From the NCBI RefSeq assembly GCF_014206975.1, contig NZ_JACHOU010000002.1, forward strand, positions 1 to 64,000: DNA of 64,000 nucleotides, given 5' to 3'. The DNA comes from Aminobacter aganoensis. Its GTDB lineage: Bacteria > Pseudomonadota > Alphaproteobacteria > Rhizobiales > Rhizobiaceae. The notes beneath the pieces were generated by a model, which had not been told where the DNA came from, did no database searches, and was given only the letters and a program-made list of their open reading frames with translations. Of the stretch, positions 1-64,000 are shown piece after piece (the stretch's first letter is position 1; every line of letters begins with the position of its first letter). Position numbers and translations under genes: made by a program.

Positions 1-208
1 TGGTCAGCGTGCCGACCCGACGCTCAAGTGCCGAACGATTGACGCAACGCATCGATTCCAGAAAACCAAGATCAAGCGCCATGCCCGGATTGCGCGGCAA
101 GCCGATGTCAGCATCTGACACAGCATGCACCACACGCACACTCGCGCCGCTGCCCTCATGCATTTCCATTGCCAATCCCACCACAAGGCCCACCAGATAA
201 GCGGCCAC
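1..208 (-). CDS. Partial CDS of unknown function at left edge
   Basis: An open reading frame runs from a possible GTG at 208 off the left edge, with no stop in this frame over about 69 codons. The visible protein begins VAAYLVGLVVGLAMEM and later contains NPGMALDLGFLESM. I do not recognise the family. An in-frame stop lies just upstream of the proposed start, which bounds the N terminus, but no clear ribosome-binding site is visible. The frame is divergent from deoR and would share the dyad operator at 267-305, so a role in nucleoside or pentose catabolism would fit by position only. Codon use is less GC-rich than in the rest of the window. Confidence 0.35.
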   Translation of the reverse strand, partial: MAAYLVGLVVGLAMEMHEGSGASVRVVHAVSDADIGLPRNPGMALDLGFLESMRCVNRSALERRVGTLT

Positions 209-266
209 GTGCCGCGATTGAGGTCACAGCCATACAGCCGCCTTGAATGAAAGGAGGCATTATATA

Positions 267-305
267 TGTGATAATGTCAACATAATTCATGTTATAATTC
301 TCACA
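267..305. promoter_or_regulatory. Long dyad, candidate DeoR operator
   Basis: This 39-bp imperfect palindrome is centred at base 286 in the AT-rich gap between deoR and the left-edge frame. The outer arms TGTGA (267-271) and TCACA (301-305) and the inner arms AACAT (279-283) and ATGTT (289-293) share the same centre. Bases at 273-275 and 297-299 also pair. The symmetry and position suit an operator for the adjacent DeoR-family protein, which would control both directions. Binding is inferred. Confidence 0.6.
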
Positions 306-389
306 TTCATGCGGCGAAAAATGCAAAACCTTGTACTGCCCAGGCCAACTTGTTAGGTCTCTGACATCCAGCAACAATGGAGTCTTCCG

Positions 390-1139
390 GTGGCGAGAGC
401 CGGCTCAGCAAAAGCGCAGCGTATGGAGCGCCTCCAGGCAGAGCTGGCACAGGGCCGGGCGTTGCACATCAGCGCTGTCTCCAAACTCCTGGAGGTCTCC
501 GAGATGACGGTGCGTCGAGACATCCAGCAGAACCCAGGCAAACTCGGGTATCTCGGCGGTTATGTGGTGCCACGCGGCATGTTCGAACCAGAGAACTCCT
601 ATACGCTCGATATGGCTGCCGACCAGCAGCGCGATGCCAAGCGACGGGCCTGCGAAATCGCCCTGCGCCATGTCCGCGCCGAAGAGACCATCTTCATCGA
701 CTGCGGCACGACCCTGATCGAGTTGGTCGACCTCATCCCTAACGACATGCGGCTTACCGTCGTCTGTTACGCGCTCAACGTTGCCGAGCGGCTGGCACAC
801 AAACCGAATGTGACGCTCGTGATGCTCGGCGGCGTCTACTATCCCGCGTCCGCTACCTTCTTCGGTCCAGAGGCGCTGGCCACCATCTCGTCGCTGGGAA
901 TAAATGTGGCACTGTTGTCTGCTGCCGGTTTCGATTGGGCGCGAGGCGCGACCTGCGCGCATTTTCACGAGGCCGAGATAAAACGGAAGGTCATGGCCAC
1001 TGCCAGCCGCAATATTCTCGTCATCGACACCAGCAAGATAGGCAGATTGCGCTCCGTCCTGTTCGCAGAAAGCACGAGCTTCGACGCGATCGTCACCGAA
1101 CTCAGTGGGGATGAGACCTCACAGCACCCCGCGTCATGA
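390..1139 (+). CDS. deoR: DeoR-family transcriptional repressor, close to DeoR itself
   Basis: A 249-residue cytoplasmic DNA-binding regulator. An N-terminal winged helix-turn-helix (about residues 8-45, containing SEMTVRRDI) is followed by a DeoRC sugar-phosphate-sensing domain with the usual DCGTT motif near residue 109. The match to Escherichia coli DeoR continues beyond family motifs: LGGY after the helix-turn-helix, VCYALN in mid-protein, and SAAG followed by GATC in the effector domain. DeoR represses deoxyribonucleoside catabolism and responds to deoxyribose-5-phosphate; that effector is assumed here from the family. The start is GTG at 390. The next ATG, at 423, would cut into the region that aligns with DeoR, so I prefer the GTG although no good ribosome-binding site is visible. 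A deoC remnant lies convergently just downstream, which supports the deo assignment. Confidence 0.8.
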   Translation: MARAGSAKAQRMERLQAELAQGRALHISAVSKLLEVSEMTVRRDIQQNPGKLGYLGGYVVPRGMFEPENSYTLDMAADQQRDAKRRACEIALRHVRAEETIFIDCGTTLIELVDLIPNDMRLTVVCYALNVAERLAHKPNVTLVMLGGVYYPASATFFGPEALATISSLGINVALLSAAGFDWARGATCAHFHEAEIKRKVMATASRNILVIDTSKIGRLRSVLFAESTSFDAIVTELSGDETSQHPAS

Positions 1140-1337
1140 GATAACTAGACCGGTCGAGTTGTTCATCAGGGCCAGCCGGTCGAGCGACACCCTTGCATTT
1201 GAGACGCCGCCGGCCGGCTTGAAGCCGACGGGAGAGACGGCCTGCTGGTGATGACGTCGGCAACCGCCATCGTTGCCACCATCGAGGCGCGCGAGACATC
1301 GCGCTGACATGGAGACTTCTCCAACGATCTGCTTCAT
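1134..1337 (-). pseudogene. deoC: Degraded C-terminal fragment of deoxyribose-phosphate aldolase (deoC)
   Basis: Immediately after the nucleoside hydrolase stop (a TGATG junction) an open frame of 67 codons begins MKQIVGEVSMSAR and later reads PVGFKPAGGV. DeoC enzymes have the Schiff-base lysine in a segment like FIKTSTGKVxVxAT and a second essential lysine in VGFKPAGGxR about 34 residues later. Both segments are recognisable here, 38 residues apart. The stretch between them looks like DeoC only when read in another frame (RASMVATMAVADV), so a pair of compensating frameshifts is likely. The N-terminal two thirds of the barrel is missing. I read it as a non-functional remnant of the original deo locus, cut where the sulfatase/nucleoside hydrolase operon begins. 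An unrelated short frame is the alternative. Confidence 0.55.
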
Positions 1338-2305
1338 CAGGAGCCCAGGATCGTCCGGCGGAACAGCCGCGCGTAGCGGCCGCCATCGACCGCCAGGGCA
1401 ACATCGACAGGCTGCCCAAGGCTTGCGCCGTTCAATTCGGATTCGCCGCGATGGGCGCGGCGGTCGACGAGCGTCTGGCCGCGCGAACGCGATCCATCGG
1501 TGCACACGCTGACCGGAAACCGCTGCGTCGTCAGGCCTTCGGGGTCGATCACGGCACAGACCGCGCCGGCATCGCCGAGTGCCGCAATGGTTCCCGACGG
1601 GATGCGTTTCTGGCCAGCATCCTTCACCGCAAGGTGCCGGAAGAGCTTCGCGCACAGCTGCGCGCTCTGCACGCTGGATGTCTCCAGCGCAAACACGTCA
1701 TCTTCGGATACCGCGGCACTGTAGAAGACGTCGAGGCCATACATCATCGTCGGAATGCCACTGTCGACGACGATCGCCGCCGCCTCGGGGTCGGCCCAGG
1801 TGTTGAACTCGGCGACCGGGGTGGCATTGCCGACGCTGGCGCTGCCTCCCATGAAGACGATCCTGTCGAGCCTGGCGGCAACGTCGGGATACATCCGGAT
1901 GAGCAGCGCGACATTGGTCAGCGGTGCAAGGGCGATCAGGACGGGCGGCGTCGGGCTGGCCAGAATCTGCTGGCGCATGAGTTCGACGGCATGCATGTCG
2001 CTGGCGTTTGATGCCGGTGCTTCGAGTTCCAGCCCGGCCAATCCGTTGTGACCGTGGACATGCGCCGCGTTGCGCGGTGCCGCAATCAGCGGACGGGAGG
2101 CACCGCGGGCAACGGGGACGTGTGCCGCACCGGCGACGGACAAGACGGCGCGGGTGTTGCGATAGACATCGTCGAGCGGCGCGTTTCCGGCCACGCAGGT
2201 CACCGCACGCAGGTTGAAACCCGGGTGAAGGGCCGCAAAAACGAGCGCAAGGGCGTCGTCGACGCCGGTGTCGACGTCGACCAAGATTTCAATCGGCTGC
2301 GGCAT
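1337..2305 (-). CDS. Inosine-uridine-type nucleoside hydrolase
   Basis: A 322-residue cytoplasmic nucleoside N-ribohydrolase-family protein, which would split a nucleoside into base and ribose. The N-terminal calcium-binding motif DVDTGVDDA is present (Asp10, Asp12, Asp16, Asp17), as are HGHNGLAG near residue 84 and AEFNTWADPEAA at 165-176. Near the C terminus the metal-binding Asp is kept (Asp245), but the preceding residue, a catalytic His in classical HD-containing members, is Gly244. Substrate preference may therefore differ from standard purine or pyrimidine hydrolases. The start overlaps the sulfatase A stop as TGATG (ATG at 2305; a GTG at 2308 also exists), a sign of translational coupling in an FGE1-sulfatase A-hydrolase operon. 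The coupling suggests that the hydrolase acts on the desulfated product of sulfatase A. Confidence 0.85.
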   Translation of the reverse strand: MPQPIEILVDVDTGVDDALALVFAALHPGFNLRAVTCVAGNAPLDDVYRNTRAVLSVAGAAHVPVARGASRPLIAAPRNAAHVHGHNGLAGLELEAPASNASDMHAVELMRQQILASPTPPVLIALAPLTNVALLIRMYPDVAARLDRIVFMGGSASVGNATPVAEFNTWADPEAAAIVVDSGIPTMMYGLDVFYSAAVSEDDVFALETSSVQSAQLCAKLFRHLAVKDAGQKRIPSGTIAALGDAGAVCAVIDPEGLTTQRFPVSVCTDGSRSRGQTLVDRRAHRGESELNGASLGQPVDVALAVDGGRYARLFRRTILGS

Positions 2306-4524
2306 CACTCAGTGCTTTCCATGGCTTCGGCGACATCCTCGATCAGCGGCTGGTCGAGGAAGTCTATGGTCAATGTCTCGAACGACCTGCCTCTATAGGC
2401 GAATTCGCCGGAATATTCGTTCGATACCCGGTCGGCGGCATCCTTGCCTATGTCGATGCCCCAGAACGACAGATGCGCGGCAGTTGTCGGAATGCGCACC
2501 GCCCCTACCCTCTGGCGGCCATGCAGGAGCACGAGCTCGGCAGAATGGCCCTGCCGGTTGTGCAGGGCAAATCCGGCCTCGCATGTTCCCGCCGGCAGCG
2601 GGGCATCGGCGACGCAGGTGGTACGGCGGCCAAGCTGGACATGTTCGAACACCAGGCGGCCGTCCTTCACGTAGAGCGTGTACCCTCCCCTCCGGTCGCC
2701 GCTCGCGACCAGGACGCCGCCCTCTGCCAAGGCCCGATCTCGGAACGAGGCGGTCACGAGCATGGATCGCTCCGAACCGGCGATCATGCTGCTGATCGGC
2801 ACGTGGCTCTGGCCCGGTCGGAAGACCAGCCTGTTGCGCGACATCAGGCCGATCGGCGGCCGGGCGCGCAACAGCTGCACTAGCGTGCGGTCGTCGAGCG
2901 GCAGCACGTTGTTCGCCTCCGCCTCCTGCCACCAGCGGCCGATCATCTCCTTCAAGCGCTCGGGCTCGTCATCGGCACGATCCCTGGACTCCGAAAAATC
3001 GCCCTCGGTGTCGTAGAGCCGCCAGTCGTCATCGTCGTAGGCGACGCCTTGCCTGTGTTCGGTTACCGCGCGCCAGCCCTCGTGCCAGATGGCGCGGTGG
3101 CCGAGATTTTCCCAGTACTGGGTCGCACGCGGCGCAGGCACGTCGGTCGCAGCAAAGGTCGAGGCGATGCTGCGGCCATCGCATGGCAGCGGATGATCGA
3201 GCCCCGCCAAGGACATGATTGTCGGTGCAAGATCGATCACATGGGAGAACTGCGTCCTGACCTCGCCTGTCGTGCCGATGCCCTTGGGCCAGGAAACAAC
3301 CATGGGCGAACGCACGCCACCGAGGTCGACGTGCTGCTTGTAGCGGCGGAACGGCGTGTTGCCGGCCATGGCCCAGCCTTGCGGATAGTGCGCGCCGCCG
3401 TGACGGGTGCCGATCTGGTCGAGATGCTTGAGCTGTTCCTCGACGCTCTGCGGCAGGCCGCTGTAAGGCGCGTTGGTGTCGACAGCGCCATCCTTGCCGC
3501 CTTCGCGGCTGGCACCATTGTCGGACATCACGATGATCAGCGTATTGTCGAGCTCGCCCAGCCGTTCCAGTTCGTCGACGAGGCGGCCAAGATGGACGTC
3601 GGTGTGCTCCAGGAAGCCGGCATAGGCGGCCTGAAGATGGGTGTAGAGCAGCTTCTGGTCGGCCGAAAGCGAGGCCCAGGCGTCGACCTCGTCGTTTCGG
3701 GGCGCCAGTTCCGCGTCCTGCGGCGCAATACCCAATTCCTTCTGCCGCAACAGGCGGTCTTCACGCGTGGCGTCCCAGCCTTTGGCGAACACGTCGACAT
3801 AGGGCTCGATGAAGGACCGGGGGGCCTGGAAGGGCGCATGCGTGGCGCCGAAGGCCAATTGCAGGAAGAAGGGTTCCTCGTCGCGGAAGACCGTATGGTC
3901 GCGGACATAGGAGATGGCCCGGTCAACCAGATCCTCGGTAAGGTGATAATCCTCGCCGAATTCGCGATCGACCTGGTGATTGTCTTCGCAAAGCTCGGGT
4001 GTGATCTGGTCGGTGCAACCGGGCAGGAAACCGTAGAAGCGGTCGAAGCCGCGGCCGAGCGGCCAGTTGTGGTAGGGGCCGGCCGGCGAGATTTCATGCG
4101 ACGGCGTCAGATGCCACTTGCCGACGAGATAGCTGCCATAGCCCTGCTCGCGCAACATCGCCGGCAACAGGGCCACGTCGCGGTCGATGCTGCCGCGTGA
4201 ATTGGGAAAGCCGGTATCGGTGTCCGACAGGAAACGCATGCCAACTGCATGGTGATTGCGGCCGGTCAGCAGGCAGGTGCGTGTCGGCGAACACAGCGGC
4301 GTGACGTGGAAATTGGTATAGCGCAGCCCGCGCGCAGCCAGCCGGTCGATGGTTGGCGTGCGTATCTCGGAACCGAAGCAGCCGAAATCGGCCCAGCCTG
4401 TGTCGTCCAGCACGACAACGACGATGTTCGGCTTCTGCTCCTTGTGATTGCAGCTCGTCGGCCACCAGGGCCTGGATTCCGCGACGGTCCGACCGATATG
4501 GCCGGGAAACTTGTCATGTTTCAT
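2305..4524 (-). CDS. Sulfatase A, cytoplasmic formylglycine-type arylsulfatase family
   Basis: A 739-residue type I sulfatase, expected to hydrolyse an organic sulfate ester to alcohol plus sulfate. The maturation motif CSPTRTCLLTG places the Cys that becomes formylglycine at residue 78. Metal ligands are Asp40-Asp41 and Asp335-Asn336 (SDNGA); Lys136 and His138 of GKWH and His229 fit the substrate-binding positions of the family. A C-terminal extension of roughly 200 residues, probably a beta-rich domain, makes it longer than the ~530-residue Pseudomonas AtsA and closer in size to large mycobacterial arylsulfatases. There is no signal peptide or membrane segment, so it should act in the cytoplasm. 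It follows FGE1 by 15 bases and overlaps the nucleoside hydrolase start. It is the most divergent of the three sulfatases here. The substrate is not deducible from sequence. Confidence 0.9.
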   Translation of the reverse strand: MKHDKFPGHIGRTVAESRPWWPTSCNHKEQKPNIVVVVLDDTGWADFGCFGSEIRTPTIDRLAARGLRYTNFHVTPLCSPTRTCLLTGRNHHAVGMRFLSDTDTGFPNSRGSIDRDVALLPAMLREQGYGSYLVGKWHLTPSHEISPAGPYHNWPLGRGFDRFYGFLPGCTDQITPELCEDNHQVDREFGEDYHLTEDLVDRAISYVRDHTVFRDEEPFFLQLAFGATHAPFQAPRSFIEPYVDVFAKGWDATREDRLLRQKELGIAPQDAELAPRNDEVDAWASLSADQKLLYTHLQAAYAGFLEHTDVHLGRLVDELERLGELDNTLIIVMSDNGASREGGKDGAVDTNAPYSGLPQSVEEQLKHLDQIGTRHGGAHYPQGWAMAGNTPFRRYKQHVDLGGVRSPMVVSWPKGIGTTGEVRTQFSHVIDLAPTIMSLAGLDHPLPCDGRSIASTFAATDVPAPRATQYWENLGHRAIWHEGWRAVTEHRQGVAYDDDDWRLYDTEGDFSESRDRADDEPERLKEMIGRWWQEAEANNVLPLDDRTLVQLLRARPPIGLMSRNRLVFRPGQSHVPISSMIAGSERSMLVTASFRDRALAEGGVLVASGDRRGGYTLYVKDGRLVFEHVQLGRRTTCVADAPLPAGTCEAGFALHNRQGHSAELVLLHGRQRVGAVRIPTTAAHLSFWGIDIGKDAADRVSNEYSGEFAYRGRSFETLTIDFLDQPLIEDVAEAMESTE

Positions 4525-4539
4525 TGCTGTTCCTCGAAA

Positions 4540-5460
4540 TCAGAAAATCGCCGTGCGTGCACCGAGGTCGGCAGTACATCGAAAGCCGAGATGGCTCGAG
4601 GCTGCATCGACGGCATTGGAAGTTCGTCCCGAGACGCGGTAGCGGTTGCAGTAGCTGCGGTGGCAGAGATAGGAGCCGCCGCGCATCGCCTTCAGCTGCG
4701 GCCGGTCCTTCGACCAACTGTCCGCAGTCCACTCCCACACATTGCCGACCATGTTGAAGAGGCCATAGCCATTGGGCTCGAACGCATCGGCCGGGGCCGT
4801 CGACAGGAAGCCATCTGCTGCGGCGTTGTCCATGGGGAAGCGCCCCTGCCAGATGTTGCAGCGATGCCGGCCGTCATCCAGGAGCTCATTGCCCCAGGGA
4901 TAGATCTTGCCTTCGAGGCCGCCACGGGCGGCGATCTCCCATTCGACTTCCGTCGGCAGCCGCTTGCCGCGCCAGGCGGCGAAGGCCGCGGCGTCATTCC
5001 AAGAGACGTGCACGACCGGATGATCGCCGCGATCGCGCCAGTGCGATCCAGTGCCGTCGGGCGTCGACCAATTCGCCCCCTTCACCGGCAACCACCATTC
5101 CGGCGAGCCGGTCTGCAGCGACAGGACATCCCGTTCGGCACCTGGATGCAGTTGCGCGTAGAAGACGAACGACCAGCCGATCCGCTCCGCTTCCGTCTCA
5201 TAACCCGTCGCATCCACGAAGCTGGCAAAATCGCTGTTCGTCACGGCGGTCCTGTCGATCAGGAAGCCGTGGCAATCGACAGTTCGGCATGGCCCTTCGC
5301 CGTCTTCGGGATATGCCTCCGGCCCATCATAACCGACCCGCCGGATGCCGGCGGGAATGGCAGCCATGTCCGAGCTGTCCAGACTGCGGGACATAACCTT
5401 GGGCTGTCGCATCGGGATCGGCTGCTCCTCGCTTTCCCGGACTGGTAAACAACACGACAT
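4540..5460 (-). CDS. Formylglycine-generating enzyme FGE1 (sulfatase-activating oxidase)
   Basis: A 306-residue copper-dependent oxidase that converts the CxPxR cysteine of sulfatases to formylglycine. The FGE-sulfatase fold is clear: GKRLPTEVEWE at about 165, CNIWQGRFP at 201, GNVWEW at 239. The decisive motif GGSYLCHRSYCNRYR holds the active-site pair Cys266 and Cys271, with the spacing of human Cys336/Cys341, so this is a true FGE and not only a SUMF1-fold relative. I start at ATG 5460 because CAGGAAAC precedes it at good spacing and because the N terminus then reads MSCCLP, matching MACCTP of FGE2. It is the first gene of the operon with sulfatase A and the nucleoside hydrolase, and it is divergent from the LysR gene. 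It lacks a signal peptide. Confidence 0.92.
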   Translation of the reverse strand: MSCCLPVRESEEQPIPMRQPKVMSRSLDSSDMAAIPAGIRRVGYDGPEAYPEDGEGPCRTVDCHGFLIDRTAVTNSDFASFVDATGYETEAERIGWSFVFYAQLHPGAERDVLSLQTGSPEWWLPVKGANWSTPDGTGSHWRDRGDHPVVHVSWNDAAAFAAWRGKRLPTEVEWEIAARGGLEGKIYPWGNELLDDGRHRCNIWQGRFPMDNAAADGFLSTAPADAFEPNGYGLFNMVGNVWEWTADSWSKDRPQLKAMRGGSYLCHRSYCNRYRVSGRTSNAVDAASSHLGFRCTADLGARTAIF

Positions 5461-5515
5461 CAAGGCGTTTCCTGGTGACGCTTGGATTCTGGGCTCCAAA
5501 GCATGGTCGGATTAT

Positions 5516-5546
5516 TTGACAAAGGCTGGATGCCGGCCAATACATT
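5516..5546 (+). promoter_or_regulatory. Possible sigma-70 promoter for the LysR gene
   Basis: A perfect TTGACA at 5516-5521 is followed after 17-19 bases by weak -10 candidates (AATACA at 5539, TACATT at 5541). It lies in the divergent gap between FGE1 and the LysR gene and points toward LysR. This is sequence resemblance only. Confidence 0.3.
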
Positions 5547-5573
5547 TAGGCTTGAAGGCAATTCCAATTGGTT

Positions 5574-6536
5574 ATGAGCCGGGCATCCCCCATGTCGTTC
5601 GAAGTCCCCAACCTCACCTTGCTCAAGCACTTCATCATGGTTGCCGAGGACAAGGGAATCTCGAAGGCGGCGAAGCGCCTGCGCATCTCACAGCCGGCCC
5701 TTTCGAAGAACATCAAGCGGCTTGAGGAGATGCTCGGGACACGGCTCTTCGAAAGGCATTCCGGCGGCGCCGACCTGACCCAGACGGGACAGGCCTTCTT
5801 CAACCGGGCCCAGATCATCGGGCTCGAATACGAGCACGCCGTGCAGGAAATCCGAAACCTGCTGTCCGAACAGGACGCGACCATCCGGGTGGCGGCCGGG
5901 CCGATCTGGTCGTCGACCATACTCCCGGCGGCGGCTTCCCGTTTCCACAAGCGCTTTCCACGCCATCGCCTGTCGGTGCAGACCGGTTCGGTCGACCAGT
6001 TGATCGAGGATCTGAGGCTCGGGCGCGTCGACATCTTTGCAGGCGCCGTGATCGCCAAGAGCAGGCTGCCTGGCTTCACGTCGCGGCGCGTCGCCAAGGC
6101 GCAGCTCGGCATCATGTGCGCGGAGCATCACCCGCTCGCCCGGATCGAAGGCCCGGTCGATCCCAAGGAGCTCGTCAGCTACCCGTTCGTGTCGTTCAAC
6201 CTGAACAGGGACGTGCTGAAGACGCTGTCCGACTGGCTCAAGGAACGCGGCGCGCCGCCTCCCCGCTACCTTCTCGAAACCAGCTCGATCTACACCTGCG
6301 CGGAACTGGCACGCTCGGGCGACTACCTGTTCTACGAGTCGACGATGGTGGCGAGCAGCCCGATCGGACACGGACTGAAGGTGCTCAAGACCGACAAGGA
6401 AATCTTCCAGTACGATTTGGGCTTCGTGTTTCGCCAGGGCATGGACCGGCTGCCGCCGCACAGCGGCCTGATGAAGGCCATGGTAGAGGTGTTCGAGAAC
6501 AGAGGCCTGCGCAACCTGCCGAGCGCCGCCGAATAG
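5574..6536 (+). CDS. LysR-family transcriptional regulator
   Basis: About 320 residues. The N-terminal LysR helix-turn-helix (GISKAAKRLRISQPALSKN, near residues 25-45 and followed by LEEMLGTRLFER) leads into a periplasmic-binding-protein-like effector domain. It is divergent from the FGE1-sulfatase A operon, the usual arrangement for a LysR regulator and its target, and convergent with sulfatase B. A role in regulating sulfate-ester use is therefore likely, but the inducer cannot be read from sequence. The start is uncertain: TTG 5568, ATG 5574 and ATG 5592 are all possible and none has a strong ribosome-binding site. Confidence 0.85.
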   Translation: MSRASPMSFEVPNLTLLKHFIMVAEDKGISKAAKRLRISQPALSKNIKRLEEMLGTRLFERHSGGADLTQTGQAFFNRAQIIGLEYEHAVQEIRNLLSEQDATIRVAAGPIWSSTILPAAASRFHKRFPRHRLSVQTGSVDQLIEDLRLGRVDIFAGAVIAKSRLPGFTSRRVAKAQLGIMCAEHHPLARIEGPVDPKELVSYPFVSFNLNRDVLKTLSDWLKERGAPPPRYLLETSSIYTCAELARSGDYLFYESTMVASSPIGHGLKVLKTDKEIFQYDLGFVFRQGMDRLPPHSGLMKAMVEVFENRGLRNLPSAAE

Positions 6537-6553
6537 GCGGCGCTCCCCGATCG

Positions 6554-8785
6554 TCAGTCGATGTCGCCGCTGGGCGGCACGATCTCGCGGTCGTCGCCGA
6601 GTTCGATCACCAGCCGGTGGAGCTTGCCCGTGAACGGGAACTCGCCTGCGATCGCATCGCACACCGGCGGCATGCCGCTTCGCCCGATGAACATGGGCGC
6701 AAGGGAAATGCGCAGCAGCGTCTGGTGCTCACGCTCGCCGGTTTGCCGCTTACCGTTTACAACAAGCGCGCCAATGCCCTTGAGAAGGCCGGTCTTGCGG
6801 TATTCGAAGCCGAGCGTGATGGCACCGAACTCACTTAGCCGCTCCGAAGCCAGTCGCGTGATGTCACCGCAATGGTTGTAGACGTAGTTGAGCCTGCCAT
6901 CCTTCAGATAGAGGACGTAGCCGCTGCCGCAGTTTCCGTAGCTGACCAACGTGCCTTCCGACTGCTGGTCGATCATCACCTCGGCGGTGATGCGATGCGA
7001 CGTGTCCTGGGTCAGCGGCGCTGCCGACGAGGGGACGGATTCGAGCTGCGGGTAGAAGACATATCTGCCGCGCGCGCGGATGGAGTCCGGCTTTGCCTTG
7101 GCGCGGAAGCGCACCTCACGGTCGTCGAGGGGCATCACGTCATACCGCCCGGCCTCCGCCCACCAGCGCTCGGTCATTTCGCGCAGCTTGGCCGGATGGT
7201 CATCCGCCAGGTTTCGGGTCTCGTTGAAATCCTCGTCCAGCTTGTAGAGCTCCCAGTCGTCGAGCTCGAAGTCGTCGCCCCGCTTGTGCTTAGTGACCGC
7301 CTTCCAGCCCCTGTGCCAGATGCCGCGATGGCCGAACATTTCGAAATACTGGACGTCCTTGCGCGACTCTGCTTCCGGGGCGTCGAAGGTGTAGGCAAAG
7401 CTCGTGCCATGGACGGGCATCTGGGCTACGCCCCTGTAGACCTCGGGCGCCTCGACACCGCAGATCTCGAGTACCGTCGGGGTGATGTCGACGACATGAT
7501 GGAACTGGTGGCGGATGCCGCCCTTGTCGGCAATCCGCGCCGGCCATGACACGATCATCGGGTCGCGCACGCCGCCGCCATGGGTGAAGGACTTGAACAG
7601 CCGCAGCGGGGTGTTGCTGGCCTGGGCCCATCCCCAGGGATAGTTGCTGAAGCTGCGCGGCCCGCCGATCTCGTCGATCGCAGCGAGATTTCGCTCGAAC
7701 GACTCCGGTATCTGGTTGAAGCGTCGGAGCACGTTGGTCGTGCCCTCGGGACCGCAGTCAATCGACGCGCCGTTGTCGGAGATGACCACGATCAAGGTGT
7801 TGTCGAGCTTTGCGCTGGCCTCCAGGAAATCGAGCAGCCGGCCCAGTTGCTCGTCGGTGTATTCGAGGAAACTGGCATAGGCCCGCTGCAGCCTGGCGGC
7901 AACCTTCCGCTGGTCGGCCGACAACAGGTCCCAGTCTTCCACTCCCGGAGCATCCGGCGGCAGTTCCGTCGAAGCCGGAACGAGGCCCATCGCCTTCTGC
8001 CGTTCGAGCCGCCGTTGCCGGATGACGTTCCAGCCCTGGTCCCAGACGCCCTCGTATCGGTCCATGTAGGCCTTCGGCACCTGATGCGGGAAGTGCCCGG
8101 CCGAGAAGGCGAGGTTCAGGAAGAAAGGAGTGTCGGGCGCCAGCGAGACGTGGGCGCCGAGCATGGCGATCGACTTGTCGACCAAATCGGCGGTCAGATG
8201 GTAGCCTTCCTCCGGTGCATTTGGCTGCGCGACGGCGTGGTTGTCTTCCACCAGCTCGGGATAATACTGGTCGGTGCTGCCGTTCATGAAGCCGTAGAAA
8301 CGGTGAAAGCCACGACCGAGCGGCCATTGGTCAAACGGTCCGACGGCGGTGATCTCGTCGGTTTGTGCGACATGCCACTTGCCGACGGCAAAATTGGCGT
8401 AGCCGACGCCGCCCAGCATTTCGGCAATGGTGGCGGCGCGATGCGAAATCGATCCGCGTCCGTTCTGGTAGCCGAAGTCGAAATTGGCAAGGCAACGCAT
8501 GCCGACCGCGTGATGGTTGCGCCCCGTCAGCAGGCAGGCCCGCGTCGGCGAACACATCGTGGTCGTGTGGAAATTGCTGTAGCGGAGCCCCGCCTGGGCG
8601 AGCCGATCGAAATTAGGCGTCCGTATCTCTGATCCGAAACAGCCAAGGTCGGCGAAGCCGACATCGTCGAGGATGACGTAGATGACATTGGGGCTGCCGG
8701 GCGCGGGCCTGGGCCTGGTTTCAAACCAGTTGTCCGACTCGTGATAGGTGCGGCCAACGCGGCCGGGGGTGCGGTCTCTAGACAT
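6554..8785 (-). CDS. Sulfatase B, cytoplasmic formylglycine-type sulfatase
   Basis: A 743-residue type I sulfatase. The Cys that becomes formylglycine is residue 78 in CSPTRACLLTG. The first metal pair is Asp40-Asp41, and SDNGA supplies the second pair in mid-protein. GKWH and a C-terminal extension of about 190 residues are present as in sulfatase A. It resembles sulfatase C far more closely than A, for example in the shared segments GPFDQWPLGRGF and YGFMNGSTDQ and in SDNGAS followed by a TTNVLR segment. I start at ATG 8785 with GAGG upstream, because the longer frame adds 17 residues that have no counterpart in A or C. No signal peptide. It is the last gene of the FGE2-importer 1 operon, 108 bases after the permease, so importer 1 probably supplies its substrate. 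Confidence 0.9.
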   Translation of the reverse strand: MSRDRTPGRVGRTYHESDNWFETRPRPAPGSPNVIYVILDDVGFADLGCFGSEIRTPNFDRLAQAGLRYSNFHTTTMCSPTRACLLTGRNHHAVGMRCLANFDFGYQNGRGSISHRAATIAEMLGGVGYANFAVGKWHVAQTDEITAVGPFDQWPLGRGFHRFYGFMNGSTDQYYPELVEDNHAVAQPNAPEEGYHLTADLVDKSIAMLGAHVSLAPDTPFFLNLAFSAGHFPHQVPKAYMDRYEGVWDQGWNVIRQRRLERQKAMGLVPASTELPPDAPGVEDWDLLSADQRKVAARLQRAYASFLEYTDEQLGRLLDFLEASAKLDNTLIVVISDNGASIDCGPEGTTNVLRRFNQIPESFERNLAAIDEIGGPRSFSNYPWGWAQASNTPLRLFKSFTHGGGVRDPMIVSWPARIADKGGIRHQFHHVVDITPTVLEICGVEAPEVYRGVAQMPVHGTSFAYTFDAPEAESRKDVQYFEMFGHRGIWHRGWKAVTKHKRGDDFELDDWELYKLDEDFNETRNLADDHPAKLREMTERWWAEAGRYDVMPLDDREVRFRAKAKPDSIRARGRYVFYPQLESVPSSAAPLTQDTSHRITAEVMIDQQSEGTLVSYGNCGSGYVLYLKDGRLNYVYNHCGDITRLASERLSEFGAITLGFEYRKTGLLKGIGALVVNGKRQTGEREHQTLLRISLAPMFIGRSGMPPVCDAIAGEFPFTGKLHRLVIELGDDREIVPPSGDID

Positions 8786-8862
8786 GAGCGCCTCGGAACA
8801 TCGGGTAAATCGGAGATGCCGCATCTCGCCGATCATGCCGCATCCGTTGAATCTTGACCCGA

Positions 8863-8878
8863 CCTGCCCACCGGCAGG
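8863..8878 (-). terminator. Hairpin between permease 1 and sulfatase B
   Basis: CCTGCC, a four-base loop, then GGCAGG form a perfect six-pair stem after the permease 1 stop. No T-run follows, so it may be an intercistronic processing or attenuation hairpin and not a full terminator. Confidence 0.35.
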
Positions 8879-8893
8879 CCGGGCCTGTGGCCA

Positions 8894-9721
8894 CTACATG
8901 GCCACGCCAGGATCCCAGCGAATGATCCACTTCTCAAGCATCGAGACGATGGCGAAGCCGGTGATGGCAATGACCGAAGCCGTCAGGATCGTTGCAAACA
9001 AGCGCGGGGCGTTGAAGTCGAACATGCTCTGCAGCAGGAGATAGCCGATGCCCTTGTTGGCGCCGATCCATTCGCCGACGATCGCGCCGAGCACGCACAT
9101 CGTCACCGAAATCTTGAGCGCCGAGAAGATGTAGGGCAGCGCGCTGTAGACCCGCACGCGGAGGAAGACCTCGGTCTTCGAAGCGGAGAGCACGCGCATC
9201 AGTTCGAGCAGTTGCGGATTGACCGCGCGGAAGCCGCGAACCGAGTTGACCAGGGTCGGGAAGAAGCAGATCAGCGCTGCGATGACGATCTTCGGTTCGA
9301 TGCCGTTGCCGAGAATGATCTTGAGCACCGGCGCAATCGCCACGATCGGGATCGTCTTGATCAGGATCGCGACGGGATAGAACATCTCCTCGACGACCTT
9401 GTTGTAAACGAAGGAAACGGCGACGAGCAGCGCCACTGTATTGCCGAGCAGGAAGCCGAAAAACGCCTCCGTGATCGTCGGAACGGCTGCCTCGAGCAAC
9501 AGCGGCAGATCCCGCGATACCGCGCCAGCTACGTCGGTCGGTGCCGGCACCAGGTAGGTCGGCACTTTGAACAGGACGATGATCAGTTGCCAGATGATCA
9601 AGGTAAGAGTGAGCCCCAGCATGGCCATGCCGAGAGCCCGCGCAGCATCGGGGCTTGGGAAGATGCTCCAGATGCGCGGCAATGGCGCGGCTGTGGTACC
9701 GACTGAACGATCGATGCTCAT
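8894..9721 (-). CDS. ABC transporter permease 1 (SsuC/TauC type)
   Basis: A 275-residue inner-membrane permease of the nitrate/sulfonate/taurine importer family. There are about six hydrophobic segments. The cytoplasmic EAA-like loop that contacts the ATPase lies near residues 165-195 (RVLSASKTEVFLRVRVYSAL). It starts four bases after the ATPase 1 stop. With ATPase 1 and binding protein 1 it forms a complete importer. Relatives include AtsC of the Pseudomonas sulfate-ester transporter, and the sulfatases on both sides support import of a sulfate ester. Confidence 0.88.
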   Translation of the reverse strand: MSIDRSVGTTAAPLPRIWSIFPSPDAARALGMAMLGLTLTLIIWQLIIVLFKVPTYLVPAPTDVAGAVSRDLPLLLEAAVPTITEAFFGFLLGNTVALLVAVSFVYNKVVEEMFYPVAILIKTIPIVAIAPVLKIILGNGIEPKIVIAALICFFPTLVNSVRGFRAVNPQLLELMRVLSASKTEVFLRVRVYSALPYIFSALKISVTMCVLGAIVGEWIGANKGIGYLLLQSMFDFNAPRLFATILTASVIAITGFAIVSMLEKWIIRWDPGVAM

Positions 9722-9724
9722 GGC

Positions 9725-10552
9725 TTATCCAGCTCCCAGCATGTCGCGCAGCCTGGCGACGTAACGGCCCAGTTCCGGGGCGTCCTTCAAGGCGAGGTCG
9801 CGTTCCGCAGGAAGATCGACCTCCAATATCCCGCCAATCCTCGATGGCCGACGGCTCATGACGACGACGCGCTGCGACAGGAAGACGGCTTCCTGAAGCG
9901 AATGGGTAACGAAGACGATCGTCATCCCGCTCTGCTTCCAGATGCGCAACAGCTCGACATTGAGCGTGTCGCGCACCAACTCATCGAGCGCCCCGAATGG
10001 CTCGTCCATCAACAGGACTTTCGGGCGGGTAACCAAGGCGCGCGCAATCGAGACACGCTGGCGCATGCCGCCCGAGAGTTCCGAAGGCAGCGCATCCTCG
10101 AAGCCCTCCAACTCGACGAGCTTCAGCGCTTCGCGCGGATCCATGAAGTTGCCGGTCTTCGGATTGGCCCCGCCAACCTCGAACGGCAGCCGCACGTTGT
10201 CGATGACCTTGGCCCAGGGCATCAGCACGGATTGCTGGAACACCATGGAGAAGGTGCGCGCCGCGCGTGCCGACGAGGTCGTCCCGGCAAAAATGCTGAC
10301 CTTGCCTTCCGACGGCTCGATGATGTCGGCGATCGTCCGCAGCAACGTGGACTTGCCGCAGCCCGAATGCCCGATCAGCGAAATAAATTCGCCTTCGTGG
10401 ACCTTCAGCGAGACATTGTCGATCGCACGCACGGCCTTCGAGCTGCCGCCGAACGTCACCGCCACGTTGTCGATGTCGATGGCAACCCTGGCGGGGGCGA
10501 TGCCTGCCGTGCCGGTATCAGCGGTCGTCGCCGCATGCGCCATGGCGTTCAC
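9725..10552 (-). CDS. ABC transporter ATP-binding protein 1 (SsuB/TauB type)
   Basis: A 275-residue ATPase subunit of importer 1. Walker A is GHSGCGKST, the signature is LSGGMRQR, Walker B is VLLMDEP followed by FGALDEL, and the switch His lies in VFVTHS. The start is GTG at 10552, overlapping the binding-protein stop (GTGA); an ATG three codons in is the alternative. Family members drive uptake of sulfonates, taurine, nitrate or sulfate esters. Confidence 0.9.
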   Translation of the reverse strand: MNAMAHAATTADTGTAGIAPARVAIDIDNVAVTFGGSSKAVRAIDNVSLKVHEGEFISLIGHSGCGKSTLLRTIADIIEPSEGKVSIFAGTTSSARAARTFSMVFQQSVLMPWAKVIDNVRLPFEVGGANPKTGNFMDPREALKLVELEGFEDALPSELSGGMRQRVSIARALVTRPKVLLMDEPFGALDELVRDTLNVELLRIWKQSGMTIVFVTHSLQEAVFLSQRVVVMSRRPSRIGGILEVDLPAERDLALKDAPELGRYVARLRDMLGAG

Positions 10553-11553
10553 CGCTTCGTCCTCTGCGCCGCAACAAGGACACGGTCGTCGAACACGTCG
10601 TCGGCCGTGAGTTCCGGCTTGATCTCGCCGATCCTGGCATAGGTCTGCAGCGTCGCGTTCCAGCGGTCCTTGCTGATGTTGGCAAAGCCGTGTTCGCGCG
10701 TTTCATCGGTGTAGATGAAATCGGCCACGATCACCTTCAGGGAGGCAAGTTCCTTGTCCTTTTCGATGGCGCTCGACATCGAGGCCACCATGTCGATGGC
10801 TTCCTCGGGATTGTCGGCCGCATAGGCCCAGCCCTTGTCGCAGGCCTCCAGGAACTTCGCCAGCATGTCGCTGTCGGACTCGATCAGGTCGGTGCGGGCG
10901 ATGTAGTAGTTGGACTGGAACTGCAGCCCGTTGTCCCAGATGCTCTGGGTGTTGTAGCCGCCGGCATGCTGCAGGACGGGAGCGTTCTGGGCAACATTGG
11001 TCGGCCAGGAGGCGACAACATCGACCTGATCCTGGAGGAGGCCGGGTATCTGGGCCTGGATGAAGGTGATGTCCTCGAACTTCAGGCCACTGTGGTCGAG
11101 AACCGCCTTGACCTGGGCGGTTGCACCCTGGCCTGCGCCGATACGCTTGCCCTTCCAGTCGGCGACCGTCTTGATGTTGGCTTCACCGAGCGAATAGAAG
11201 GTCAGCGGCGCCTTTTGGAAGGCTGCGCCGAAGGTCTTGATCGGCAGTCCCTGGTTTGCACCATACATGATCTCGGGCGCATAGGTGGTGGCGATCTGCG
11301 CCACGCCCGACAGTGCCTCTTGCACCGTATTGGAGTTCGGTCCGCCTGGAAGGATCTCCACGTCCAGGCCCTTTTCTGTGAAATAGCCCTTCTTCAAGGC
11401 CACGATTTCACCGGCGGAAGCTGCATTGTAAAGCCAGGCGAGTTGCAGTTTGACCTGCTTCTGCTGAGCATGCGCAGGAACCACGCCCCCAAGCCCCAAC
11501 GAGGCGAGCGGCATGATGCTGGCGGCTGCCAGAAGTGAACGTCGGCTGATCAT
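10549..11553 (-). CDS. Periplasmic binding protein 1 (NMT1/SsuA type)
   Basis: A 334-residue exported binding protein. The start at ATG 11553 follows a perfect GGAGG six bases upstream. The signal sequence begins MISRRSLLAA, has a hydrophobic core and ends AHA-Q near residue 30. The paired arginines make Tat export possible, but Sec is not excluded. The mature domain has the NMT1/THI5-like opening QLAWLYNAASAGEI and an IGAGQG phosphate-loop-like segment. It captures the ligand for permease 1. The ligand is probably a sulfate ester by context, as for AtsR of Pseudomonas; a sulfonate cannot be excluded. Confidence 0.87.
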   Translation of the reverse strand: MISRRSLLAAASIMPLASLGLGGVVPAHAQQKQVKLQLAWLYNAASAGEIVALKKGYFTEKGLDVEILPGGPNSNTVQEALSGVAQIATTYAPEIMYGANQGLPIKTFGAAFQKAPLTFYSLGEANIKTVADWKGKRIGAGQGATAQVKAVLDHSGLKFEDITFIQAQIPGLLQDQVDVVASWPTNVAQNAPVLQHAGGYNTQSIWDNGLQFQSNYYIARTDLIESDSDMLAKFLEACDKGWAYAADNPEEAIDMVASMSSAIEKDKELASLKVIVADFIYTDETREHGFANISKDRWNATLQTYARIGEIKPELTADDVFDDRVLVAAQRTKR

Positions 11554-11645
11554 CTTTATCCTCCAATCAGACAAGCGCAACGACCTAATCTCGGCGAGGA
11601 TAGACCGCGTCCAGCGGCTCCACACCATAACATGCTTCTGCGAAC

Positions 11646-12596
11646 TCATTCCATGTGGTTATGGTCGCCACCACGCGCCGAAGCGCGCGAAGAATGCGTC
11701 TGGAGGTCGCCCGCACAGCGAAAACCCAGATGGCTCGACGTGGCGCCAAAATGGTTGCAGGTCCGGGCTGCAACCCGATAACGGTCGCAATAGCTCGCGT
11801 GGCAAAGATACGAACCGCCGCGCATTGCCATCAATCCGGGTGCCTCGTTCGACCACGGCGAAGCAGTCCACTCCCATACATTGCCGAGCATGTTGTAGAG
11901 GCCGAAGCCGTTGGGCGGAAAACTCCGCGCCGGCGCTGTCGCGAGGTAACCGTCGTCGGCCGTGTTGTTGAGCGGAAAGCGCCCCTGCCAGATGTTGCAC
12001 ATGTGGCGCCCGCCAGGATGGAGGCCGTCGCCCCAGGTGTAGACGGCCCTCTGCAGGCCACCCCGCGCCGCCGCTTCCCATTCAACTTCCGTGGGCAGGC
12101 GCTTGCCGACGAAGCCGGCAAAGGCGGCGGCGTCATTCCACGAGACATGAACGACGGGATGATCGCGCAACCCATGCAGGGAGGAGCCTTCCCCATCAGG
12201 CGCGTGCCAGCAGGCGCCGCGAACAGGGAGCCACCACTCCGGCGCGCGCGCGTCTGCGCCCGCCACGACAGCGGCCTCCGGGTGCGCCTGGGCGATGAAG
12301 ACGAACGACCATCCGAGACGCTCTGCCTCCGTGACATAACCGGTGGCACTGACGAACGATGCGAAGGCCTCGTTTGTCACCGCGGTCTTGTCGATGAGAA
12401 AAGCGGGCAGATCGACATACCTCACCGGCCCCTCCCCGTCATCGGGATTGGCGAAAGCCCGGTCCTCGCCGAGCAGCCAGCTCCCAGCGGGGATTCGCGC
12501 CATGTCCGGATGGCCGCCCGCCGCAAGCGAGACGGGAGCAGAGATTTGTTCCTGGGGACGATCGACTGCGGACCGACCCGGAGTGCAACAAGCCAT
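11646..12596 (-). CDS. Formylglycine-generating enzyme FGE2
   Basis: A 316-residue second true FGE in this island. The motif GGSYLCHASYCDRYR carries the active-site cysteines 265 and 270. The fold motifs KRLPTEVEWE, CNIWQGRFP and GNVWEW match FGE1. The N terminus MACCTP parallels MSCCLP of FGE1. It opens the operon that continues with importer 1 and sulfatase B, and it diverges from the GntR gene across the palindrome at 12657-12674, so it is probably controlled by that regulator. It would mature sulfatase B and possibly also A and C. The C-terminal tail after GFRC is longer than in FGE1 and not obviously structured. Confidence 0.92.
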   Translation of the reverse strand: MACCTPGRSAVDRPQEQISAPVSLAAGGHPDMARIPAGSWLLGEDRAFANPDDGEGPVRYVDLPAFLIDKTAVTNEAFASFVSATGYVTEAERLGWSFVFIAQAHPEAAVVAGADARAPEWWLPVRGACWHAPDGEGSSLHGLRDHPVVHVSWNDAAAFAGFVGKRLPTEVEWEAAARGGLQRAVYTWGDGLHPGGRHMCNIWQGRFPLNNTADDGYLATAPARSFPPNGFGLYNMLGNVWEWTASPWSNEAPGLMAMRGGSYLCHASYCDRYRVAARTCNHFGATSSHLGFRCAGDLQTHSSRASARGGDHNHME

Positions 12597-12656
12597 GACG
12601 CGGTCCTGTCGAAAAACTGGGATCGTGGAATTTGACTCTTTCTCGATAACACGTAA

Positions 12657-12674
12657 AGGTAGGACGTCCTACCT
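12657..12674. promoter_or_regulatory. Perfect 18-bp palindrome, candidate GntR operator
   Basis: AGGTAGGACGTCCTACCT is identical to its reverse complement. It lies 17 bases before the GntR start codon and about 60 bases before the divergent FGE2 start. The GT...AC pattern suits HutC-subfamily GntR sites. It follows TTGACT (12632-12637) by 19 bases and would overlap the -10 region of the GntR promoter, consistent with autorepression and control of both divergent operons. Confidence 0.7.
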
Positions 12675-12690
12675 CTTGGAGGAAAGAACG

Positions 12691-13440
12691 ATGTCAGGAT
12701 CTGCCACCGAGCGCGTCATGCAGTACATTCGCCAGCAAAAGCTGGTCGCAGGAGATCGCCTGCCCGCGGAAGTGGACATTTCGCGGATACTCGGCCTCAG
12801 CCGCAATTCTCTGCGTGAAGCCTATGCCGACCTGATGGCCAAGGGCCTGCTCAAGAACAAGCACGGCGTCGGCACGTTCATCGCCAACCCGCCCATTCTC
12901 AACGCCCTGACAGGCTCGGCCGGGTTCTGGAACCTGATCGAAAAGGCGGGCATGAAAGCGTCCTTTCGCGAGGTCCTGCGCGATCAGGTGATCGCCCCCA
13001 AGGAGATCGCCGTCATCTTTGGCCTGGCGGCAGAGAAGCCAACCCAGCGCCTGCGCTGGCTGTTCCTGGCCAACGACCAGCCATGCATTCTCGTCGACCA
13101 TTATCTGGCACGCAGCATTCCGCCGAGTGCCTTCAACCAGACCACCGAGCATGACGCACTCGCTGCCATCGCGCCGTTCACGGTCGTCGATGGCGCGTCG
13201 CTGTCGACACGCACGTCGGCGATCAACGCGACCGACGAAATCGCCGAACTGCTTCAGGTCAACGAGGGAGACGCGCTCCTGTGGAGCACAGCCCTCGTGC
13301 ACTCGGGCGACGGCAGCGTGCCGCTGGCCTCGCGCTCGTGGATGGTCCCCCACCTTCTCAACAGCCATCAGGTGATGGCTCTCTCTCCCGTTCATTTCCA
13401 GGGCAATGCAGCCCCTTCGCCGGAGGACGAACCGAAATGA
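12691..13440 (+). CDS. GntR-family (HutC/UTRA) regulator
   Basis: A 249-residue regulator. The N-terminal GntR winged helix (residues about 5-70, with GDRLPAE, SRNSLREA and GVGTFI) is followed by a UTRA-type ligand domain. The start at 12691 is fixed by GGAGG ten bases upstream; longer open reading upstream runs into the divergent FGE2 promoter. Its stop overlaps the start of binding protein 2 (ATGA), so it is co-transcribed with the importer 2-sulfatase C operon. The ligand is probably the imported sulfate ester or its product, which would make the pathway substrate-inducible and not purely sulfur-starvation controlled. Confidence 0.87.
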   Translation: MSGSATERVMQYIRQQKLVAGDRLPAEVDISRILGLSRNSLREAYADLMAKGLLKNKHGVGTFIANPPILNALTGSAGFWNLIEKAGMKASFREVLRDQVIAPKEIAVIFGLAAEKPTQRLRWLFLANDQPCILVDHYLARSIPPSAFNQTTEHDALAAIAPFTVVDGASLSTRTSAINATDEIAELLQVNEGDALLWSTALVHSGDGSVPLASRSWMVPHLLNSHQVMALSPVHFQGNAAPSPEDEPK

Positions 13441-14408
13441 CCCGATTTACCAAGACTGCCCTCGGCCTTGCGTCCAGCCTGTGGCTGTTCTCGGCACAAA
13501 TGGCCGGGGCGCAGACCCTCCAACCCGTACGCTTCGGCGTCGACGCCTATACCACCGGCTCCCAGATCTGGGTCGCCAAGGAAAAAGGCTTCTTCGAGAA
13601 GGAAGGGATCGATCCGCAGATCACCACCTTCGCCACCGGCGTCGAGGCGATCGACGCACTGCTGATCGGCCGCGCCGACATGGCGGTGGGGCTCGACTTT
13701 CCGATCGTCTCGCGCATCCAGGGCGGCAAGCTGACCGTGCTTGCCGGGATTTTTCATTCGACGCCGGGCTTCCACAAGCTGGTCGTCAGCAACGAGATCA
13801 AGGAAGCCAAGGACCTGGTCGGCAAGAAGCTGGGCATTGCCGCCGGCACGGCTCAGCACCTGGTCACGATGAAATACCTCGAAGAGAATGGCATCGCCGA
13901 GGACAAGGTCGAGATCGTCGGCTTCACCAGCCTGCTCGAAATCGTCGCGTCCCTCCGCTCCGGCCGCATCGACGCGGCATTCGTCTGGGCCGACGGCACT
14001 CAAAAGTCTATCGATGGCGGCGAGCGCTACGTGCTGACCGACGACGCGGCCGCCAAGCGCAACAGCAGCGCGTATATCGCTGCCCAGACCGATTTCACCG
14101 AAAAGCACCCCGAACTGACGGTGGCGACGCTGCGTGCGCTCAACGAGGCAAGCGCTTTCATCACGGCCAACAAGGACGAGGCTTCAGCCATCATCGCCAA
14201 GAATACGCGCGCGCCGCGCGACACCGTGCGCGAGCTTCTCAACTACAACGAGTTCGCGCTGGCGCTGACGGACTATGAGCGTCGCGGCTTCCAGGAAGTT
14301 GCGGACTTCCTCGCGAAGACCAAGTCCCAGCCAGTGACCTTCGAAACGGGCGTCAACCCGAGATACCTGAAGGAAGCGGCCCCCGACCTGGTCAAGCTGG
14401 ATAATTGA
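13437..14408 (+). CDS. Periplasmic binding protein 2 (NMT1/SsuA type)
   Basis: A 323-residue exported binding protein. A Sec-type signal peptide ends near residue 24 (AGA-Q). The mature part shows the family features FGVDAYTTGSQIWVAKEKGFF, GLDFPI and KKLGIAAGTAQ. It overlaps the GntR stop by four bases, with GGAGGA upstream. It supplies importer 2. Its sequence is clearly different from binding protein 1, so the two importers probably prefer different ligands. Confidence 0.87.
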   Translation: MTRFTKTALGLASSLWLFSAQMAGAQTLQPVRFGVDAYTTGSQIWVAKEKGFFEKEGIDPQITTFATGVEAIDALLIGRADMAVGLDFPIVSRIQGGKLTVLAGIFHSTPGFHKLVVSNEIKEAKDLVGKKLGIAAGTAQHLVTMKYLEENGIAEDKVEIVGFTSLLEIVASLRSGRIDAAFVWADGTQKSIDGGERYVLTDDAAAKRNSSAYIAAQTDFTEKHPELTVATLRALNEASAFITANKDEASAIIAKNTRAPRDTVRELLNYNEFALALTDYERRGFQEVADFLAKTKSQPVTFETGVNPRYLKEAAPDLVKLDN

Positions 14409-14419
14409 GCGATACGACC

Positions 14420-15235
14420 ATGACAAACAGCCCAACAAGCGAGACCCCTCCGACGCCGGCGGTGGTCTTCGACAAGGTCGGCATGGCCTATCCCGGCCAG
14501 AAGGCCGGCAGCGAACTGATCCTCGCCAACCTCTCGGTTACCGTGCCGCAGGGAGAATTCTTCGTGCTCGTCGGCCCCAGCGGCTCGGGCAAGTCGACCT
14601 TGCTGAAGATCGTCGCCGGCACCGAGAAGCAGACCGAGGGTCGCGTCCTTGCCAATGGCAACGTCATCGACGGACCGGACCGCCGGCGCGGCATGGTGTT
14701 CCAGTCGATCGAGGAACCGTTGTTCCAATGGCTGACGGTCGCGGAGAACATCGGCTTTGGGCCCAGCGTGGCCGGCAAGTCGCGTTCCGAGTGCCGGACA
14801 ATCGCGCAGCATTACATCGACCTCGTCGGCCTGCGCGGACACGAGGCAAAGTTCCCGCACGAACTGTCGGGCGGCATGAAGCAGCGCGTGCAGATCGCCC
14901 GCACCCTTGCCGCCGAACCGGAACTGATCCTGTTCGACGAGCCGTTCGCCGCGCTCGACGCGCTGACGCGCCGCGTGCTGCAGAAAGAACTGACGCGAAT
15001 CTGGCGCGAGACCGGTTGCACGATGGTCTATGTCACGCACGATATCCGCGAAGCGGTGCTGCTCGGCCAGCGTGTCGCCGTCATGAGCCGGGGACCGCGC
15101 GCCAACATCACCCGCGTCTACGACATCGACCTGCCCTACCCGCGCGACGACCTCGACAGCCGTTTCGCCGACGCCGTGAAGGCGATCGAGGGCGACATCG
15201 AAAGGGAGGCGGCTTCGCAATGGGAGCAAAACTGA
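14420..15235 (+). CDS. ABC transporter ATP-binding protein 2 (SsuB/TauB type)
   Basis: The ATPase of importer 2, about 271 residues. Walker A is GPSGSGKST, the signature is LSGGMKQR, Walker B is LILFDEP followed by FAALDAL, and the switch His is in VYVTHD. ATG 14420 is chosen. A TTG at 14405 overlapping the previous stop would add five residues. The 3' end overlaps permease 2 by 16 bases, indicating one operon. Confidence 0.9.
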   Translation: MTNSPTSETPPTPAVVFDKVGMAYPGQKAGSELILANLSVTVPQGEFFVLVGPSGSGKSTLLKIVAGTEKQTEGRVLANGNVIDGPDRRRGMVFQSIEEPLFQWLTVAENIGFGPSVAGKSRSECRTIAQHYIDLVGLRGHEAKFPHELSGGMKQRVQIARTLAAEPELILFDEPFAALDALTRRVLQKELTRIWRETGCTMVYVTHDIREAVLLGQRVAVMSRGPRANITRVYDIDLPYPRDDLDSRFADAVKAIEGDIEREAASQWEQN

Positions 15236-15993
15236 TGCCATCCTATGCATGGTCGGCGCTGAGCGTCGCCACCGTTCTGATCGTCTGGCAGATCGCCTCG
15301 ACCTGGCTGGTCGACCCGATGTTCCTGCCCGCCCCGATGGCAGTCCTCAAGGGCGCCGGGCAGATGCTGGAAGAAGGCACGCTCAGCCAGTCGGTGCTGG
15401 TGTCGATGATGCGCATTCTGTCGGGCTGGCTCGTCGGCAGCGCCATCGCCATACCGATCGGCCTTGCGGTCGGCGTCTCGCCGGTGGCCCGTCACCTGGT
15501 CGACCCGTTCATCCACTTCTTCCGCTTCGTTCCGGCGATCGCGCTGGTGACGCTGTTCATCATCTGGTTCGGCGTGGGCGAGATGTCGAAGATCATCCTG
15601 ATCGCCTACGCGACGGCCTTCATCGTGATGGTCAACACGGCAAGCGGCGTGTCCTCGATCTCGCAGGACAAGCTGAACGCCGCGCGCTGCCTTGGCGCCA
15701 ACGAACGACAGGTCTTCTTACGGGTGATGATCCCGGCCTGCCTGCCCTCGATCTATGTCGGCATGCGGCTGGCGCTTGCCTCGTCCTTCCTGGTGATCGC
15801 GGCGGCCGAAATGCTCGCCGCCGACGCGGGCCTCGGATACATCATCTGGACCTCGCGCCTCTACTTCCAGGTGGACTGGATGTTTGCCGCCATCATCGTG
15901 CTCGGCCTCCTGGGTTTCGCCACTGACCGCCTGTGGCGGCTCCTCGGGCGCACCTTGCTCAAGCGCTATTTGCGCGGCGTCACAGGCTATTGA
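15220..15993 (+). CDS. ABC transporter permease 2 (SsuC/TauC type)
   Basis: A 257-residue permease with about six membrane segments and the EAA loop around ARCLGANERQVFLRVMIPA. The start at ATG 15220 (MGAKLMPS) follows GGGAGG about eleven bases upstream and overlaps the ATPase 2 gene; a longer open frame upstream is an alternate-frame shadow of the ATPase. It is followed after 66 bases by sulfatase C. Confidence 0.88.
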   Translation: MGAKLMPSYAWSALSVATVLIVWQIASTWLVDPMFLPAPMAVLKGAGQMLEEGTLSQSVLVSMMRILSGWLVGSAIAIPIGLAVGVSPVARHLVDPFIHFFRFVPAIALVTLFIIWFGVGEMSKIILIAYATAFIVMVNTASGVSSISQDKLNAARCLGANERQVFLRVMIPACLPSIYVGMRLALASSFLVIAAAEMLAADAGLGYIIWTSRLYFQVDWMFAAIIVLGLLGFATDRLWRLLGRTLLKRYLRGVTGY

Positions 15994-16059
15994 TCCAATC
16001 GGGCCGGACCTGGCCTCACTTGGGTCCGGCCGTCATCTCTCAGACTTGGGACTGGTTTC

Positions 16060-18294
16060 ATGACTTCCGAATTTCGCGGACGCATTGGCCGTACGCACCA
16101 CGAATCCGCACGCGACTACGCAGACATCCCGACAGGCCCGGCTGGCAAGCCGAACGTGATCTATGTCGTGCTCGACGACGTGGGCTATTCAGATCTCGGC
16201 TGCTTCGGCTCGTCCATCGATACGCCGAATTTCGATTCGCTCGCCAACAACGGCCTGCGCTACAGCAATTTCCATACGACGACGCTGTGCTCGCCGACGC
16301 GCGCGTGCCTTCTCACCGGGCGCAACCATCACTCCGTCGGCATGCGCTATCTCGCGAACGCCGACATGGGCTGGCCCTCCGGCCGCGGCGCGATCAGCCA
16401 TCGCGCGGGAACGCTGGCCGAGATGCTCAAGCAACAAGGCTACGCGACATATGCAGTCGGCAAGTGGCACCTCGCGCCGACCGAGAACGCCAATGCTGCC
16501 GGCCCCTTCGACCAGTGGCCGCTCGGGCGCGGTTTCGAGCGTTTCTACGGCTTCATGAACGGCAGCACCGACCAGTTCCACCCCGAACTCTGCCAGGACA
16601 ACCAGCAGGTTTCGCCGCCGGCGACGCCTGAACAGGGCTACCACCTGTCCGACGACCTTTCGAACCGGGCGGTGCGCTACATCGCCGACAAGATGGCAAT
16701 CTGGCCGGACAAGCCGTTCTTCCTCTACCTTTGCTACGGCGCCGGGCATTTCCCGCACCAGGCGCCCGAGCCGGCACTGGCAAAATACCGCGGCCGCTTC
16801 GCCGATGGCTGGGACGAGGAACGCGTCCGCAGGCTGATCAAGCAAAAGGCGATGGGGCTGGTGCCCGAAAGTACCGAACTGCCCCAGCCGAACCCCGGCG
16901 TGCGCGCCTGGGAGGAGCTTGCCGCAGATGAGCGCGAAGTGTCGGAGCGCATGCAGGAGGCCTATGCGGCGCTGCTCGACCACACCGACGCTGCGTTCGG
17001 CAAGCTGCTCGATTTCCTCGACCGCACCGGCATCCGCGACAACACGATCATTGTCCTCATCTCCGACAACGGGGCCTCCACCGACTGCGACCCGGACGGC
17101 ACGACGAACGTGCTGCGCTGGTTCAACCGCTTGCCCGAGGACTATTCGGTCTCGGGCGAGCGCATGGCCGAAATCGGCTCGGCGCGCAGTTCCGGCAACT
17201 ACCCCTGGGGCTGGGCACAAGCCTCCAACACCCCGCTCAAGCTCTACAAGAGCTTCACCCATGGCGGCGGCGTGCGCGATCCCATGATCTTCTCCTGGCC
17301 TGCCGGCATCGCCGACAAGGGCGGGATTCGTGCACAGTTCACCCATGTCACCGACATCACGCCGACAATCATGCAGCTTTGCAATGTCGCCGCGCCCGAG
17401 ACGATCAACGGCGTGGCGCAGATGCCGATCCACGGCGAGAGCTTCGGCTATTCGTTCGATGCGCCCGATGCGGCAACCGAAAAGCAGTCGCAGTACTTTG
17501 AAATGTACGGGCATCGCAGCATCTGGCACCGCGGCTGGAAGGCGGTGACGCAACACAAAGCCGGAAGCGATTTCGACAACGAGCACTGGGAACTCTACCA
17601 CCTCGACGAAGATTTCTCTGAGCTTCGCGATCTCTCGGTGGAAATGCCGGAAAAGCTGGCCGAGATGAAGGAGCGCTGGTGGGCGGAGGCCGGTCGCTAC
17701 GGCGTCATGCCGCTCGACGACAGCGACGTGCTGTTCAAGCCTCCCTACCGGCCCGGCGCGCCGCGCTGGCGCAACGAATGCAGCTTCTTCCCGCCGACCT
17801 CCTCCATCCCGGCGGAGGCAGCGCCGATGACCCAGGATGTCTCGCATCGCATCACGATCCAGATCGAGCGCGACGATGCGAACCAAGGGGGCGCGCTGGT
17901 CTGCTTCGGCAGTTGCCACGGCGGCTATGCCATCGACATCATCGATAACCGGTTGGTTTACACCTACAACTACGCCGGTTTTGAAGTCAGCCGCATCGTT
18001 TCGGACCTAGAGATCCCGCTCGGTGCAGCGACCATCGCCTTCGAGTTCGAGAAGACGGGGACGCTCAAGGGGCGCGGCAGCCTGATCGTCGATGGGCGGC
18101 CGGCAGGCTCGCACCTATTCGAACGGACACTGCTCAGGCTTTCGCTGTCACCCCTGATGTTTGGGCGCAGCAATGCCGAGCCGGTCGACCCGAAGCGACG
18201 GACGAACCCGGATTTTGCCGGGCGGATCATGCGTATCGACTACGCCATCGGCCAGGATCGCGACGTCATGCCGGCGAGCCTGGATGTGGATTGA
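16060..18294 (+). CDS. Sulfatase C, cytoplasmic formylglycine-type sulfatase
   Basis: A 744-residue type I sulfatase. The Cys that becomes formylglycine is residue 77 in CSPTRACLLTG. Asp39-Asp40 and the SDNGA pair bind the metal. GKWH and a C-terminal extension of about 190 residues are present. It is the closest relative of sulfatase B in this window and sits in the mirror position behind importer 2. No signal peptide, so hydrolysis should follow import. FGE2, divergent and under the same palindrome, is the likely activator. The substrate is unknown. Confidence 0.91.
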   Translation: MTSEFRGRIGRTHHESARDYADIPTGPAGKPNVIYVVLDDVGYSDLGCFGSSIDTPNFDSLANNGLRYSNFHTTTLCSPTRACLLTGRNHHSVGMRYLANADMGWPSGRGAISHRAGTLAEMLKQQGYATYAVGKWHLAPTENANAAGPFDQWPLGRGFERFYGFMNGSTDQFHPELCQDNQQVSPPATPEQGYHLSDDLSNRAVRYIADKMAIWPDKPFFLYLCYGAGHFPHQAPEPALAKYRGRFADGWDEERVRRLIKQKAMGLVPESTELPQPNPGVRAWEELAADEREVSERMQEAYAALLDHTDAAFGKLLDFLDRTGIRDNTIIVLISDNGASTDCDPDGTTNVLRWFNRLPEDYSVSGERMAEIGSARSSGNYPWGWAQASNTPLKLYKSFTHGGGVRDPMIFSWPAGIADKGGIRAQFTHVTDITPTIMQLCNVAAPETINGVAQMPIHGESFGYSFDAPDAATEKQSQYFEMYGHRSIWHRGWKAVTQHKAGSDFDNEHWELYHLDEDFSELRDLSVEMPEKLAEMKERWWAEAGRYGVMPLDDSDVLFKPPYRPGAPRWRNECSFFPPTSSIPAEAAPMTQDVSHRITIQIERDDANQGGALVCFGSCHGGYAIDIIDNRLVYTYNYAGFEVSRIVSDLEIPLGAATIAFEFEKTGTLKGRGSLIVDGRPAGSHLFERTLLRLSLSPLMFGRSNAEPVDPKRRTNPDFAGRIMRIDYAIGQDRDVMPASLDVD

Positions 18295-18348
18295 CCAACT
18301 TAGGGGCTAAAGCACCACGCAGCTTGCGAGATCGCATTCGTTCCGAAA

Positions 18349-18373
18349 GGCGGGCGCAGTCCCTGTGCCCGCC
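18349..18373. terminator. Strong hairpin between convergent genes
   Basis: GGCGGGCGCAG, a three-base loop TCC, then CTGTGCCCGCC form an 11-pair stem with one G-T wobble. It lies between the sulfatase C stop and the convergent acyl-CoA dehydrogenase stop. There is no T-run, so it may be a bidirectional hairpin of the kind common in GC-rich genomes. Confidence 0.5.
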
Positions 18374-18378
18374 ACCGT

Positions 18379-19503
18379 CTAGAGGCCGCGGGCGATGACG
18401 AGGCGCTGCACCTCGCTGGTGCCCTCGTAGATCTGGCAAACACGCACGTCGCGATAGATCCGCTCGACCGGGTAATCCGCGAGATAGCCGTAGCCGCCAT
18501 GGATCTGGATCGCCGCAGAGCAGACCTTTTCCGCCATTTCGGAAGCGAAGAGCTTGGCCATGCTGGCTTCGGTCAGGCAGGGCTTGCCCGTCTCGCGCAG
18601 CATGGCCGCGCGGAGCATCATGAGCCGCGCCGCGTCGATCTGCGTGGCCATGTCGGCCAGCCTGAAGGCCACCGCCTGATGCTCGATGATCGGCTTGCCG
18701 AAGGTGATGCGCTCCTTTGCATAGCTCAACGCCGCCTCATAGGCGCCGCGCGCCATGCCTACAGCCTGCGCGGCGATGCCGATGCGGCCGCCCTCGAGGT
18801 TAGAGAGCGCGATCCTGTAGCCGTCGCCTTCGGCGCCCAACCGGTTCTCGACCGGCACCCGCATGTCGGCGAAGGCCAGCGCGCAGGTGTCCGAACTGTG
18901 CTGGCCCAGCTTGTGCTCGACCGAGACGACCTCGTAGCCCGGCGTGTCGGTCGGCACTATGAAGGCCGAGATCCCCTTCTTGCCCGCTGCGGGATCGGTC
19001 ACCGCAAAGACGATCACCACCGAGCCGTTTCGGCCAGAAGTGATGAATTGCTTGGCGCCGTCGATGACGTAGTGGTCGCCCTCGCGTCGGGCGTGTGTCT
19101 TCAAAGCCGATGCGTCCGATCCCGCCTGCGGCTCGGTGAGGGCGAAGCCGCCAATCCATTCGCCGCTCGCCATCCTGGGCAGGAAGCGTGTTTTTTGTTC
19201 TTCGGTCCCGAAACGCAGGATCGGCGTGCAGCCTACGGAACTGTGTACCGACACGATGGTCGAGCACGCCCCATCCGCCGCCGCGATCTCTTCCAGCGCC
19301 AGCGCATAGGCGACCATGCCGGTTTCCGAACCGCCATACGTCTCGGACACCAGCATGCCAAGAAACCCCAACTCCCCCATCTCGGTCAGTTCGGCACGCG
19401 GAAAGGCATGGTCACGGTCGCGTTGCGCCGCACCGGGCAGCAGCCGCTCCTGTGCGAACTGTCGAACAGCCTCGCGGATCTGTTCCTGTTCCTCGGTGAG
19501 CAT
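18379..19503 (-). CDS. Acyl-CoA dehydrogenase (short/branched-chain type)
   Basis: A 374-residue FAD enzyme that inserts an alpha-beta double bond into acyl-CoA. It shows the family motifs [12 protein letters not shown] (substrate and FAD loop), QFITSG, and IHGGYGY before the catalytic base Glu360 in IYEGTSE. Start ATG 19503 overlaps the thiolase stop as TGATG, which overrides a longer upstream reading. Linkage to bkd genes suggests oxidation of isobutyryl-, 2-methylbutyryl- or isovaleryl-CoA from branched-chain amino acids. The exact chain preference is not clear from motifs. Confidence 0.9.
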
Positions 19504-20684
19504 CAGATCATCCTTTCGATGGCGACGGCCGTGGCCTCGCCGCCGCCGATGCACAGCGAGGCAACGCCGCGCCTTTGCCCATGGCTTTCCAGCGCTGCCA
19601 GCAGCGTGACCAACACTCGCGCGCCCGAAGCGCCGATGGGATGACCCAGCGCACAGGCGCCGCCATGGATGTTCACCACCTCATGCGGCAGGCCCAGGTC
19701 GCGCATCGTCGCCATGGCGACCACGGCGAAGGCCTCGTTCACCTCGAACAGGTCGAAATCGCCGAGTTGCGTCCCGGTCCGCTCAAGCAGCTTGCGGATG
19801 GCGCCAATGGGCGCGGTCGGGAACAGGTTCGGCCTGTCGGCATAAGTGGCATGGCCAAGGATACGCGCACGGGGGGTCAGCCCGCGCCGCTCTGCTTCCG
19901 AGGCGCGCATCAACACCAGCGCAGCCGCCCCGTCCGAAATCGAGGAAGAATTCGCCGCCGTCACCGTTCCGCCCTCGCGGAATGCAGGCTTCAGCGTCGG
20001 GATCTTGTCGATCCGCGCCTTGCCCGGCTGCTCGTCGACGCTGACGACGGCCACGCCGGCGCGCGACGCCACCGATACCGGCGCGATTTCGGCCGCGAAA
20101 CGTCCTTCGGCGATTGCCGCCTGGGCCCGGGTCAGTGATGCGATGGCGAACGCGTCCTGTTCCTCGCGGGTAAACTGATATGCCCCGGCGCAATCTTCGG
20201 CGAAGGTGCCCATCAGCCGACCCTTTTCGTAGGCGTCCTCGAGCCCGTCCAGAAACATGTGGTCCAGCACCTGGCCATGCCCCATGCGATAGCCTGCGCG
20301 CGCCTTGGGCAGCAGATAGGGCGCGTTCGACATGCTCTCCATGCCGCCCGCGACAACGATTTCGGCGGAACCGGCCTGGATCGCGTCATGGCCCAGCATC
20401 ACCGCCTTCATGCCCGAACCGCACATCTTGTTCACCGTTGTCGCCCCCGCGCCCAGCGGCAGCCCGGCCTTCAGCGCTGCCTGCCGCGCCGGAGCCTGGC
20501 CCTGGCCGGCCGGCAGGACGCAGCCCATGATGATTTCCTGCACCGCGCCGGGCTCCAGCCCATTCAGGGCAGCCGTGATGGCGGTGGCGCCCAGCGTTGG
20601 GGCATCGACGCCTGCGAAATCGCCCTGGAAACCACCCAACGGGGTGCGGGCCAAGCCGGTGATGACGATCGGGTCCTTGTCCAT
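19503..20684 (-). CDS. Acetyl-CoA acetyltransferase (thiolase)
   Basis: A 393-residue thiolase that cleaves 3-ketoacyl-CoA with CoA, or condenses acetyl-CoA. The nucleophile is Cys88 in NKMCGSG. The His motif [14 protein letters not shown] and the C-terminal Cys motif [11 protein letters not shown] complete the active site. ATG 20684 has AAGGAG nine bases upstream and is preferred to a start ten residues earlier. It could serve the terminal cleavage of 2-methylacetoacetyl-CoA from isoleucine, given the neighbouring bkd operon and acyl-CoA dehydrogenase. Confidence 0.9.
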
Positions 20685-20775
20685 GATGATCTCCTTACTT
20701 TGGCGGGTGGTCACTATCGCGATCCTCGCACGAAAATTGAGCTGAGCCTCGGGTGAGTTTGAGAGCTGCGGTCAT

Positions 20776-20790
20776 GCGATCGCCGATCGC
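20776..20790. repeat. Small palindrome in the lpdV-thiolase gap
   Basis: GCGATCG-C-CGATCGC is a perfect dyad in the 124-base gap (20685-20808) between lpdV and the thiolase gene. It could be a regulatory site or simply a GATC-rich palindrome. The rest of the gap shows only the thiolase ribosome-binding site. Confidence 0.25.
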
Positions 20791-20808
20791 TGACGATATT
20801 CGCAGATC

Positions 20809-22194
20809 TCAAATATGCAGCGCATGGCCCAAGGCACGCAGGCTGGCCTCGTGCAGGGCCTCGCCACGTGTCGGATGGGCGTGAATGGTACCGGTGATGT
20901 CCTCGATCAGGGCGCACATTTCCAGCGCAAGCGCGAAGCCGCCGGCCATCTCGGCCACACCGGCGCCGACCGCCTGGATGCCCACAACCTCGTGCGTATC
21001 TTCACGTGCGGTGACGCGGATGAAGCCCGCCTCGTCATCGGCAGTCATCGCCCGGCCATTGGCGGCGAAGGGGAAGAGACCGCTGATAACCTTCTGTCCC
21101 TTGGCGTGGGCCTCGTCGGGCGACAGGCCAACAGTGACAATCTCGGGATCGGTGAAGCAAACCGCCGGAATGGCGCGCTTGTCCCAGACGCGAAGCTCAC
21201 CGGCGATAATTTCAGCGACCATCTCGCCTTGCGCCATGGCGCGGTGGGCCAGCATTGGATCACCTGTAACGTCGCCGATGGCGCAGACGCCGCGCATTGA
21301 GGTGCGGCAACCGTCATCCACGGCAATGAAGCGGCCTTGCATGTCGAGTCCCAGACCCTCAAGGCCGAAACCGTCGATAACCGCCGTGCGGCCCGCGGTG
21401 ACCAGCACCTTGTCTGCCGCGATTTCCTGCCGGCCATCAACCGTTGCCAGCGTCACGCGGCCATCTGCAAAGCCTTCGGCATTCGCGTCGGTCAGCACCG
21501 TGACGCCCAGTGCCTTGAGCCGTGCCGCCACGGGTCGGGTCAGTTCAGCATCATATTGTGGCAGGATGCGCGGCCCGGCCTCGATCACTGTCACGTCGGC
21601 ACCGAGTTTTGCCATGGCGGTGCCGATTTCCAACCCGATATATCCGCCTCCGACCACGGCGAGACGCGACGGCACCTTCGACAACGAGAGAATGTCCGTC
21701 GACGACAGGACATCGCCGCCGAAAGGCAGGGCGGGGATCGACAGCGGCTGCGATCCGGTCGCGATGATCAGGTTCTCCGTCTGGATCCTGATCGGGCCAT
21801 CGACGCCGTCGACCTCGACCGCCTTGCCGTCGATGATGCGCGCATGACCGTTGACGACACGCACCTTGGCCTTTCGCAGGAGGGCCGACACGCCGCCCGT
21901 CAGGCGATCGACGATCCCGTCCTTCCAAGCAACGGTGCGCGCGAGGTTAATGGTGGGCACGGATGTGGAGATGCCGAGCGCGTTCTCAGCCGAATGAGAT
22001 CTCGCCGCGAAGAATGCGTCCGCTGCGTGGATCAGCGCTTTCGAGGGAATGCAGCCGACGTTCAGGCAGGTGCCGCCAGGCGCTTGTGCCTCGACGACAA
22101 TCGTGTCCAGCCCCAACTGTCCGGCACGAATGGCGCAGACATAGCCGCCAGGCCCTGCCCCTATGACCAGGACCTTGCAAGTCTCTCGTTTCAT
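20809..22194 (-). CDS. lpdV: Dihydrolipoyl dehydrogenase, E3 of branched-chain keto-acid complex
   Basis: A 461-residue flavoprotein that reoxidises dihydrolipoyl groups with NAD. It has the FAD motif GAGPGG, the redox disulfide Cys43/Cys48 in GGTCLNVGCIPSK, an NAD motif GGGYIGLE, and the C-terminal His440-Glu445 pair in HPTRGE. The start at 22194 overlaps the E2 stop (ATGA); 51 upstream residues of open frame belong to E2 in another frame. It is a dedicated E3 by operon position. Confidence 0.93.
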   Translation of the reverse strand: MKRETCKVLVIGAGPGGYVCAIRAGQLGLDTIVVEAQAPGGTCLNVGCIPSKALIHAADAFFAARSHSAENALGISTSVPTINLARTVAWKDGIVDRLTGGVSALLRKAKVRVVNGHARIIDGKAVEVDGVDGPIRIQTENLIIATGSQPLSIPALPFGGDVLSSTDILSLSKVPSRLAVVGGGYIGLEIGTAMAKLGADVTVIEAGPRILPQYDAELTRPVAARLKALGVTVLTDANAEGFADGRVTLATVDGRQEIAADKVLVTAGRTAVIDGFGLEGLGLDMQGRFIAVDDGCRTSMRGVCAIGDVTGDPMLAHRAMAQGEMVAEIIAGELRVWDKRAIPAVCFTDPEIVTVGLSPDEAHAKGQKVISGLFPFAANGRAMTADDEAGFIRVTAREDTHEVVGIQAVGAGVAEMAGGFALALEMCALIEDITGTIHAHPTRGEALHEASLRALGHALHI

Positions 22195-23501
22195 GCCTCG
22201 TCCTCCATGAAGATCAGAGCTGGCGCTTCCAGCAATTGCTTGATGCGCTGGACGAATCTCGCGGCGTCCCAGCCGTCGATCACCCGGTGGTCGAAGCTGG
22301 CAGAGATGTTCATCATCTTGCGCGGCACGAACTGGCTGCCGTCCCACATCGGGCGAACGGCCATCTTGTTCACGCCAAGGATCGCCACCTCGGGGTGGTT
22401 GATGATCGGAGTGGTGGCAATCGCGCCAAGAGGTCCCAGCGAACTGATGGTGATGGTCGAGCCCGTGAGCTCGTCACGGGTGGCCTTGCCGGTGCGAGCC
22501 GCTTCGGCGAGCCGCCCGATCTCGCCAGCCGTGGCGTACGGGCCATAGGCCTCGGCATGGCGCAGGACGGGAACGACAAGCCCGCTGTCCGTCATCGTGG
22601 CGATGCCGATATGGACTGGATTGTGGCGCGTCACGATCCCGGCATCGTCATCGAAATGCGCGTTCATCTCGGGATGATCCACCAGGGCACGGCAACAAGC
22701 GGCGGCCATGAAGGGTAGCATCGTCAGCTTCGGCCGGGCCCCACGCGTGGCGTTCATCGTGGCGCGAAGTTCCTCCAGTGCGGTGACGTCGACCTCCTCC
22801 ACCACGGTGATATGCGGGATGCGCGCATTGGCCAGAGCCATGCGGTCAGCGATCTTGCGACGCAGGCCGATAATGCGGATCGTCTCGCTTCCCTGGCGCC
22901 GTCCCCGGCCGGAACGCGGCACGGCGCCTGCGGCATCGGCCGTGGAAGACGCAAACACCGCATCCAGGTCTGCATTGACAATCCGTCCGGCCGGGCCGCT
23001 TCCACGCATTTGCCGAATATCGATCCCGGCCTTGCGGGCACGGGCACGAACCGCGGGGGACGCGAGCGGTGGCTGTCCTTCGGGACGCGGCGCGCTGGCC
23101 GTGCCGGCAGGCGGAGGGACGGAAGATTGGAGGGGTCGGGCCGCGGAAACCGGCGGATTCTCATCCCGCTCTGCCGATGCCGGTTTGGGCTCGGAGGCCG
23201 TCGCCAGAGGTACGGGAGGCGCCTTTTCAGACGAAGGCTCAGCCGAAACCCGGCTTTCTCCCTCATGCTCGATCGTGACAAGGACCGACCCGACCAGAAG
23301 CGTCTCGCCGATTTCGCCGCCCAGCGAGACGATGGTCCCCCCGAAGAGACTGGGAATCTCGACAGTCGCCTTGTCGGTCATCACCGCGGCGAGGACGTCG
23401 TCCTCGCGGATATGGTCGCCCGGCTTGACATGCCATTCGATCAATTCGACCTCGGCCACACCTTCGCCGACGTCAGGAACCTTGATGTTGCTGATGCCCA
23501 T
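22191..23501 (-). CDS. bkdB: Branched-chain keto-acid dehydrogenase E2 (lipoamide acyltransferase)
   Basis: A 436-residue core subunit. The N-terminal lipoyl domain carries the lipoylated Lys44 in MTDKATVEIP. A Pro/Ala/Glu-rich linker spans about 80-140. The peripheral-subunit binding domain lies around SPAVRARARKAGID, and the catalytic domain ends in FDHRVIDGWDAARF with His405 and Asp409. One lipoyl domain, plus the gene order E1alpha-E1beta-E2-E3, fits the Pseudomonas-type bkd operon and not pyruvate dehydrogenase. Confidence 0.92.
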   Translation of the reverse strand: MGISNIKVPDVGEGVAEVELIEWHVKPGDHIREDDVLAAVMTDKATVEIPSLFGGTIVSLGGEIGETLLVGSVLVTIEHEGESRVSAEPSSEKAPPVPLATASEPKPASAERDENPPVSAARPLQSSVPPPAGTASAPRPEGQPPLASPAVRARARKAGIDIRQMRGSGPAGRIVNADLDAVFASSTADAAGAVPRSGRGRRQGSETIRIIGLRRKIADRMALANARIPHITVVEEVDVTALEELRATMNATRGARPKLTMLPFMAAACCRALVDHPEMNAHFDDDAGIVTRHNPVHIGIATMTDSGLVVPVLRHAEAYGPYATAGEIGRLAEAARTGKATRDELTGSTITISSLGPLGAIATTPIINHPEVAILGVNKMAVRPMWDGSQFVPRKMMNISASFDHRVIDGWDAARFVQRIKQLLEAPALIFMEDEA

Positions 23502-23502
23502 T

Positions 23503-24516
23503 TCAATCCCCCATGACCTGGACCAGCGCTCGGGCGATACGGGCTGGGCTCGGGAAATAATCCCACTCCTGGGCGTGCGGATAGGGTGCGTCCCACCCCG
23601 TCACACGCAGAAGTGGCGCGCGCAGGTGCCAGAAACAGGCCTCCTGAACCTCGGCGATCAGTTCGCCGCCAAAGCCGCCGGTGCGTGTTGCTTCGTGGAC
23701 GACGACGCAGCGGCCGGTTTTCTCAACCGACGTGCGGATCGTTTCCACATCCAGCGGCAGCAGGGTCCGCAAATCGATGATCTCGGCATCGACGCCGGCT
23801 TCGGATGCGGCCGCCTCGGCGACGTGAACCATCGTGCCATAGGCGAGGACGGTGACATCGGAACCAGCACGGCGGATCTCGGCTTTGCCCAGCGGCACCG
23901 TGTAGTGACCTTCGGGTACCTCGCCCGCCGGATGAGATGACCAGGGAACCGACTTGCCGGAATGGTCTCCGAAAAAGGGGCCGTTATAAATGCGCTTGGG
24001 CTCAAGGAAGATCACCGGGTCGGGGTCTTCGATGGCGGAGATCAGCAGGCCCTTCGCGTCGTAGGGCGTGGCCGGGATCACCACTTTCAGACCGGCGACA
24101 TGGGTGAACAATGCCTCGGGGCTCTGGCTGTGGGTCTGGCCTCCGAAGATGCCACCGCCCGTGGGCATGCGCACGACCAGCGGACAGGTGAACTGTTCGT
24201 TGGAGCGATGCCGCAGCCGCGCGGCCTCCTGGGTGATCTGGTCGTAGGCCGGAAAGACATAGTCGGCGAACTGGATCTCGACGCATGGCCGCATCCCCTG
24301 CGCGGCCATGCCGACGGCCAGACCAACGATGGCGCTTTCATTGATCGGGGTGTCGAAGACACGCTCCTCGCCATGGCGAGCCTGAAGCCCTGCCGTGCAG
24401 CGGAAGACACCGCCGAAATAACCAACGTCCTCGCCGAAGACGATGACCGATGGATCATCCATCAACTTCACGTCCATGGCGCTGCGAAGCGCCTCTATCA
24501 TGGTCATTCGCGCCAT
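23503..24516 (-). CDS. bkdA2: Branched-chain keto-acid dehydrogenase E1 beta
   Basis: A 337-residue subunit that, with E1 alpha, decarboxylates 2-keto acids using thiamine diphosphate. It has GEDVGYFGGVFR, DTPINESAIVG with the cofactor-contacting Glu, EIQFADYVFPAYDQI, and a transketolase C-terminal domain with ATRTGGFGGE. ATG 24516 lies one base after the E1 alpha stop. A 66-codon upstream extension is out-of-frame E1 alpha sequence and is rejected. Confidence 0.92.
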   Translation of the reverse strand: MARMTMIEALRSAMDVKLMDDPSVIVFGEDVGYFGGVFRCTAGLQARHGEERVFDTPINESAIVGLAVGMAAQGMRPCVEIQFADYVFPAYDQITQEAARLRHRSNEQFTCPLVVRMPTGGGIFGGQTHSQSPEALFTHVAGLKVVIPATPYDAKGLLISAIEDPDPVIFLEPKRIYNGPFFGDHSGKSVPWSSHPAGEVPEGHYTVPLGKAEIRRAGSDVTVLAYGTMVHVAEAAASEAGVDAEIIDLRTLLPLDVETIRTSVEKTGRCVVVHEATRTGGFGGELIAEVQEACFWHLRAPLLRVTGWDAPYPHAQEWDYFPSPARIARALVQVMGD

Positions 24517-24517
24517 G

Positions 24518-25786
24518 TCAGCACCCCATTTCCTGCCGCTGCCGCCGCAGATGCTCCGGCAAGTCGGCATAGACGCCCCGGAATATCTCGGCGGGCGAGA
24601 TCGGCTGCGGATCGACAAAGGTGCCGTGGGCCTCGACCGCCTTCTGGATAGCGGTGACCTCGTCGAGAATCTCGGCTTCGGCCTGCACATGGCGTTCTTC
24701 CGACCAGTCGCCACGGACGATCAGGTGGGCCTTCAATCGCTCGACCGGATCGCCGAGGGGCCAGGCTTGCGCCTCGTCCTTCGGCCGGTAGGCCGTTGGA
24801 TCATCCGAGGTCGAGTGAGCGGCGACGCGGTAAGTAAACCATTCGATCAAGACCGGACCGAATCCTTGACGGGCGCGGTCGATCGCCCAGCGCGACACGG
24901 CGGCCACCGCCAGGTAGTCATTGCCATCCACGCGCAAAGCCGGAATGCCGTAACCAAGTGCGCGCGCCGCATAGGTTTCGCTCTTGCCGGCCGCAGTTCC
25001 GGTATATGTCGAAATGGCCCATTGGTTGTTCACGACATTCAGAACGACGGGCGGCAGGTAGACCGAAGCGGACAACAGCGCACTGTGGAAGTCGTTGGAG
25101 GCGGTCGCCCCGTCGCCGATCCAGCCGGCCGCAATCTTGCCGTTGCCACGCAGGGCGCCGGCCATGGCCCAGCCCACCGCCTGCACATACTGCGTGCCCA
25201 GATTGCCTGAAATCGAGAAGAAGCCATAGTCGCGCGCCGAATGCATGATCGGCAGTTGGCGCCCCTTCAGAGGGTCGAGGTCGTTCGAGTACAGCTGCCC
25301 CATCAGCGATTCCAGCGGATAGTCCGCTGCGATCAGCAATGTTTGCTGGCGATAGGTGGGGAAGTTCATGTCCCCCCGTTCCAGCTGACGCTGAAAACCG
25401 CAGCCTATCGCCTCCTCTCCGGTGCATTGCAGGTAGAACGAGGTCTTGCCCTGACGTTGCGCATTCAGCATCCGCCGATCGACGGCGCGCATCTTCAGCA
25501 TGTCGCGCAGGCCAAGCCGCAGTTGTTCGGCCGAAACGTCCCCCAGGTATTCCGCCCAGGGTCCAACGGCCCGGCTGTTTTCGTCCAGCACCCGGACCAT
25601 GCCGACCGCAAAGGACCGGGCATCTTGAGCCTCGATGTCAAGGGGAGGCACGGGCAAGGCACCGGCCGGCGGCACGACAATGTTGGAAAAATCCGGCGGT
25701 TGGTCAGGACGCGCGGGCGGGCGCGGAAAACTGAGTTTTGCCGCGGTTATTTCGCGCCGCGCTGCCGGCAAGACAACAGGTTGCAT
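24518..25786 (-). CDS. bkdA1: Branched-chain keto-acid dehydrogenase E1 alpha
   Basis: A 422-residue subunit holding the thiamine diphosphate motif GDGATASNDFHSAL followed by NNQWAIST. The extended N terminus of about 60 residues before the catalytic fold is typical of BkdA1 proteins. The substrate loop YRVAAHSTSDD carries the phosphorylation-loop region seen in mitochondrial homologues. ATG 25786 with a G-rich GGGGAGAGG directly upstream is preferred; ATG 25798 is possible. It is the first gene of the catabolic operon and is divergent from bkdR. Confidence 0.9.
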   Translation of the reverse strand: MQPVVLPAARREITAAKLSFPRPPARPDQPPDFSNIVVPPAGALPVPPLDIEAQDARSFAVGMVRVLDENSRAVGPWAEYLGDVSAEQLRLGLRDMLKMRAVDRRMLNAQRQGKTSFYLQCTGEEAIGCGFQRQLERGDMNFPTYRQQTLLIAADYPLESLMGQLYSNDLDPLKGRQLPIMHSARDYGFFSISGNLGTQYVQAVGWAMAGALRGNGKIAAGWIGDGATASNDFHSALLSASVYLPPVVLNVVNNQWAISTYTGTAAGKSETYAARALGYGIPALRVDGNDYLAVAAVSRWAIDRARQGFGPVLIEWFTYRVAAHSTSDDPTAYRPKDEAQAWPLGDPVERLKAHLIVRGDWSEERHVQAEAEILDEVTAIQKAVEAHGTFVDPQPISPAEIFRGVYADLPEHLRRQRQEMGC

Positions 25787-25916
25787 CCTCTCCCCCATCG
25801 AACATCTGTCACGACGTCTTCTAGACTGAGGCCGCGCATATGTTTTGCCTTCTTCCTCCGAATTCTGCTACTTTGTGCATTTATGATCTTCATTTATAGG
25901 AAAAATTGGCTGAACC

Positions 25917-26378
25917 ATGCACACTGTCGATGAGACGGACTTGCGCATCCTTCGAGCGATGCAAAGCGACGGAAACCTGACCGTGACCGAGATCGCCGAA
26001 CGGGCTGGCATCTCGCAATCCCCATGCTCGCGCCGGATCGCCATCCTCCAGGAAAAAGGGGTCGTCAAAGGCAAGCAGACCCTCCTCGATGCCAAGAAGC
26101 TGGGCTTCGACACGCTGGTCATCGTGAGGATCAAGCTCCAAGGGCACGACGCCACGCTTCTCGAAGCGTTCAAGAAAGCCGTGCGGAGCATTCCCGAGAT
26201 CCAGATTGCGCTTCTGGTTCTTGGAGATTTCGACTTCTACCTGAGGATCGTGGTGCGAGACATCGAGCACTATCAACGACTTCTGCAGGGTAAGCTCGTA
26301 TCGCTGCCCGGGGTCCGGGAGATGCAAAGCTCCGTCATCCTTGAAGTCGTCAAGGACTCGGCTGCCTTGCCGTTCTAG
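25917..26378 (+). CDS. bkdR: Lrp/AsnC-family regulator of the bkd operon
   Basis: A 153-residue regulator with an AsnC-type helix-turn-helix (LTVTEIAERAGISQSPCSRR, residues about 21-40) and a C-terminal RAM ligand-binding domain. Divergence from bkdA1 across an AT-rich 130-base gap matches BkdR of Pseudomonas, an Lrp-like activator that responds to branched-chain amino acids. The role is inferred from that arrangement. After its stop there are 162 bases to the next gene with nothing recognisable. Confidence 0.88.
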   Translation: MHTVDETDLRILRAMQSDGNLTVTEIAERAGISQSPCSRRIAILQEKGVVKGKQTLLDAKKLGFDTLVIVRIKLQGHDATLLEAFKKAVRSIPEIQIALLVLGDFDFYLRIVVRDIEHYQRLLQGKLVSLPGVREMQSSVILEVVKDSAALPF

Positions 26379-26540
26379 CAGGCCGCCGACCTTCTATCTT
26401 GCCACGGCCGAATGCCGGGTCCGAGAGGCCGGGCGGTCGCCCCTCACGACGCCGGCTCGACTTCTAAAGCAAACCCAGCCAGCGCGGCGAGCGGCAGTTC
26501 GGCCTTCCAGTCTTGCCGTTCATCGTCGTTCTCCCTCGTC

Positions 26541-27860
26541 TCAGGCCTCGTGTCGGTTCCTGAAAATCTCGTAGGCAAAGCGCGCCCTCACCCCGATATC
26601 GAGCAGGGGCCGAGGCGGAACGGGCGCCGGGGTGCCGAGGCTGATCATGTCCGCAATCAGGGGATCATCCTCGCCAAGCGCCATTGCCGCGGCGAGCCGG
26701 CCGCTGATCGTGCCCTTGGCGACGCCGACGGCGTTCTGGCAGACCGCGCTCCAGACATTCGGAGCAACCTGTCCGAAGCCCGGTGCGCCATTGCGCGAAA
26801 GGCAGATATAGCCAGTCCACGTACGCTCCATGGTGACGCCCTTGAGCATCGGAAAGCGATCGTCGAAGAGGCGTTGATGTTCGGCTCCGACCCTTGCCCG
26901 GCGCTCGTCGGACTGGCGCAGGCTCGGGCAGAAATGGATATTCTGCCGGATCAGGATGCGATGATCGTTGGTGTAGCGCATGGTAATGCCCGCAAAGGCA
27001 TTTGCCGGCGTCGAGCCCCAGGGCGCGATGTTCCCCAGAGCGGCCTGTTCAGCCGCAGTCAGGCGGCGCGACAGGCTTGCATGGGCTGCGAAATTCAACA
27101 GCCTGCCCTTCCAGAATCCGAAGCGCATAGCCAGTCCGTTGACGGCAAGGATGACCTTTTGGGCGCGCACCGAGCCGTGCGCGGTCTTCAGGCTGATCGT
27201 CGTGCCTAAATCGGCCTCGAGCACGGGGCAGTTCTCGTAAAGAGTGACATTCTCGGGCAGGTTCTCACCCAGCCCCCGGTTGATCGCCGCGGGATTGAGA
27301 AGCGCGGTTCCCGGCGTATAAACCGACGCCACGAAATGGCTGGTGCCCAGTCGCTTGGCGGTCTTCCCGGCGTCGAGCCATTCATACGGCTCGTTCAGCC
27401 GCTTCAATTCCTCGACAGTGGGCAGCAGAATTTCCTCTGCGCCGCGCTCCGAACTTGCCGTGTGGTATTTGCCTTGCTCGCTCCAGTCGCACTCGATGCC
27501 ATGACGCTGCACGCTGTCGCGCAGCGAAGCGATCCCCGCTCTCGCAAGCCGCATGTAGGCCTTGCCCTTGGCAAGTTCTTCGAGAGACGAGCCCACATTG
27601 TGCGGGAGATCGATGGCAAAGCCCGAATTCCGGCCTGAAGCGCCCTCGCCCAGTTCCTGCGCGTCGAAGACCACGATCTTCGCATGTGGCCTGAGCTCAC
27701 CCAGACGCCGCGCCGCGCCCAATCCAGCATAGCCCGCGCCGATCACCACGAAGTCCGCAACGATGTCGCCGGACAGCGACGGCTTGGCTTGGCGCGAAGG
27801 CAAAAGGGCGCTCCAGCCATTCGTGCGGTCGTCCTTGGGAAGCAATGTGATCCGGGTCAT
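26541..27860 (-). CDS. FAD-dependent amine/amino-acid oxidoreductase (DAO family)
   Basis: A 439-residue flavoprotein of the D-amino-acid/glycine oxidase superfamily. The FAD-binding motif VVIGAGYAGLGAARRL is at about 35-50, with Glu/Asp-containing VVFDAQELGEGASGRNSG after it. This pattern is close to PuuB-type gamma-glutamylputrescine oxidases, and a C-terminal GYICLSRNGAPGFG segment also fits. The enzyme would oxidise an amine or amino acid with release of an imine and reduced flavin; the substrate is unknown. ATG 27860 overlaps the cupin stop (ATGA), so the two genes form one operon. Confidence 0.82.
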   Translation of the reverse strand: MTRITLLPKDDRTNGWSALLPSRQAKPSLSGDIVADFVVIGAGYAGLGAARRLGELRPHAKIVVFDAQELGEGASGRNSGFAIDLPHNVGSSLEELAKGKAYMRLARAGIASLRDSVQRHGIECDWSEQGKYHTASSERGAEEILLPTVEELKRLNEPYEWLDAGKTAKRLGTSHFVASVYTPGTALLNPAAINRGLGENLPENVTLYENCPVLEADLGTTISLKTAHGSVRAQKVILAVNGLAMRFGFWKGRLLNFAAHASLSRRLTAAEQAALGNIAPWGSTPANAFAGITMRYTNDHRILIRQNIHFCPSLRQSDERRARVGAEHQRLFDDRFPMLKGVTMERTWTGYICLSRNGAPGFGQVAPNVWSAVCQNAVGVAKGTISGRLAAAMALGEDDPLIADMISLGTPAPVPPRPLLDIGVRARFAYEIFRNRHEA

Positions 27861-28225
27861 GCGGCAGTAGCCGCATTGACCCAGCTCGCGGGCTGCAGGC
27901 TGTAAAAAACGAGAGCACTCGCCGCGAGGTAACGCACCCGCGTTCCGGCCGGCAGCCAGATCGTGTCTATCGGCCCGGCGTCGAGCCGGCCCTGTGGGGT
28001 CTCGACCGCAAACTTCCCGGAAATGACCAGGATCAGCTCGTCGTATTGGACTTGCCAAGGGATATCCGCATCGCGAAATCGGGCAAAGCCGCCAGAAAGC
28101 TCGCTGCGATCGGCGAGGCCGGCGACTTCCACGACATCGGCCATTTCAGGATAGGCGAAGCGAGGCTGAAAGCTGAGGTCGGCAAAACGGTTCAGGCGCG
28201 CGGGCGCCTTGTCGATATCCGTCAT
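27857..28225 (-). CDS. Small cupin protein (EutQ-like)
   Basis: A 122-residue single-domain cupin. It resembles EutQ-type cupins of ethanolamine/amine pathways (YDELILVISGKFAVE, then DTIWLPAGTRVRY). The start at 28225 has a GGGGGAAGAG region upstream. It is the first gene of the operon with the oxidoreductase and diverges from the broken TetR gene. The function is unproven; a product-binding or isomerase role in the same amine pathway is plausible. Confidence 0.75.
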   Translation of the reverse strand: MTDIDKAPARLNRFADLSFQPRFAYPEMADVVEVAGLADRSELSGGFARFRDADIPWQVQYDELILVISGKFAVETPQGRLDAGPIDTIWLPAGTRVRYLAASALVFYSLQPASWVNAATAA

Positions 28226-28283
28226 CTTTCTCTTCCCCCTGCCATGCCGTCTGTTGTGGTGCAGACAGAAATCGCACATGCCC

Positions 28284-28332
28284 GTACAGATGTGTACTGA
28301 ACCATACAACTATTTATGTACATATATGTACA
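28284..28332. promoter_or_regulatory. Pair of GTACA-N4-TGTAC operators
   Basis: Two dyads of the same design lie between the cupin and TetR starts: GTACAgatgTGTAC (28284-28297) and GTACAtataTGTAC (28318-28331, extended by one pair to 28317-28332). Their starts are 34 bases apart, about three helical turns. The identical arms and the divergent location make them strong candidates for the TetR protein's sites. Confidence 0.7.
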
Positions 28333-28342
28333 GATCAGTCAA

Positions 28343-29062
28343 ATGAAAAAGCGCCAGGTGATTGAGCGTGTCAGCAGCCAGGCTGAGGAGGACCGCGCCC
28401 AGCCCCGGCTGACGCGGGCGGATTGGCTGGAAAAGGCGCTGGAGGTGCTGATCGAAAGCGGCGTCGATGCAGTGAGGATCACCAGGCTGGCGGAGCTGCT
28501 TGGGGTCACGCGCGGCAGCTTCTACTGGCACTTCGAGGACCGGAATGAACTGCTCGAGGCCATGCTCGACGTCTGGGAGCAATCAAATACGGCGAGCATC
28601 ATCCGTGCGGCGACATTGCCGCACACGCTTCAGGACCGCATCCTGCCTCTGTTCATGTGCTGGCTCGATCCCGAGCTCTTCGATCCGTTACTCGATTTTG
28701 CGGTGCGCGACTGGGCACGTGGCGATGCCAGGCTTCAGGCGATCATCGCGACGTCGAACCAGCAGCGGATGGAGGCCCTGGTTGCGACATTCGCAGCCCA
28801 CGGCTTTCCCCAGCAGCAAGCCGTCATTCGCGCCCACAACATCTACTACATACAAATGGGATACTAAGCGTTGAATGTTCGCGAGCCGCTGGCGGATCGG
28901 CTCGCCTACGTTGCGACCTATTTCGAAACGTACACGGATGAAAAACTGGACTCACTGGCAGAGGCGGAATTCCGCAAAAAAGTCATCGGGCGAAAGGACC
29001 GGGAAGGCGACAGCATTCCAGACAAGAGCAACGACGGGCCAGATACTGCCTCTTCCCAGTGA
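28343..29062 (+). pseudogene. TetR-family regulator interrupted by an in-frame stop
   Basis: From ATG 28343 (or 28316) a TetR protein reads through the helix-turn-helix (LAELLGVTRGSFYWHFEDRN) and most of the ligand domain to YYIQMGY, then meets TAA at 28865-28867. In the same frame the sequence continues ALNVREPLADRLAYVATYFETYT for another 64 codons to 29062, and this reads as the normal C-terminal helices of such regulators. The simplest explanation is a Tyr codon (TAC/TAT) mutated to TAA. The truncated protein (about 174 residues) lacks the last helices used for dimerisation, so it is probably inactive unless the stop is read through or a sequencing error is present. Confidence 0.75.
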
Positions 29063-29115
29063 CCAAAACTGGCCCGTTCGCGGCAGCCTGGTGCTCGTCA
29101 CTCCGCCGCGCCTCG

Positions 29116-30915
<1,800 letters not shown>

Positions 30916-31243
30916 CGGCTGCAGCAAGGAGAATCATGGAGAGGTCCTTCATAGCAGCTTCGCCCGGCTAGCGATCACTGATGCACAGTTTTGCGAATCT
31001 CCGGACCATAACGGCCTTGCTTGAAAGCCCGAGTCGGCCAGCCTTACAGGTCGATCCAAGCACGCGCAGACGCCAACCGCGCGGCTTCCTGCTTCGTTGA
31101 TCGCGCCCAACCATGGACAAGCTGGCGATTATCGCGAGGTACCCAAGTTCATGGCACCACCTCGGGCTTTGGCAATTGTCATGACCGCCATCGATGGTTA
31201 GTGAGGTAGGGAGCCGAGCGACAAAGGGAGAGCCGAGATACTG
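30916..31243. other. Intergenic region without a recognisable gene
   Basis: The divergent gap between recQ and the mrp operon, 328 bases. A 62-codon frame from a TTG at 31021 has no ribosome-binding site and no family resemblance, and I reject it. A GGGAGAG about 11 bases before mrpAB is its likely ribosome-binding site. No tRNA or clear promoter was seen. Confidence 0.5.
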
Positions 31244-34141
31244 ATGCCAGACAACAGCTTGCTGACGTTACTTATTGTGCTGCCATTCCTCGGAAGCCTG
31301 GTAACCGTCATGCTGGCATCAACGTCGCGAAACCTTGCCGGCGGCATTGCCGGCGCAGTGGCGCTTGCCTGTCATCTGCTGGCCTGGCTGCTCTATGTTC
31401 CGGTCCGGGACAACGAGGTGGTCCGCGCGGTGTTCGAATGGGTGCCCAGCCTCGGCCTGACCGTGTCGCTGCGGCTGGACGGCTTCGCCTGGCTGTTCGC
31501 GCTGCTGGTCAGCGGGATCGGGGTGCTCGTCGTCCTCTACGCCCGCTACTACATGTCGGCGGAAGATCCGGTGCCGCGCTTCTTCGCCTTCTTCCAGGCC
31601 TTCATGGGAGCGATGCTCGGCATCGTCGTCTCGGGCAACCTGATCCTGCTGGTCGTGTTCTGGGAGCTGACCAGCGTCACCTCCTTCCTGCTCATCGGCT
31701 ACTGGCACCACAACCAGGCGGCGCGCGACGGCGCCCGCATGTCGCTGACCGTCACCGCGATCGGCGGGCTCGGCCTGCTGGCCGGCGTGATGGTGATCGG
31801 GCACATCGTCGGCAGCTACGACCTCGACCGGGTGCTGGCATCGGGCGACCTGATCCGCGCCCACCCGCTCTACGTTCCGGCGTTGCTGCTGGTGCTGCTG
31901 GGAGCGCTGACCAAGAGCGCCCAGTTTCCGTTTCACTTCTGGCTGCCCAACGCGATGGCCGCGCCGACACCGGTCTCCGCCTACCTGCATTCGGCCACCA
32001 TGGTGAAGGCAGGCGTGTTCCTGATGGCGCGGCTCTGGCCGGTGCTGTCGGGCACGCCGGAATGGTTCATGATCGTCGGCCTGGCCGGCATGGCCTCGCT
32101 CGTCTTCGGCGCCTATCTCGCCATGTTCCAGCAGGATTTGAAGGGTCTGCTCGCCTATTCGACGATCAGCCATCTCGGGCTAATCACCCTGCTTCTCAGC
32201 CTCGGCAGCCCGCTCGGACTGGTCGCCGCCATCTTCCACATGATGAACCATGCCACCTTCAAGGCATCGCTGTTCATGGCGGCAGGCATCATCGACCACG
32301 AGACCGGCACGCGCGACCTCAGGAAGCTGAGCGGACTGTTCCGCTTCATGCCGATCACCGGAACGCTCGTCATGGTGGCGAGTGCCGCCATGGCCGGCGT
32401 GCCGTTGCTCAACGGCTTCCTGTCGAAGGAGATGTTCTTCGCCGAGGCCGTGGCGACGCACGCCGATTCCTGGCTCGACAGGGTGGCGCCCTATGCCGCC
32501 GTGCTGGCCAGCGCGCTGGCTGTCACCTATTCGATGCGCCTGATCCACTCGATCTTCCTCGGCGCCCCGCCCGAGAGCTTTCCGCGCGAACCGCACGAAC
32601 CGCCGTTCTTCATGCGCCTGCCGGTGACGCTGCTGGTGTTCGCCTGCCTGGTGGTCGGCATCGTTCCCGGGCTGACGATCGGTCCATACCTGCACATCGC
32701 AATCACCTCGGTGCTGGGCGCCGCGACGCCGGAATACAGCCTCGCGGTCTGGCATGGCTTTACCGTGCCGCTGGTCATGAGCCTGATCGCGCTGGTCGGC
32801 GGCGCCCTGCTCTATCTTGCCATCGGCAACTATCTCGAGCGCTCCGAAGGGGCGTTCCTGCTGCGCCGCTTCCAGGCCCAGCGCATGTTCGAACAGGTCA
32901 TGGTCACCGTCTCCTGGCGGTGGGCCCGTTTCATCGAAACCAATCTCGGCACACGGCGCCTGCAGCCGCAGTTGCGCCTGCTGGTGTTCGTGGCATTCGC
33001 CGCGGCCCTGCTCTCCCTGTTCGGCAGCGATATCGGGCTGGCACCGGTGCAGCTCGCCGGCACTGACTGGGTTTTCACTGGCATGTGGGCCGTCGGCGTG
33101 ACCTGCGCCATTGCCGCCGCGCACCAGGCCAAGTTCCATCGCCTGGCAGCGCTTGCCCTGCTTGGCGGTACGGGCCTGATCACCTGCATGACCTTCGTCT
33201 GGCTGTCGGCCCCCGACCTCGCGGTCACGCAGCTGGTCGTCGAGATCGTGACGACCGTTCTGATCCTGCTTGGCCTGCGCTGGCTGCCCAAGCGCTCCCA
33301 GGCGCTCACCGAACCGCTGGGGGCGATGGCGCGCGTGCGCCGGCTGCGCGACCTTGCGATGGCGATTGCCGCGGGCGTGGGCATGACCGTCATCGCCTAT
33401 GCGGTGATGACCCGCCCGGCGCCCGAGACGATCGCCGACTTCTTCCTCGAGAAGGCCTACAGCGAGGGCGGCGGGCGAAACGTGGTCAACGTCATCCTCG
33501 TCGACTTCCGCGGCTTCGACACGCTCGGCGAAATCACCGTGCTCGGCATCGTGGCGCTTACGGTGTTTGCGCTTCTGCGCCGGTTCCGGCCAGCGCCCGA
33601 CAGCGTCGAGCGGCCAGAGCAACAGCGTATCCAGCGCGCCTATGACGAGGCGCAACCGGACCGCCAGCCCGGCGCGACCGCCGCCGACTACCTGTTCGTG
33701 CCGTCGGTGATCATGCAGTGGATGTTCCCCGTCATCATCATGTTCTCGGCCTATCTGTTCCTGCGCGGCCACGATTCACCCGGCGGAGGCTTTGCCGCCG
33801 GCGTGGCAATGGCCGCCGGCTTCATCCTGCAATACATGGCGGCGGGCACCATCTGGGTGGAAGACAGGCTGCGCATCCTGCCGGTGACCTGGATCGGCGG
33901 CGGCCTGCTCGTGGCCTTGTCGACAGGGATCGGTGCCTGGGTGTTCGGCAAGCCGTTCCTGACCTCGTACGCGCAGTATGTCGACCTGCCTCTCATCGGC
34001 AAAATACCGCTGGCGACAGCCGCCCTGTTCGACCTCGGCGTGCTGACGCTGGTCGTCGGAGCGACCGTCTTGATGCTCATTGCGCTTGCCCACCAATCGG
34101 TCCGCAGGTTGCGGGCCGCGCGCAGCGAGGAGCAGTCATGA
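31244..34141 (+). CDS. mrpA: Fused MrpA-MrpB subunit of Mrp cation/proton antiporter
   Basis: A 965-residue inner-membrane protein, the largest subunit of the multi-subunit Na+(K+)/H+ antiporter related to complex I NuoL. Residues 1 to about 770 are MrpA: NuoL-like core with an ion-channel Glu region (VFWELTSVTSF), Lys positions in the antiporter fold (LTKSAQFPFHFWLPNAM), and the MrpA C-terminal extension. About residue 820 onward is MrpB (FLRGHDSPGGGFAAGV). Fusion of A and B in one chain is the PhaAB arrangement of rhizobia. It overlaps mrpC by four bases and heads a six-gene operon for pH and cation homeostasis. Confidence 0.94.
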   Translation: MPDNSLLTLLIVLPFLGSLVTVMLASTSRNLAGGIAGAVALACHLLAWLLYVPVRDNEVVRAVFEWVPSLGLTVSLRLDGFAWLFALLVSGIGVLVVLYARYYMSAEDPVPRFFAFFQAFMGAMLGIVVSGNLILLVVFWELTSVTSFLLIGYWHHNQAARDGARMSLTVTAIGGLGLLAGVMVIGHIVGSYDLDRVLASGDLIRAHPLYVPALLLVLLGALTKSAQFPFHFWLPNAMAAPTPVSAYLHSATMVKAGVFLMARLWPVLSGTPEWFMIVGLAGMASLVFGAYLAMFQQDLKGLLAYSTISHLGLITLLLSLGSPLGLVAAIFHMMNHATFKASLFMAAGIIDHETGTRDLRKLSGLFRFMPITGTLVMVASAAMAGVPLLNGFLSKEMFFAEAVATHADSWLDRVAPYAAVLASALAVTYSMRLIHSIFLGAPPESFPREPHEPPFFMRLPVTLLVFACLVVGIVPGLTIGPYLHIAITSVLGAATPEYSLAVWHGFTVPLVMSLIALVGGALLYLAIGNYLERSEGAFLLRRFQAQRMFEQVMVTVSWRWARFIETNLGTRRLQPQLRLLVFVAFAAALLSLFGSDIGLAPVQLAGTDWVFTGMWAVGVTCAIAAAHQAKFHRLAALALLGGTGLITCMTFVWLSAPDLAVTQLVVEIVTTVLILLGLRWLPKRSQALTEPLGAMARVRRLRDLAMAIAAGVGMTVIAYAVMTRPAPETIADFFLEKAYSEGGGRNVVNVILVDFRGFDTLGEITVLGIVALTVFALLRRFRPAPDSVERPEQQRIQRAYDEAQPDRQPGATAADYLFVPSVIMQWMFPVIIMFSAYLFLRGHDSPGGGFAAGVAMAAGFILQYMAAGTIWVEDRLRILPVTWIGGGLLVALSTGIGAWVFGKPFLTSYAQYVDLPLIGKIPLATAALFDLGVLTLVVGATVLMLIALAHQSVRRLRAARSEEQS

Positions 34142-34479
34142 TGGAACTGACGCTGGCCATCGCCATCGGCTGCTTGACGGGATCTGGTGTCTGGCTGCTG
34201 CTGCGCCCGCGCACCTACCAGGTGGTCATCGGACTGTCGCTGTTGTCCTATGCGGTCAACCTCTTCATCTTCAGCATGGGCAGGCTCCGCGTCGGAGCCG
34301 CACCCGTGCTGGAGGGCGCCGGAACTGTCAACCCGGCGGACTACGCGGACCCGATCCCGCAAGCCCTGGTGCTGACCGCGATCGTAATCGGCTTTGCCAC
34401 CACGGCGCTGTTCCTCGTCGTGCTGCTCGCCGCGCGCGGCTTGACCAGCAGCGACCATGTCGACGGGCGGGAGCCATGA
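34138..34479 (+). CDS. mrpC: Mrp antiporter subunit C (NuoK-like)
   Basis: A 113-residue three-helix membrane subunit homologous to NuoK. The typical C-subunit segments YQVVIGLSLLSYAVNLFIF and DPIPQALVLTAIVIG are present. Starts at ATG 34138 (ATGA overlap with mrpAB) or the adjacent ATG 34141. Confidence 0.93.
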   Translation: MMELTLAIAIGCLTGSGVWLLLRPRTYQVVIGLSLLSYAVNLFIFSMGRLRVGAAPVLEGAGTVNPADYADPIPQALVLTAIVIGFATTALFLVVLLAARGLTSSDHVDGREP

Positions 34480-36119
34480 TGGGTTTCTCGCAGCACCTGC
34501 TGATCCTGCCGATCCTGCTGCCGATGGCGGCGGGAGCAATCCTGCTGTTGATCGAGGAGCGTCGCCACGGCGTGAAGGCCGGCATCAACATCGTCGCCAC
34601 TGCCCTACTCCTGGTCCTGGCCTGTGGACTGCTCCGCCTCGCCGACACCGGCGATGCGGCAGGTGACGCCATGACACACACCTATCGGCTGGGCGATTGG
34701 GCTCCGCCGTTCGGCATCGTTCTGGTCCTCGACCGGCTGTCGGCCCTGATGCTGGTGCTGGCCTCCGTGCTCGCTGCCGCGGCGCTGGTCTTCTCGCTGG
34801 CGCGCTGGCACAAGGCGGGACCTCATTTCCACACGCTGTTCCAGTTCCTGCTGATGGGCGTGAACGGGGCCTTCCTGACCGGCGACCTGTTCAACCTCTT
34901 CGTCTTCTTCGAGGTCCTGCTGGCGGCATCCTATGGCCTGATGCTGCACGGTTCAGGCACCTTTCGGGTCCGTGCCGGCCTGCACTACATCGCGATCAAC
35001 CTTGCCGCATCGCTGCTGTTCCTGATCGGCGTCAGCCTGATCTACGGCGTGACCGGCACCCTGAACATGGCCGACCTCGCCACGCGCATCCCCGATGTGG
35101 CAGCCGAGAACCAGGCCCTGCTTGCGGCCGGTGCGGCCATTCTCGGCATCGCGTTCCTCGTCAAGGCCGGCATGTGGCCGCTGTGCTTCTGGCTTCCATC
35201 GGCCTACATGGCAGCCTCCGCGCCTGCTGCGGCGCTGTTTGCCATCCTGAGCAAGGTCGGATTCTACGTGCTGCTGCGGCTCACGCTGCTGCTGTTCGGC
35301 GAAGGTGCCGGCCCGCTTGCCGGCCTGGGCAGCCAGGTGTTGCTGATCGGGGGCATGGCAACGATCGCATTCGGCGCGTTCGGCGTGCTTGCCTCGCAGT
35401 CGCTGGGCCGGCTCGCAGGCTACAGCATCCTGGTGTCGTCCGGCACGCTGCTGGCCGCAGTCGGGCTTGGCGACCATGCCGTGGTCTCCGGTGCGATGTT
35501 CTACGTCGTCACGTCGACGCTCACCGTCAGTGCGCTGTTCCTGATGATCGAACTGGTTGAGCGGGCGCAGGAACCCGGGGCAAACCTGCTGACCGTAACC
35601 ATGGAGGCCTATGGCGACGACATCGAGCCCGAAGCGGAAGACGAGGAAGAAGTCGGCGTGGCGTTGCCGGGGGCGCTTGCCATCCTCGGCATTTGCTTTG
35701 GCTGCATCGGCCTGCTGCTCGCCGGCCTGCCGCCGCTGTCCGGCTTCATCGGCAAGTTCGCGCTGATCAATGCCATCTTCAATCCCGATGGTCTCGGATC
35801 CGCTACCGGCGGCCCGGACAGCATCGGCTGGATCCTGACGGCACTTCTGATCCTGTCGGGCCTGGCAGCCCTGCTCGCCATGATGCGAACCGGCATCCGC
35901 ACGTTCTGGGCGCCGCTGGAGGTCATCGTGCCCAGGGTCCTTGTGGTCGAGATCGTGCCGATCATCCTGCTCATCGGGCTTTGCTTCCTGCTGACGATCC
36001 AGGCCGGGACGGTCATGCGCTACACCGATGACGCGGCGCAGGCACTGCACGAACCGCGGTCCTACATCGAAGGCGTGCTACCCGGTCCTGGACAGACGAG
36101 CGGGGTGTCGACGCCATGA
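34476..36119 (+). CDS. mrpD: Mrp antiporter subunit D (NuoN/NuoM-like)
   Basis: A 547-residue antiporter-core subunit with about 14 membrane segments. The conserved Glu of the proton path lies in FVFFEVLLAASYGLM, and the Lys region is AFLVKAGMWPLCFWLP. An acidic loop, EAEDEEE, sits near residue 390. Four-base overlaps with mrpC and mrpE show translational coupling. Confidence 0.94.
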   Translation: MMGFSQHLLILPILLPMAAGAILLLIEERRHGVKAGINIVATALLLVLACGLLRLADTGDAAGDAMTHTYRLGDWAPPFGIVLVLDRLSALMLVLASVLAAAALVFSLARWHKAGPHFHTLFQFLLMGVNGAFLTGDLFNLFVFFEVLLAASYGLMLHGSGTFRVRAGLHYIAINLAASLLFLIGVSLIYGVTGTLNMADLATRIPDVAAENQALLAAGAAILGIAFLVKAGMWPLCFWLPSAYMAASAPAAALFAILSKVGFYVLLRLTLLLFGEGAGPLAGLGSQVLLIGGMATIAFGAFGVLASQSLGRLAGYSILVSSGTLLAAVGLGDHAVVSGAMFYVVTSTLTVSALFLMIELVERAQEPGANLLTVTMEAYGDDIEPEAEDEEEVGVALPGALAILGICFGCIGLLLAGLPPLSGFIGKFALINAIFNPDGLGSATGGPDSIGWILTALLILSGLAALLAMMRTGIRTFWAPLEVIVPRVLVVEIVPIILLIGLCFLLTIQAGTVMRYTDDAAQALHEPRSYIEGVLPGPGQTSGVSTP

Positions 36120-36601
36120 GACGCATCCTGCCATACCCAGTTCTCACTGCATCGCTGGTCATCGTCTGGATGCTGCTCAACGCGTTTTCGCTGGGCCATT
36201 TCCTGCTCGGCCTGGTCGTGGCCGTGGGCGCCTCGCGTGCCATGATGCAGCTCGAGCCGTCGAAACCGCGGCTGCGGCGCTGGCAGCTCATCCCCTGGCT
36301 GTGCGGCATCGTCCTGCTTGACATCGCGCGCTCCAACATCGCCGTCGCCACCATCATCCTCCGGGGCGACCGACAAGCGCGCAGAGCCGGCTTCGTTTCG
36401 ATCCCGCTCGACCTGCGCGACCGGACCGGGCTCGCCGTGCTTGCCTGCATCGTGACCAGCACTCCCGGCACCGCCTGGGTGGAATACGACTCGGCGTCGG
36501 GCGTCCTGCTCATCCATGTCCTCGACCTCGTCGACGAGCAGGAATGGGTCGACCTGATCAAGACGCGCTACGAAGCGACCCTGCGGGAGATTTTCGAATG
36601 A
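36116..36601 (+). CDS. mrpE: Mrp antiporter subunit E
   Basis: A 161-residue membrane subunit with two or three N-terminal helices and a cytoplasmic C-terminal domain (MnhE/PhaE family). The family features LDLRDRTGLAVLACIVTSTPG and HVLDLVDEQEW are visible. Overlaps mrpD and mrpF. Confidence 0.92.
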   Translation: MRRILPYPVLTASLVIVWMLLNAFSLGHFLLGLVVAVGASRAMMQLEPSKPRLRRWQLIPWLCGIVLLDIARSNIAVATIILRGDRQARRAGFVSIPLDLRDRTGLAVLACIVTSTPGTAWVEYDSASGVLLIHVLDLVDEQEWVDLIKTRYEATLREIFE

Positions 36602-36879
36602 CCGCCACCATCCTCGCCTGGTCGGTGACCGCAGCCCAGCTGATGCTGGTTGCAGCCATGGCCTGCAACACCTACCGGCTCATCATCGGCCCCCGCGCCC
36701 AGGACCGCGTCCTCTGCCTGGATGCGCTCTATGTCAACGCGATGCTGCTGGTTCTGACCTTCGGCATCCGCACCGGCAATGCGCTCTATTTCGAGGCGGC
36801 GCTGGTGATCTCCCTGCTCGGTTTCATCTCGACTGTCGCCCTCGCCAAATTCCTGATGCGCGGCGAGGTGATCGAATGA
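36598..36879 (+). CDS. mrpF: Mrp antiporter subunit F
   Basis: A 93-residue three-helix subunit with the family core RLIIGPRAQDRVLCLDALYVNA; the Asp in this segment is the conserved residue known to matter for F subunits. ATG 36598 overlaps the mrpE stop. Confidence 0.92.
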   Translation: MTATILAWSVTAAQLMLVAAMACNTYRLIIGPRAQDRVLCLDALYVNAMLLVLTFGIRTGNALYFEAALVISLLGFISTVALAKFLMRGEVIE

Positions 36880-37244
36880 GCCATGCCGAAAACCTGCCCG
36901 CATGGGCGGCCCTGCTGGTTGCGTTTCTGGTGCTGGCCGGTGCCGGCCTGACCCTGATCGGGGCGATCGGCACGCTGCGTTTCCGCAGCTTCTTCGAACG
37001 GGTCCACGCGCCGACTTTGGGCACCAGCTGGGGCACGGGGGCGATCGTTGTCGCATCCATGATCCTGTTTTCGGTACTCGGCTCGCGGCCGGTGTTGCAC
37101 GAAGTCTTGATCGGCGTGTTCATCAGCGTCACCACGCCGGTGACGCTGATGCTGCTTGCACGCGCGGCACTCTATCGCGACCGTTCGGAAGGCAGCTCCG
37201 ACGTGCCGCCGGATCATCTCGCCGATAAGCCGGATGAGCGATAG
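36876..37244 (+). CDS. mrpG: Mrp antiporter subunit G
   Basis: A 122-residue three-helix subunit, last gene of the operon. It has the MnhG/PhaG features GAIGTLRF, ERVHAPTLGTSWG and ISVTTPVTLMLLARAA. A four-base overlap with mrpF continues the coupling seen through the operon. Confidence 0.93.
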   Translation: MSHAENLPAWAALLVAFLVLAGAGLTLIGAIGTLRFRSFFERVHAPTLGTSWGTGAIVVASMILFSVLGSRPVLHEVLIGVFISVTTPVTLMLLARAALYRDRSEGSSDVPPDHLADKPDER

Positions 37245-37299
37245 CCATCGTTCACTGCCGGGTGCCCAAAGGAGGGCCGTGAGTATCTGAGACGGAAAC

Positions 37300-37324
37300 G
37301 GAACTCCCCGGACGCTGGCCCGTT
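37300..37324 (+). promoter_or_regulatory. EcfG-type general stress promoter
   Basis: GGAAC (37300-37304), 16 bases, then CGTT (37321-37324) fits the alphaproteobacterial EcfG consensus GGAAC-N16/17-CGTT. The predicted start of transcription would be about 25 bases before the kinase start codon. Confidence 0.6.
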
Positions 37325-37356
37325 AAAGCTTACCTAATCCGAAGCGGCGGGCCTTG

Positions 37357-38688
37357 ATGACCAGCAGTGAACATCTCCTCGGCCCGCTGCCTGCCGCAGC
37401 CTACACCACCGATGCGAACGGTCGGATCACCTATTTCAACGATGCGGCAGCGGAACTCTGGGGTCACACCCCCGAGATCGGCAAGGACGAGTGGTGCGGC
37501 TCCTGGCGGCTGAGGACCGCCGATGGCGATCCGCTCGCACACAGCGACTGCCCGATGGCGCTGGCATTGAGGGAAGGCCGCGCAATTCGCGGCGCAGAAG
37601 CCATCGCCGAGCGGCCGGACGGGACGCTCGTGCCGTTCCTGGCCTTCCCTGCCCCGCTGCGAGACGGTTCCGGCAAGATTACGGGCGCCATCAACCTGCT
37701 GATCGACATCTCGGCGCAGAAGCAGGCGGAAGTGCAGACGATGCGCCTGGCGTCGATCGTCGAATCCTCCGACGACGCCATCATCAGCAAGGATCTGTGT
37801 GGCGTCATCGAGAGCTGGAACGCCAGCGCCACGCGGCTTTTCGGCTATTCCGCGGAAGAGGCCATCGGTAAGCACATAACGATGCTGATCCCCGCAGACC
37901 GGCAGGGCGAGGAGGACCTTATCATCGGCAAGGTCCGGAATGGCGAGCGTGTCGACCATTTCGACACGATAAGACGGCGCAAGGACGGGCGAGAGGTGGC
38001 GATCTCGCTCACTGTCTCGCCCGTGCGCAGCCCCGCCGGCAAGGTCATCGGCGCTTCCAAGATCGCCAGGGACATCACCGACCGCAAGGAAAGCGAACAT
38101 CGCATCCGCATGCTGATGCGCGAGGTCAACCACCGGGTGAAGAACCAGTTCGCGGTGATCCTGTCCATGATCCGGGAGACTGGCAAGCACACGGCGACGA
38201 TTGCCGAGTTCGAGCGCCAGATCCGCAATCGCATCATGGCGCTGTCGCGATCCCAGGACCTGCTCGTCGACGGCGACTGGCGCGGCGCCGACCTCGCCAA
38301 CCTGGTCGACAACCAGATCCGGCCTTTCGCTGCGGGACATCGTGTCCAGATATCTGGCGAGCCGATCATGCTGTCGACCGTCGCCGTCCAGAATCTCGGC
38401 ATGGCCTTCCACGAACTCGCCACCAATTCGGCCAAGCATGGCGCGCTGTCGTCACCCGGAGGAACCGTCGAGGTCGTCTGGACCACGTCCGGCCGCTTCC
38501 GCCTGACCTGGAAGGAAAACAATGGGCCAACGGTGGAAAAGGCGTCGCGAAACGGTTTTGGCAAGATCGTGCTCGAGCGGATCGCGCCGCTGGCACTGAA
38601 TGGCGTCGGCCATCTCAGCTTTGAACCGAATGGTGTTACCTGGACGCTGGATGCGCCTGTCGAATCGATCCGTAACGCCGAACTCTAG
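37357..38688 (+). CDS. PAS-PAS sensor histidine kinase, HWE/HisKA_2 family
   Basis: A 443-residue soluble sensor kinase. PAS 1 is at about 5-115 and PAS 2 at about 130-243 (WNASATRLFGYSAEEAIGK), followed by the phosphoacceptor His259 in REVNHRVKNQFAVI and an HWE/HisKA_2 ATPase domain with HELATNSAKHGAL as the N box. There are no membrane segments. Kinases of this family often act in alphaproteobacterial light, redox or general-stress signalling and phosphorylate PhyR-like or stand-alone receivers; no receiver gene lies nearby. ATG 37357 is preferred over TTG 37354. The EcfG-like promoter upstream suggests it belongs to the general stress regulon. Confidence 0.88.
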   Translation: MTSSEHLLGPLPAAAYTTDANGRITYFNDAAAELWGHTPEIGKDEWCGSWRLRTADGDPLAHSDCPMALALREGRAIRGAEAIAERPDGTLVPFLAFPAPLRDGSGKITGAINLLIDISAQKQAEVQTMRLASIVESSDDAIISKDLCGVIESWNASATRLFGYSAEEAIGKHITMLIPADRQGEEDLIIGKVRNGERVDHFDTIRRRKDGREVAISLTVSPVRSPAGKVIGASKIARDITDRKESEHRIRMLMREVNHRVKNQFAVILSMIRETGKHTATIAEFERQIRNRIMALSRSQDLLVDGDWRGADLANLVDNQIRPFAAGHRVQISGEPIMLSTVAVQNLGMAFHELATNSAKHGALSSPGGTVEVVWTTSGRFRLTWKENNGPTVEKASRNGFGKIVLERIAPLALNGVGHLSFEPNGVTWTLDAPVESIRNAEL

Positions 38689-38718
38689 CCGCCACCTCCC
38701 CTGCAGCCGCTGGCGCGT

Positions 38719-39720
38719 TCAGATCTCGGAGACCGGATCGACGAGCAACGGCGCGCTGTGCAGGTAGCGCGTCGTCTTTCGCTTGGAGGCAATGTCGGTC
38801 CACACCCGCCCGACCTGCTCGGCCGACAGCCCCGCGGCACGGCCGACTTCTTCGACCGGCACGCCATTGTTGAGCCCATAGAGGCACAGGTCCATCCGGT
38901 CATAGGGCAAGGAGAAATAGAACTCCTCCTGCGTTTGCTGCAGCGAATAGGTGTCCGTCGTCGGCGGCCGCCGGCGGATTTCCTCGGGCACGCCGAGGTG
39001 CTCCGCAAGCTGGTAGACCTGCGACTTGTACAGATGCGCTATCGGCTTGACATCGGCCGCACCGTCGCCGTTCTTGACGAAGAAGCCCTGGTCATACTCC
39101 AGCCGGTTCGGCGTGCCGATCACGGCATAGTTGAGACGGTCGGCGTGGAAATACTCGACCTGCTTGCGCGTGCGTTGCTTCATGTTGGTGGACGCGACGA
39201 TGCCGAGATAGACCTGCGGCGGCATGCGCAGCTTGGTCTGCTTGCCTTCGGGGTCCTGCACAACCAGCGAGGAGATGTTGTAGCCGTCATTGGTCAGCGC
39301 ATTGGCAATCACGATCTTGCACGCCCAGCCGGATCCGTATTCGGGTACCAGTTGACGGATGAAGTCGTCGCGGCGCTCGTAGCAGCCCATGGCCTTGAGC
39401 GTCGGGCCGATGTTCTCGACGACTGCCGAAATGCCGAAAGTTTCGGCGACGAGACGTCCGAGGCGCAGGCTTTCGGGGTCGGAATCGTCCTCCGGCATGA
39501 ACAGCGCAAAGACGTTCTTGGCGCCGACGGCTCGCACGGCAAGGGCGGCACTCACGCTCGAATCGACGCCGCCCGACAGGCCGAGCACGAGGCCGCGCCG
39601 GCGCAGCGTGCCGGTCAGCTGGGTGCGCAAGGCAGCAGCAATCCTCGCGGCCTCGGCCTCAGGATCGATCGCCAGCGTCGCAGCGCTGAAGCTTCCGGCT
39701 TGGACTACAGTCAGGTTCAT
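38719..39720 (-). CDS. NadE-like ATP-dependent amide ligase
   Basis: A 333-residue member of the NAD synthetase family, which adenylates a carboxylate and amidates it with ammonia. The PP-loop SGGVDSS is at 49-55, and the family segments NRLEYDQGFFVKNGDGAAD and KSQVYQLAEHLGVP are clear. The usual P-[ST]-A-x-L stretch reads PPTTDTYS here, so substrate contacts may differ from a housekeeping NadE. It has no glutaminase domain. Its start overlaps the acyl ligase stop (ATGA) in an operon with an acyl carrier protein and AsnB, so I suspect a specialised amidation step and not NAD synthesis. Confidence 0.78.
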   Translation of the reverse strand: MNLTVVQAGSFSAATLAIDPEAEAARIAAALRTQLTGTLRRRGLVLGLSGGVDSSVSAALAVRAVGAKNVFALFMPEDDSDPESLRLGRLVAETFGISAVVENIGPTLKAMGCYERRDDFIRQLVPEYGSGWACKIVIANALTNDGYNISSLVVQDPEGKQTKLRMPPQVYLGIVASTNMKQRTRKQVEYFHADRLNYAVIGTPNRLEYDQGFFVKNGDGAADVKPIAHLYKSQVYQLAEHLGVPEEIRRRPPTTDTYSLQQTQEEFYFSLPYDRMDLCLYGLNNGVPVEEVGRAAGLSAEQVGRVWTDIASKRKTTRYLHSAPLLVDPVSEI

Positions 39721-41258
39721 CCCGTCGGCTCCATGGATTCGGCGGCCAGGCGCCGGCTCACCTTGCCGGTGTCGGTCCTTGGCAATTCGGATCGAAATTC
39801 GATAATTTTCGGAACCATGAAATCTTCGAGATGGCCCTGGCAGTGGCGCAGGATCTCGCGCTGGGTCAGCCCCGGGTCGGACAAGACGACAAGGGCCCCG
39901 ATCGCATGGCCCAGGATCGGATCGGGCACGCCGATGACCACGGCCTCCGCGATACCGGGACAGGCGTGCAGCACGGCCTCGACCTCCTTGGGCGCGACCT
40001 TTTCGCCGCGCGTCTTGATGATGTCATCCTTGCGCCCGACGAAATACAGGAAACCTTCCGCATCGCACCTGAACAGGTCGCCGGTGTAGAGCAGCTTTTC
40101 CCAAGGATTCGTCCCCGGGCGCAGCATGCGGTTCGTTGCTTCCTCGTTTTCCCAATAGCCTTGCATGACATGCGGCCCACGGATCACCAGTTCGCCGGGT
40201 GTATCTGGCGGCACCGGATTTCCGTCGTCGTCGAGCACGAAGGCTTCCGTGTTGGGAATGGCGATGCCTACCGAGCCGGGACGCCGGTCGAGCTCAGCCG
40301 GCGGCAGATAGGTGCAGCGCTTGCACTCGGTCAGGCCGTACATCGAATAGAGGCGCACGCCCGTGAACAGCTCGCGCAGCCTGGCGATATGCGCCGGCGG
40401 CAAGGCGGCCGCGGTGTTGGTGACGTAGCGCAGGCTGGGCAGGAAGCCCGGCTTGATGTCGCGCATCTGCAGGATCAGCGCGGCCATCGTCGGGACCAGC
40501 GGAAAACCTGTTACATTCTCAGCGCGAATGACATCGAAGATGGCCTGCGGGAAGGAAAACGACTTCTCCAGCACCAGCGTGGCGCCAACCTTGACCGACA
40601 TGATCAGCTGGTAGAGGCCGTAGTCAAAGGCCAGCGGCAGAACGTTGAGAATGATGTCGTCGGGCGTGTTCTCGACATAGGTGGTAATCGAGTTGGCGGC
40701 AGCCTCGATGTTGCGGTGGGTCATCATCACGCCCTTGGGTCGGCCCGTTGAGCCCGAGGTGTAGATGAGCATGGCAAGGTCGACATCGATGCCGCCATGA
40801 TTGGCGAGTGCCATGTCGCTTGCGAGGCAATCGTTGAACGAGACCGTACCTTTCGGAGCAACGCCAGCCGTTGCGGTCGAGACCACCAGCAAATCCCTGT
40901 CGCCGCCGGCCAGTGCCTCGGTGACGACGGGCAACAGCCTGGCCTGGGTCAGCACGGCGCGCGCACGGCAGTTGCCAATGACAAAATCGAGCTTGTCGGC
41001 CTTGGTCGATGGGTTGACCGGGCTGAAGACCGCTCCTGCCTTGGCAATGGCGAAGACCGACACCGCAGCTTCCCAGCAATTGTCCATGAACACCAGCACC
41101 CGGTCGCCACGGCCAATGCCGAGATCGCCAAGCGCTCCAGCGAGCCGATCGGAAAGGCTGTCGAGCTGGGCGTAGGTGAGGCGTGCGTCGCGCGCAATCA
41201 AGGCCGTCTTGTCGCCCCGCAAGCGCGCGCTGTCGCGCAAGAATTGCTCCAGTCGCAT
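39717..41258 (-). CDS. AMP-forming acyl ligase for a carrier protein
   Basis: A 513-residue adenylate-forming enzyme that activates a carboxylic acid with ATP and passes it to CoA or a phosphopantetheine carrier. The P-loop motif YTSGSTGRPKG is at 166-176. YSMYGLTECKR is the adenylate motif, YTGDLFRCDAEGFLYFVGRKDDIIKTRGEKV is the hinge region, and the terminal catalytic Lys lies in RTDTGKVSRR. ATG 41258 follows the carrier-protein gene by 19 bases. Such ligases are a known component of exosortase-associated exopolysaccharide loci beside an AsnB-like amidotransferase and a carrier protein; none of those loci's exosortase is seen here. Confidence 0.86.
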   Translation of the reverse strand: MRLEQFLRDSARLRGDKTALIARDARLTYAQLDSLSDRLAGALGDLGIGRGDRVLVFMDNCWEAAVSVFAIAKAGAVFSPVNPSTKADKLDFVIGNCRARAVLTQARLLPVVTEALAGGDRDLLVVSTATAGVAPKGTVSFNDCLASDMALANHGGIDVDLAMLIYTSGSTGRPKGVMMTHRNIEAAANSITTYVENTPDDIILNVLPLAFDYGLYQLIMSVKVGATLVLEKSFSFPQAIFDVIRAENVTGFPLVPTMAALILQMRDIKPGFLPSLRYVTNTAAALPPAHIARLRELFTGVRLYSMYGLTECKRCTYLPPAELDRRPGSVGIAIPNTEAFVLDDDGNPVPPDTPGELVIRGPHVMQGYWENEEATNRMLRPGTNPWEKLLYTGDLFRCDAEGFLYFVGRKDDIIKTRGEKVAPKEVEAVLHACPGIAEAVVIGVPDPILGHAIGALVVLSDPGLTQREILRHCQGHLEDFMVPKIIEFRSELPRTDTGKVSRRLAAESMEPTG

Positions 41259-41277
41259 TGCCCCTCTCCCGGCGCCG

Positions 41278-41565
41278 TCAGGCAGCGCCTGCCGCCTGCT
41301 CCGTGGGCTGTGCCTTGGCCATCTTGGTCTCGATGAAGGCCGTAATGCGGACCAGCGAGTCCAGATTGGCAGGAACGATGTCGGAGTCCGCCATCTCAAG
41401 CCCGAACTGGTCCTCGATGAAGGTAACCAGTTCAAGCACGCCGGTGGAATCGACCACGCCGCTTTCGATCAGCGAGACGTCATCGTCCAAAGCATAGGAG
41501 GTGTCCCCGAACAGGAAGTTTTCGATGATGAAGGCTTTGACGGTGTCCTTGATCTGCGGCGTCAT
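41278..41565 (-). CDS. Acyl carrier protein
   Basis: A 95-residue acidic carrier protein. The phosphopantetheine attachment Ser40 is in GVVDSTGVLEL, and the four-helix carrier pattern is kept. ATG 41565 has AGGAGAG directly upstream; the longer open frame is AsnB in another frame. It lies between the ligase and AsnB, so it presumably holds the acyl or aminoacyl intermediate of this module. It is not the fatty-acid AcpP, whose site is normally DSLD. Confidence 0.86.
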   Translation of the reverse strand: MTPQIKDTVKAFIIENFLFGDTSYALDDDVSLIESGVVDSTGVLELVTFIEDQFGLEMADSDIVPANLDSLVRITAFIETKMAKAQPTEQAAGAA

Positions 41566-41587
41566 GCTCTCTCCTATTGGCCCATCC

Positions 41588-43531
41588 TCAGGCAGCCACG
41601 GTGGCGCCCGACTTCGTCCCGGCAAACGACCGGTTCCATAACTGCGTCGACAGGATGCCCACGAAAGCGGCATTGTCGCGGAAACCGGCCACCGCCTTGT
41701 GCCGACATTTTTCCGTCAGCTTTCGTACCGTCGAAACATCAAAAAATCCCGAATCCGCAATCGCTTCCGGGCTCATCGCTTCGCGCATCCAGTCCTGCTC
41801 GCCGGTGCCGACGAAAGATTGCGAATCCGGAGCGCGATAAGGCTGCTTGACCCGCCTGCCGATCGACGCCGGCAAGAGATCCTTCGTCGCCTCGCGCAGG
41901 ATGTGCTTTTCGACCAGCCCCTTGAGCTTCATCGTCGGCGGCAGCCGGCTGGCGAACTCCACCAGGCGATGATCAAGGAACGGAAAACGCCCCTCGATGC
42001 CGTGCGCCATCGCCATGCGGTCGCCCTGGCTCGACAGGATGTAGCCCGGCAGCAGGTAGCGGCTTTCGAGATATTGCGCCTGGTGCAGCGGGTGCCAACG
42101 GAAGAACCGCTCCGGCAGGGACGCGGCAAGTTCGGCGGCGGCATCGTATGAAGCAAGCTTGGCGCGCAGATCGGCGGAAAAGAAAAGCTTTGCCGCCGCG
42201 GTGTTGCGCATCCGCGGACGATGCGAATAGAGCGGATCGTCGAGGCTGTCCTTGCCCGCACCGAAGAACGCGGCGAGATAGGCGGCGGACTGCTTCTGCA
42301 GCCCGGGCAGATAGGGATAGAGCTTGCGGAAGATATGCGGCCTGCTTGCCGACCCAGGCTGGCGGTCGCAGAAGCGCCGTACCAGCGTCTCCTTGAAGAT
42401 GTCGTAGCCAGCGAAGACCTCGTCGGCCCCCTCGCCCGTCAGCACCACCTTGATGCCCTTGGCGCGGACGAGGCCGGAAAGCTGGTAGAGTGGCGCCGGC
42501 GCCGTGCGGATGACCGGCCTTTCGGTGGCGTCGATCACCTTGGGGAAGACCGAGGCGATGTCGCCCGGACCGACATTCACCGCGCTATGATGCGACCCGA
42601 TGGCCAGGGCCATTTCTTCCTGGAACTCGCTCTCGTCGTGCTCGGCACTGTCGAACGTTACCGAAAAGGTGCGCAGCCCGCCGGCCGCCATCGGTGCGGC
42701 GAGCGCCGAGACGATGGAGGAGTCCAAGCCGCCCGAGAGGTAGGAGCCGACCGTGACGTCGGCGCGCATGCGAATACGCGTCGCATCGGTCAGCAGCGCC
42801 CTGAGCTCCTCCGCGGCGCCGGTTTCGTCGCGCGGTTCGCGGCTCGCTTCGGCGTCGGGGAAATCGAGCCGCCAGTAGGGACGCGTGGCGAGCCCGCCCC
42901 TGTCGGCGATAATGATGTGCCCGGGCTCGAGTTCGAAGACGTTCTTGAACGCCGTGCGCGGGGCGATCGGCGCCCAGAGCGTGAAAATCTGGTCGAGTGC
43001 TACCTCGTCGAGCTCGGCCGCAAAGCCGGGAACCTGCAGCAGCGCCTTTACTTCGGAGGCAAAATACAAGGTGCCGCGCACCTCGGCGTAGAACAGCGGC
43101 CGCACGCCCATCCTGTCGCGAGCCAGGAACATGCGCTGGCGCGGCGCGTCCCAGATGGCGAAGGCGAAATCGCCGTTCATCACATCGACGCAATCGGGAC
43201 CCATCTCCTCATAGAGATGCAGGATCACCTCGGTGTCGCTTCCGGTCCGGAACCGACGCCCTCGCGCCTTCAGCTCGTCGCGCAACTCGACATAGTTGAA
43301 TATCTCGCCGTTGAAGGCGATGTGGAGGTCGCCCGAGGCGCTGGCCATCGGCTGCTGCCCGTCGCCAAGTCCGACAACCGACAAACGCGCGTGGCCGAGC
43401 CCCGCCCCGGATGAAACATACACCCCCTGCTCGTCCGGTCCCCGGTGCGCGATGCTGCTGGTCATCCGGCGCAGCAGCTTTTCAGCTGCAGCAGGCTCTA
43501 CATCGCCAAGATACCCAACAAATCCACACAT
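41588..43531 (-). CDS. asnB: Glutamine-hydrolysing asparagine synthase family amidotransferase
   Basis: A 647-residue two-domain enzyme. The N-terminal glutaminase begins MCGFVGYLG, with Cys2 as nucleophile after Met removal, and has AHRGPDEQG and FNGEIFNY. The synthetase domain has the PP-loop SYLSGGLDSS near residue 265 and the later LTGEGADEVFAGY. It uses glutamine nitrogen to amidate an adenylated carboxylate. In a polysaccharide locus with ligase and carrier protein the acceptor may be a sugar acid or a carrier-bound acid and not aspartate. It opens the minus-strand amide module; the 242-base gap before it (43532-43773) is a divergent promoter region with no gene. Confidence 0.88.
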   Translation of the reverse strand: MCGFVGYLGDVEPAAAEKLLRRMTSSIAHRGPDEQGVYVSSGAGLGHARLSVVGLGDGQQPMASASGDLHIAFNGEIFNYVELRDELKARGRRFRTGSDTEVILHLYEEMGPDCVDVMNGDFAFAIWDAPRQRMFLARDRMGVRPLFYAEVRGTLYFASEVKALLQVPGFAAELDEVALDQIFTLWAPIAPRTAFKNVFELEPGHIIIADRGGLATRPYWRLDFPDAEASREPRDETGAAEELRALLTDATRIRMRADVTVGSYLSGGLDSSIVSALAAPMAAGGLRTFSVTFDSAEHDESEFQEEMALAIGSHHSAVNVGPGDIASVFPKVIDATERPVIRTAPAPLYQLSGLVRAKGIKVVLTGEGADEVFAGYDIFKETLVRRFCDRQPGSASRPHIFRKLYPYLPGLQKQSAAYLAAFFGAGKDSLDDPLYSHRPRMRNTAAAKLFFSADLRAKLASYDAAAELAASLPERFFRWHPLHQAQYLESRYLLPGYILSSQGDRMAMAHGIEGRFPFLDHRLVEFASRLPPTMKLKGLVEKHILREATKDLLPASIGRRVKQPYRAPDSQSFVGTGEQDWMREAMSPEAIADSGFFDVSTVRKLTEKCRHKAVAGFRDNAAFVGILSTQLWNRSFAGTKSGATVAA

Positions 43532-43773
43532 ACGCCGAACCCTGATACGCTAGCGCGACGAGCGCACTGTCTAGCGCAGGTTGATCAAATCAGGAAAGCA
43601 CACTTCGGCTCCCGAGACACATCACAAAGGCGATAGTCTTGGCTTTCCGGGCGCTCGACATCCCAGGTACGAAGCCTCACTATGTAAGCAATTGTATGAA
43701 CAAGTCATGTTGATGGTCATCCTTGCCGGCGAATGCATTGATCAGTTGACGATCTTGGCACCAGCAGGTTGTG

Positions 43774-44490
43774 ATGGACGTTGCGAAAGACTTGGCGAGG
43801 GCAACAATGCATATCGTTAAGGGCGACGGCGACAATATTCGCCTCCACCGCTTCATGGGAATAGAACTGGAGCTCGGACCCGACGTGCTGGTGCCGCGCG
43901 AGGAGACCGAGATCCTGGGCAATGCCGCGGTCGGCCTCCTTGGCGGATGCGCAGCCGGCGCGCGCGTGATCGACATGTGTTGCGGCTCGGGCAATCTGGG
44001 CCTGGCGGTCGCCACCAAGGTGCCAGGGGCGCAGGTGTGGAGCGCCGACCTGACAGACGCCACCGTGGCAGTGGCCCGAAGAAATGTGGACCGCCTCGGG
44101 CTGGGCGACCGTATGAGCGTTGCGCAAGGCGACCTGTTCGGTGCGTTCGACGGGCTGAACCTTGCCGGAACCGTGGATCTGGTCGTCTGCAATCCGCCCT
44201 ACATCTCGTCTGCCCGTCTGGAGGGCGAACGCAGCGAACTGCTCGCATCCGAACCGCGCGAAGCCTTCGATGGCGGCCCCTACGGCCTGTCGATCCACCA
44301 ACGGCTGATCCGCGACGCGGTGGCGTTTCTCAAGCCGGGAGGATGGCTGGCGTTCGAATTCGGCGAAGGCCAGGACCGCCAGGTCGCGGCCCTCGTCGCC
44401 AGGGCACGGGCCTACGCGCCGGTGGAATTCGCCACCGATGCTGCAAGGTTGCCGCGCGTGGCGATCGCCCGGAAGCTCGACCCGGCGTGA
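43774..44490 (+). CDS. PrmC/HemK-like SAM methyltransferase
   Basis: A 238-residue class I methyltransferase. VPREETEIL near residue 40 resembles the PrmC substrate/SAM entry motif. DMCCGSGNLGL (68-78) is the SAM motif I, and NPPY (140-143) is the N-methylation signature of enzymes acting on Gln, Asn or adenine nitrogen. It lacks the N-terminal helical domain of release-factor methyltransferase, so it is a paralogue. In this context an amide nitrogen made by AsnB or the NadE-like ligase is a conceivable target, but that is speculative. ATG 43774 with AGG upstream is chosen. Confidence 0.78.
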   Translation: MDVAKDLARATMHIVKGDGDNIRLHRFMGIELELGPDVLVPREETEILGNAAVGLLGGCAAGARVIDMCCGSGNLGLAVATKVPGAQVWSADLTDATVAVARRNVDRLGLGDRMSVAQGDLFGAFDGLNLAGTVDLVVCNPPYISSARLEGERSELLASEPREAFDGGPYGLSIHQRLIRDAVAFLKPGGWLAFEFGEGQDRQVAALVARARAYAPVEFATDAARLPRVAIARKLDPA

Positions 44491-44571
44491 CCGGAGTTCG
44501 AATTTCGAAACGCTTCCTAGATGTTTCCACCCTAAGCCATTGCTGTCGTGAAATGACCGAGGCTTCGCCCG

Positions 44572-45687
44572 ATGCCTGAAATCCGTCCCTTGCGGGCCGA
44601 CGATCTGCCTGTCGTGGCAGACATGTTCCAGCGCGTGCTGCGCAAGCGACGCAGCCCGGCGCCCGCGACGCTGGCCAGCTACCTCCAGCGCCTCTATCTC
44701 GATTCCACCGACGGCAGCGCCGGATCGCCGTCGCTCGTCCACGTCGCCGAGAACGGCCGGGTTTCCGGCTTCGTCGGGGTGACGTCGCTGCCGATGCGCT
44801 TTGGGGAAACCAGGCTGAACGCCTCGATCTGCGGCTCGCTGATGGTGGACGAGGACCAGCGCAACGATCTTTCCGGCGCCAGGCTTCTCAAGGCGTTCCT
44901 TGCCGGGCCTCAGGACATTTCGTTCAGCGAGACGGCGAGCGACGTCACCGCCAATATGTGGACGACACTGCGCGGCACGATCTTGCCCCAGCACAGCCTC
45001 GACTGGATCAAGGTCATCAAACCCGCGAGCTTTACCATCGCGGGAGCCAAGGTGCGCGTACCGATGGCCCGCTTTGCGGCTCCACTCGCCCGTGCCGCGG
45101 ACGCCGGCTTGCGGCTCCGGCGCAGCGGCGAATTCTCGCGCTGGTTCGGCGCCCGCGATGCCGCGGCGACTCTCGGTCGCTACACGGTCGCGGACATCGA
45201 CCAGGACGGCTTCGCCAGGCTGCTTGGCAATTTTACGTCAAGATTCGCGGTTCATCCCGAATGGAACGATGCCTTGCTGGCGCGCATCATGGCGGACGCC
45301 TCGGCCAAGCAGGACTTCGGCGCGCCGTTCCGATGCAGGGTGTCGAGCCGAACCGGTGCCGTCATCGGCGCCTTCATGTATTTTGGACGCGCCGGAGAAA
45401 TCGGCCACGTCCTCCAGGTCCTGGCCCTGCCCGGCCAGGCCGGGGCAGTGATCGACTGCCTGATCGCGCATGCGGCGACAACGGGCCTCGCGGCGGTCAG
45501 GGGACGAACCCAGCCTGCATTGCTGGAAGCGATGCTCGGCCGGCAAATAATCTTCATCAACGTCAATTCGACGGTGGTGCACGCCCGCGATCCGGAACTC
45601 GTACGGCAGTTCCAGGCAGGAAACGGCTTTTTCAACGGGTTGGTGGGGGAGCATTGGAGCCGGATATTCGGCGACAGGTTCGACTGA
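44572..45687 (+). CDS. GNAT-like N-acyltransferase of a polysaccharide locus
   Basis: A 371-residue protein that opens like a GNAT acyltransferase (MPEIRPLRADDLPVVADMF, then FVGVTSLPMRFG). The second half carries another acyltransferase-like fold with GEIGHVLQVLALPG. It is soluble, without a signal peptide. It follows the methyltransferase by 81 bases and converges on the Sel1 genes. A role in acylating a precursor sugar or peptide is suggested by position only. Confidence 0.6.
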   Translation: MPEIRPLRADDLPVVADMFQRVLRKRRSPAPATLASYLQRLYLDSTDGSAGSPSLVHVAENGRVSGFVGVTSLPMRFGETRLNASICGSLMVDEDQRNDLSGARLLKAFLAGPQDISFSETASDVTANMWTTLRGTILPQHSLDWIKVIKPASFTIAGAKVRVPMARFAAPLARAADAGLRLRRSGEFSRWFGARDAAATLGRYTVADIDQDGFARLLGNFTSRFAVHPEWNDALLARIMADASAKQDFGAPFRCRVSSRTGAVIGAFMYFGRAGEIGHVLQVLALPGQAGAVIDCLIAHAATTGLAAVRGRTQPALLEAMLGRQIIFINVNSTVVHARDPELVRQFQAGNGFFNGLVGEHWSRIFGDRFD

Positions 45688-45699
45688 GCGGCCGCCGGC

Positions 45700-48051
45700 T
45701 CAGAAGGCGTAGGAGAGAATGTCTCCGGCCTGGCTGCTCATCGGTCCGAAGCGACACGCGCCCCGCATCGATTTCGACACGCAAAACCGGTTGACCGCGC
45801 GCGTCGTGGTTCCGCTGAGCACGCCGTTTACCGGACCGTTGTAGAAACCGGCTTCCTTGAGCTGATGCTGGGCCAGGTAGATGTAGGCGTTGGGATGGGT
45901 GGTGCGCATCATGCGTATGAGCGATTGGCGCTGCTCCGCCGAAAGCTCTTGCATGCGCGCTGCGATCTGCTGGTAGCCTCCGCGCCCTGAGGGCTCGGCC
46001 GAGAACAACATTTCCTCGACAAGCCTGTCGCCCCGCGACAGCCAGGGCGAAACCCCAGCGAACAGCTGGCGCGCGCGCTTCGGATCGGCCCTGATGAAGG
46101 TCGTGCGTCCGTAGCGGCGGCCGTCGCGATAATAGCTGATCAGGTGGCGCGCGGCCGCGATGTTGCCGGCCTCGGCAGCCTGAACCAGAAGAGCGACCGC
46201 AGCCTTGGCGTCGCGCTTCGTACCCATGCCGTAGAGCATGGCATCGGCCAGCGGGACGACCGCGTCCAGCAGACCCATGGCATCGGCCTGGCGCAGCGCG
46301 GCAACGCCGTCGGCTGGCTTGCCGGCATTGCGCAGCAGGCTCTCCGAAAGTGCAGACCCGAGAATGAGCAAGCCGTAGGCATCGCCGGCCTCGGCCGCCT
46401 GGCGGTAATATCCGGCCGCGCGCCGTCCGTTGCTCTGCAGCAGCTTGCCTTCGCGGTAGAGGTCGCCGAGCCTGATCAGGCCCTGCGTCCAGCCGAGCGA
46501 TGCGGCTTCGGCATATTCCCGCATTGCCGCCGATAGATCGGGCGGGCCGGCATCGCCCCGGGTCAACAGGTCGCCCATGACGACATGCGCCTCGCCCTCG
46601 CCGCTTTCCGTCGCTTTCCTTACCATGGCGCGACCGGCGGCGACGTCCTGCGCGGTGCCCTGTCCTCGCGCCGTCATGGCGCCAGCCCGGACCTCGCCTG
46701 CAACGCTGCCGCGCGCAGCAGCCTGGCGGTAGTAGTCGAGCGCCTTCGGCAGATTCACGGCAACCGTCATGCCGTCGCTGTAGAAATCGCCGAGCCGCAC
46801 CAGTGCATCCGCATCCTCGAGATCGGCAGCCCGCTCGTAGGCTGCAACCGCGCCTTCGCCGTCGACCTTGCCCGATTGCGGTTCCCGCAGCAGGTCGCCC
46901 AGGGTGATCAGCGCCACGGCATTTCCGGCATCGGCGATCCGCCGAACGATACTGCGCCCTGCCTCCACGTCGCGTGGCGTACCAAGCCCATGCGCCGTCA
47001 GTTCGCCCAAACGCAAGGCAGCGTGGACGTTGCCGGCGGCACTTGCCTGCCTGTAGTAGGCGAGTGCTGTCGGGAAGTCGGCTGCCGGCACGCCCGACGT
47101 TTCACGGCTATAGATGTCGCCGAGCACCGAAAGCGCCTCGGCATCGCCTGTGTCGGCGATCGCCTTTATCGCGGCCAATCCGCCCTCGACGTCCTGGCGC
47201 GTGCCTTGCCCCCGAAACGTCAGTTCGGCGACACGCAGCTTGCCGAGTTGCTGCCCTGCCCTTGCCGCCGCCCGGTAGAATTCGAACGCCTTGGCAAAGT
47301 CCGGTTTGCCGGCGCGGCCACTGCCATAGAGATCGCCGAGCCTCAGTGCCGCATCGAGATGACCAAGGGCTGATGCCTTGGCATAGGCTGTCTCCGCTTC
47401 CTGGATATCGAGCGCGCCAACCTTGCTGTCGCTCATGAGGTCGCCCAGGGAAACGAGCGCGTGCAAATTGCCGCGATCGGCGAGCGAACGCACCAGCGCG
47501 CGCCCGGCCTCACTGTCCTTTTCGGCACCTTGGCCGCGCGCCAGCATTTCTCCGCTGCGCAGTATGCCTGTTTCATTCCCTGTCGCCGCGGCGCGGCGGA
47601 AGTAGTCGTAGGCGCGGGGCAGGTCGAGCGACAGCCCGCGGGTGCCGGGGCGGCTGTAGAGGTCACCCAGCAACGCAAGGGCAGCGCCGTCGCCAGAGGA
47701 AGCGATCTCTTCGATGGCGGCGAGGCCGGCATCGACATCGCTTTCGGTGCCTTCGCCAAGGACGCGCATTTCGCCGACGCGAAGCCTGGCAGTTGCACTG
47801 CCGGCCTCGGCAGCCTGACGATAGTAGTCGAATGCCCTGGAAGGATCGCGGCTGGTGTTTCCAGCGTCACTGTAGAGGTCGCCAAGGCGCAGCAGCGCGT
47901 CGGCGTTGACGATGCGGCCAGGTGTTGCGGCATCGCCGGCGCTTGCCGATGCGCCCGTCTCCGGCGCGGTCTGTGCCGACAACGCGGTGGCCGCCAACAA
48001 GGTCACGACCGAGGCCGACAACACCACATGACATAAACGCGACAACGCCAA
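45700..48051 (-). CDS. Secreted Sel1-repeat protein with C-terminal peptidoglycan-binding-like domain
   Basis: A 783-residue exported protein. The signal peptide ends near residue 27 (LSA-Q). Tandem Sel1-like (TPR-related) helical repeats fill most of the chain; the consensus pieces LRLGDLYS, A..YYRQAAEAG and GEMLARGQG alternate with longer units. The last 80 residues include LAQHQLKEAGFYNGPVNG, typical of a PG_binding_1 domain. Proteins of this design, such as AlgK of alginate systems, scaffold periplasmic polysaccharide secretion complexes. It is the last gene of the minus-strand run that begins with GH16 and lies 26 bases after its sister gene. Confidence 0.8.
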   Translation of the reverse strand: MALSRLCHVVLSASVVTLLAATALSAQTAPETGASASAGDAATPGRIVNADALLRLGDLYSDAGNTSRDPSRAFDYYRQAAEAGSATARLRVGEMRVLGEGTESDVDAGLAAIEEIASSGDGAALALLGDLYSRPGTRGLSLDLPRAYDYFRRAAATGNETGILRSGEMLARGQGAEKDSEAGRALVRSLADRGNLHALVSLGDLMSDSKVGALDIQEAETAYAKASALGHLDAALRLGDLYGSGRAGKPDFAKAFEFYRAAARAGQQLGKLRVAELTFRGQGTRQDVEGGLAAIKAIADTGDAEALSVLGDIYSRETSGVPAADFPTALAYYRQASAAGNVHAALRLGELTAHGLGTPRDVEAGRSIVRRIADAGNAVALITLGDLLREPQSGKVDGEGAVAAYERAADLEDADALVRLGDFYSDGMTVAVNLPKALDYYRQAAARGSVAGEVRAGAMTARGQGTAQDVAAGRAMVRKATESGEGEAHVVMGDLLTRGDAGPPDLSAAMREYAEAASLGWTQGLIRLGDLYREGKLLQSNGRRAAGYYRQAAEAGDAYGLLILGSALSESLLRNAGKPADGVAALRQADAMGLLDAVVPLADAMLYGMGTKRDAKAAVALLVQAAEAGNIAAARHLISYYRDGRRYGRTTFIRADPKRARQLFAGVSPWLSRGDRLVEEMLFSAEPSGRGGYQQIAARMQELSAEQRQSLIRMMRTTHPNAYIYLAQHQLKEAGFYNGPVNGVLSGTTTRAVNRFCVSKSMRGACRFGPMSSQAGDILSYAF

Positions 48052-48077
48052 CTCCCCAGCCGCAACACCTGCGCTGT

Positions 48078-50246
48078 TCAGTAACGAACGCTTTCGCCCG
48101 GCGCCGTTGCCGTCGGGTTTTCTGCGTCGACTGCTTTCAGATAATACTCCGCCGCCTTCTTGCCGTCCGACGGCACACCCTTGCCGTCGCGATAAAGATC
48201 TCCGAGCCGGAGCAAGGCATCCGCCCGCCCCTGCCGGGCAGCACTCTCGTAGGCCGCCACAGCGGCCGGGCCATCGATGGCCCCAATGGCACCCGAAAGA
48301 TGCAGGTCGCCGAGCACGACATAGGCATAGGGGTCGCCGGCCGCGCCAACCTGCCGGACGAGTTCGAGGCCCGCCGCGATGTTCTGGGGCGTACCTTCGC
48401 CGCGTGCGGTCATCTCGCCCTGGCGCAATCGGCCGGTCTCATCTCCGGCCAGCCCGGCCCTGCGGTAGAACTCGAATGCCTTGCCCGAATCGACTGGGAT
48501 AGGTCCGCCCTGGCGATAGATGTCGCCGATGCGCACCAGCGCCTCAGGTCGGCCGAGGACCGCCGCCTTCTCATAGGCACGCACCGCCTCCGGCGCATCA
48601 AATGTCCCCGTCGAGCCGTCCGCCATCAGTGTTCCCAGCGACATCAGCGCGTCGCTGCTGCCGGCATCTGCCGCAGCCCGCACCAGCGCGAGGCCACTTG
48701 CCACGTTCTTGGCCGTGCCCTGGCCACGAACCATCATCTCGCCGGCGCGCACGCTGCCGATGACGCTGCCAGCATCGGACGACTTGCTGAAATAGCCGTA
48801 GGCCCGGGCCGGATCGGCCTGCAAGAGTCCGCCGATGCCACGCTGGTATAGCGCGCCAAGCAGGTTCAACGCATCGGCGTCTCCGTCTTTCGCGAGCGCA
48901 TTCATCTGCGCGAGCCCCGACTCGACATCGCGGTTCGTGCCACGCCCGAGCAGGGTCATCTCGCCGGCGCGCAGTTTTCCCAAGACGTTGCCCGCCTGCG
49001 ATGCCCTGGCGTAGTAGGAGAACGCCCTGGGCAATTCCGACGTGATCGAGCCGTTGCGGCTGTAAAGATCGCCAAGCCTGACAAGGGCATCGGAATGGCC
49101 GAGCGAAGCCGCCTTGTCATAAGAAGCAACAGCCGCAGCGAGATCGACGGGCGCCACAGTCGCATCGCTGAGCAGATCGCCAAGCGCGATGAGCGCGAAG
49201 GTATCGCCCTGGTCGGCAAGACCGGCCAGCATGGCGCGCCCCGCCTGATAGGACTGGCCGGTGCCGCGTCCTCGGGCCAGCATCTCGCCGGTTCGCAGGA
49301 TACCAGTCTCGTCTCCGCTGTCGGCGGCGCGGCGGAAATAGCCGAACGCCTTGGCAAAATCGATCGAGATGACGCCGCCGTCCGAACGGCTGTAGAGCGA
49401 ACCGAGAAGCACAAGCCCGGCAGGATTGCGGGTGCGGGCCACCACTTCCTCGATCATCGCGATCCCGGCGGTGACATCCTTCGCCACGCCCTGGCCGATG
49501 GCCGTCATTTCGCCGATCCGAAGCCTGGCGACATCGTAGCCGAGAGCGACAGCCTTTCGGTAGAAGTCGAACGCCTTGGCCGGATCCATTGCGACCATGC
49601 CCTGGCCGCCCGGCCTGTATAGATCGCCGAGCAGCACGAACGCCTCGGCGTTGCCGCCATCGGCAAGGGCGGTGATGACGGCCAGCCCCTTGCCGGTATC
49701 GCGTGTCACGCCCTGCCCGCGCGCCAGCATCTCGCCCACCCTCAGCCTGGCATCGTCGCTGCCGGCCTTGGCTGCCTGGTCATAGAAGAGGTAGGCACGC
49801 TTCGGGTCGGCGGCCACCACCCTGCCCTCGCGGTAGAGATCGCCAAGCCGCATCAGCGCTTCGGCACTGCCCATGGATGCGGCCTGCAGGTAGAGTTCGG
49901 TCGCGGCGAAGGGATCGGCCGTGGCGTCCCTGGCGATGCCGATCAGATCGGATGGCGCAATGATCGCGTAGACGGCATCGGGGCGGCCCGGATTGGCCAT
50001 AACGCGATAAAAAGCGAGCGCCGCCTCGGCACCCTCGACCGTCGTCTTGCCGTCGCGATAGAGGTCGCCGAGCGCCATATAGGACGCAGCAAGCGCCTTG
50101 GTGAAGCCGTCGGGACGCGCCGACTGCTGGCTTTGCCCGACTGGCGGCCCGACTTCAGGAGACGTCGGAGCCTGCCCGTCGGGACTGGCTTCAGCCGCCA
50201 TTCCCGACATCACAACGCTGGCGACAAACAACCAGCCGAAACGCAT
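48078..50246 (-). CDS. Secreted Sel1-repeat protein
   Basis: A 722-residue exported protein with a signal peptide ending near residue 20 (AEA-S) and Sel1 repeats over most of its length. The repeat units closely match those of the neighbouring gene (LLGDLYS, YYRKA-type helices, GEM..RGQG), which implies tandem duplication, but it lacks the peptidoglycan-binding tail. ATG 50246 is chosen because a GGGAG lies upstream and the signal peptide then begins MRFGWLF. Likely a periplasmic scaffold for polysaccharide assembly. Confidence 0.78.
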   Translation of the reverse strand: MRFGWLFVASVVMSGMAAEASPDGQAPTSPEVGPPVGQSQQSARPDGFTKALAASYMALGDLYRDGKTTVEGAEAALAFYRVMANPGRPDAVYAIIAPSDLIGIARDATADPFAATELYLQAASMGSAEALMRLGDLYREGRVVAADPKRAYLFYDQAAKAGSDDARLRVGEMLARGQGVTRDTGKGLAVITALADGGNAEAFVLLGDLYRPGGQGMVAMDPAKAFDFYRKAVALGYDVARLRIGEMTAIGQGVAKDVTAGIAMIEEVVARTRNPAGLVLLGSLYSRSDGGVISIDFAKAFGYFRRAADSGDETGILRTGEMLARGRGTGQSYQAGRAMLAGLADQGDTFALIALGDLLSDATVAPVDLAAAVASYDKAASLGHSDALVRLGDLYSRNGSITSELPRAFSYYARASQAGNVLGKLRAGEMTLLGRGTNRDVESGLAQMNALAKDGDADALNLLGALYQRGIGGLLQADPARAYGYFSKSSDAGSVIGSVRAGEMMVRGQGTAKNVASGLALVRAAADAGSSDALMSLGTLMADGSTGTFDAPEAVRAYEKAAVLGRPEALVRIGDIYRQGGPIPVDSGKAFEFYRRAGLAGDETGRLRQGEMTARGEGTPQNIAAGLELVRQVGAAGDPYAYVVLGDLHLSGAIGAIDGPAAVAAYESAARQGRADALLRLGDLYRDGKGVPSDGKKAAEYYLKAVDAENPTATAPGESVRY

Positions 50247-50406
50247 GGGCCCAAGCTCCCGACAGCGCGCAGGCTGCATTCAATGCAGCAACGCTAATAT
50301 GAAACAATCATTGCACTTTCCCGGCAAGAACAATTTCGAGCGGCATGCCAGCCACGCCTGTTCGCGCAGGCCGGCAGCGCGATACGACACCCATGGCGGC
50401 ACGCTT

Positions 50407-52305
50407 CTACCTGACCCATTCGCCCATCCTTATGCCTTCGCCGTCCGGAGCGAAGATACTGGCGTCGGGCGTCGCCCTCACCAGCCGAAACCGCGCCGAA
50501 GCCCGCAAGGCGCTTTCGATGTCATCAAGCGACCCTTTCGGCATGACGCCGAGGTCGTCGATGTATGCCTTCTGGCTTCGCGTGATGATGACGAACGACG
50601 TGCCCGGCGACCGGCCTCGCAACCAATGCGACAACTCCGCAGCAGGGTCGGCCAGCACGGCAGCGATGGACTGCTTGCTCTCTGCGGAGATCGGCACATA
50701 GGTGAAGTGCTCGTAGTTCATGAACTGCTCGGGGTAATTTGGCGCCCCCTCGACCAGGACAGAACCGACCGGCGCATGCGCATAAAGCCATTGCGAGGCC
50801 TGAACCTCGGCCTGGGTGAAGCTGTACTGCCTGTCCTTGCCATTGTTGGCGAGCACGAACGCCACCGACAATGCCGCACCCATCGTTGCCAGGGCATAGC
50901 GCGCGATCGCGTCACGCTGCGTCCCCGACCATGGAAAGAACAGGGCAGCGGCGAAGAAAGCGAGGAATGGCAGCGCAAACAGGTAGACACGGAAGGCGAT
51001 CTCTCCGCCATAAGACGTCGCGACCAATAGGAAAGCAGGGGCAAGCGTCAACACGACCGCAGGCCCATCACGGTAGCCCGCTGCCAGCCGCCGCAATCCG
51101 CCGAACACGGCGGCGAGCGCAATGATGCCAGTCAGCGCGCGCGAGGCCCACGACACCACCACCTGTCCCGGGCTTACGATAGAGGTGTCGACGAGGCGCT
51201 CGCCGATCTCGGTGGAGGTGTCGCCGAAGCGCTGGACCAGTTCCGGCAAGACCGAGGCCATGTAGCCGTCGGCGTAAAACAGCAGCCATGCCGTTTCGAC
51301 CAGCACGGCAAAGACCAGATATCCCAGGCTGAGCTGCCCGAGGAACCACAGGCCGCCGAGAGCCACCATGACCACCATCGGCGTCAAGGGATGGGTCGCC
51401 ACGATGGCAAAGATCAGCACCATCGCCAGCACCGAGGCCATCACCCGCACGCGCGGCTGCTGCCCCAGCGTCATCAACGGCTGGCCACGCGAAACCAGGC
51501 CGAAATAGCGACCGCAGAGCCCGACGAGGCTGCGTCCGCCGGGATCGGCCCAGGATTGCTCCGCGCGAAGCGGACCGACGCACACGGCGATGAGCATCAA
51601 GTAGAAAAGGAATGCGACACCCTGCGGCGAGTAGTAGTCCTGACCGATCCAATTGCCGACGGCGAAGAGCCAGACAGCGCCCCAGACAAGCCTGGGGTCA
51701 GCGGTAAAGCGGCGGTAAATGAGTGGCAGCACGAGGATGTAGAGCAGATTGAGCACCGGCGGCGAGAACCGTGCGATGTTGGCGACCTGGAGCGGCTTGA
51801 TGTCGAACAGATTGGCAATGGCGGCGCTGACGACGAACAGACCAGGCCAGTTGCTGTAGGCGGCAAGGAAGGGGGCCGTCGGATCGATCTGGCCATGCCG
51901 CTGCACGTAATCGACGACACCGACATGCTTCCATGCCCAGGCATAACGCAAGGTGTCGTAGACGATTGCGGGGGTGCCGTGGAGCAGCAGGACCAGCAGG
52001 GCGATCTGCAGTAGCGGAATTTGGGTCTCGCATACGCCACGTTTCAGGCTGAGTGCGAAGCCCGCGCCGACGGCTGCGTAGGCCGCCCATATCGTGGCCG
52101 GCAGAACCGAGAACAGGCCGTAGTCGTCCACGCCTGCAGTGTCCGTGAGGAAGAGGCTGGCTATCCAAAGCGCGAACCCCAGGCCGAGGCACGTCAGTGA
52201 CAAGATGGCCGAACGATCGGAAAACCAGCCCGCCCTTGTAGCGGGTGGATGCTCGACTGCCGTAACGATGGCAGCAGGGATCACTTCGGTCGCCATCACA
52301 TTCAT
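50407..52305 (-). CDS. Polytopic membrane protein, possible GT-C-type glycosyltransferase
   Basis: A 632-residue protein with about a dozen hydrophobic segments and a soluble C-terminal domain (from about residue 500). The first external loop has an acidic pair in TAGVDDYG, a position where GT-C glycosyltransferases keep their catalytic Asp/Glu. I do not recognise the exact family; a lipid-linked sugar transferase or polymerase is the best guess. Start ATG 52305 follows GGAGG and overlaps the flippase stop by four bases. The 160-base gap to the next Sel1 gene contains nothing notable. Confidence 0.6.
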   Translation of the reverse strand: MNVMATEVIPAAIVTAVEHPPATRAGWFSDRSAILSLTCLGLGFALWIASLFLTDTAGVDDYGLFSVLPATIWAAYAAVGAGFALSLKRGVCETQIPLLQIALLVLLLHGTPAIVYDTLRYAWAWKHVGVVDYVQRHGQIDPTAPFLAAYSNWPGLFVVSAAIANLFDIKPLQVANIARFSPPVLNLLYILVLPLIYRRFTADPRLVWGAVWLFAVGNWIGQDYYSPQGVAFLFYLMLIAVCVGPLRAEQSWADPGGRSLVGLCGRYFGLVSRGQPLMTLGQQPRVRVMASVLAMVLIFAIVATHPLTPMVVMVALGGLWFLGQLSLGYLVFAVLVETAWLLFYADGYMASVLPELVQRFGDTSTEIGERLVDTSIVSPGQVVVSWASRALTGIIALAAVFGGLRRLAAGYRDGPAVVLTLAPAFLLVATSYGGEIAFRVYLFALPFLAFFAAALFFPWSGTQRDAIARYALATMGAALSVAFVLANNGKDRQYSFTQAEVQASQWLYAHAPVGSVLVEGAPNYPEQFMNYEHFTYVPISAESKQSIAAVLADPAAELSHWLRGRSPGTSFVIITRSQKAYIDDLGVMPKGSLDDIESALRASARFRLVRATPDASIFAPDGEGIRMGEWVR

Positions 52306-54770
52306 ATCGCGCCTCCATTGGAGGATACGATACGAAGGACGCGATCGACATTCGAAACTATCCAGAGCCGGCTGACTTCGCTGCGATTGCGATCCCTTGA
52401 CCGCTCGCTGACCTGATGCAGCCAGACCAGACCAACCATTGCGCGGATCGCTTCGGTATCTCTGCTCCAGTGGCGATCGTCGTCAGCAGCGCCGGAAAGC
52501 CAGGTTCTTTCGTCCACATGCCAGGCCGGCTCCCAAAGAAGGTCGGCAACGACACCACCCAACGGTTCCGTCGAAGCGCTCATGCGCGCCGCGATCGCTA
52601 GGCCGCAACTGTCGAAACCGCCTGGCGCGTTCGATCGCGCATTGCCCCATTCAAGAATGCTCGCGAGCCTGACGCCGGCGCCGCCAGTCCTGGAAAACCG
52701 GAGATTGCGTAACTGCAGGTCGCCGTGGCACCAGCCGAGACGCTCGTCCCGCTCCAGCCAGTACCTGCGCTGCGCCGCCACAAACATTTCGAGCGCCTGC
52801 TTCCGCCGGGCCGGCGACATCAGCGAACCCTTCAGGTGCAGCAACTGGGCCGCGGGGCGCTCGACCCATTCCCGGAACCAGATTTCGTCGATGGCTTGCA
52901 AGGATGATGTCTGGTCGTGCAGCAGGGCCATGGCGCGGGCCGCTTCCGCGAGCCCGAACTGAAGGCGCATCGGGGTTTGCAACAATGCATTGCCATCCTC
53001 GCCCGCAACCATCGACTCCATGCATTCGACAATGCCGTCCGCACGCCGGACGGCCAGCAGAGAGGGCAGCAGCGGCAGCAGCCCTTCAAGTCGCGGGTCG
53101 GCGCGCAGCAGGTCGAGATTGTCGATCATCCGCTCGAGATAGGCGGCGGCGACGGGATCGCGCGCGCTGCGCAAAATGGCATGCGTATCGAAACCGTGTT
53201 CAGCGCGACCATCGTCAGCATGATCGCCAAGGTAAATGATTGCCGTTCCTTCCGGTCCCTGCCCGGATGACAGCGCCTGCCAGCGGAAAGCGTCCGGCGT
53301 GCCGGTCAAACCGAGCACCGGCACGAGATCGGTCTCGCCGGGCAGAACGGCCACATGGCGACGTCCCGACGGCAGCAACGGGCCCGCGAGCCGGCTCAGC
53401 GAGTGCGCCAAGGCCAAGCTCCAATCGTGCAGGCTGTGGCGTCGATTGCTGACAAGGGCGACGACGCCAATGCCGCATGTGACTACCAGCATGGCCAGCA
53501 GCCAGGCATGGGCCATACCGATCGGCCCCTGGAGGCGCACGAGAACGGCACCAGCGCCAAGCGCCAGCACCATCAGCGAAACCTCGACGGCAGCGACCGA
53601 CCGCATCCAACCCTTGGTGCGGGCAATCGAGAGGTAGATCGACAGTACCGCGGAGACGACGCTGGTGATCGTGAAGACACGCAGGATGGAGGCACCTTCG
53701 GCGGCGTAGGCGGCGCCGAAGACCGACATCACCGGATGCGCGAACACCAGCATCAGCACCACGAGGCCGAGCAGCGGCAGCACCGACATGACGGCGGCAT
53801 CGGCGGCGAGCGTGCGCAGCCTGCCGCTGTCGCTTGCGCCTTCGGCGAGCAGCGAAAGCCCCATCGAACTGCCGACATAGTAGAGGGAGGTGAAGATCGT
53901 CCACGCAACGAAGAAGCTGGCGCTCTCGGCAGCACCGACGAGGTTGAGCACAATCAGGGGGGTGGCAGTCCATGCCACCATCATCGACACCGAACCGATA
54001 TAATCCCAGCCGAAGAAGCGGGCCATGGCGCGGCGGTCGAACAGCCGTGGATCCCCCGGTCCGGCCTTCGGCAACAGGTGCCTGAAGATCAGCAGGTTGA
54101 CGGCAAGGACAAAGACCAAGACCGGCGCCGTCCAAGACAGCGCTATCGCTTCCCAACCGAGGCCGACGAGGGCAAGCGGCACCAGCATCGCAATCTTGAC
54201 GACCTGATAGATCGTCTTGGAGACGGGAACCCATATCGACTGCCGCAGGCCCGAAAGCGCGCTGTCCTGCAGGGCAAAGACCGACCAGATGGCGACGGTC
54301 GCCACGAACCAGGCGATGACGCCGACGCTATCCGTCAGCACGTCGAGCTTCGGCATGAATGCGCCGACGACGAGCAGGAAGACTGCCGCCACGATGACCG
54401 AGGCAACCACCGATGTCGCATAGGCAAACAGAATCAGCCTGCCGGAGCGGTTCCCGATGGTCGGAACAAAACGGACGAGCAGATTGCCGAAATTAAGCTG
54501 GGCGGCATTGGAGAGGTTGACGATGGTCGCAGTGATCGCACCACCGAGACCGATCGCCTCCTGCGAGCAGTAGCGCGCCGCCAGAAACCAGAAGGCCAAG
54601 CCCAGTACGGCGCTTAGCCCGCTGTTGGCGATGAGGGCGTAGCCGTTGCGCAGCAGCGACGACGCCATCAATCCCGACGGCACAAGCGATTTCCAGTTCC
54701 ACCCGCGCCTGCCTCTGCCCGGGATAGGTCCCGATCCAGAGTGCCGCAGGCTGGGCGGATGTGCGGTCAT
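52302..54770 (-). CDS. Flippase (Wzx/MATE-like) fused to a kinase-like phosphotransferase domain
   Basis: An 822-residue fusion. Residues about 30-450 are a polysaccharide-export flippase (MOP superfamily) with 12-14 membrane segments, expected to move a lipid-linked repeat unit across the inner membrane. The soluble C-terminal third has the aminoglycoside-phosphotransferase-type catalytic motif HGDLQLRN at 682-689 and a metal loop LEWGNARSNAPGGFD in which the usual Asp is Glu707. The start ATG 54770 overlaps the GH16 stop; 53 extra upstream codons are GH16 in another frame. Whether the kinase domain is active on a sugar, or regulatory, is unknown. Confidence 0.8.
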   Translation of the reverse strand: MTAHPPSLRHSGSGPIPGRGRRGWNWKSLVPSGLMASSLLRNGYALIANSGLSAVLGLAFWFLAARYCSQEAIGLGGAITATIVNLSNAAQLNFGNLLVRFVPTIGNRSGRLILFAYATSVVASVIVAAVFLLVVGAFMPKLDVLTDSVGVIAWFVATVAIWSVFALQDSALSGLRQSIWVPVSKTIYQVVKIAMLVPLALVGLGWEAIALSWTAPVLVFVLAVNLLIFRHLLPKAGPGDPRLFDRRAMARFFGWDYIGSVSMMVAWTATPLIVLNLVGAAESASFFVAWTIFTSLYYVGSSMGLSLLAEGASDSGRLRTLAADAAVMSVLPLLGLVVLMLVFAHPVMSVFGAAYAAEGASILRVFTITSVVSAVLSIYLSIARTKGWMRSVAAVEVSLMVLALGAGAVLVRLQGPIGMAHAWLLAMLVVTCGIGVVALVSNRRHSLHDWSLALAHSLSRLAGPLLPSGRRHVAVLPGETDLVPVLGLTGTPDAFRWQALSSGQGPEGTAIIYLGDHADDGRAEHGFDTHAILRSARDPVAAAYLERMIDNLDLLRADPRLEGLLPLLPSLLAVRRADGIVECMESMVAGEDGNALLQTPMRLQFGLAEAARAMALLHDQTSSLQAIDEIWFREWVERPAAQLLHLKGSLMSPARRKQALEMFVAAQRRYWLERDERLGWCHGDLQLRNLRFSRTGGAGVRLASILEWGNARSNAPGGFDSCGLAIAARMSASTEPLGGVVADLLWEPAWHVDERTWLSGAADDDRHWSRDTEAIRAMVGLVWLHQVSERSRDRNRSEVSRLWIVSNVDRVLRIVSSNGGAI

Positions 54771-55612
54771 TGCCCGACGCGCCGCCAGACCCGGACATAG
54801 TCGACCAGGAACTCGGCCGGGAACTTCGTCCTGGCATTGGGCGAGCCCGGCCAATTCCCGCCCACCGCCAGGTTGATGAGGAGGTACATCGGCTCCTGGG
54901 AAATGCCTTCCTGGTTGGTGTAGCGCCACATCTCCTTGCCATCAAGGTACCAGATGACGGCGTCCTTTCGCCACTCCAGCCCATACACATGCCAGTTGTC
55001 GGCGAGGTCGACGGTCTTGGCATTCTTGCCGGCGCTCTTCCAGTTCTTCTGCTTGTCGAGATAGTGCAGGTGCATCTCGTAAGTGCTGGTCGCGTGGCCG
55101 AGCACTTCAAGAATGTCGATCTCAGGGCGCGGTTCCTGCGTCGACGGCAGCAGCCAGATGGCCGGCCACAGGCCCTTGCCGCGCGGCACCTTGGCCCGGA
55201 TTTCGAAGTAGCCGTACTTCGTGGCAAAACGGTCGAGCTGTGCCCGCTCGAGGTAGTCGCGCCCCGTCGTCACCATGCCGGATGTGTAGTTGAAGATACG
55301 GCCCTCGTGGCCTGAAACGTTCTCAGGCCGTGCCGTCAGGCGCAGATGCCCACCGGCAACGCTGACATTGTCGGGCATGTACCACTGCAGTTCATTGTTG
55401 GCGAGGTTGGTGCAGCCGCCCTTGTCCCACCAGTAGCAGCGGGTCCATTTGCTGCGGTCTAGCCTCGGCCGGTTGAACTCCTCGGTGAAGATTCGTTCCC
55501 ATTGCCCCTTGATGAGCGGCGGCTCGAGGTTTCGGGCCGAAGCGCCTTCAAGCGAAAACCACCAAACACACGCCAGCCCTACCAGCGCCGCACCCCAAGA
55601 TCCCATAACCAT
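54767..55612 (-). CDS. Secreted glycoside hydrolase family 16 glycanase
   Basis: A 281-residue enzyme with a signal peptide ending near residue 26 (ASA-R) and one GH16 jelly-roll domain. The catalytic signature EIDILE places the nucleophile at Glu164, the helper Asp at 166 and the acid/base at Glu169. Family members cleave beta-1,3/1,4-glucans or galactans; rhizobial ExoK and ExsH trim succinoglycan this way. It would adjust chain length of the polysaccharide made here. The start is ATG 55612 or 55606. First gene of the five-gene minus-strand operon. Confidence 0.88.
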   Translation of the reverse strand: MVMGSWGAALVGLACVWWFSLEGASARNLEPPLIKGQWERIFTEEFNRPRLDRSKWTRCYWWDKGGCTNLANNELQWYMPDNVSVAGGHLRLTARPENVSGHEGRIFNYTSGMVTTGRDYLERAQLDRFATKYGYFEIRAKVPRGKGLWPAIWLLPSTQEPRPEIDILEVLGHATSTYEMHLHYLDKQKNWKSAGKNAKTVDLADNWHVYGLEWRKDAVIWYLDGKEMWRYTNQEGISQEPMYLLINLAVGGNWPGSPNARTKFPAEFLVDYVRVWRRVGQ

Positions 55613-56120
55613 GCACCAACCCAATAGGTCCGACTACATTGGCCCGCCGTAGTACATGCCAGCCTGAAGTTGCCTGCGTGGTTCCGCAAAACGGATCGCG
55701 CGCATTTGCCAACTGTGTCAGGCAGTCCGTCGCTTACGATCTGTTAACTAGGGCCGACCGGAGCACGGTTCGTCAAGCAATTTTACCTGTCGCGGTAAAT
55801 GACAATGCCGTTACAGGGCACCAGGAAAGATCACCGAAACCGAAAACGATCACGTCAATTTGAGCAGACCAACTATCTCTACATACTCGTAATAGATCGA
55901 ATGATTTACTTACATGCTGATTTTCAAGTCTATAATCCACACCGCAGCGAACAAATAATAAATTGTTGATCGAAAATCTCTATCAATTCAGATTATGGAT
56001 GCTTCTTGAAAAACACGAAACTGTGAAAGTAAATCTCGCCTGCGCGCAATTGCAATTTTGCAAGACCAGCGACACCGGCCGGCAAAACGGGAGGGGTTCA
56101 CGGACCCGACGGATTTCACG
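55613..56120. promoter_or_regulatory. Long AT-rich divergent control region
   Basis: 508 bases with no gene between GH16 and the FemAB-like gene. The second half (55850-56040) is far more AT-rich than any other stretch in the window. It holds a dyad TTTACC-N6-GGTAAA at 55782-55799 and TTGAT-N11-ATCAA at 55966-55986. It probably carries promoters for both directions and perhaps sites for an AT-preferring regulator of the MucR/Ros type, which is inference. Confidence 0.45.
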
Positions 56121-57203
56121 ATGACCGAGAACCCGCTGGCAGCGGCAGTCGCGCGATCGCGCGGGTTCGTCGTCCAAAGCCCTGCGCCGCGCGAGGTCTG
56201 GCGGCGCCTGATGCTGCTCGATCACGAAGCCCTTCCGTATCAGTCGCCGGCTTGGCTCGACGCCCTTTGCGCACTCGGCAAGCACAAGGATGCAAGCCGC
56301 GCCTATCGCTTCGACAGTGGCCATCAATACATCCTGCCGATGGTCAGCCGCAGTGGGCTGCCCGATCGGCTGTCGGTCGCCGAGTCAATGCCCTATGCCT
56401 GGGGCCGCGGCGGGGTCATCTCTTCGGCACCACCCAGGATAGAACACCTGCGCGCCATTTTCGAGGACCTGGCCAGCCTGCCCTATCTCAGGGTTGCGGT
56501 CAGGCCGAACCCACGGCATGCACATCTGTGGTCGGCCGCAGCGCCGCCGTCCGTCACCGTCGTGCCGGGGCTTGCCCACGTGCTCGACCTGAAAGGCGGC
56601 TTCGAAGAAGTTTGGTCGAAACGTTTCAAGAAGACGACACGCACACGCGTTCGCAAGGCCGAGCGCACGAGCATCGTCGTCGAGCGCGATACGACCGGAA
56701 GGCTGGTGCCGGTGTTCCATCAATTGCTTCGCTCGTCCTTCAACCGATGGGCTGACAAGCAGCACGAGCCACGCCTGCTCGCAAACCTGCGCGGCGGCCG
56801 ACGCGACCCGATGGCCAAGTTCAGCTCGATTGCCAGGCACTTCGGCGAGGCATGCCACGTCTGGATCGCGTGGGTGGACGGCAGGCCGGCAGCGGCCGCA
56901 TTCGTGCTTCAATATGGAAACGTCAACGACGCCCGCGGCGCGATAGATCGGCAGGCACTCGGCACATCCGGCGCCAACGACCTGATCCAGAAACTGTCCA
57001 TCGAGGAAGCCTGCCGCAGCGGATGCCGGTATTACCATTTCGGCGAGACCGGCGCCTCCGCCTCGCTGGCACACTACAAGCAGCGATTTGGCGCCACGCC
57101 ACATCCGCATGCAGAATATTTCCTGGAGAAGCTGCCGATCACGGCTGCGGACGCACGCCTGCGCAGGGCCGCGAAGTGGATGATCGGCTTCAAGGACACC
57201 TGA
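56121..57203 (+). CDS. FemAB/GNAT-type acyl or aminoacyl transferase
   Basis: A 360-residue soluble protein of the FemAB-like GNAT group. It shows KKTTRTRVRKAER near residue 195 and HFGETGASASLAHYKQRFGA near the C terminus, the usual FemAB-like signature region. Such proteins occur in exopolysaccharide loci, including PEP-CTERM/exosortase ones, and are thought to attach amino acids or acyl groups to a sugar precursor. It faces away from GH16 across the AT-rich control region. ATG 56121 is used; the open frame before it is judged non-coding. Confidence 0.75.
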   Translation: MTENPLAAAVARSRGFVVQSPAPREVWRRLMLLDHEALPYQSPAWLDALCALGKHKDASRAYRFDSGHQYILPMVSRSGLPDRLSVAESMPYAWGRGGVISSAPPRIEHLRAIFEDLASLPYLRVAVRPNPRHAHLWSAAAPPSVTVVPGLAHVLDLKGGFEEVWSKRFKKTTRTRVRKAERTSIVVERDTTGRLVPVFHQLLRSSFNRWADKQHEPRLLANLRGGRRDPMAKFSSIARHFGEACHVWIAWVDGRPAAAAFVLQYGNVNDARGAIDRQALGTSGANDLIQKLSIEEACRSGCRYYHFGETGASASLAHYKQRFGATPHPHAEYFLEKLPITAADARLRRAAKWMIGFKDT

Positions 57204-57212
57204 AGACGGACA

Positions 57213-58268
57213 TCATCCCGGCACTGCCAGCAACACCAGCCGCTGCGCTGCGAAAAAGAACGCCGCCGCGAGCACCACCATGGTCGCTGCCTCGAGCCAC
57301 CATGGCCAGCGCGTGCGATCTGGTCGCAAGCTGGCAACCGACATCTGGCGAAAGGCCAGAACCGCGATGGCCGATGCCACGGCAATGAGACCATTGCGAT
57401 AGCCGCCGGCAGCGTCGTCAACTCCCAACTGCTCCTCGCCAATCTCTGCCTTGAGCTGCAACTGGCCCTTGTCGTCAACGCCGTCGGCGCTCAGCACCCT
57501 TGCCGTCCTGATCGAGGGATGGGCGATCAGCGCCTCACGGAAACGGTCCAGCACCAGCGGATCATAGGCGTCGCCAGGCTTGAATGGCTGCAGGCGGACT
57601 AGTTCCGCTTCCTTGAGGCCGACAAGCCCGCTGTAGGTGACGGCACCAATGCTGGCCATGGCGCCAGGATCGACTGCGATGCGCGCCACCGCCAGCGGCC
57701 GGCCCGGCATCGGCTGCAATTCGCGGCCGGCAATGCGGACGAAAGGATACGACGCGCTGCGAATGCGCCAAAGTATCTCATCCTCCAGAATCGCAAGGAC
57801 CTCGCCTTTTGCCGGCTTGCCGGCGGCGGTGGCCATCTGCCGGGCGATGTCGTCGCGGACCGCCTGGGCAAGGCTGCCAACACCATCGAGCTCGATAAGG
57901 CCGACACGATAGAGCGGGCCGGGTTGCGGCTTGAACACGACCTTTGACGGCAAAACTCCATCCGAAGGGCCAGAGACTGCGATGCGTGCCTCGCGATAGC
58001 CTTGGCCACGCATCATCTCTACCAGACGAAGCCGCTCGGCTTCGACGAGTGATTGCCAGGGCCCCGGCCGTTCGATACCGGCCCTCGACCGCTCCAGTTC
58101 CGGGGCGTTCAGGCTGGCTCGCAGCGCCCTGTCGAGGGCGGCATCGGAGGTCGGCTCAAGTGCGATGGAGGGAAAGTCGGCAGCAAAACCAACGCCCACC
58201 AGCCACGACAGAATTGCCCCAAAAGCCATCGTCAGGACAATGGCTGGCAAGAACCTTGCTCCTGGCAT
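57213..58268 (-). CDS. Membrane-anchored POTRA-domain protein without beta-barrel
   Basis: A 351-residue protein with an N-terminal signal or anchor segment, then periplasmic POTRA-like domains. The region after about 80 (GYREARIAVSG, then VDPGAMASIGAVTYSGL and LQPFKPGDAYDPLVLDRFREAL) looks like the N-terminal half of TamA/BamA-type proteins. The C terminus, however, has one or two hydrophobic helices and no barrel repeats. It therefore seems anchored in the inner membrane. Start ATG 58268 is preferred to GTG 58283. No function is established; a docking role for outer-membrane export is possible. Confidence 0.6.
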   Translation of the reverse strand: MPGARFLPAIVLTMAFGAILSWLVGVGFAADFPSIALEPTSDAALDRALRASLNAPELERSRAGIERPGPWQSLVEAERLRLVEMMRGQGYREARIAVSGPSDGVLPSKVVFKPQPGPLYRVGLIELDGVGSLAQAVRDDIARQMATAAGKPAKGEVLAILEDEILWRIRSASYPFVRIAGRELQPMPGRPLAVARIAVDPGAMASIGAVTYSGLVGLKEAELVRLQPFKPGDAYDPLVLDRFREALIAHPSIRTARVLSADGVDDKGQLQLKAEIGEEQLGVDDAAGGYRNGLIAVASAIAVLAFRQMSVASLRPDRTRWPWWLEAATMVVLAAAFFFAAQRLVLLAVPG

Positions 58269-58510
58269 GTCTCTCGCTGTCACAGCTCATTCATACACCG
58301 CGCCTTGCCGGAGTGGGAATAGCCTTGGCCGGTTCCATCGCTCAGGGTCTCGCGACACGCGTCATCCCCATTCGCTGACGTGCGCCGAAGCGAACGTCTC
58401 ACCTGCGCCACAGGAACGGCGCTGCGACAAAAGCCGAGCCCGACGGGAAGGAACTGTTAACCACTCGCTTCCTATTGCTCGGGGGTACGTTTCACCGGCG
58501 AGTCTTGAGT

Positions 58511-61084
58511 ATGGCATCCACGCGTTATCCTCGAATCAATCCTTCCAACCCCGCCTCGCCCGACAGCTCCGAGCAGCCGGGAGGCGCCGGCCATTCCGGG
58601 CGGGTCGTCAACCTCTATGGCGACGAACAGACCTACATGAAGCCCGGTGGCAATCTACCGGCCGGCTCTCCGAAACCTGGCGGGGTGGAAAGCCCCACCT
58701 GGCAGGACTATTTCTTCCTCGCACCCAATGTGCGCTTCACCCGCACGCCCGACTACGAGGCGGCGAAACGTTCGCCACGCGACACCGAAGCCGATGTCGC
58801 AGGGATTGAAACCGCCGCACCCGTTGACTCCCAGGCATCTTCGACCGGCCAGCGGCCAGTGGCACCGGTGAACAATCGGGACACCGCGCAGCCAACGACA
58901 GGCAGCAGGGCGCATCCGTCGCCGGCCGGTCCGCTGCAGCGTGTCGTCGAAAAGGCACAGGTTCTGCGATCAGCCGCGCCGGCGACGGCCACGGCTACGA
59001 CCGCAATGGCGCAGCGGCCAACGCCCCGGCAGACCGACGCGGCGACTGCCGGAACGAGCGGCCAAGAGACGCGCTGGTCGTATCTCTCCGACCACGCATT
59101 CTTCGAGTTCATGGCGCCATACGTGGTCGAAAGCACCAGGCTCGCCGTGCCTTCGGCACCTGTCCAGGCCCGCGTGGCGCCCGCCGTGACGGCACCAATT
59201 GCACCGGCTCCCGTTGCCGCAAGGCACGTCGATGAACGCCCGGCTCCGGCGATCGATGTCACCTCGCTGTTCCGCGTCATCGAGCGCCCTTCCAAGGCGC
59301 AATCCGCTGCCACATCGGCCTCTGCAGCACTTACACCCGTCGAGCCCAAGACTGCGATCGCCGAGGCAGCGCCGGCAAGAGCCTTGCAGGAATCTGCCAT
59401 CGCGCCGCTGGTCGCAGCCAATGACGCCGTTCCGGCGCCGGCGGCCAAAAGCGTGGAAATCACCATGCCGGTTCCAGTGGCGCGGCCGGCCTCGCCCTTG
59501 CCTCCGATGGCTGCGCTCATTCACTCCCATGCGGGCGAGACGTACGAACTCCCCTCCGAGGAACTGCTGCAACTGCCGCCGGAAGGCCAGGGCTTCTACA
59601 TGTCGCAGGAGCGGCTGGAGCAGAACGCCGACCTTCTGGAAAGCGTGCTCGAGGATTTCGGCGTGCGCGGCGAGATCATCCATGTCCGCCCGGGGCCTGT
59701 CGTCACACTCTACGAATTCGAGCCGGCGCCGGGCGTCAAGTCTTCCCGCGTCATCGGCCTCGCAGACGACATCGCGCGTTCGATGTCGGCGATTTCGGCA
59801 CGCGTGGCCGTCATCCCCGGCCGCAACGTCATCGGCATCGAGCTGCCCAACGAAACGCGCGAAACCGTCTACTTCCGCGAACTGATCGAGTCCGGCGACT
59901 TCCGCAATACGAGCTGCAAACTCGCGCTGTGCCTGGGCAAGACCATTGGCGGCGAACCCGTCATCGCCGAGCTCGCCAAGATGCCCCACCTGCTCGTTGC
60001 CGGCACCACCGGCTCGGGCAAGTCCGTCGCGATCAACACCATGATCCTGTCGCTGCTCTACCGGCTGAAGCCGGAGGAATGCCGCCTCATCATGGTCGAT
60101 CCCAAGATGCTGGAACTGTCGGTCTATGACGGCATCCCGCATCTCCTGACCCCTGTCGTCACCGACCCCAAGAAGGCTGTGACCGCGCTGAAATGGGCCG
60201 TGCGCGAAATGGAGGACCGCTATCGCAAAATGGCGCGCCTCGGCGTGCGCAACATCGACGGCTACAACCAGCGTGCCGCCGTTGCCCGCGACAAGGGCGA
60301 GACGGTGGTGATGCAGGTGCAAACCGGCTTCGAGAAGGGCACCGGCGCGCCGCTGTTCGATGAGCAGGAGATCGACCTCGCGCCGATGCCCTACATCGTC
60401 GTCATCGTCGACGAGATGGCCGACCTGATGATGGTCGCCGGCAAGGAGATCGAGGGTGCCATCCAGCGGCTCGCACAGATGGCGCGCGCCGCCGGCATCC
60501 ACCTGATCATGGCGACGCAGCGCCCGTCGGTCGACGTCATCACCGGCACCATCAAGGCCAACTTCCCGACCCGCATCTCGTTCCAGGTGACGTCGAAGAT
60601 CGACAGCCGCACCATTCTGGGTGAACAGGGTGCCGAACAGCTGCTCGGCCAGGGCGACATGCTGCACATGGCCGGTGGCGGCCGCATCGCCCGTGTCCAC
60701 GGCCCATTCGTCTCCGACGCCGAAGTCGAGCAGGTCGTCGCCCATCTCAAGTCGCAGGGACGGCCCGAATATCTCGAGACCGTCACGGCCGACGAAGAGG
60801 ACGAGGCGCCTGAGGCCGACGAGAGCCCGGTCTTCGACAAGAGCAGCATGGGCGCCGAGGACGGCGACAACATCTACGACGAAGCGGTCAAGGTGGTGCT
60901 GCGCGACAAGAAGTGCTCGACCTCCTACATCCAGCGTCGCCTCGGCATCGGCTACAACCGCGCGGCCTCGCTGGTCGAGCGCATGGAAAAGGAAGGCATC
61001 GTCGGTGCACCCAACCATGTCGGCAAGCGCGAGATCATGCTCGGCCGTCGCGAGCCGGGAAACGGACCCGACGACATGGAGTGA
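58511..61084 (+). CDS. ftsK: FtsK/SpoIIIE-type DNA translocase lacking membrane segments
   Basis: An 857-residue DNA pump. Residues 1 to about 350 are a low-complexity Ala/Pro-rich region with no transmembrane helices. The motor follows: alpha domain from about 350, Walker A GTTGSGKS near residue 500, Walker [11 protein letters not shown]. The C-terminal gamma winged helix begins around YDEAVKVVL, with [16 protein letters not shown] recognising KOPS-like sequences. Ordinary FtsK has four N-terminal membrane helices, so this copy may be tethered through partners or be a second, specialised translocase. Start ATG 58511. Confidence 0.9.
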
Positions 61085-61126
61085 TGGCCGCCGGGTGAAT
61101 CCCAGCGCAATGCTTCAAACCAGAAA

Positions 61127-61159
61127 TGCCCAAGACGGTCCCCCGTCCTGGGCATTTTT
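61127..61159 (+). terminator. Rho-independent terminator after ftsK
   Basis: TGCCCAAGACGG, loop TCCC, then CCGTCCTGGGCA and TTTTT. Eleven of twelve stem pairs match and a five-T run follows at once. It ends the ftsK transcript 43 bases after the stop codon. Confidence 0.88.
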
Positions 61160-61191
61160 GCTATGACCTCGTCAGCTAACTGCCAGATGGT

Positions 61192-62409
61192 CTACCCGGC
61201 GATGGCGCGGCTCTTGAGGATTGCCGAAAAGCGCGGATCGAACGCCCGGCTGATCGGCTCCGAAGCAGCCCCGAGCGCGATCGACCACGGATCGGTGATG
61301 CCCAACTGCAGGCGCGGCAAGGTTCGGTCCGGCCGGGCGGCGATCGACTGTAGCAGCGGATGCATGGCTTGCAGGATGAGGCGGGCGAGCGCCTCGGGGG
61401 CACCGCTGGTCAGGATAACAGTCTGCGGATCGAAAACCGTTTCGATGAGGTGGACGCTCCAGCGCAGGTCCTGGGCGGCGGCATTCACCCAAGCCAGCAA
61501 TTCCGGGTCCCTGGCCATGGCGAGTGCATCGACACGTTCGTAGAGACCGGCATCGGAAGGATCGAGTTCCAGATGCTGATAGAGCGAGGCGAGCGAGGCC
61601 CGGTGCTCCAGGACCGTGCCGTCGGCGCCACGCGGCGACAGCAGCGCCATGCCGATCTCGCCGGCATTGCCGTTGCCGCCACGGTAGAGTTCGCCATTGA
61701 GGATGAGGCCGGCGCCGATACCGTATCCGACATAGAGACAAACGGCGTGGTCGACGCCATGTGCCGCACCCACCATGCGCTCTGCCGTGGCGCAGGCCGC
61801 AGCGTCGTTCTGCAGGCCGACCTCCAGCCCTGTGCCGGCGGCAAGCGTCTCGAGCAGCGGAAATTTCTGCCAGGCCGGCATCATCCATTTGTTGTCGCCG
61901 AACTCTTCCAGCCCGAATGGGCCGGGCATGGCAACGCCGAGGCCGACAAGGCGCTTTTCCGACTGCGCCGAGATGCGCGAAAGCTTCGCCCTGATGCCCT
62001 CGATCAGGCCGAGAATGACCCTGACACCGCCCGAGGGATCGTCGGGCGGCAGGTTCGCCTCCGAACGGACCAGGACGGTGCCGACGAGGTCGACGGCAAC
62101 GGCGCGGGTCAGGTGCCGGTCGATCTGCAGGCCGATGGCAAACGCGCCTTCGGGCAGCAGCCGGTAGGGCGTAGATGGCTGGCCCCTGCCCTTTCTCACC
62201 GCCTCCAGCGGCACCACGAAACCGTCGCGCTCAAGCTCGTCGATGATGTTGGACACGGCCTGCTTGGTGAGTTGCGTCGCCCGAGCCAGGTCGGCACGCG
62301 ACAGGGCGCCATTGAGCCGCAACGCGTCGATCATGACGCGGCGGTTGTGGGCGCTCGCGCCCTCCTGGTTGGTGCCGCTGGTGGCTCGGATGGGCCTGAT
62401 ATCGTTCAC
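61192..62409 (-). CDS. ROK-family transcriptional repressor
   Basis: A 405-residue regulator. An N-terminal MarR-like helix-turn-helix (LSRADLARATQLTKQAVSNII, about 33-53) is followed by a ROK sugar-kinase-like domain with YVGYGIGAGLILNGELYRG and NAGEIGMALL. The zinc-binding CxCGxxGC motif normally found after this point is absent (it reads SPRGADGTVLEHRASL). The start is GTG 62409 with GAGGGGAAAC upstream; longer reading to 62628 crosses the divergent promoter. It is divergent from a sugar ABC operon and probably represses it through the dyad at 62453-62473, as XylR/NagC-type ROK proteins do. Confidence 0.87.
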   Translation of the reverse strand: MNDIRPIRATSGTNQEGASAHNRRVMIDALRLNGALSRADLARATQLTKQAVSNIIDELERDGFVVPLEAVRKGRGQPSTPYRLLPEGAFAIGLQIDRHLTRAVAVDLVGTVLVRSEANLPPDDPSGGVRVILGLIEGIRAKLSRISAQSEKRLVGLGVAMPGPFGLEEFGDNKWMMPAWQKFPLLETLAAGTGLEVGLQNDAAACATAERMVGAAHGVDHAVCLYVGYGIGAGLILNGELYRGGNGNAGEIGMALLSPRGADGTVLEHRASLASLYQHLELDPSDAGLYERVDALAMARDPELLAWVNAAAQDLRWSVHLIETVFDPQTVILTSGAPEALARLILQAMHPLLQSIAARPDRTLPRLQLGITDPWSIALGAASEPISRAFDPRFSAILKSRAIAG

Positions 62410-62452
62410 CGCTGTTTCCCCTCTTGACTCCAATAGATAATTGCAGAAGTAA

Positions 62453-62473
62453 TAAGTCAAGTCAGTTGACTTA
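62453..62473. promoter_or_regulatory. Dyad operator, candidate ROK site
   Basis: TAAGTCAA, five bases, TTGACTTA: perfect eight-base arms in the ROK/sugar-operon gap, 44 bases from the ROK start and within reach of promoters in both directions. The right arm contains a TTGACT that could be a -35 element, so binding would block it. Confidence 0.65.
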
Positions 62474-62649
62474 ATAAGGAGCCGTGAGAGTTCCGGGGAA
62501 TGAAGACGGCTGGAGCCGTCGCGCTTTTCGACTGTGACACCGCCTGGGAAAGAACGCCGAGACCTTCGCGCGATGCCTTTCCGAAGCGAGATGACGGCGC
62601 GTGGCGCCGGCATCGCAGGAATTGCCAACGTCAGATAATGGAGGATGCA

Positions 62650-63885
62650 ATGTTGAAATCGTTTAGCAGGATGCTGCTTGGGGCGGCTCTCATTGGCGCG
62701 GCTTTCGTGCCCCAGGCTTTCGCCGAAACGTCAATCAATGCGCTGTTCATGGCGCAGGCCGCCTACAGCGAGGCGGACGTGCGGGCCATGAGTGAAGCCT
62801 TCACCAAGGCCAATCCCGACATCAAGGTGAACCTCGAATTCGTGCCCTATGAAGGCTTGCACGACAAGACCGTGCTGGCCCAGGGTTCGGGCGGCTACGA
62901 CGTGGTGCTGTTCGACGTCATCTGGCCCGCCGAATATGCCAGCAACAACGTGCTGGTCGACGTCTCCTCGCGCATCACCGACGACATGAAGAAGGGCGTG
63001 CTGCCGGGCGCCTGGACCACCGTCAACTATGACGGCAAGTCTTATGGGATGCCCTGGATTCTCGACACCAAGTATCTGTTCTACAACAAGGAAATCCTAG
63101 AGAAGGCGGGCATCCAGAATCCACCCAAGACCTGGGATGAACTGGCCGAACAGGCCAAGATCATCAAGGACAAGGGCCTGCTGGCAACACCGATCTCGTG
63201 GAGCTGGTCGCAGGCTGAAGCCGCGATCTGCGACTACACCACGCTGGTCAGCGCCTATGGCGGTGAATTCCTGAAGGACGGCAAGCCGGCGTTCCAGAGC
63301 GGCGGCGGGCTCGACGCGCTGAACTACATGGTGACCAGCTACACCTCCGGCCTGACCAACCCGAACTCCAAGGAGTTCCTCGAAGAGGACGTCCGCAAGG
63401 TCTTCCAGAACGGCGAAGCCGCCTTCGCACTCAACTGGACCTACATGTACAACATGGCCAACGACCCCAAGGACAGCAAGGTCGCGGGTAAGGTCGGCGT
63501 CGTTCCCGCCCCCGGCGTCGCAGGCAAGAGCGAGGTGTCGGCCGTCAACGGTTCGATGGGTCTCGGCATCACCACGGCCAGCAAGAACCCCGACGAGGCG
63601 TGGAAATTCATCACCTTCATGACCTCGCAGGCGACGCAGAACCAGTATGCCAAGCTGAGCCTGCCGATCTGGGCTTCGTCATACGAGGATCCGGCCGTCA
63701 CCAAGGGACAGGAAGAGCTGATCGCCGCAGCCAAGATCGGCCTGGCCGCGATGTATCCGCGCCCGACGACGCCGAAGTACCAGGAGCTGTCGACGGCGCT
63801 GCAGCAGGCAATTCAGGAATCCCTGCTTGGTCAAGCCAAGCCGGAAGACGCGCTCAAGGGGGCTGCCGAAAACAGCGGCCTGTAA
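62650..63885 (+). CDS. Sugar ABC transporter binding protein (family 1)
   Basis: A 411-residue periplasmic protein of the maltose/multiple-sugar binding class (SBP_bac_1). The signal peptide ends AFA-E near residue 26. It has the family features GYDVVLFDVIWPAEYA, YNKEILEKAGI and PKTWDEL. ATG 62650 is set by GGAGG eight bases upstream; about 50 upstream codons overlap the promoter and are not coding. It starts an operon continued by a permease at the window edge. The ligand is not predictable; control by the divergent ROK repressor suggests a catabolic sugar. Confidence 0.92.
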   Translation: MLKSFSRMLLGAALIGAAFVPQAFAETSINALFMAQAAYSEADVRAMSEAFTKANPDIKVNLEFVPYEGLHDKTVLAQGSGGYDVVLFDVIWPAEYASNNVLVDVSSRITDDMKKGVLPGAWTTVNYDGKSYGMPWILDTKYLFYNKEILEKAGIQNPPKTWDELAEQAKIIKDKGLLATPISWSWSQAEAAICDYTTLVSAYGGEFLKDGKPAFQSGGGLDALNYMVTSYTSGLTNPNSKEFLEEDVRKVFQNGEAAFALNWTYMYNMANDPKDSKVAGKVGVVPAPGVAGKSEVSAVNGSMGLGITTASKNPDEAWKFITFMTSQATQNQYAKLSLPIWASSYEDPAVTKGQEELIAAAKIGLAAMYPRPTTPKYQELSTALQQAIQESLLGQAKPEDALKGAAENSGL

Positions 63886-63903
63886 GCTTTACTGCCCCAA
63901 CTT

Positions 63904-63925
63904 CCGGGCGGCTCCGGCCGCCCGG
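63904..63925 (+). terminator. Intercistronic hairpin after the sugar-binding protein gene
   Basis: CCGGGCGGC, loop TCCG, GCCGCCCGG is a perfect nine-pair GC stem between the binding protein and the permease. A weak CCCTTTCGTTT tail follows. It probably acts as partial terminator or mRNA stabiliser, giving more binding protein than permease. Confidence 0.65.
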
Positions 63926-63957
63926 CCCTTTCGTTTCCAATAATAAAGAGTCGCCTC

Positions 63958-64000
63958 ATGTCGGGCTCATGGATGACGACCCGCGCATGGCTGCTGATGC
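63958..64000 (+). CDS. Start of sugar ABC transporter permease (cut by window edge)
   Basis: ATG 63958 begins MSGSWMTTRAWLLM and runs off the window after 14 codons, entering a hydrophobic segment. AATAAAGAG lies seven bases upstream as ribosome-binding site. Position directly after a family 1 sugar-binding protein makes a MalF/UgpA-type permease likely, but too little is visible for certainty. Confidence 0.55.
   Translation, partial: MSGSWMTTRAWLLM

Follow-up and report, generated by a model that had tools for sequence, protein, structure and literature searches.

Gene content of the island

The 64,000-nucleotide stretch of DNA analyzed here (hereafter, the window) covers the first part of contig C2 in the 5.76-Mb genome of Aminobacter aganoensis (G000), and near its beginning encodes, on the minus strand, a formylglycine-generating enzyme (FGE1), a sulfatase (sulfatase A) and a nucleoside hydrolase (NH):

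1337-2305, minus strand: NH (IU_nuc_hydro), with LGDAG for LHDP (Gly244 at the place of the leaving-group His), member of a rare clade
2303-2307, minus strand: TGATG overlap between the sulfatase A stop and the NH start
2305-4524, minus strand: sulfatase A, 739 aa, PAS-like formylglycine sulfatase with CSPTR at residues 78-82
4540-5460, minus strand: FGE1, with the CHRSYC pair at residues 266/271

The preliminary description of this DNA had placed FGE1 15 bases before the sulfatase gene and the NH start within the sulfatase stop, and the coordinates bear this out. The FGE1 stop is separated from the sulfatase A ATG by 15 bases (4525-4539), and the A of the TGATG is common to the sulfatase A stop TGA (2307-2305) and the NH start ATG (2305-2303), a junction suggesting that translation of NH would be coupled to that of sulfatase A on a shared mRNA. 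Promoter and terminator scans yielded nothing above chance level. All three proteins pass the Pfam cut-offs of their families, namely, PF01156 for NH (269.1 bits against a curated cut-off of 34.2), PF00884 for sulfatase A (220.9 against 25), and PF03781 for FGE1 (251.7 against 23.3).

Sulfatase A, a putative sulfatase of the broad PAS/arylsulfatase type, contains the CxPxR motif with the formylglycine Cys and matches the structure of the Pseudomonas arylsulfatase PAS (1hdh; 5e-79), with D40, D41, R82, K136, H138, H229, D335, N336 and K396 aligned to residues of 1hdh that we take to have metal- and sulfate-binding roles; the same nine sites are invariant in an alignment of five sequences. In FGE1, C266 and C271, separated by HRSY near the C terminus, are the Cys pair of formylglycine-generating enzymes. 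No signal peptide was apparent by eye in sulfatase A or FGE1, and in a hydrophobicity check, these proteins scored 1.12 and 0.28, respectively, compared to 1.93 and 1.21 for the binding proteins; because this check is weak evidence, a cytoplasmic place for sulfatase A is only probable. A structure model of sulfatase A built from five sequences was too poor for use (mean pLDDT 45.8).

The surrounding island comprises regulators, two further sulfatases, a second FGE and two ABC importers:

1-169, minus strand: N-terminal portion of DeoC (deoxyribose-phosphate aldolase), truncated where the contig ends
390-1139, plus strand: DeoR-family regulator, convergent with NH and divergent from DeoC
5595-6536, plus strand: LysR-type regulator, divergent from FGE1
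6554-8785, minus strand: sulfatase B, 743 aa
8894-11649, minus strand: ABC importer 1, consisting of permease, ATPase and NMT1-type binding protein
11646-12596, minus strand: FGE2
12643-13440, plus strand: GntR-UTRA regulator
13428-15993, plus strand: ABC importer 2, consisting of NMT1-type binding protein, ATPase and permease (the permease recognized by its G397 ortholog)
16060-18294, plus strand: sulfatase C, 744 aa

Sulfatases B and C are encoded next to sulfatase A, to which they are 41-45% identical, and neither is accompanied by an NH. The binding protein of importer 1 scores below the cut-off of TIGR01728, the model for the aliphatic-sulfonate binding protein SsuA (51.2 bits against 163.5). 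No transporter of the MFS type was found among the window genes scanned (390-18294), nor between FGE1 and the kinase gene beyond NH in G397 and G402, the two Aminobacter genomes that are assembled through this region; in G402, an MFS-looking ORF, recognized by eye only, lies ~6 kb beyond the kinase gene.

Conservation in Aminobacter and the genes beyond the nucleoside hydrolase

Among 10 Aminobacter genomes, an NH ortholog is present in five, and in four of these, including the window, a full sulfatase A (at least 90% identity) directly precedes it. In the fifth, A. carboxidus, only residues 427-739 of sulfatase A remain before an intact NH; there is no FGE on that contig and no other match similar to sulfatases A, B or C in the genome at 1e-100. 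The five genomes without NH, one of them only 81% complete, also lack a sulfatase A ortholog, with other sulfatases, at 37-41%, found in two of them (G403 and G404). The junction between sulfatase A and NH is at most 1 nt in all five genomes compared there: the two genes overlap by 1 nt in the window, in G397 and in A. carboxidus (in the latter, TAATG) and are 1 nt apart in A. ciceronei and G402. The spacing between FGE1 and sulfatase A is 15 nt in 4/4 genomes compared. Pairwise dN/dS values (NG86) are low, at 0.12-0.15 for NH (six pairs), 0.07-0.09 for sulfatase A (three pairs) and 0.19-0.20 for FGE1 (three pairs), and therefore all three genes are under purifying selection.

Beyond NH, a copy of DeoC is found in all four genomes with the full island (cut in the window). 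In G397 and G402, DeoC is followed by genes for an aldehyde dehydrogenase (ALDH; 789 aa, with two matched stretches), a nucleoside deoxyribosyltransferase-like protein (PF05014; NDT-like) and a PfkB kinase. For the kinase of G397, the score lies above the cut-off of the ribokinase model TIGR02152 (328.1 against 299.65) and below that of PRK11142 (288 against 341); in both genomes, the kinase gene is in one unit with NH, on the same strand. G402, in which no DeoR match was detected, presents FGE1, sulfatase A, NH, DeoC, ALDH, the NDT-like gene and the kinase gene as a run of seven co-oriented genes in which the called DeoC start comes 25 nt after NH, whereas in G397 and A. ciceronei, DeoR lies between NH and DeoC in the opposite direction. 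Across the genus, DeoC occurs in 10/10 genomes, with a second full copy in three (the truncated one at the edge of the window not counted), the DeoR ortholog in three of the 10, and the kinase ortholog in five, including G403, which is without NH; in A. ciceronei, where the contig starts next to DeoC, no kinase ortholog was found.

The DeoC-ALDH segment next to NH duplicates, almost without change, a pair located elsewhere in the genome (identity of 99.8% over 3407 bases in G397 and 98.3% over 3653 bases in G402), which is probably why the contigs break here. Thus, a 3462-base contig of the source genome (C42) holds only ALDH and DeoC and has an end identical to the first 95 bases of the window, so that this contig and the DeoC end of the window probably represent a collapsed two-copy repeat. 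The A. carboxidus contig ends just past NH in DeoC-like sequence (88% over 95 bases).

The second DeoC-ALDH copy, the NDT-like gene and the ribokinase beyond NH fit catabolism of a nucleoside or another N-riboside. The main rival to a unit acting on one sulfated compound is that the locus is a mosaic, in which a sulfur-scavenging island for general sulfate esters (three sulfatases, two FGEs and two ABC importers) was brought next to genes for nucleoside salvage (NH-DeoC-ALDH-NDT-ribokinase). The coupling would then be an accidental operon fusion, and sulfatase A and NH would have no common substrate; we regard this as a serious possibility, if a rather doubtful one. Sulfatases B and C with FGE2 and the ABC genes indeed resemble a self-sufficient sulfate-ester unit without NH, the A. 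carboxidus NH is intact without a whole sulfatase A, and DeoC-ALDH occurs elsewhere in the genus without NH or sulfatase A, in G403 together with the NDT-like gene and the kinase gene. However, in the 10 genomes, NH is never found without sulfatase A or its remnant, whereas DeoC is present without either in five, and therefore NH seems to have arrived together with the sulfatase and not with the DeoC genes. Furthermore, the junction has stayed within 1 nt despite an NH dS of 0.73-1.56 between the window and the other genomes compared.

A nucleoside hydrolase clade without the leaving-group histidine

Outside the genus, no NH ortholog was found in family, order, class and phylum samples, which partly overlap and for which few candidates were scored per genome, so that misses are possible. 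In the family sample, 4/361 genomes had a match at E<=1e-55, and these four all belong to the genus; in the order sample, 63/397 had one at E<=1e-40, with those outside the source genome 32-45% identical; the only match in the class sample (1/385 at E<=1e-48) was the source genome itself; and in the phylum sample, the source genome was joined by four others at 38-39% (5/398 at E<=1e-48). An exact short-peptide scan of genome contigs located NH at two loci only, in A. ciceronei and A. carboxidus, and viral contigs scanned with the NH clade alignment contained no relative. Within the scope of the searches, which did not extend to actinobacterial chromosomes, the nearest NH relatives found are encoded on two Arthrobacter plasmids (48.9% and 47.5%), and a 50-member NH tree groups the two plasmid-encoded proteins with the five from Aminobacter (support 0.995).

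The metal- and ribose-binding motifs of NH are kept (DVDTGVDD at 10-17, EFN at 166-168, and D245), and therefore the ribosyl group should still be held. By sequence, the best solved matches are 4wr2, 5tsq and 8ctm; a weak structure model built from three sequences (mean pLDDT 62.5) serves for the fold only and is best matched by RihA (3g5i). Instead of the His directly before the last metal-binding Asp that marks group I NHs, the window NH has Gly244. Gly occupies this position (LGDAG or IGDAG) in all seven clade members and in none of the 43 other NHs, 42 of which have His and the remaining one Pro. Likewise, the T of the GLDVTH segment is replaced by F or L in 7/7 clade members and is T in 42/43 others, and the His of the HG loop is retained by the entire clade and by 41/43 others. 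Two Rhodococcus NHs (L177 and L179) considered as clade members retain the His (MHDAL) and were excluded.

According to the available text of PMC8910321, the leaving-group residue is His in group I, Trp in group II and Cys in group III NHs, and p-nitrophenyl riboside requires no leaving-group protonation. The loss of the His suggests that, in this clade, the base or aglycone is not protonated by that residue; either another acid, possibly the loop His, would serve, or the leaving group would need none. The second option leads to an alternative in which sulfatase A and NH do share a substrate, a sulfated glycoside with an aglycone other than the normal nucleobases (an aryl or N-heterocyclic riboside), the His having been lost because the aglycone leaves unprotonated. 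The replacements in both segments, each in 7/7 clade members, and the behavior of p-nitrophenyl riboside (PMC8910321, in the part available) agree with this alternative, as does the plasmid neighborhood of the Arthrobacter crystallopoietes clade NH (genes for an LLM oxidoreductase, aldehyde dehydrogenase, amidohydrolase, ribokinase and PRPP synthetase), which may be that of heterocycle catabolism. We nevertheless consider it improbable, given that a second candidate acid, the HG loop His, is kept throughout the clade, that the other Arthrobacter NH adjoins a UriT-like transporter, suggestive of ordinary nucleosides, and that Sulfolobus solfataricus NHs without a usable His at 241 are named for normal nucleosides in section 18 of PMC8910321, the available text of which also mentions this loop His as the proposed proton donor for one of them. 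The His-to-Gly clade offers a way to examine leaving-group activation in nucleoside hydrolases.

Association of sulfatases with the clade outside Aminobacter

Recurrence of the sulfatase-NH adjacency across genomes, to which the preliminary description had attached importance, was found, with the full pair in 4/10 genomes of the genus and a looser arrangement on one Arthrobacter plasmid. The latter, a 754-kb plasmid of Arthrobacter sp. ERGS1:01, carries genes for a UriT-like MFS transporter (268 bits, below the model cut-off of 600), a GntR regulator, the clade NH and a ribokinase (264 bits against a cut-off of 299.65), with a CSPAR sulfatase divergent from the MFS gene and starting 2.4 kb from the NH start. 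Used as a query, this sulfatase matched one place in that plasmid record, and the chance of random placement within 2.5 kb of the NH is ~1%. Its identity to sulfatase A is 28% over 337 columns, and therefore the Arthrobacter pairing looks independent, which speaks against the mosaic explanation. In contrast, no sulfatase is present within 12 kb of the A. crystallopoietes NH.

For comparison, we examined 47 other NH loci, which are nearest homologs and not random NHs, and detected a sulfatase at none of them. Forty loci (L124-L163) were taken singly from 36 of the 62 other order-sample genomes and from 4/4 other phylum-sample genomes; these, together with L091, L092 and L041, were searched by tblastn with four labeled sulfatases at 1e-8, and L176-L179 were judged by annotation tables alone, themselves incomplete. 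Most loci extended ~7 kb on each side, with L131, L135, L136 and L154 shorter owing to contig ends. Conversely, NH was absent from 20 sulfatase A-like loci of other genera, for which a single locus was taken from 20 of the 31 other matching genomes, and, by annotation only, from four further plasmid sulfatase loci. Three congeneric genomes (L127, L133 and L134) have NH close to an FGE; no sulfatase was detected there, and these candidates were rejected. The gene flanked by NH and FGE in these loci is presumably GlmM-like, with what we take to be an FtsH-like gene nearby in two. Counted by lineage, with the Aminobacter cases as one, a nearby sulfatase is seen for 2/3 clade lineages versus 0/47 other NH loci (p = 0.002) and, with the discovery lineage Aminobacter left out, for 1/2 versus 0/47 (p = 0.04), so that an association beyond chance is suggestive, not strong. 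That the genes are chance neighbors, co-transcribed for regulation only (for example, for joint induction in nutrient-poor soil), would accord with their confinement to one island in one genus and with a substrate deduced from neighbors only; given the conserved tight coupling and the Arthrobacter neighborhood, we consider this very improbable.

Proposed function and comparison with known systems

The reading that we tentatively prefer, and rate as somewhat short of an even chance, is a catabolic unit for a sulfated N-riboside, that is, a sulfated nucleoside or nucleoside-like compound. The gene order and its conservation in the genus, the intact motifs, the purifying selection and the loss of the His in the NH clade are observed, and from them we infer the transport, activities, substrate and order of action as follows. 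The sulfate ester would enter the cell through one of the two NMT1-type ABC importers; FGE1, judging from the motifs, would convert Cys78 of sulfatase A to formylglycine; sulfatase A, probably in the cytoplasm, would free the sulfate; NH would then split the desulfated N-riboside into base and pentose; and the downstream ribokinase and DeoC-ALDH set would feed ribose or deoxyribose into central metabolism. The stronger proposal of a dedicated sulfated N-riboside pathway, in which import, sulfatase, ribokinase and DeoC are joined by an NH from the His-less clade specialized for the desulfated product, the clade being common to Aminobacter and Arthrobacter plasmids, appears rather unlikely.

Several observations count against a sulfated N-riboside unit, namely, the A. 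carboxidus and A. crystallopoietes NHs without a whole or a nearby sulfatase, respectively, the NH-less sulfatases B and C beside sulfatase A, and the absence of NH from the sulfatase A-like loci outside the genus (0/20 and 0/4). Nucleoside hydrolases classically act on ribosides; DeoC and the NDT-like gene point to deoxyribose, which counts against a riboside substrate. The succession of desulfation and N-riboside cleavage put forward in the preliminary description is thus upheld in part: the recurrent adjacency and the DeoC-ALDH, NDT-like and ribokinase context favor it, whereas the substrate follows from the neighbors only, the PAS/arylsulfatase type to which sulfatase A belongs is a broad one, and the A. 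carboxidus and A. crystallopoietes loci tell against it. In the literature searched, to which subscription journals contributed little, no sulfatase-NH operon or bacterial catabolism of sulfated nucleosides was reported. Sulfated guanosines occur naturally in Loxosceles spider venom (PMC3202818, available text) and sulfated isoguanine glycosides (glucosides) were obtained from a seed-beetle pupal case (PMC6940665, available text), which shows only that such molecules exist. The conserved sulfatase-NH unit with its ribose/deoxyribose branch provides concrete enzymes to assay, and if the shared-substrate idea fails, it would be a clean example of an operon fusion misleading functional inference.

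In Corynebacterium, uriT, uriH and rbsK are laid out as an operon, and we know of no sulfatase or FGE among these uridine genes. The available text of PMC3350403 presents them as uridine utilization genes. NH and ribokinase are common to this system and the Aminobacter unit, and a UriT-like MFS transporter is found also in the Arthrobacter relative; the Aminobacter unit differs in having ABC importers for UriT and adds DeoC, ALDH and the NDT-like gene. With Pseudomonas PAS (1hdh), the Aminobacter locus shares a PAS-like sulfatase with the active-site residues kept. Pseudomonas ats clusters serve the use of sulfate esters, and in these, as in Aminobacter, the sulfatase lies beside binding-protein ABC importers; Aminobacter adds an FGE within the unit, ~200 C-terminal residues on the sulfatase and the coupled NH. 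The fold and the metal- and ribose-binding motifs of NH are those of the group I NHs (RihA, RihB/YeiK, and the Crithidia and Leishmania enzymes), whereas the residue before the last Asp is Gly and differs from those of groups I (His), II (Trp) and III (Cys). The non-standard S. solfataricus NHs likewise are without a usable His at 241 (PMC8910321, available text) and, unlike the Aminobacter NH, are archaeal. Overall, the locus is a combination of known kinds, a PAS-like sulfatase with its own FGE and a nucleoside hydrolase unit, in which the NH clade is the unusual element.

The aldolase-dehydrogenase pair and other gene groups

Window positions 1-169, together with the 3462-base contig C42 (L090) of the same genome, probably represent a repeat of the deoxyribose-phosphate aldolase (DeoC) and aldehyde dehydrogenase (ALDH) genes, with two copies collapsed at the window start. 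Because the genomic copies are 98.3-99.8% identical to each other in within-genome comparisons of G402 and G397, two other Aminobacter genomes carrying the island, their sequences suggest recent duplication of the pair or gene conversion. Two further gene groups were recorded:

L046 (G397 island locus) 10564-12272, TauE/SafE-type exporter and Alph_Pro_TM genes, directly past the island ribokinase
Window 38719-43465, NAD-synthase-like, AMP-binding enzyme, 95-aa carrier-like ORF (called by eye) and asparagine-synthase-like genes

The latter cluster looks like a small biosynthetic unit.

Nucleoside hydrolase loci within and outside the genus

In A. carboxidus (L038 7287-9856), only the last 313 residues of sulfatase A are left, adjoined by unrelated genes, although the nucleoside hydrolase is intact. 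Outside the genus, in three genomes of one genus (L127, L133 and L134), a nucleoside hydrolase gene lies ~2 kb from an FGE1-like gene (46-48%), with a GlmM-like gene between them; no sulfatase was detected at these loci.

Plasmid loci of actinobacteria

The hydrolase genes of Rhodococcus plasmids (L177, L179), which encode the ordinary His, neighbor cofC and cofH (F420 biosynthesis), PRPP synthetase, aldehyde dehydrogenase and PfkB-type kinase genes. On Arthrobacter crystallopoietes pLDW-10 (L040 11992-23916), genes for an LLM oxidoreductase, aldehyde dehydrogenase, HAD protein, ribokinase, PRPP synthetase and amidohydrolase lie near a His-less hydrolase, a set that possibly constitutes a heterocycle pathway including a riboside step.
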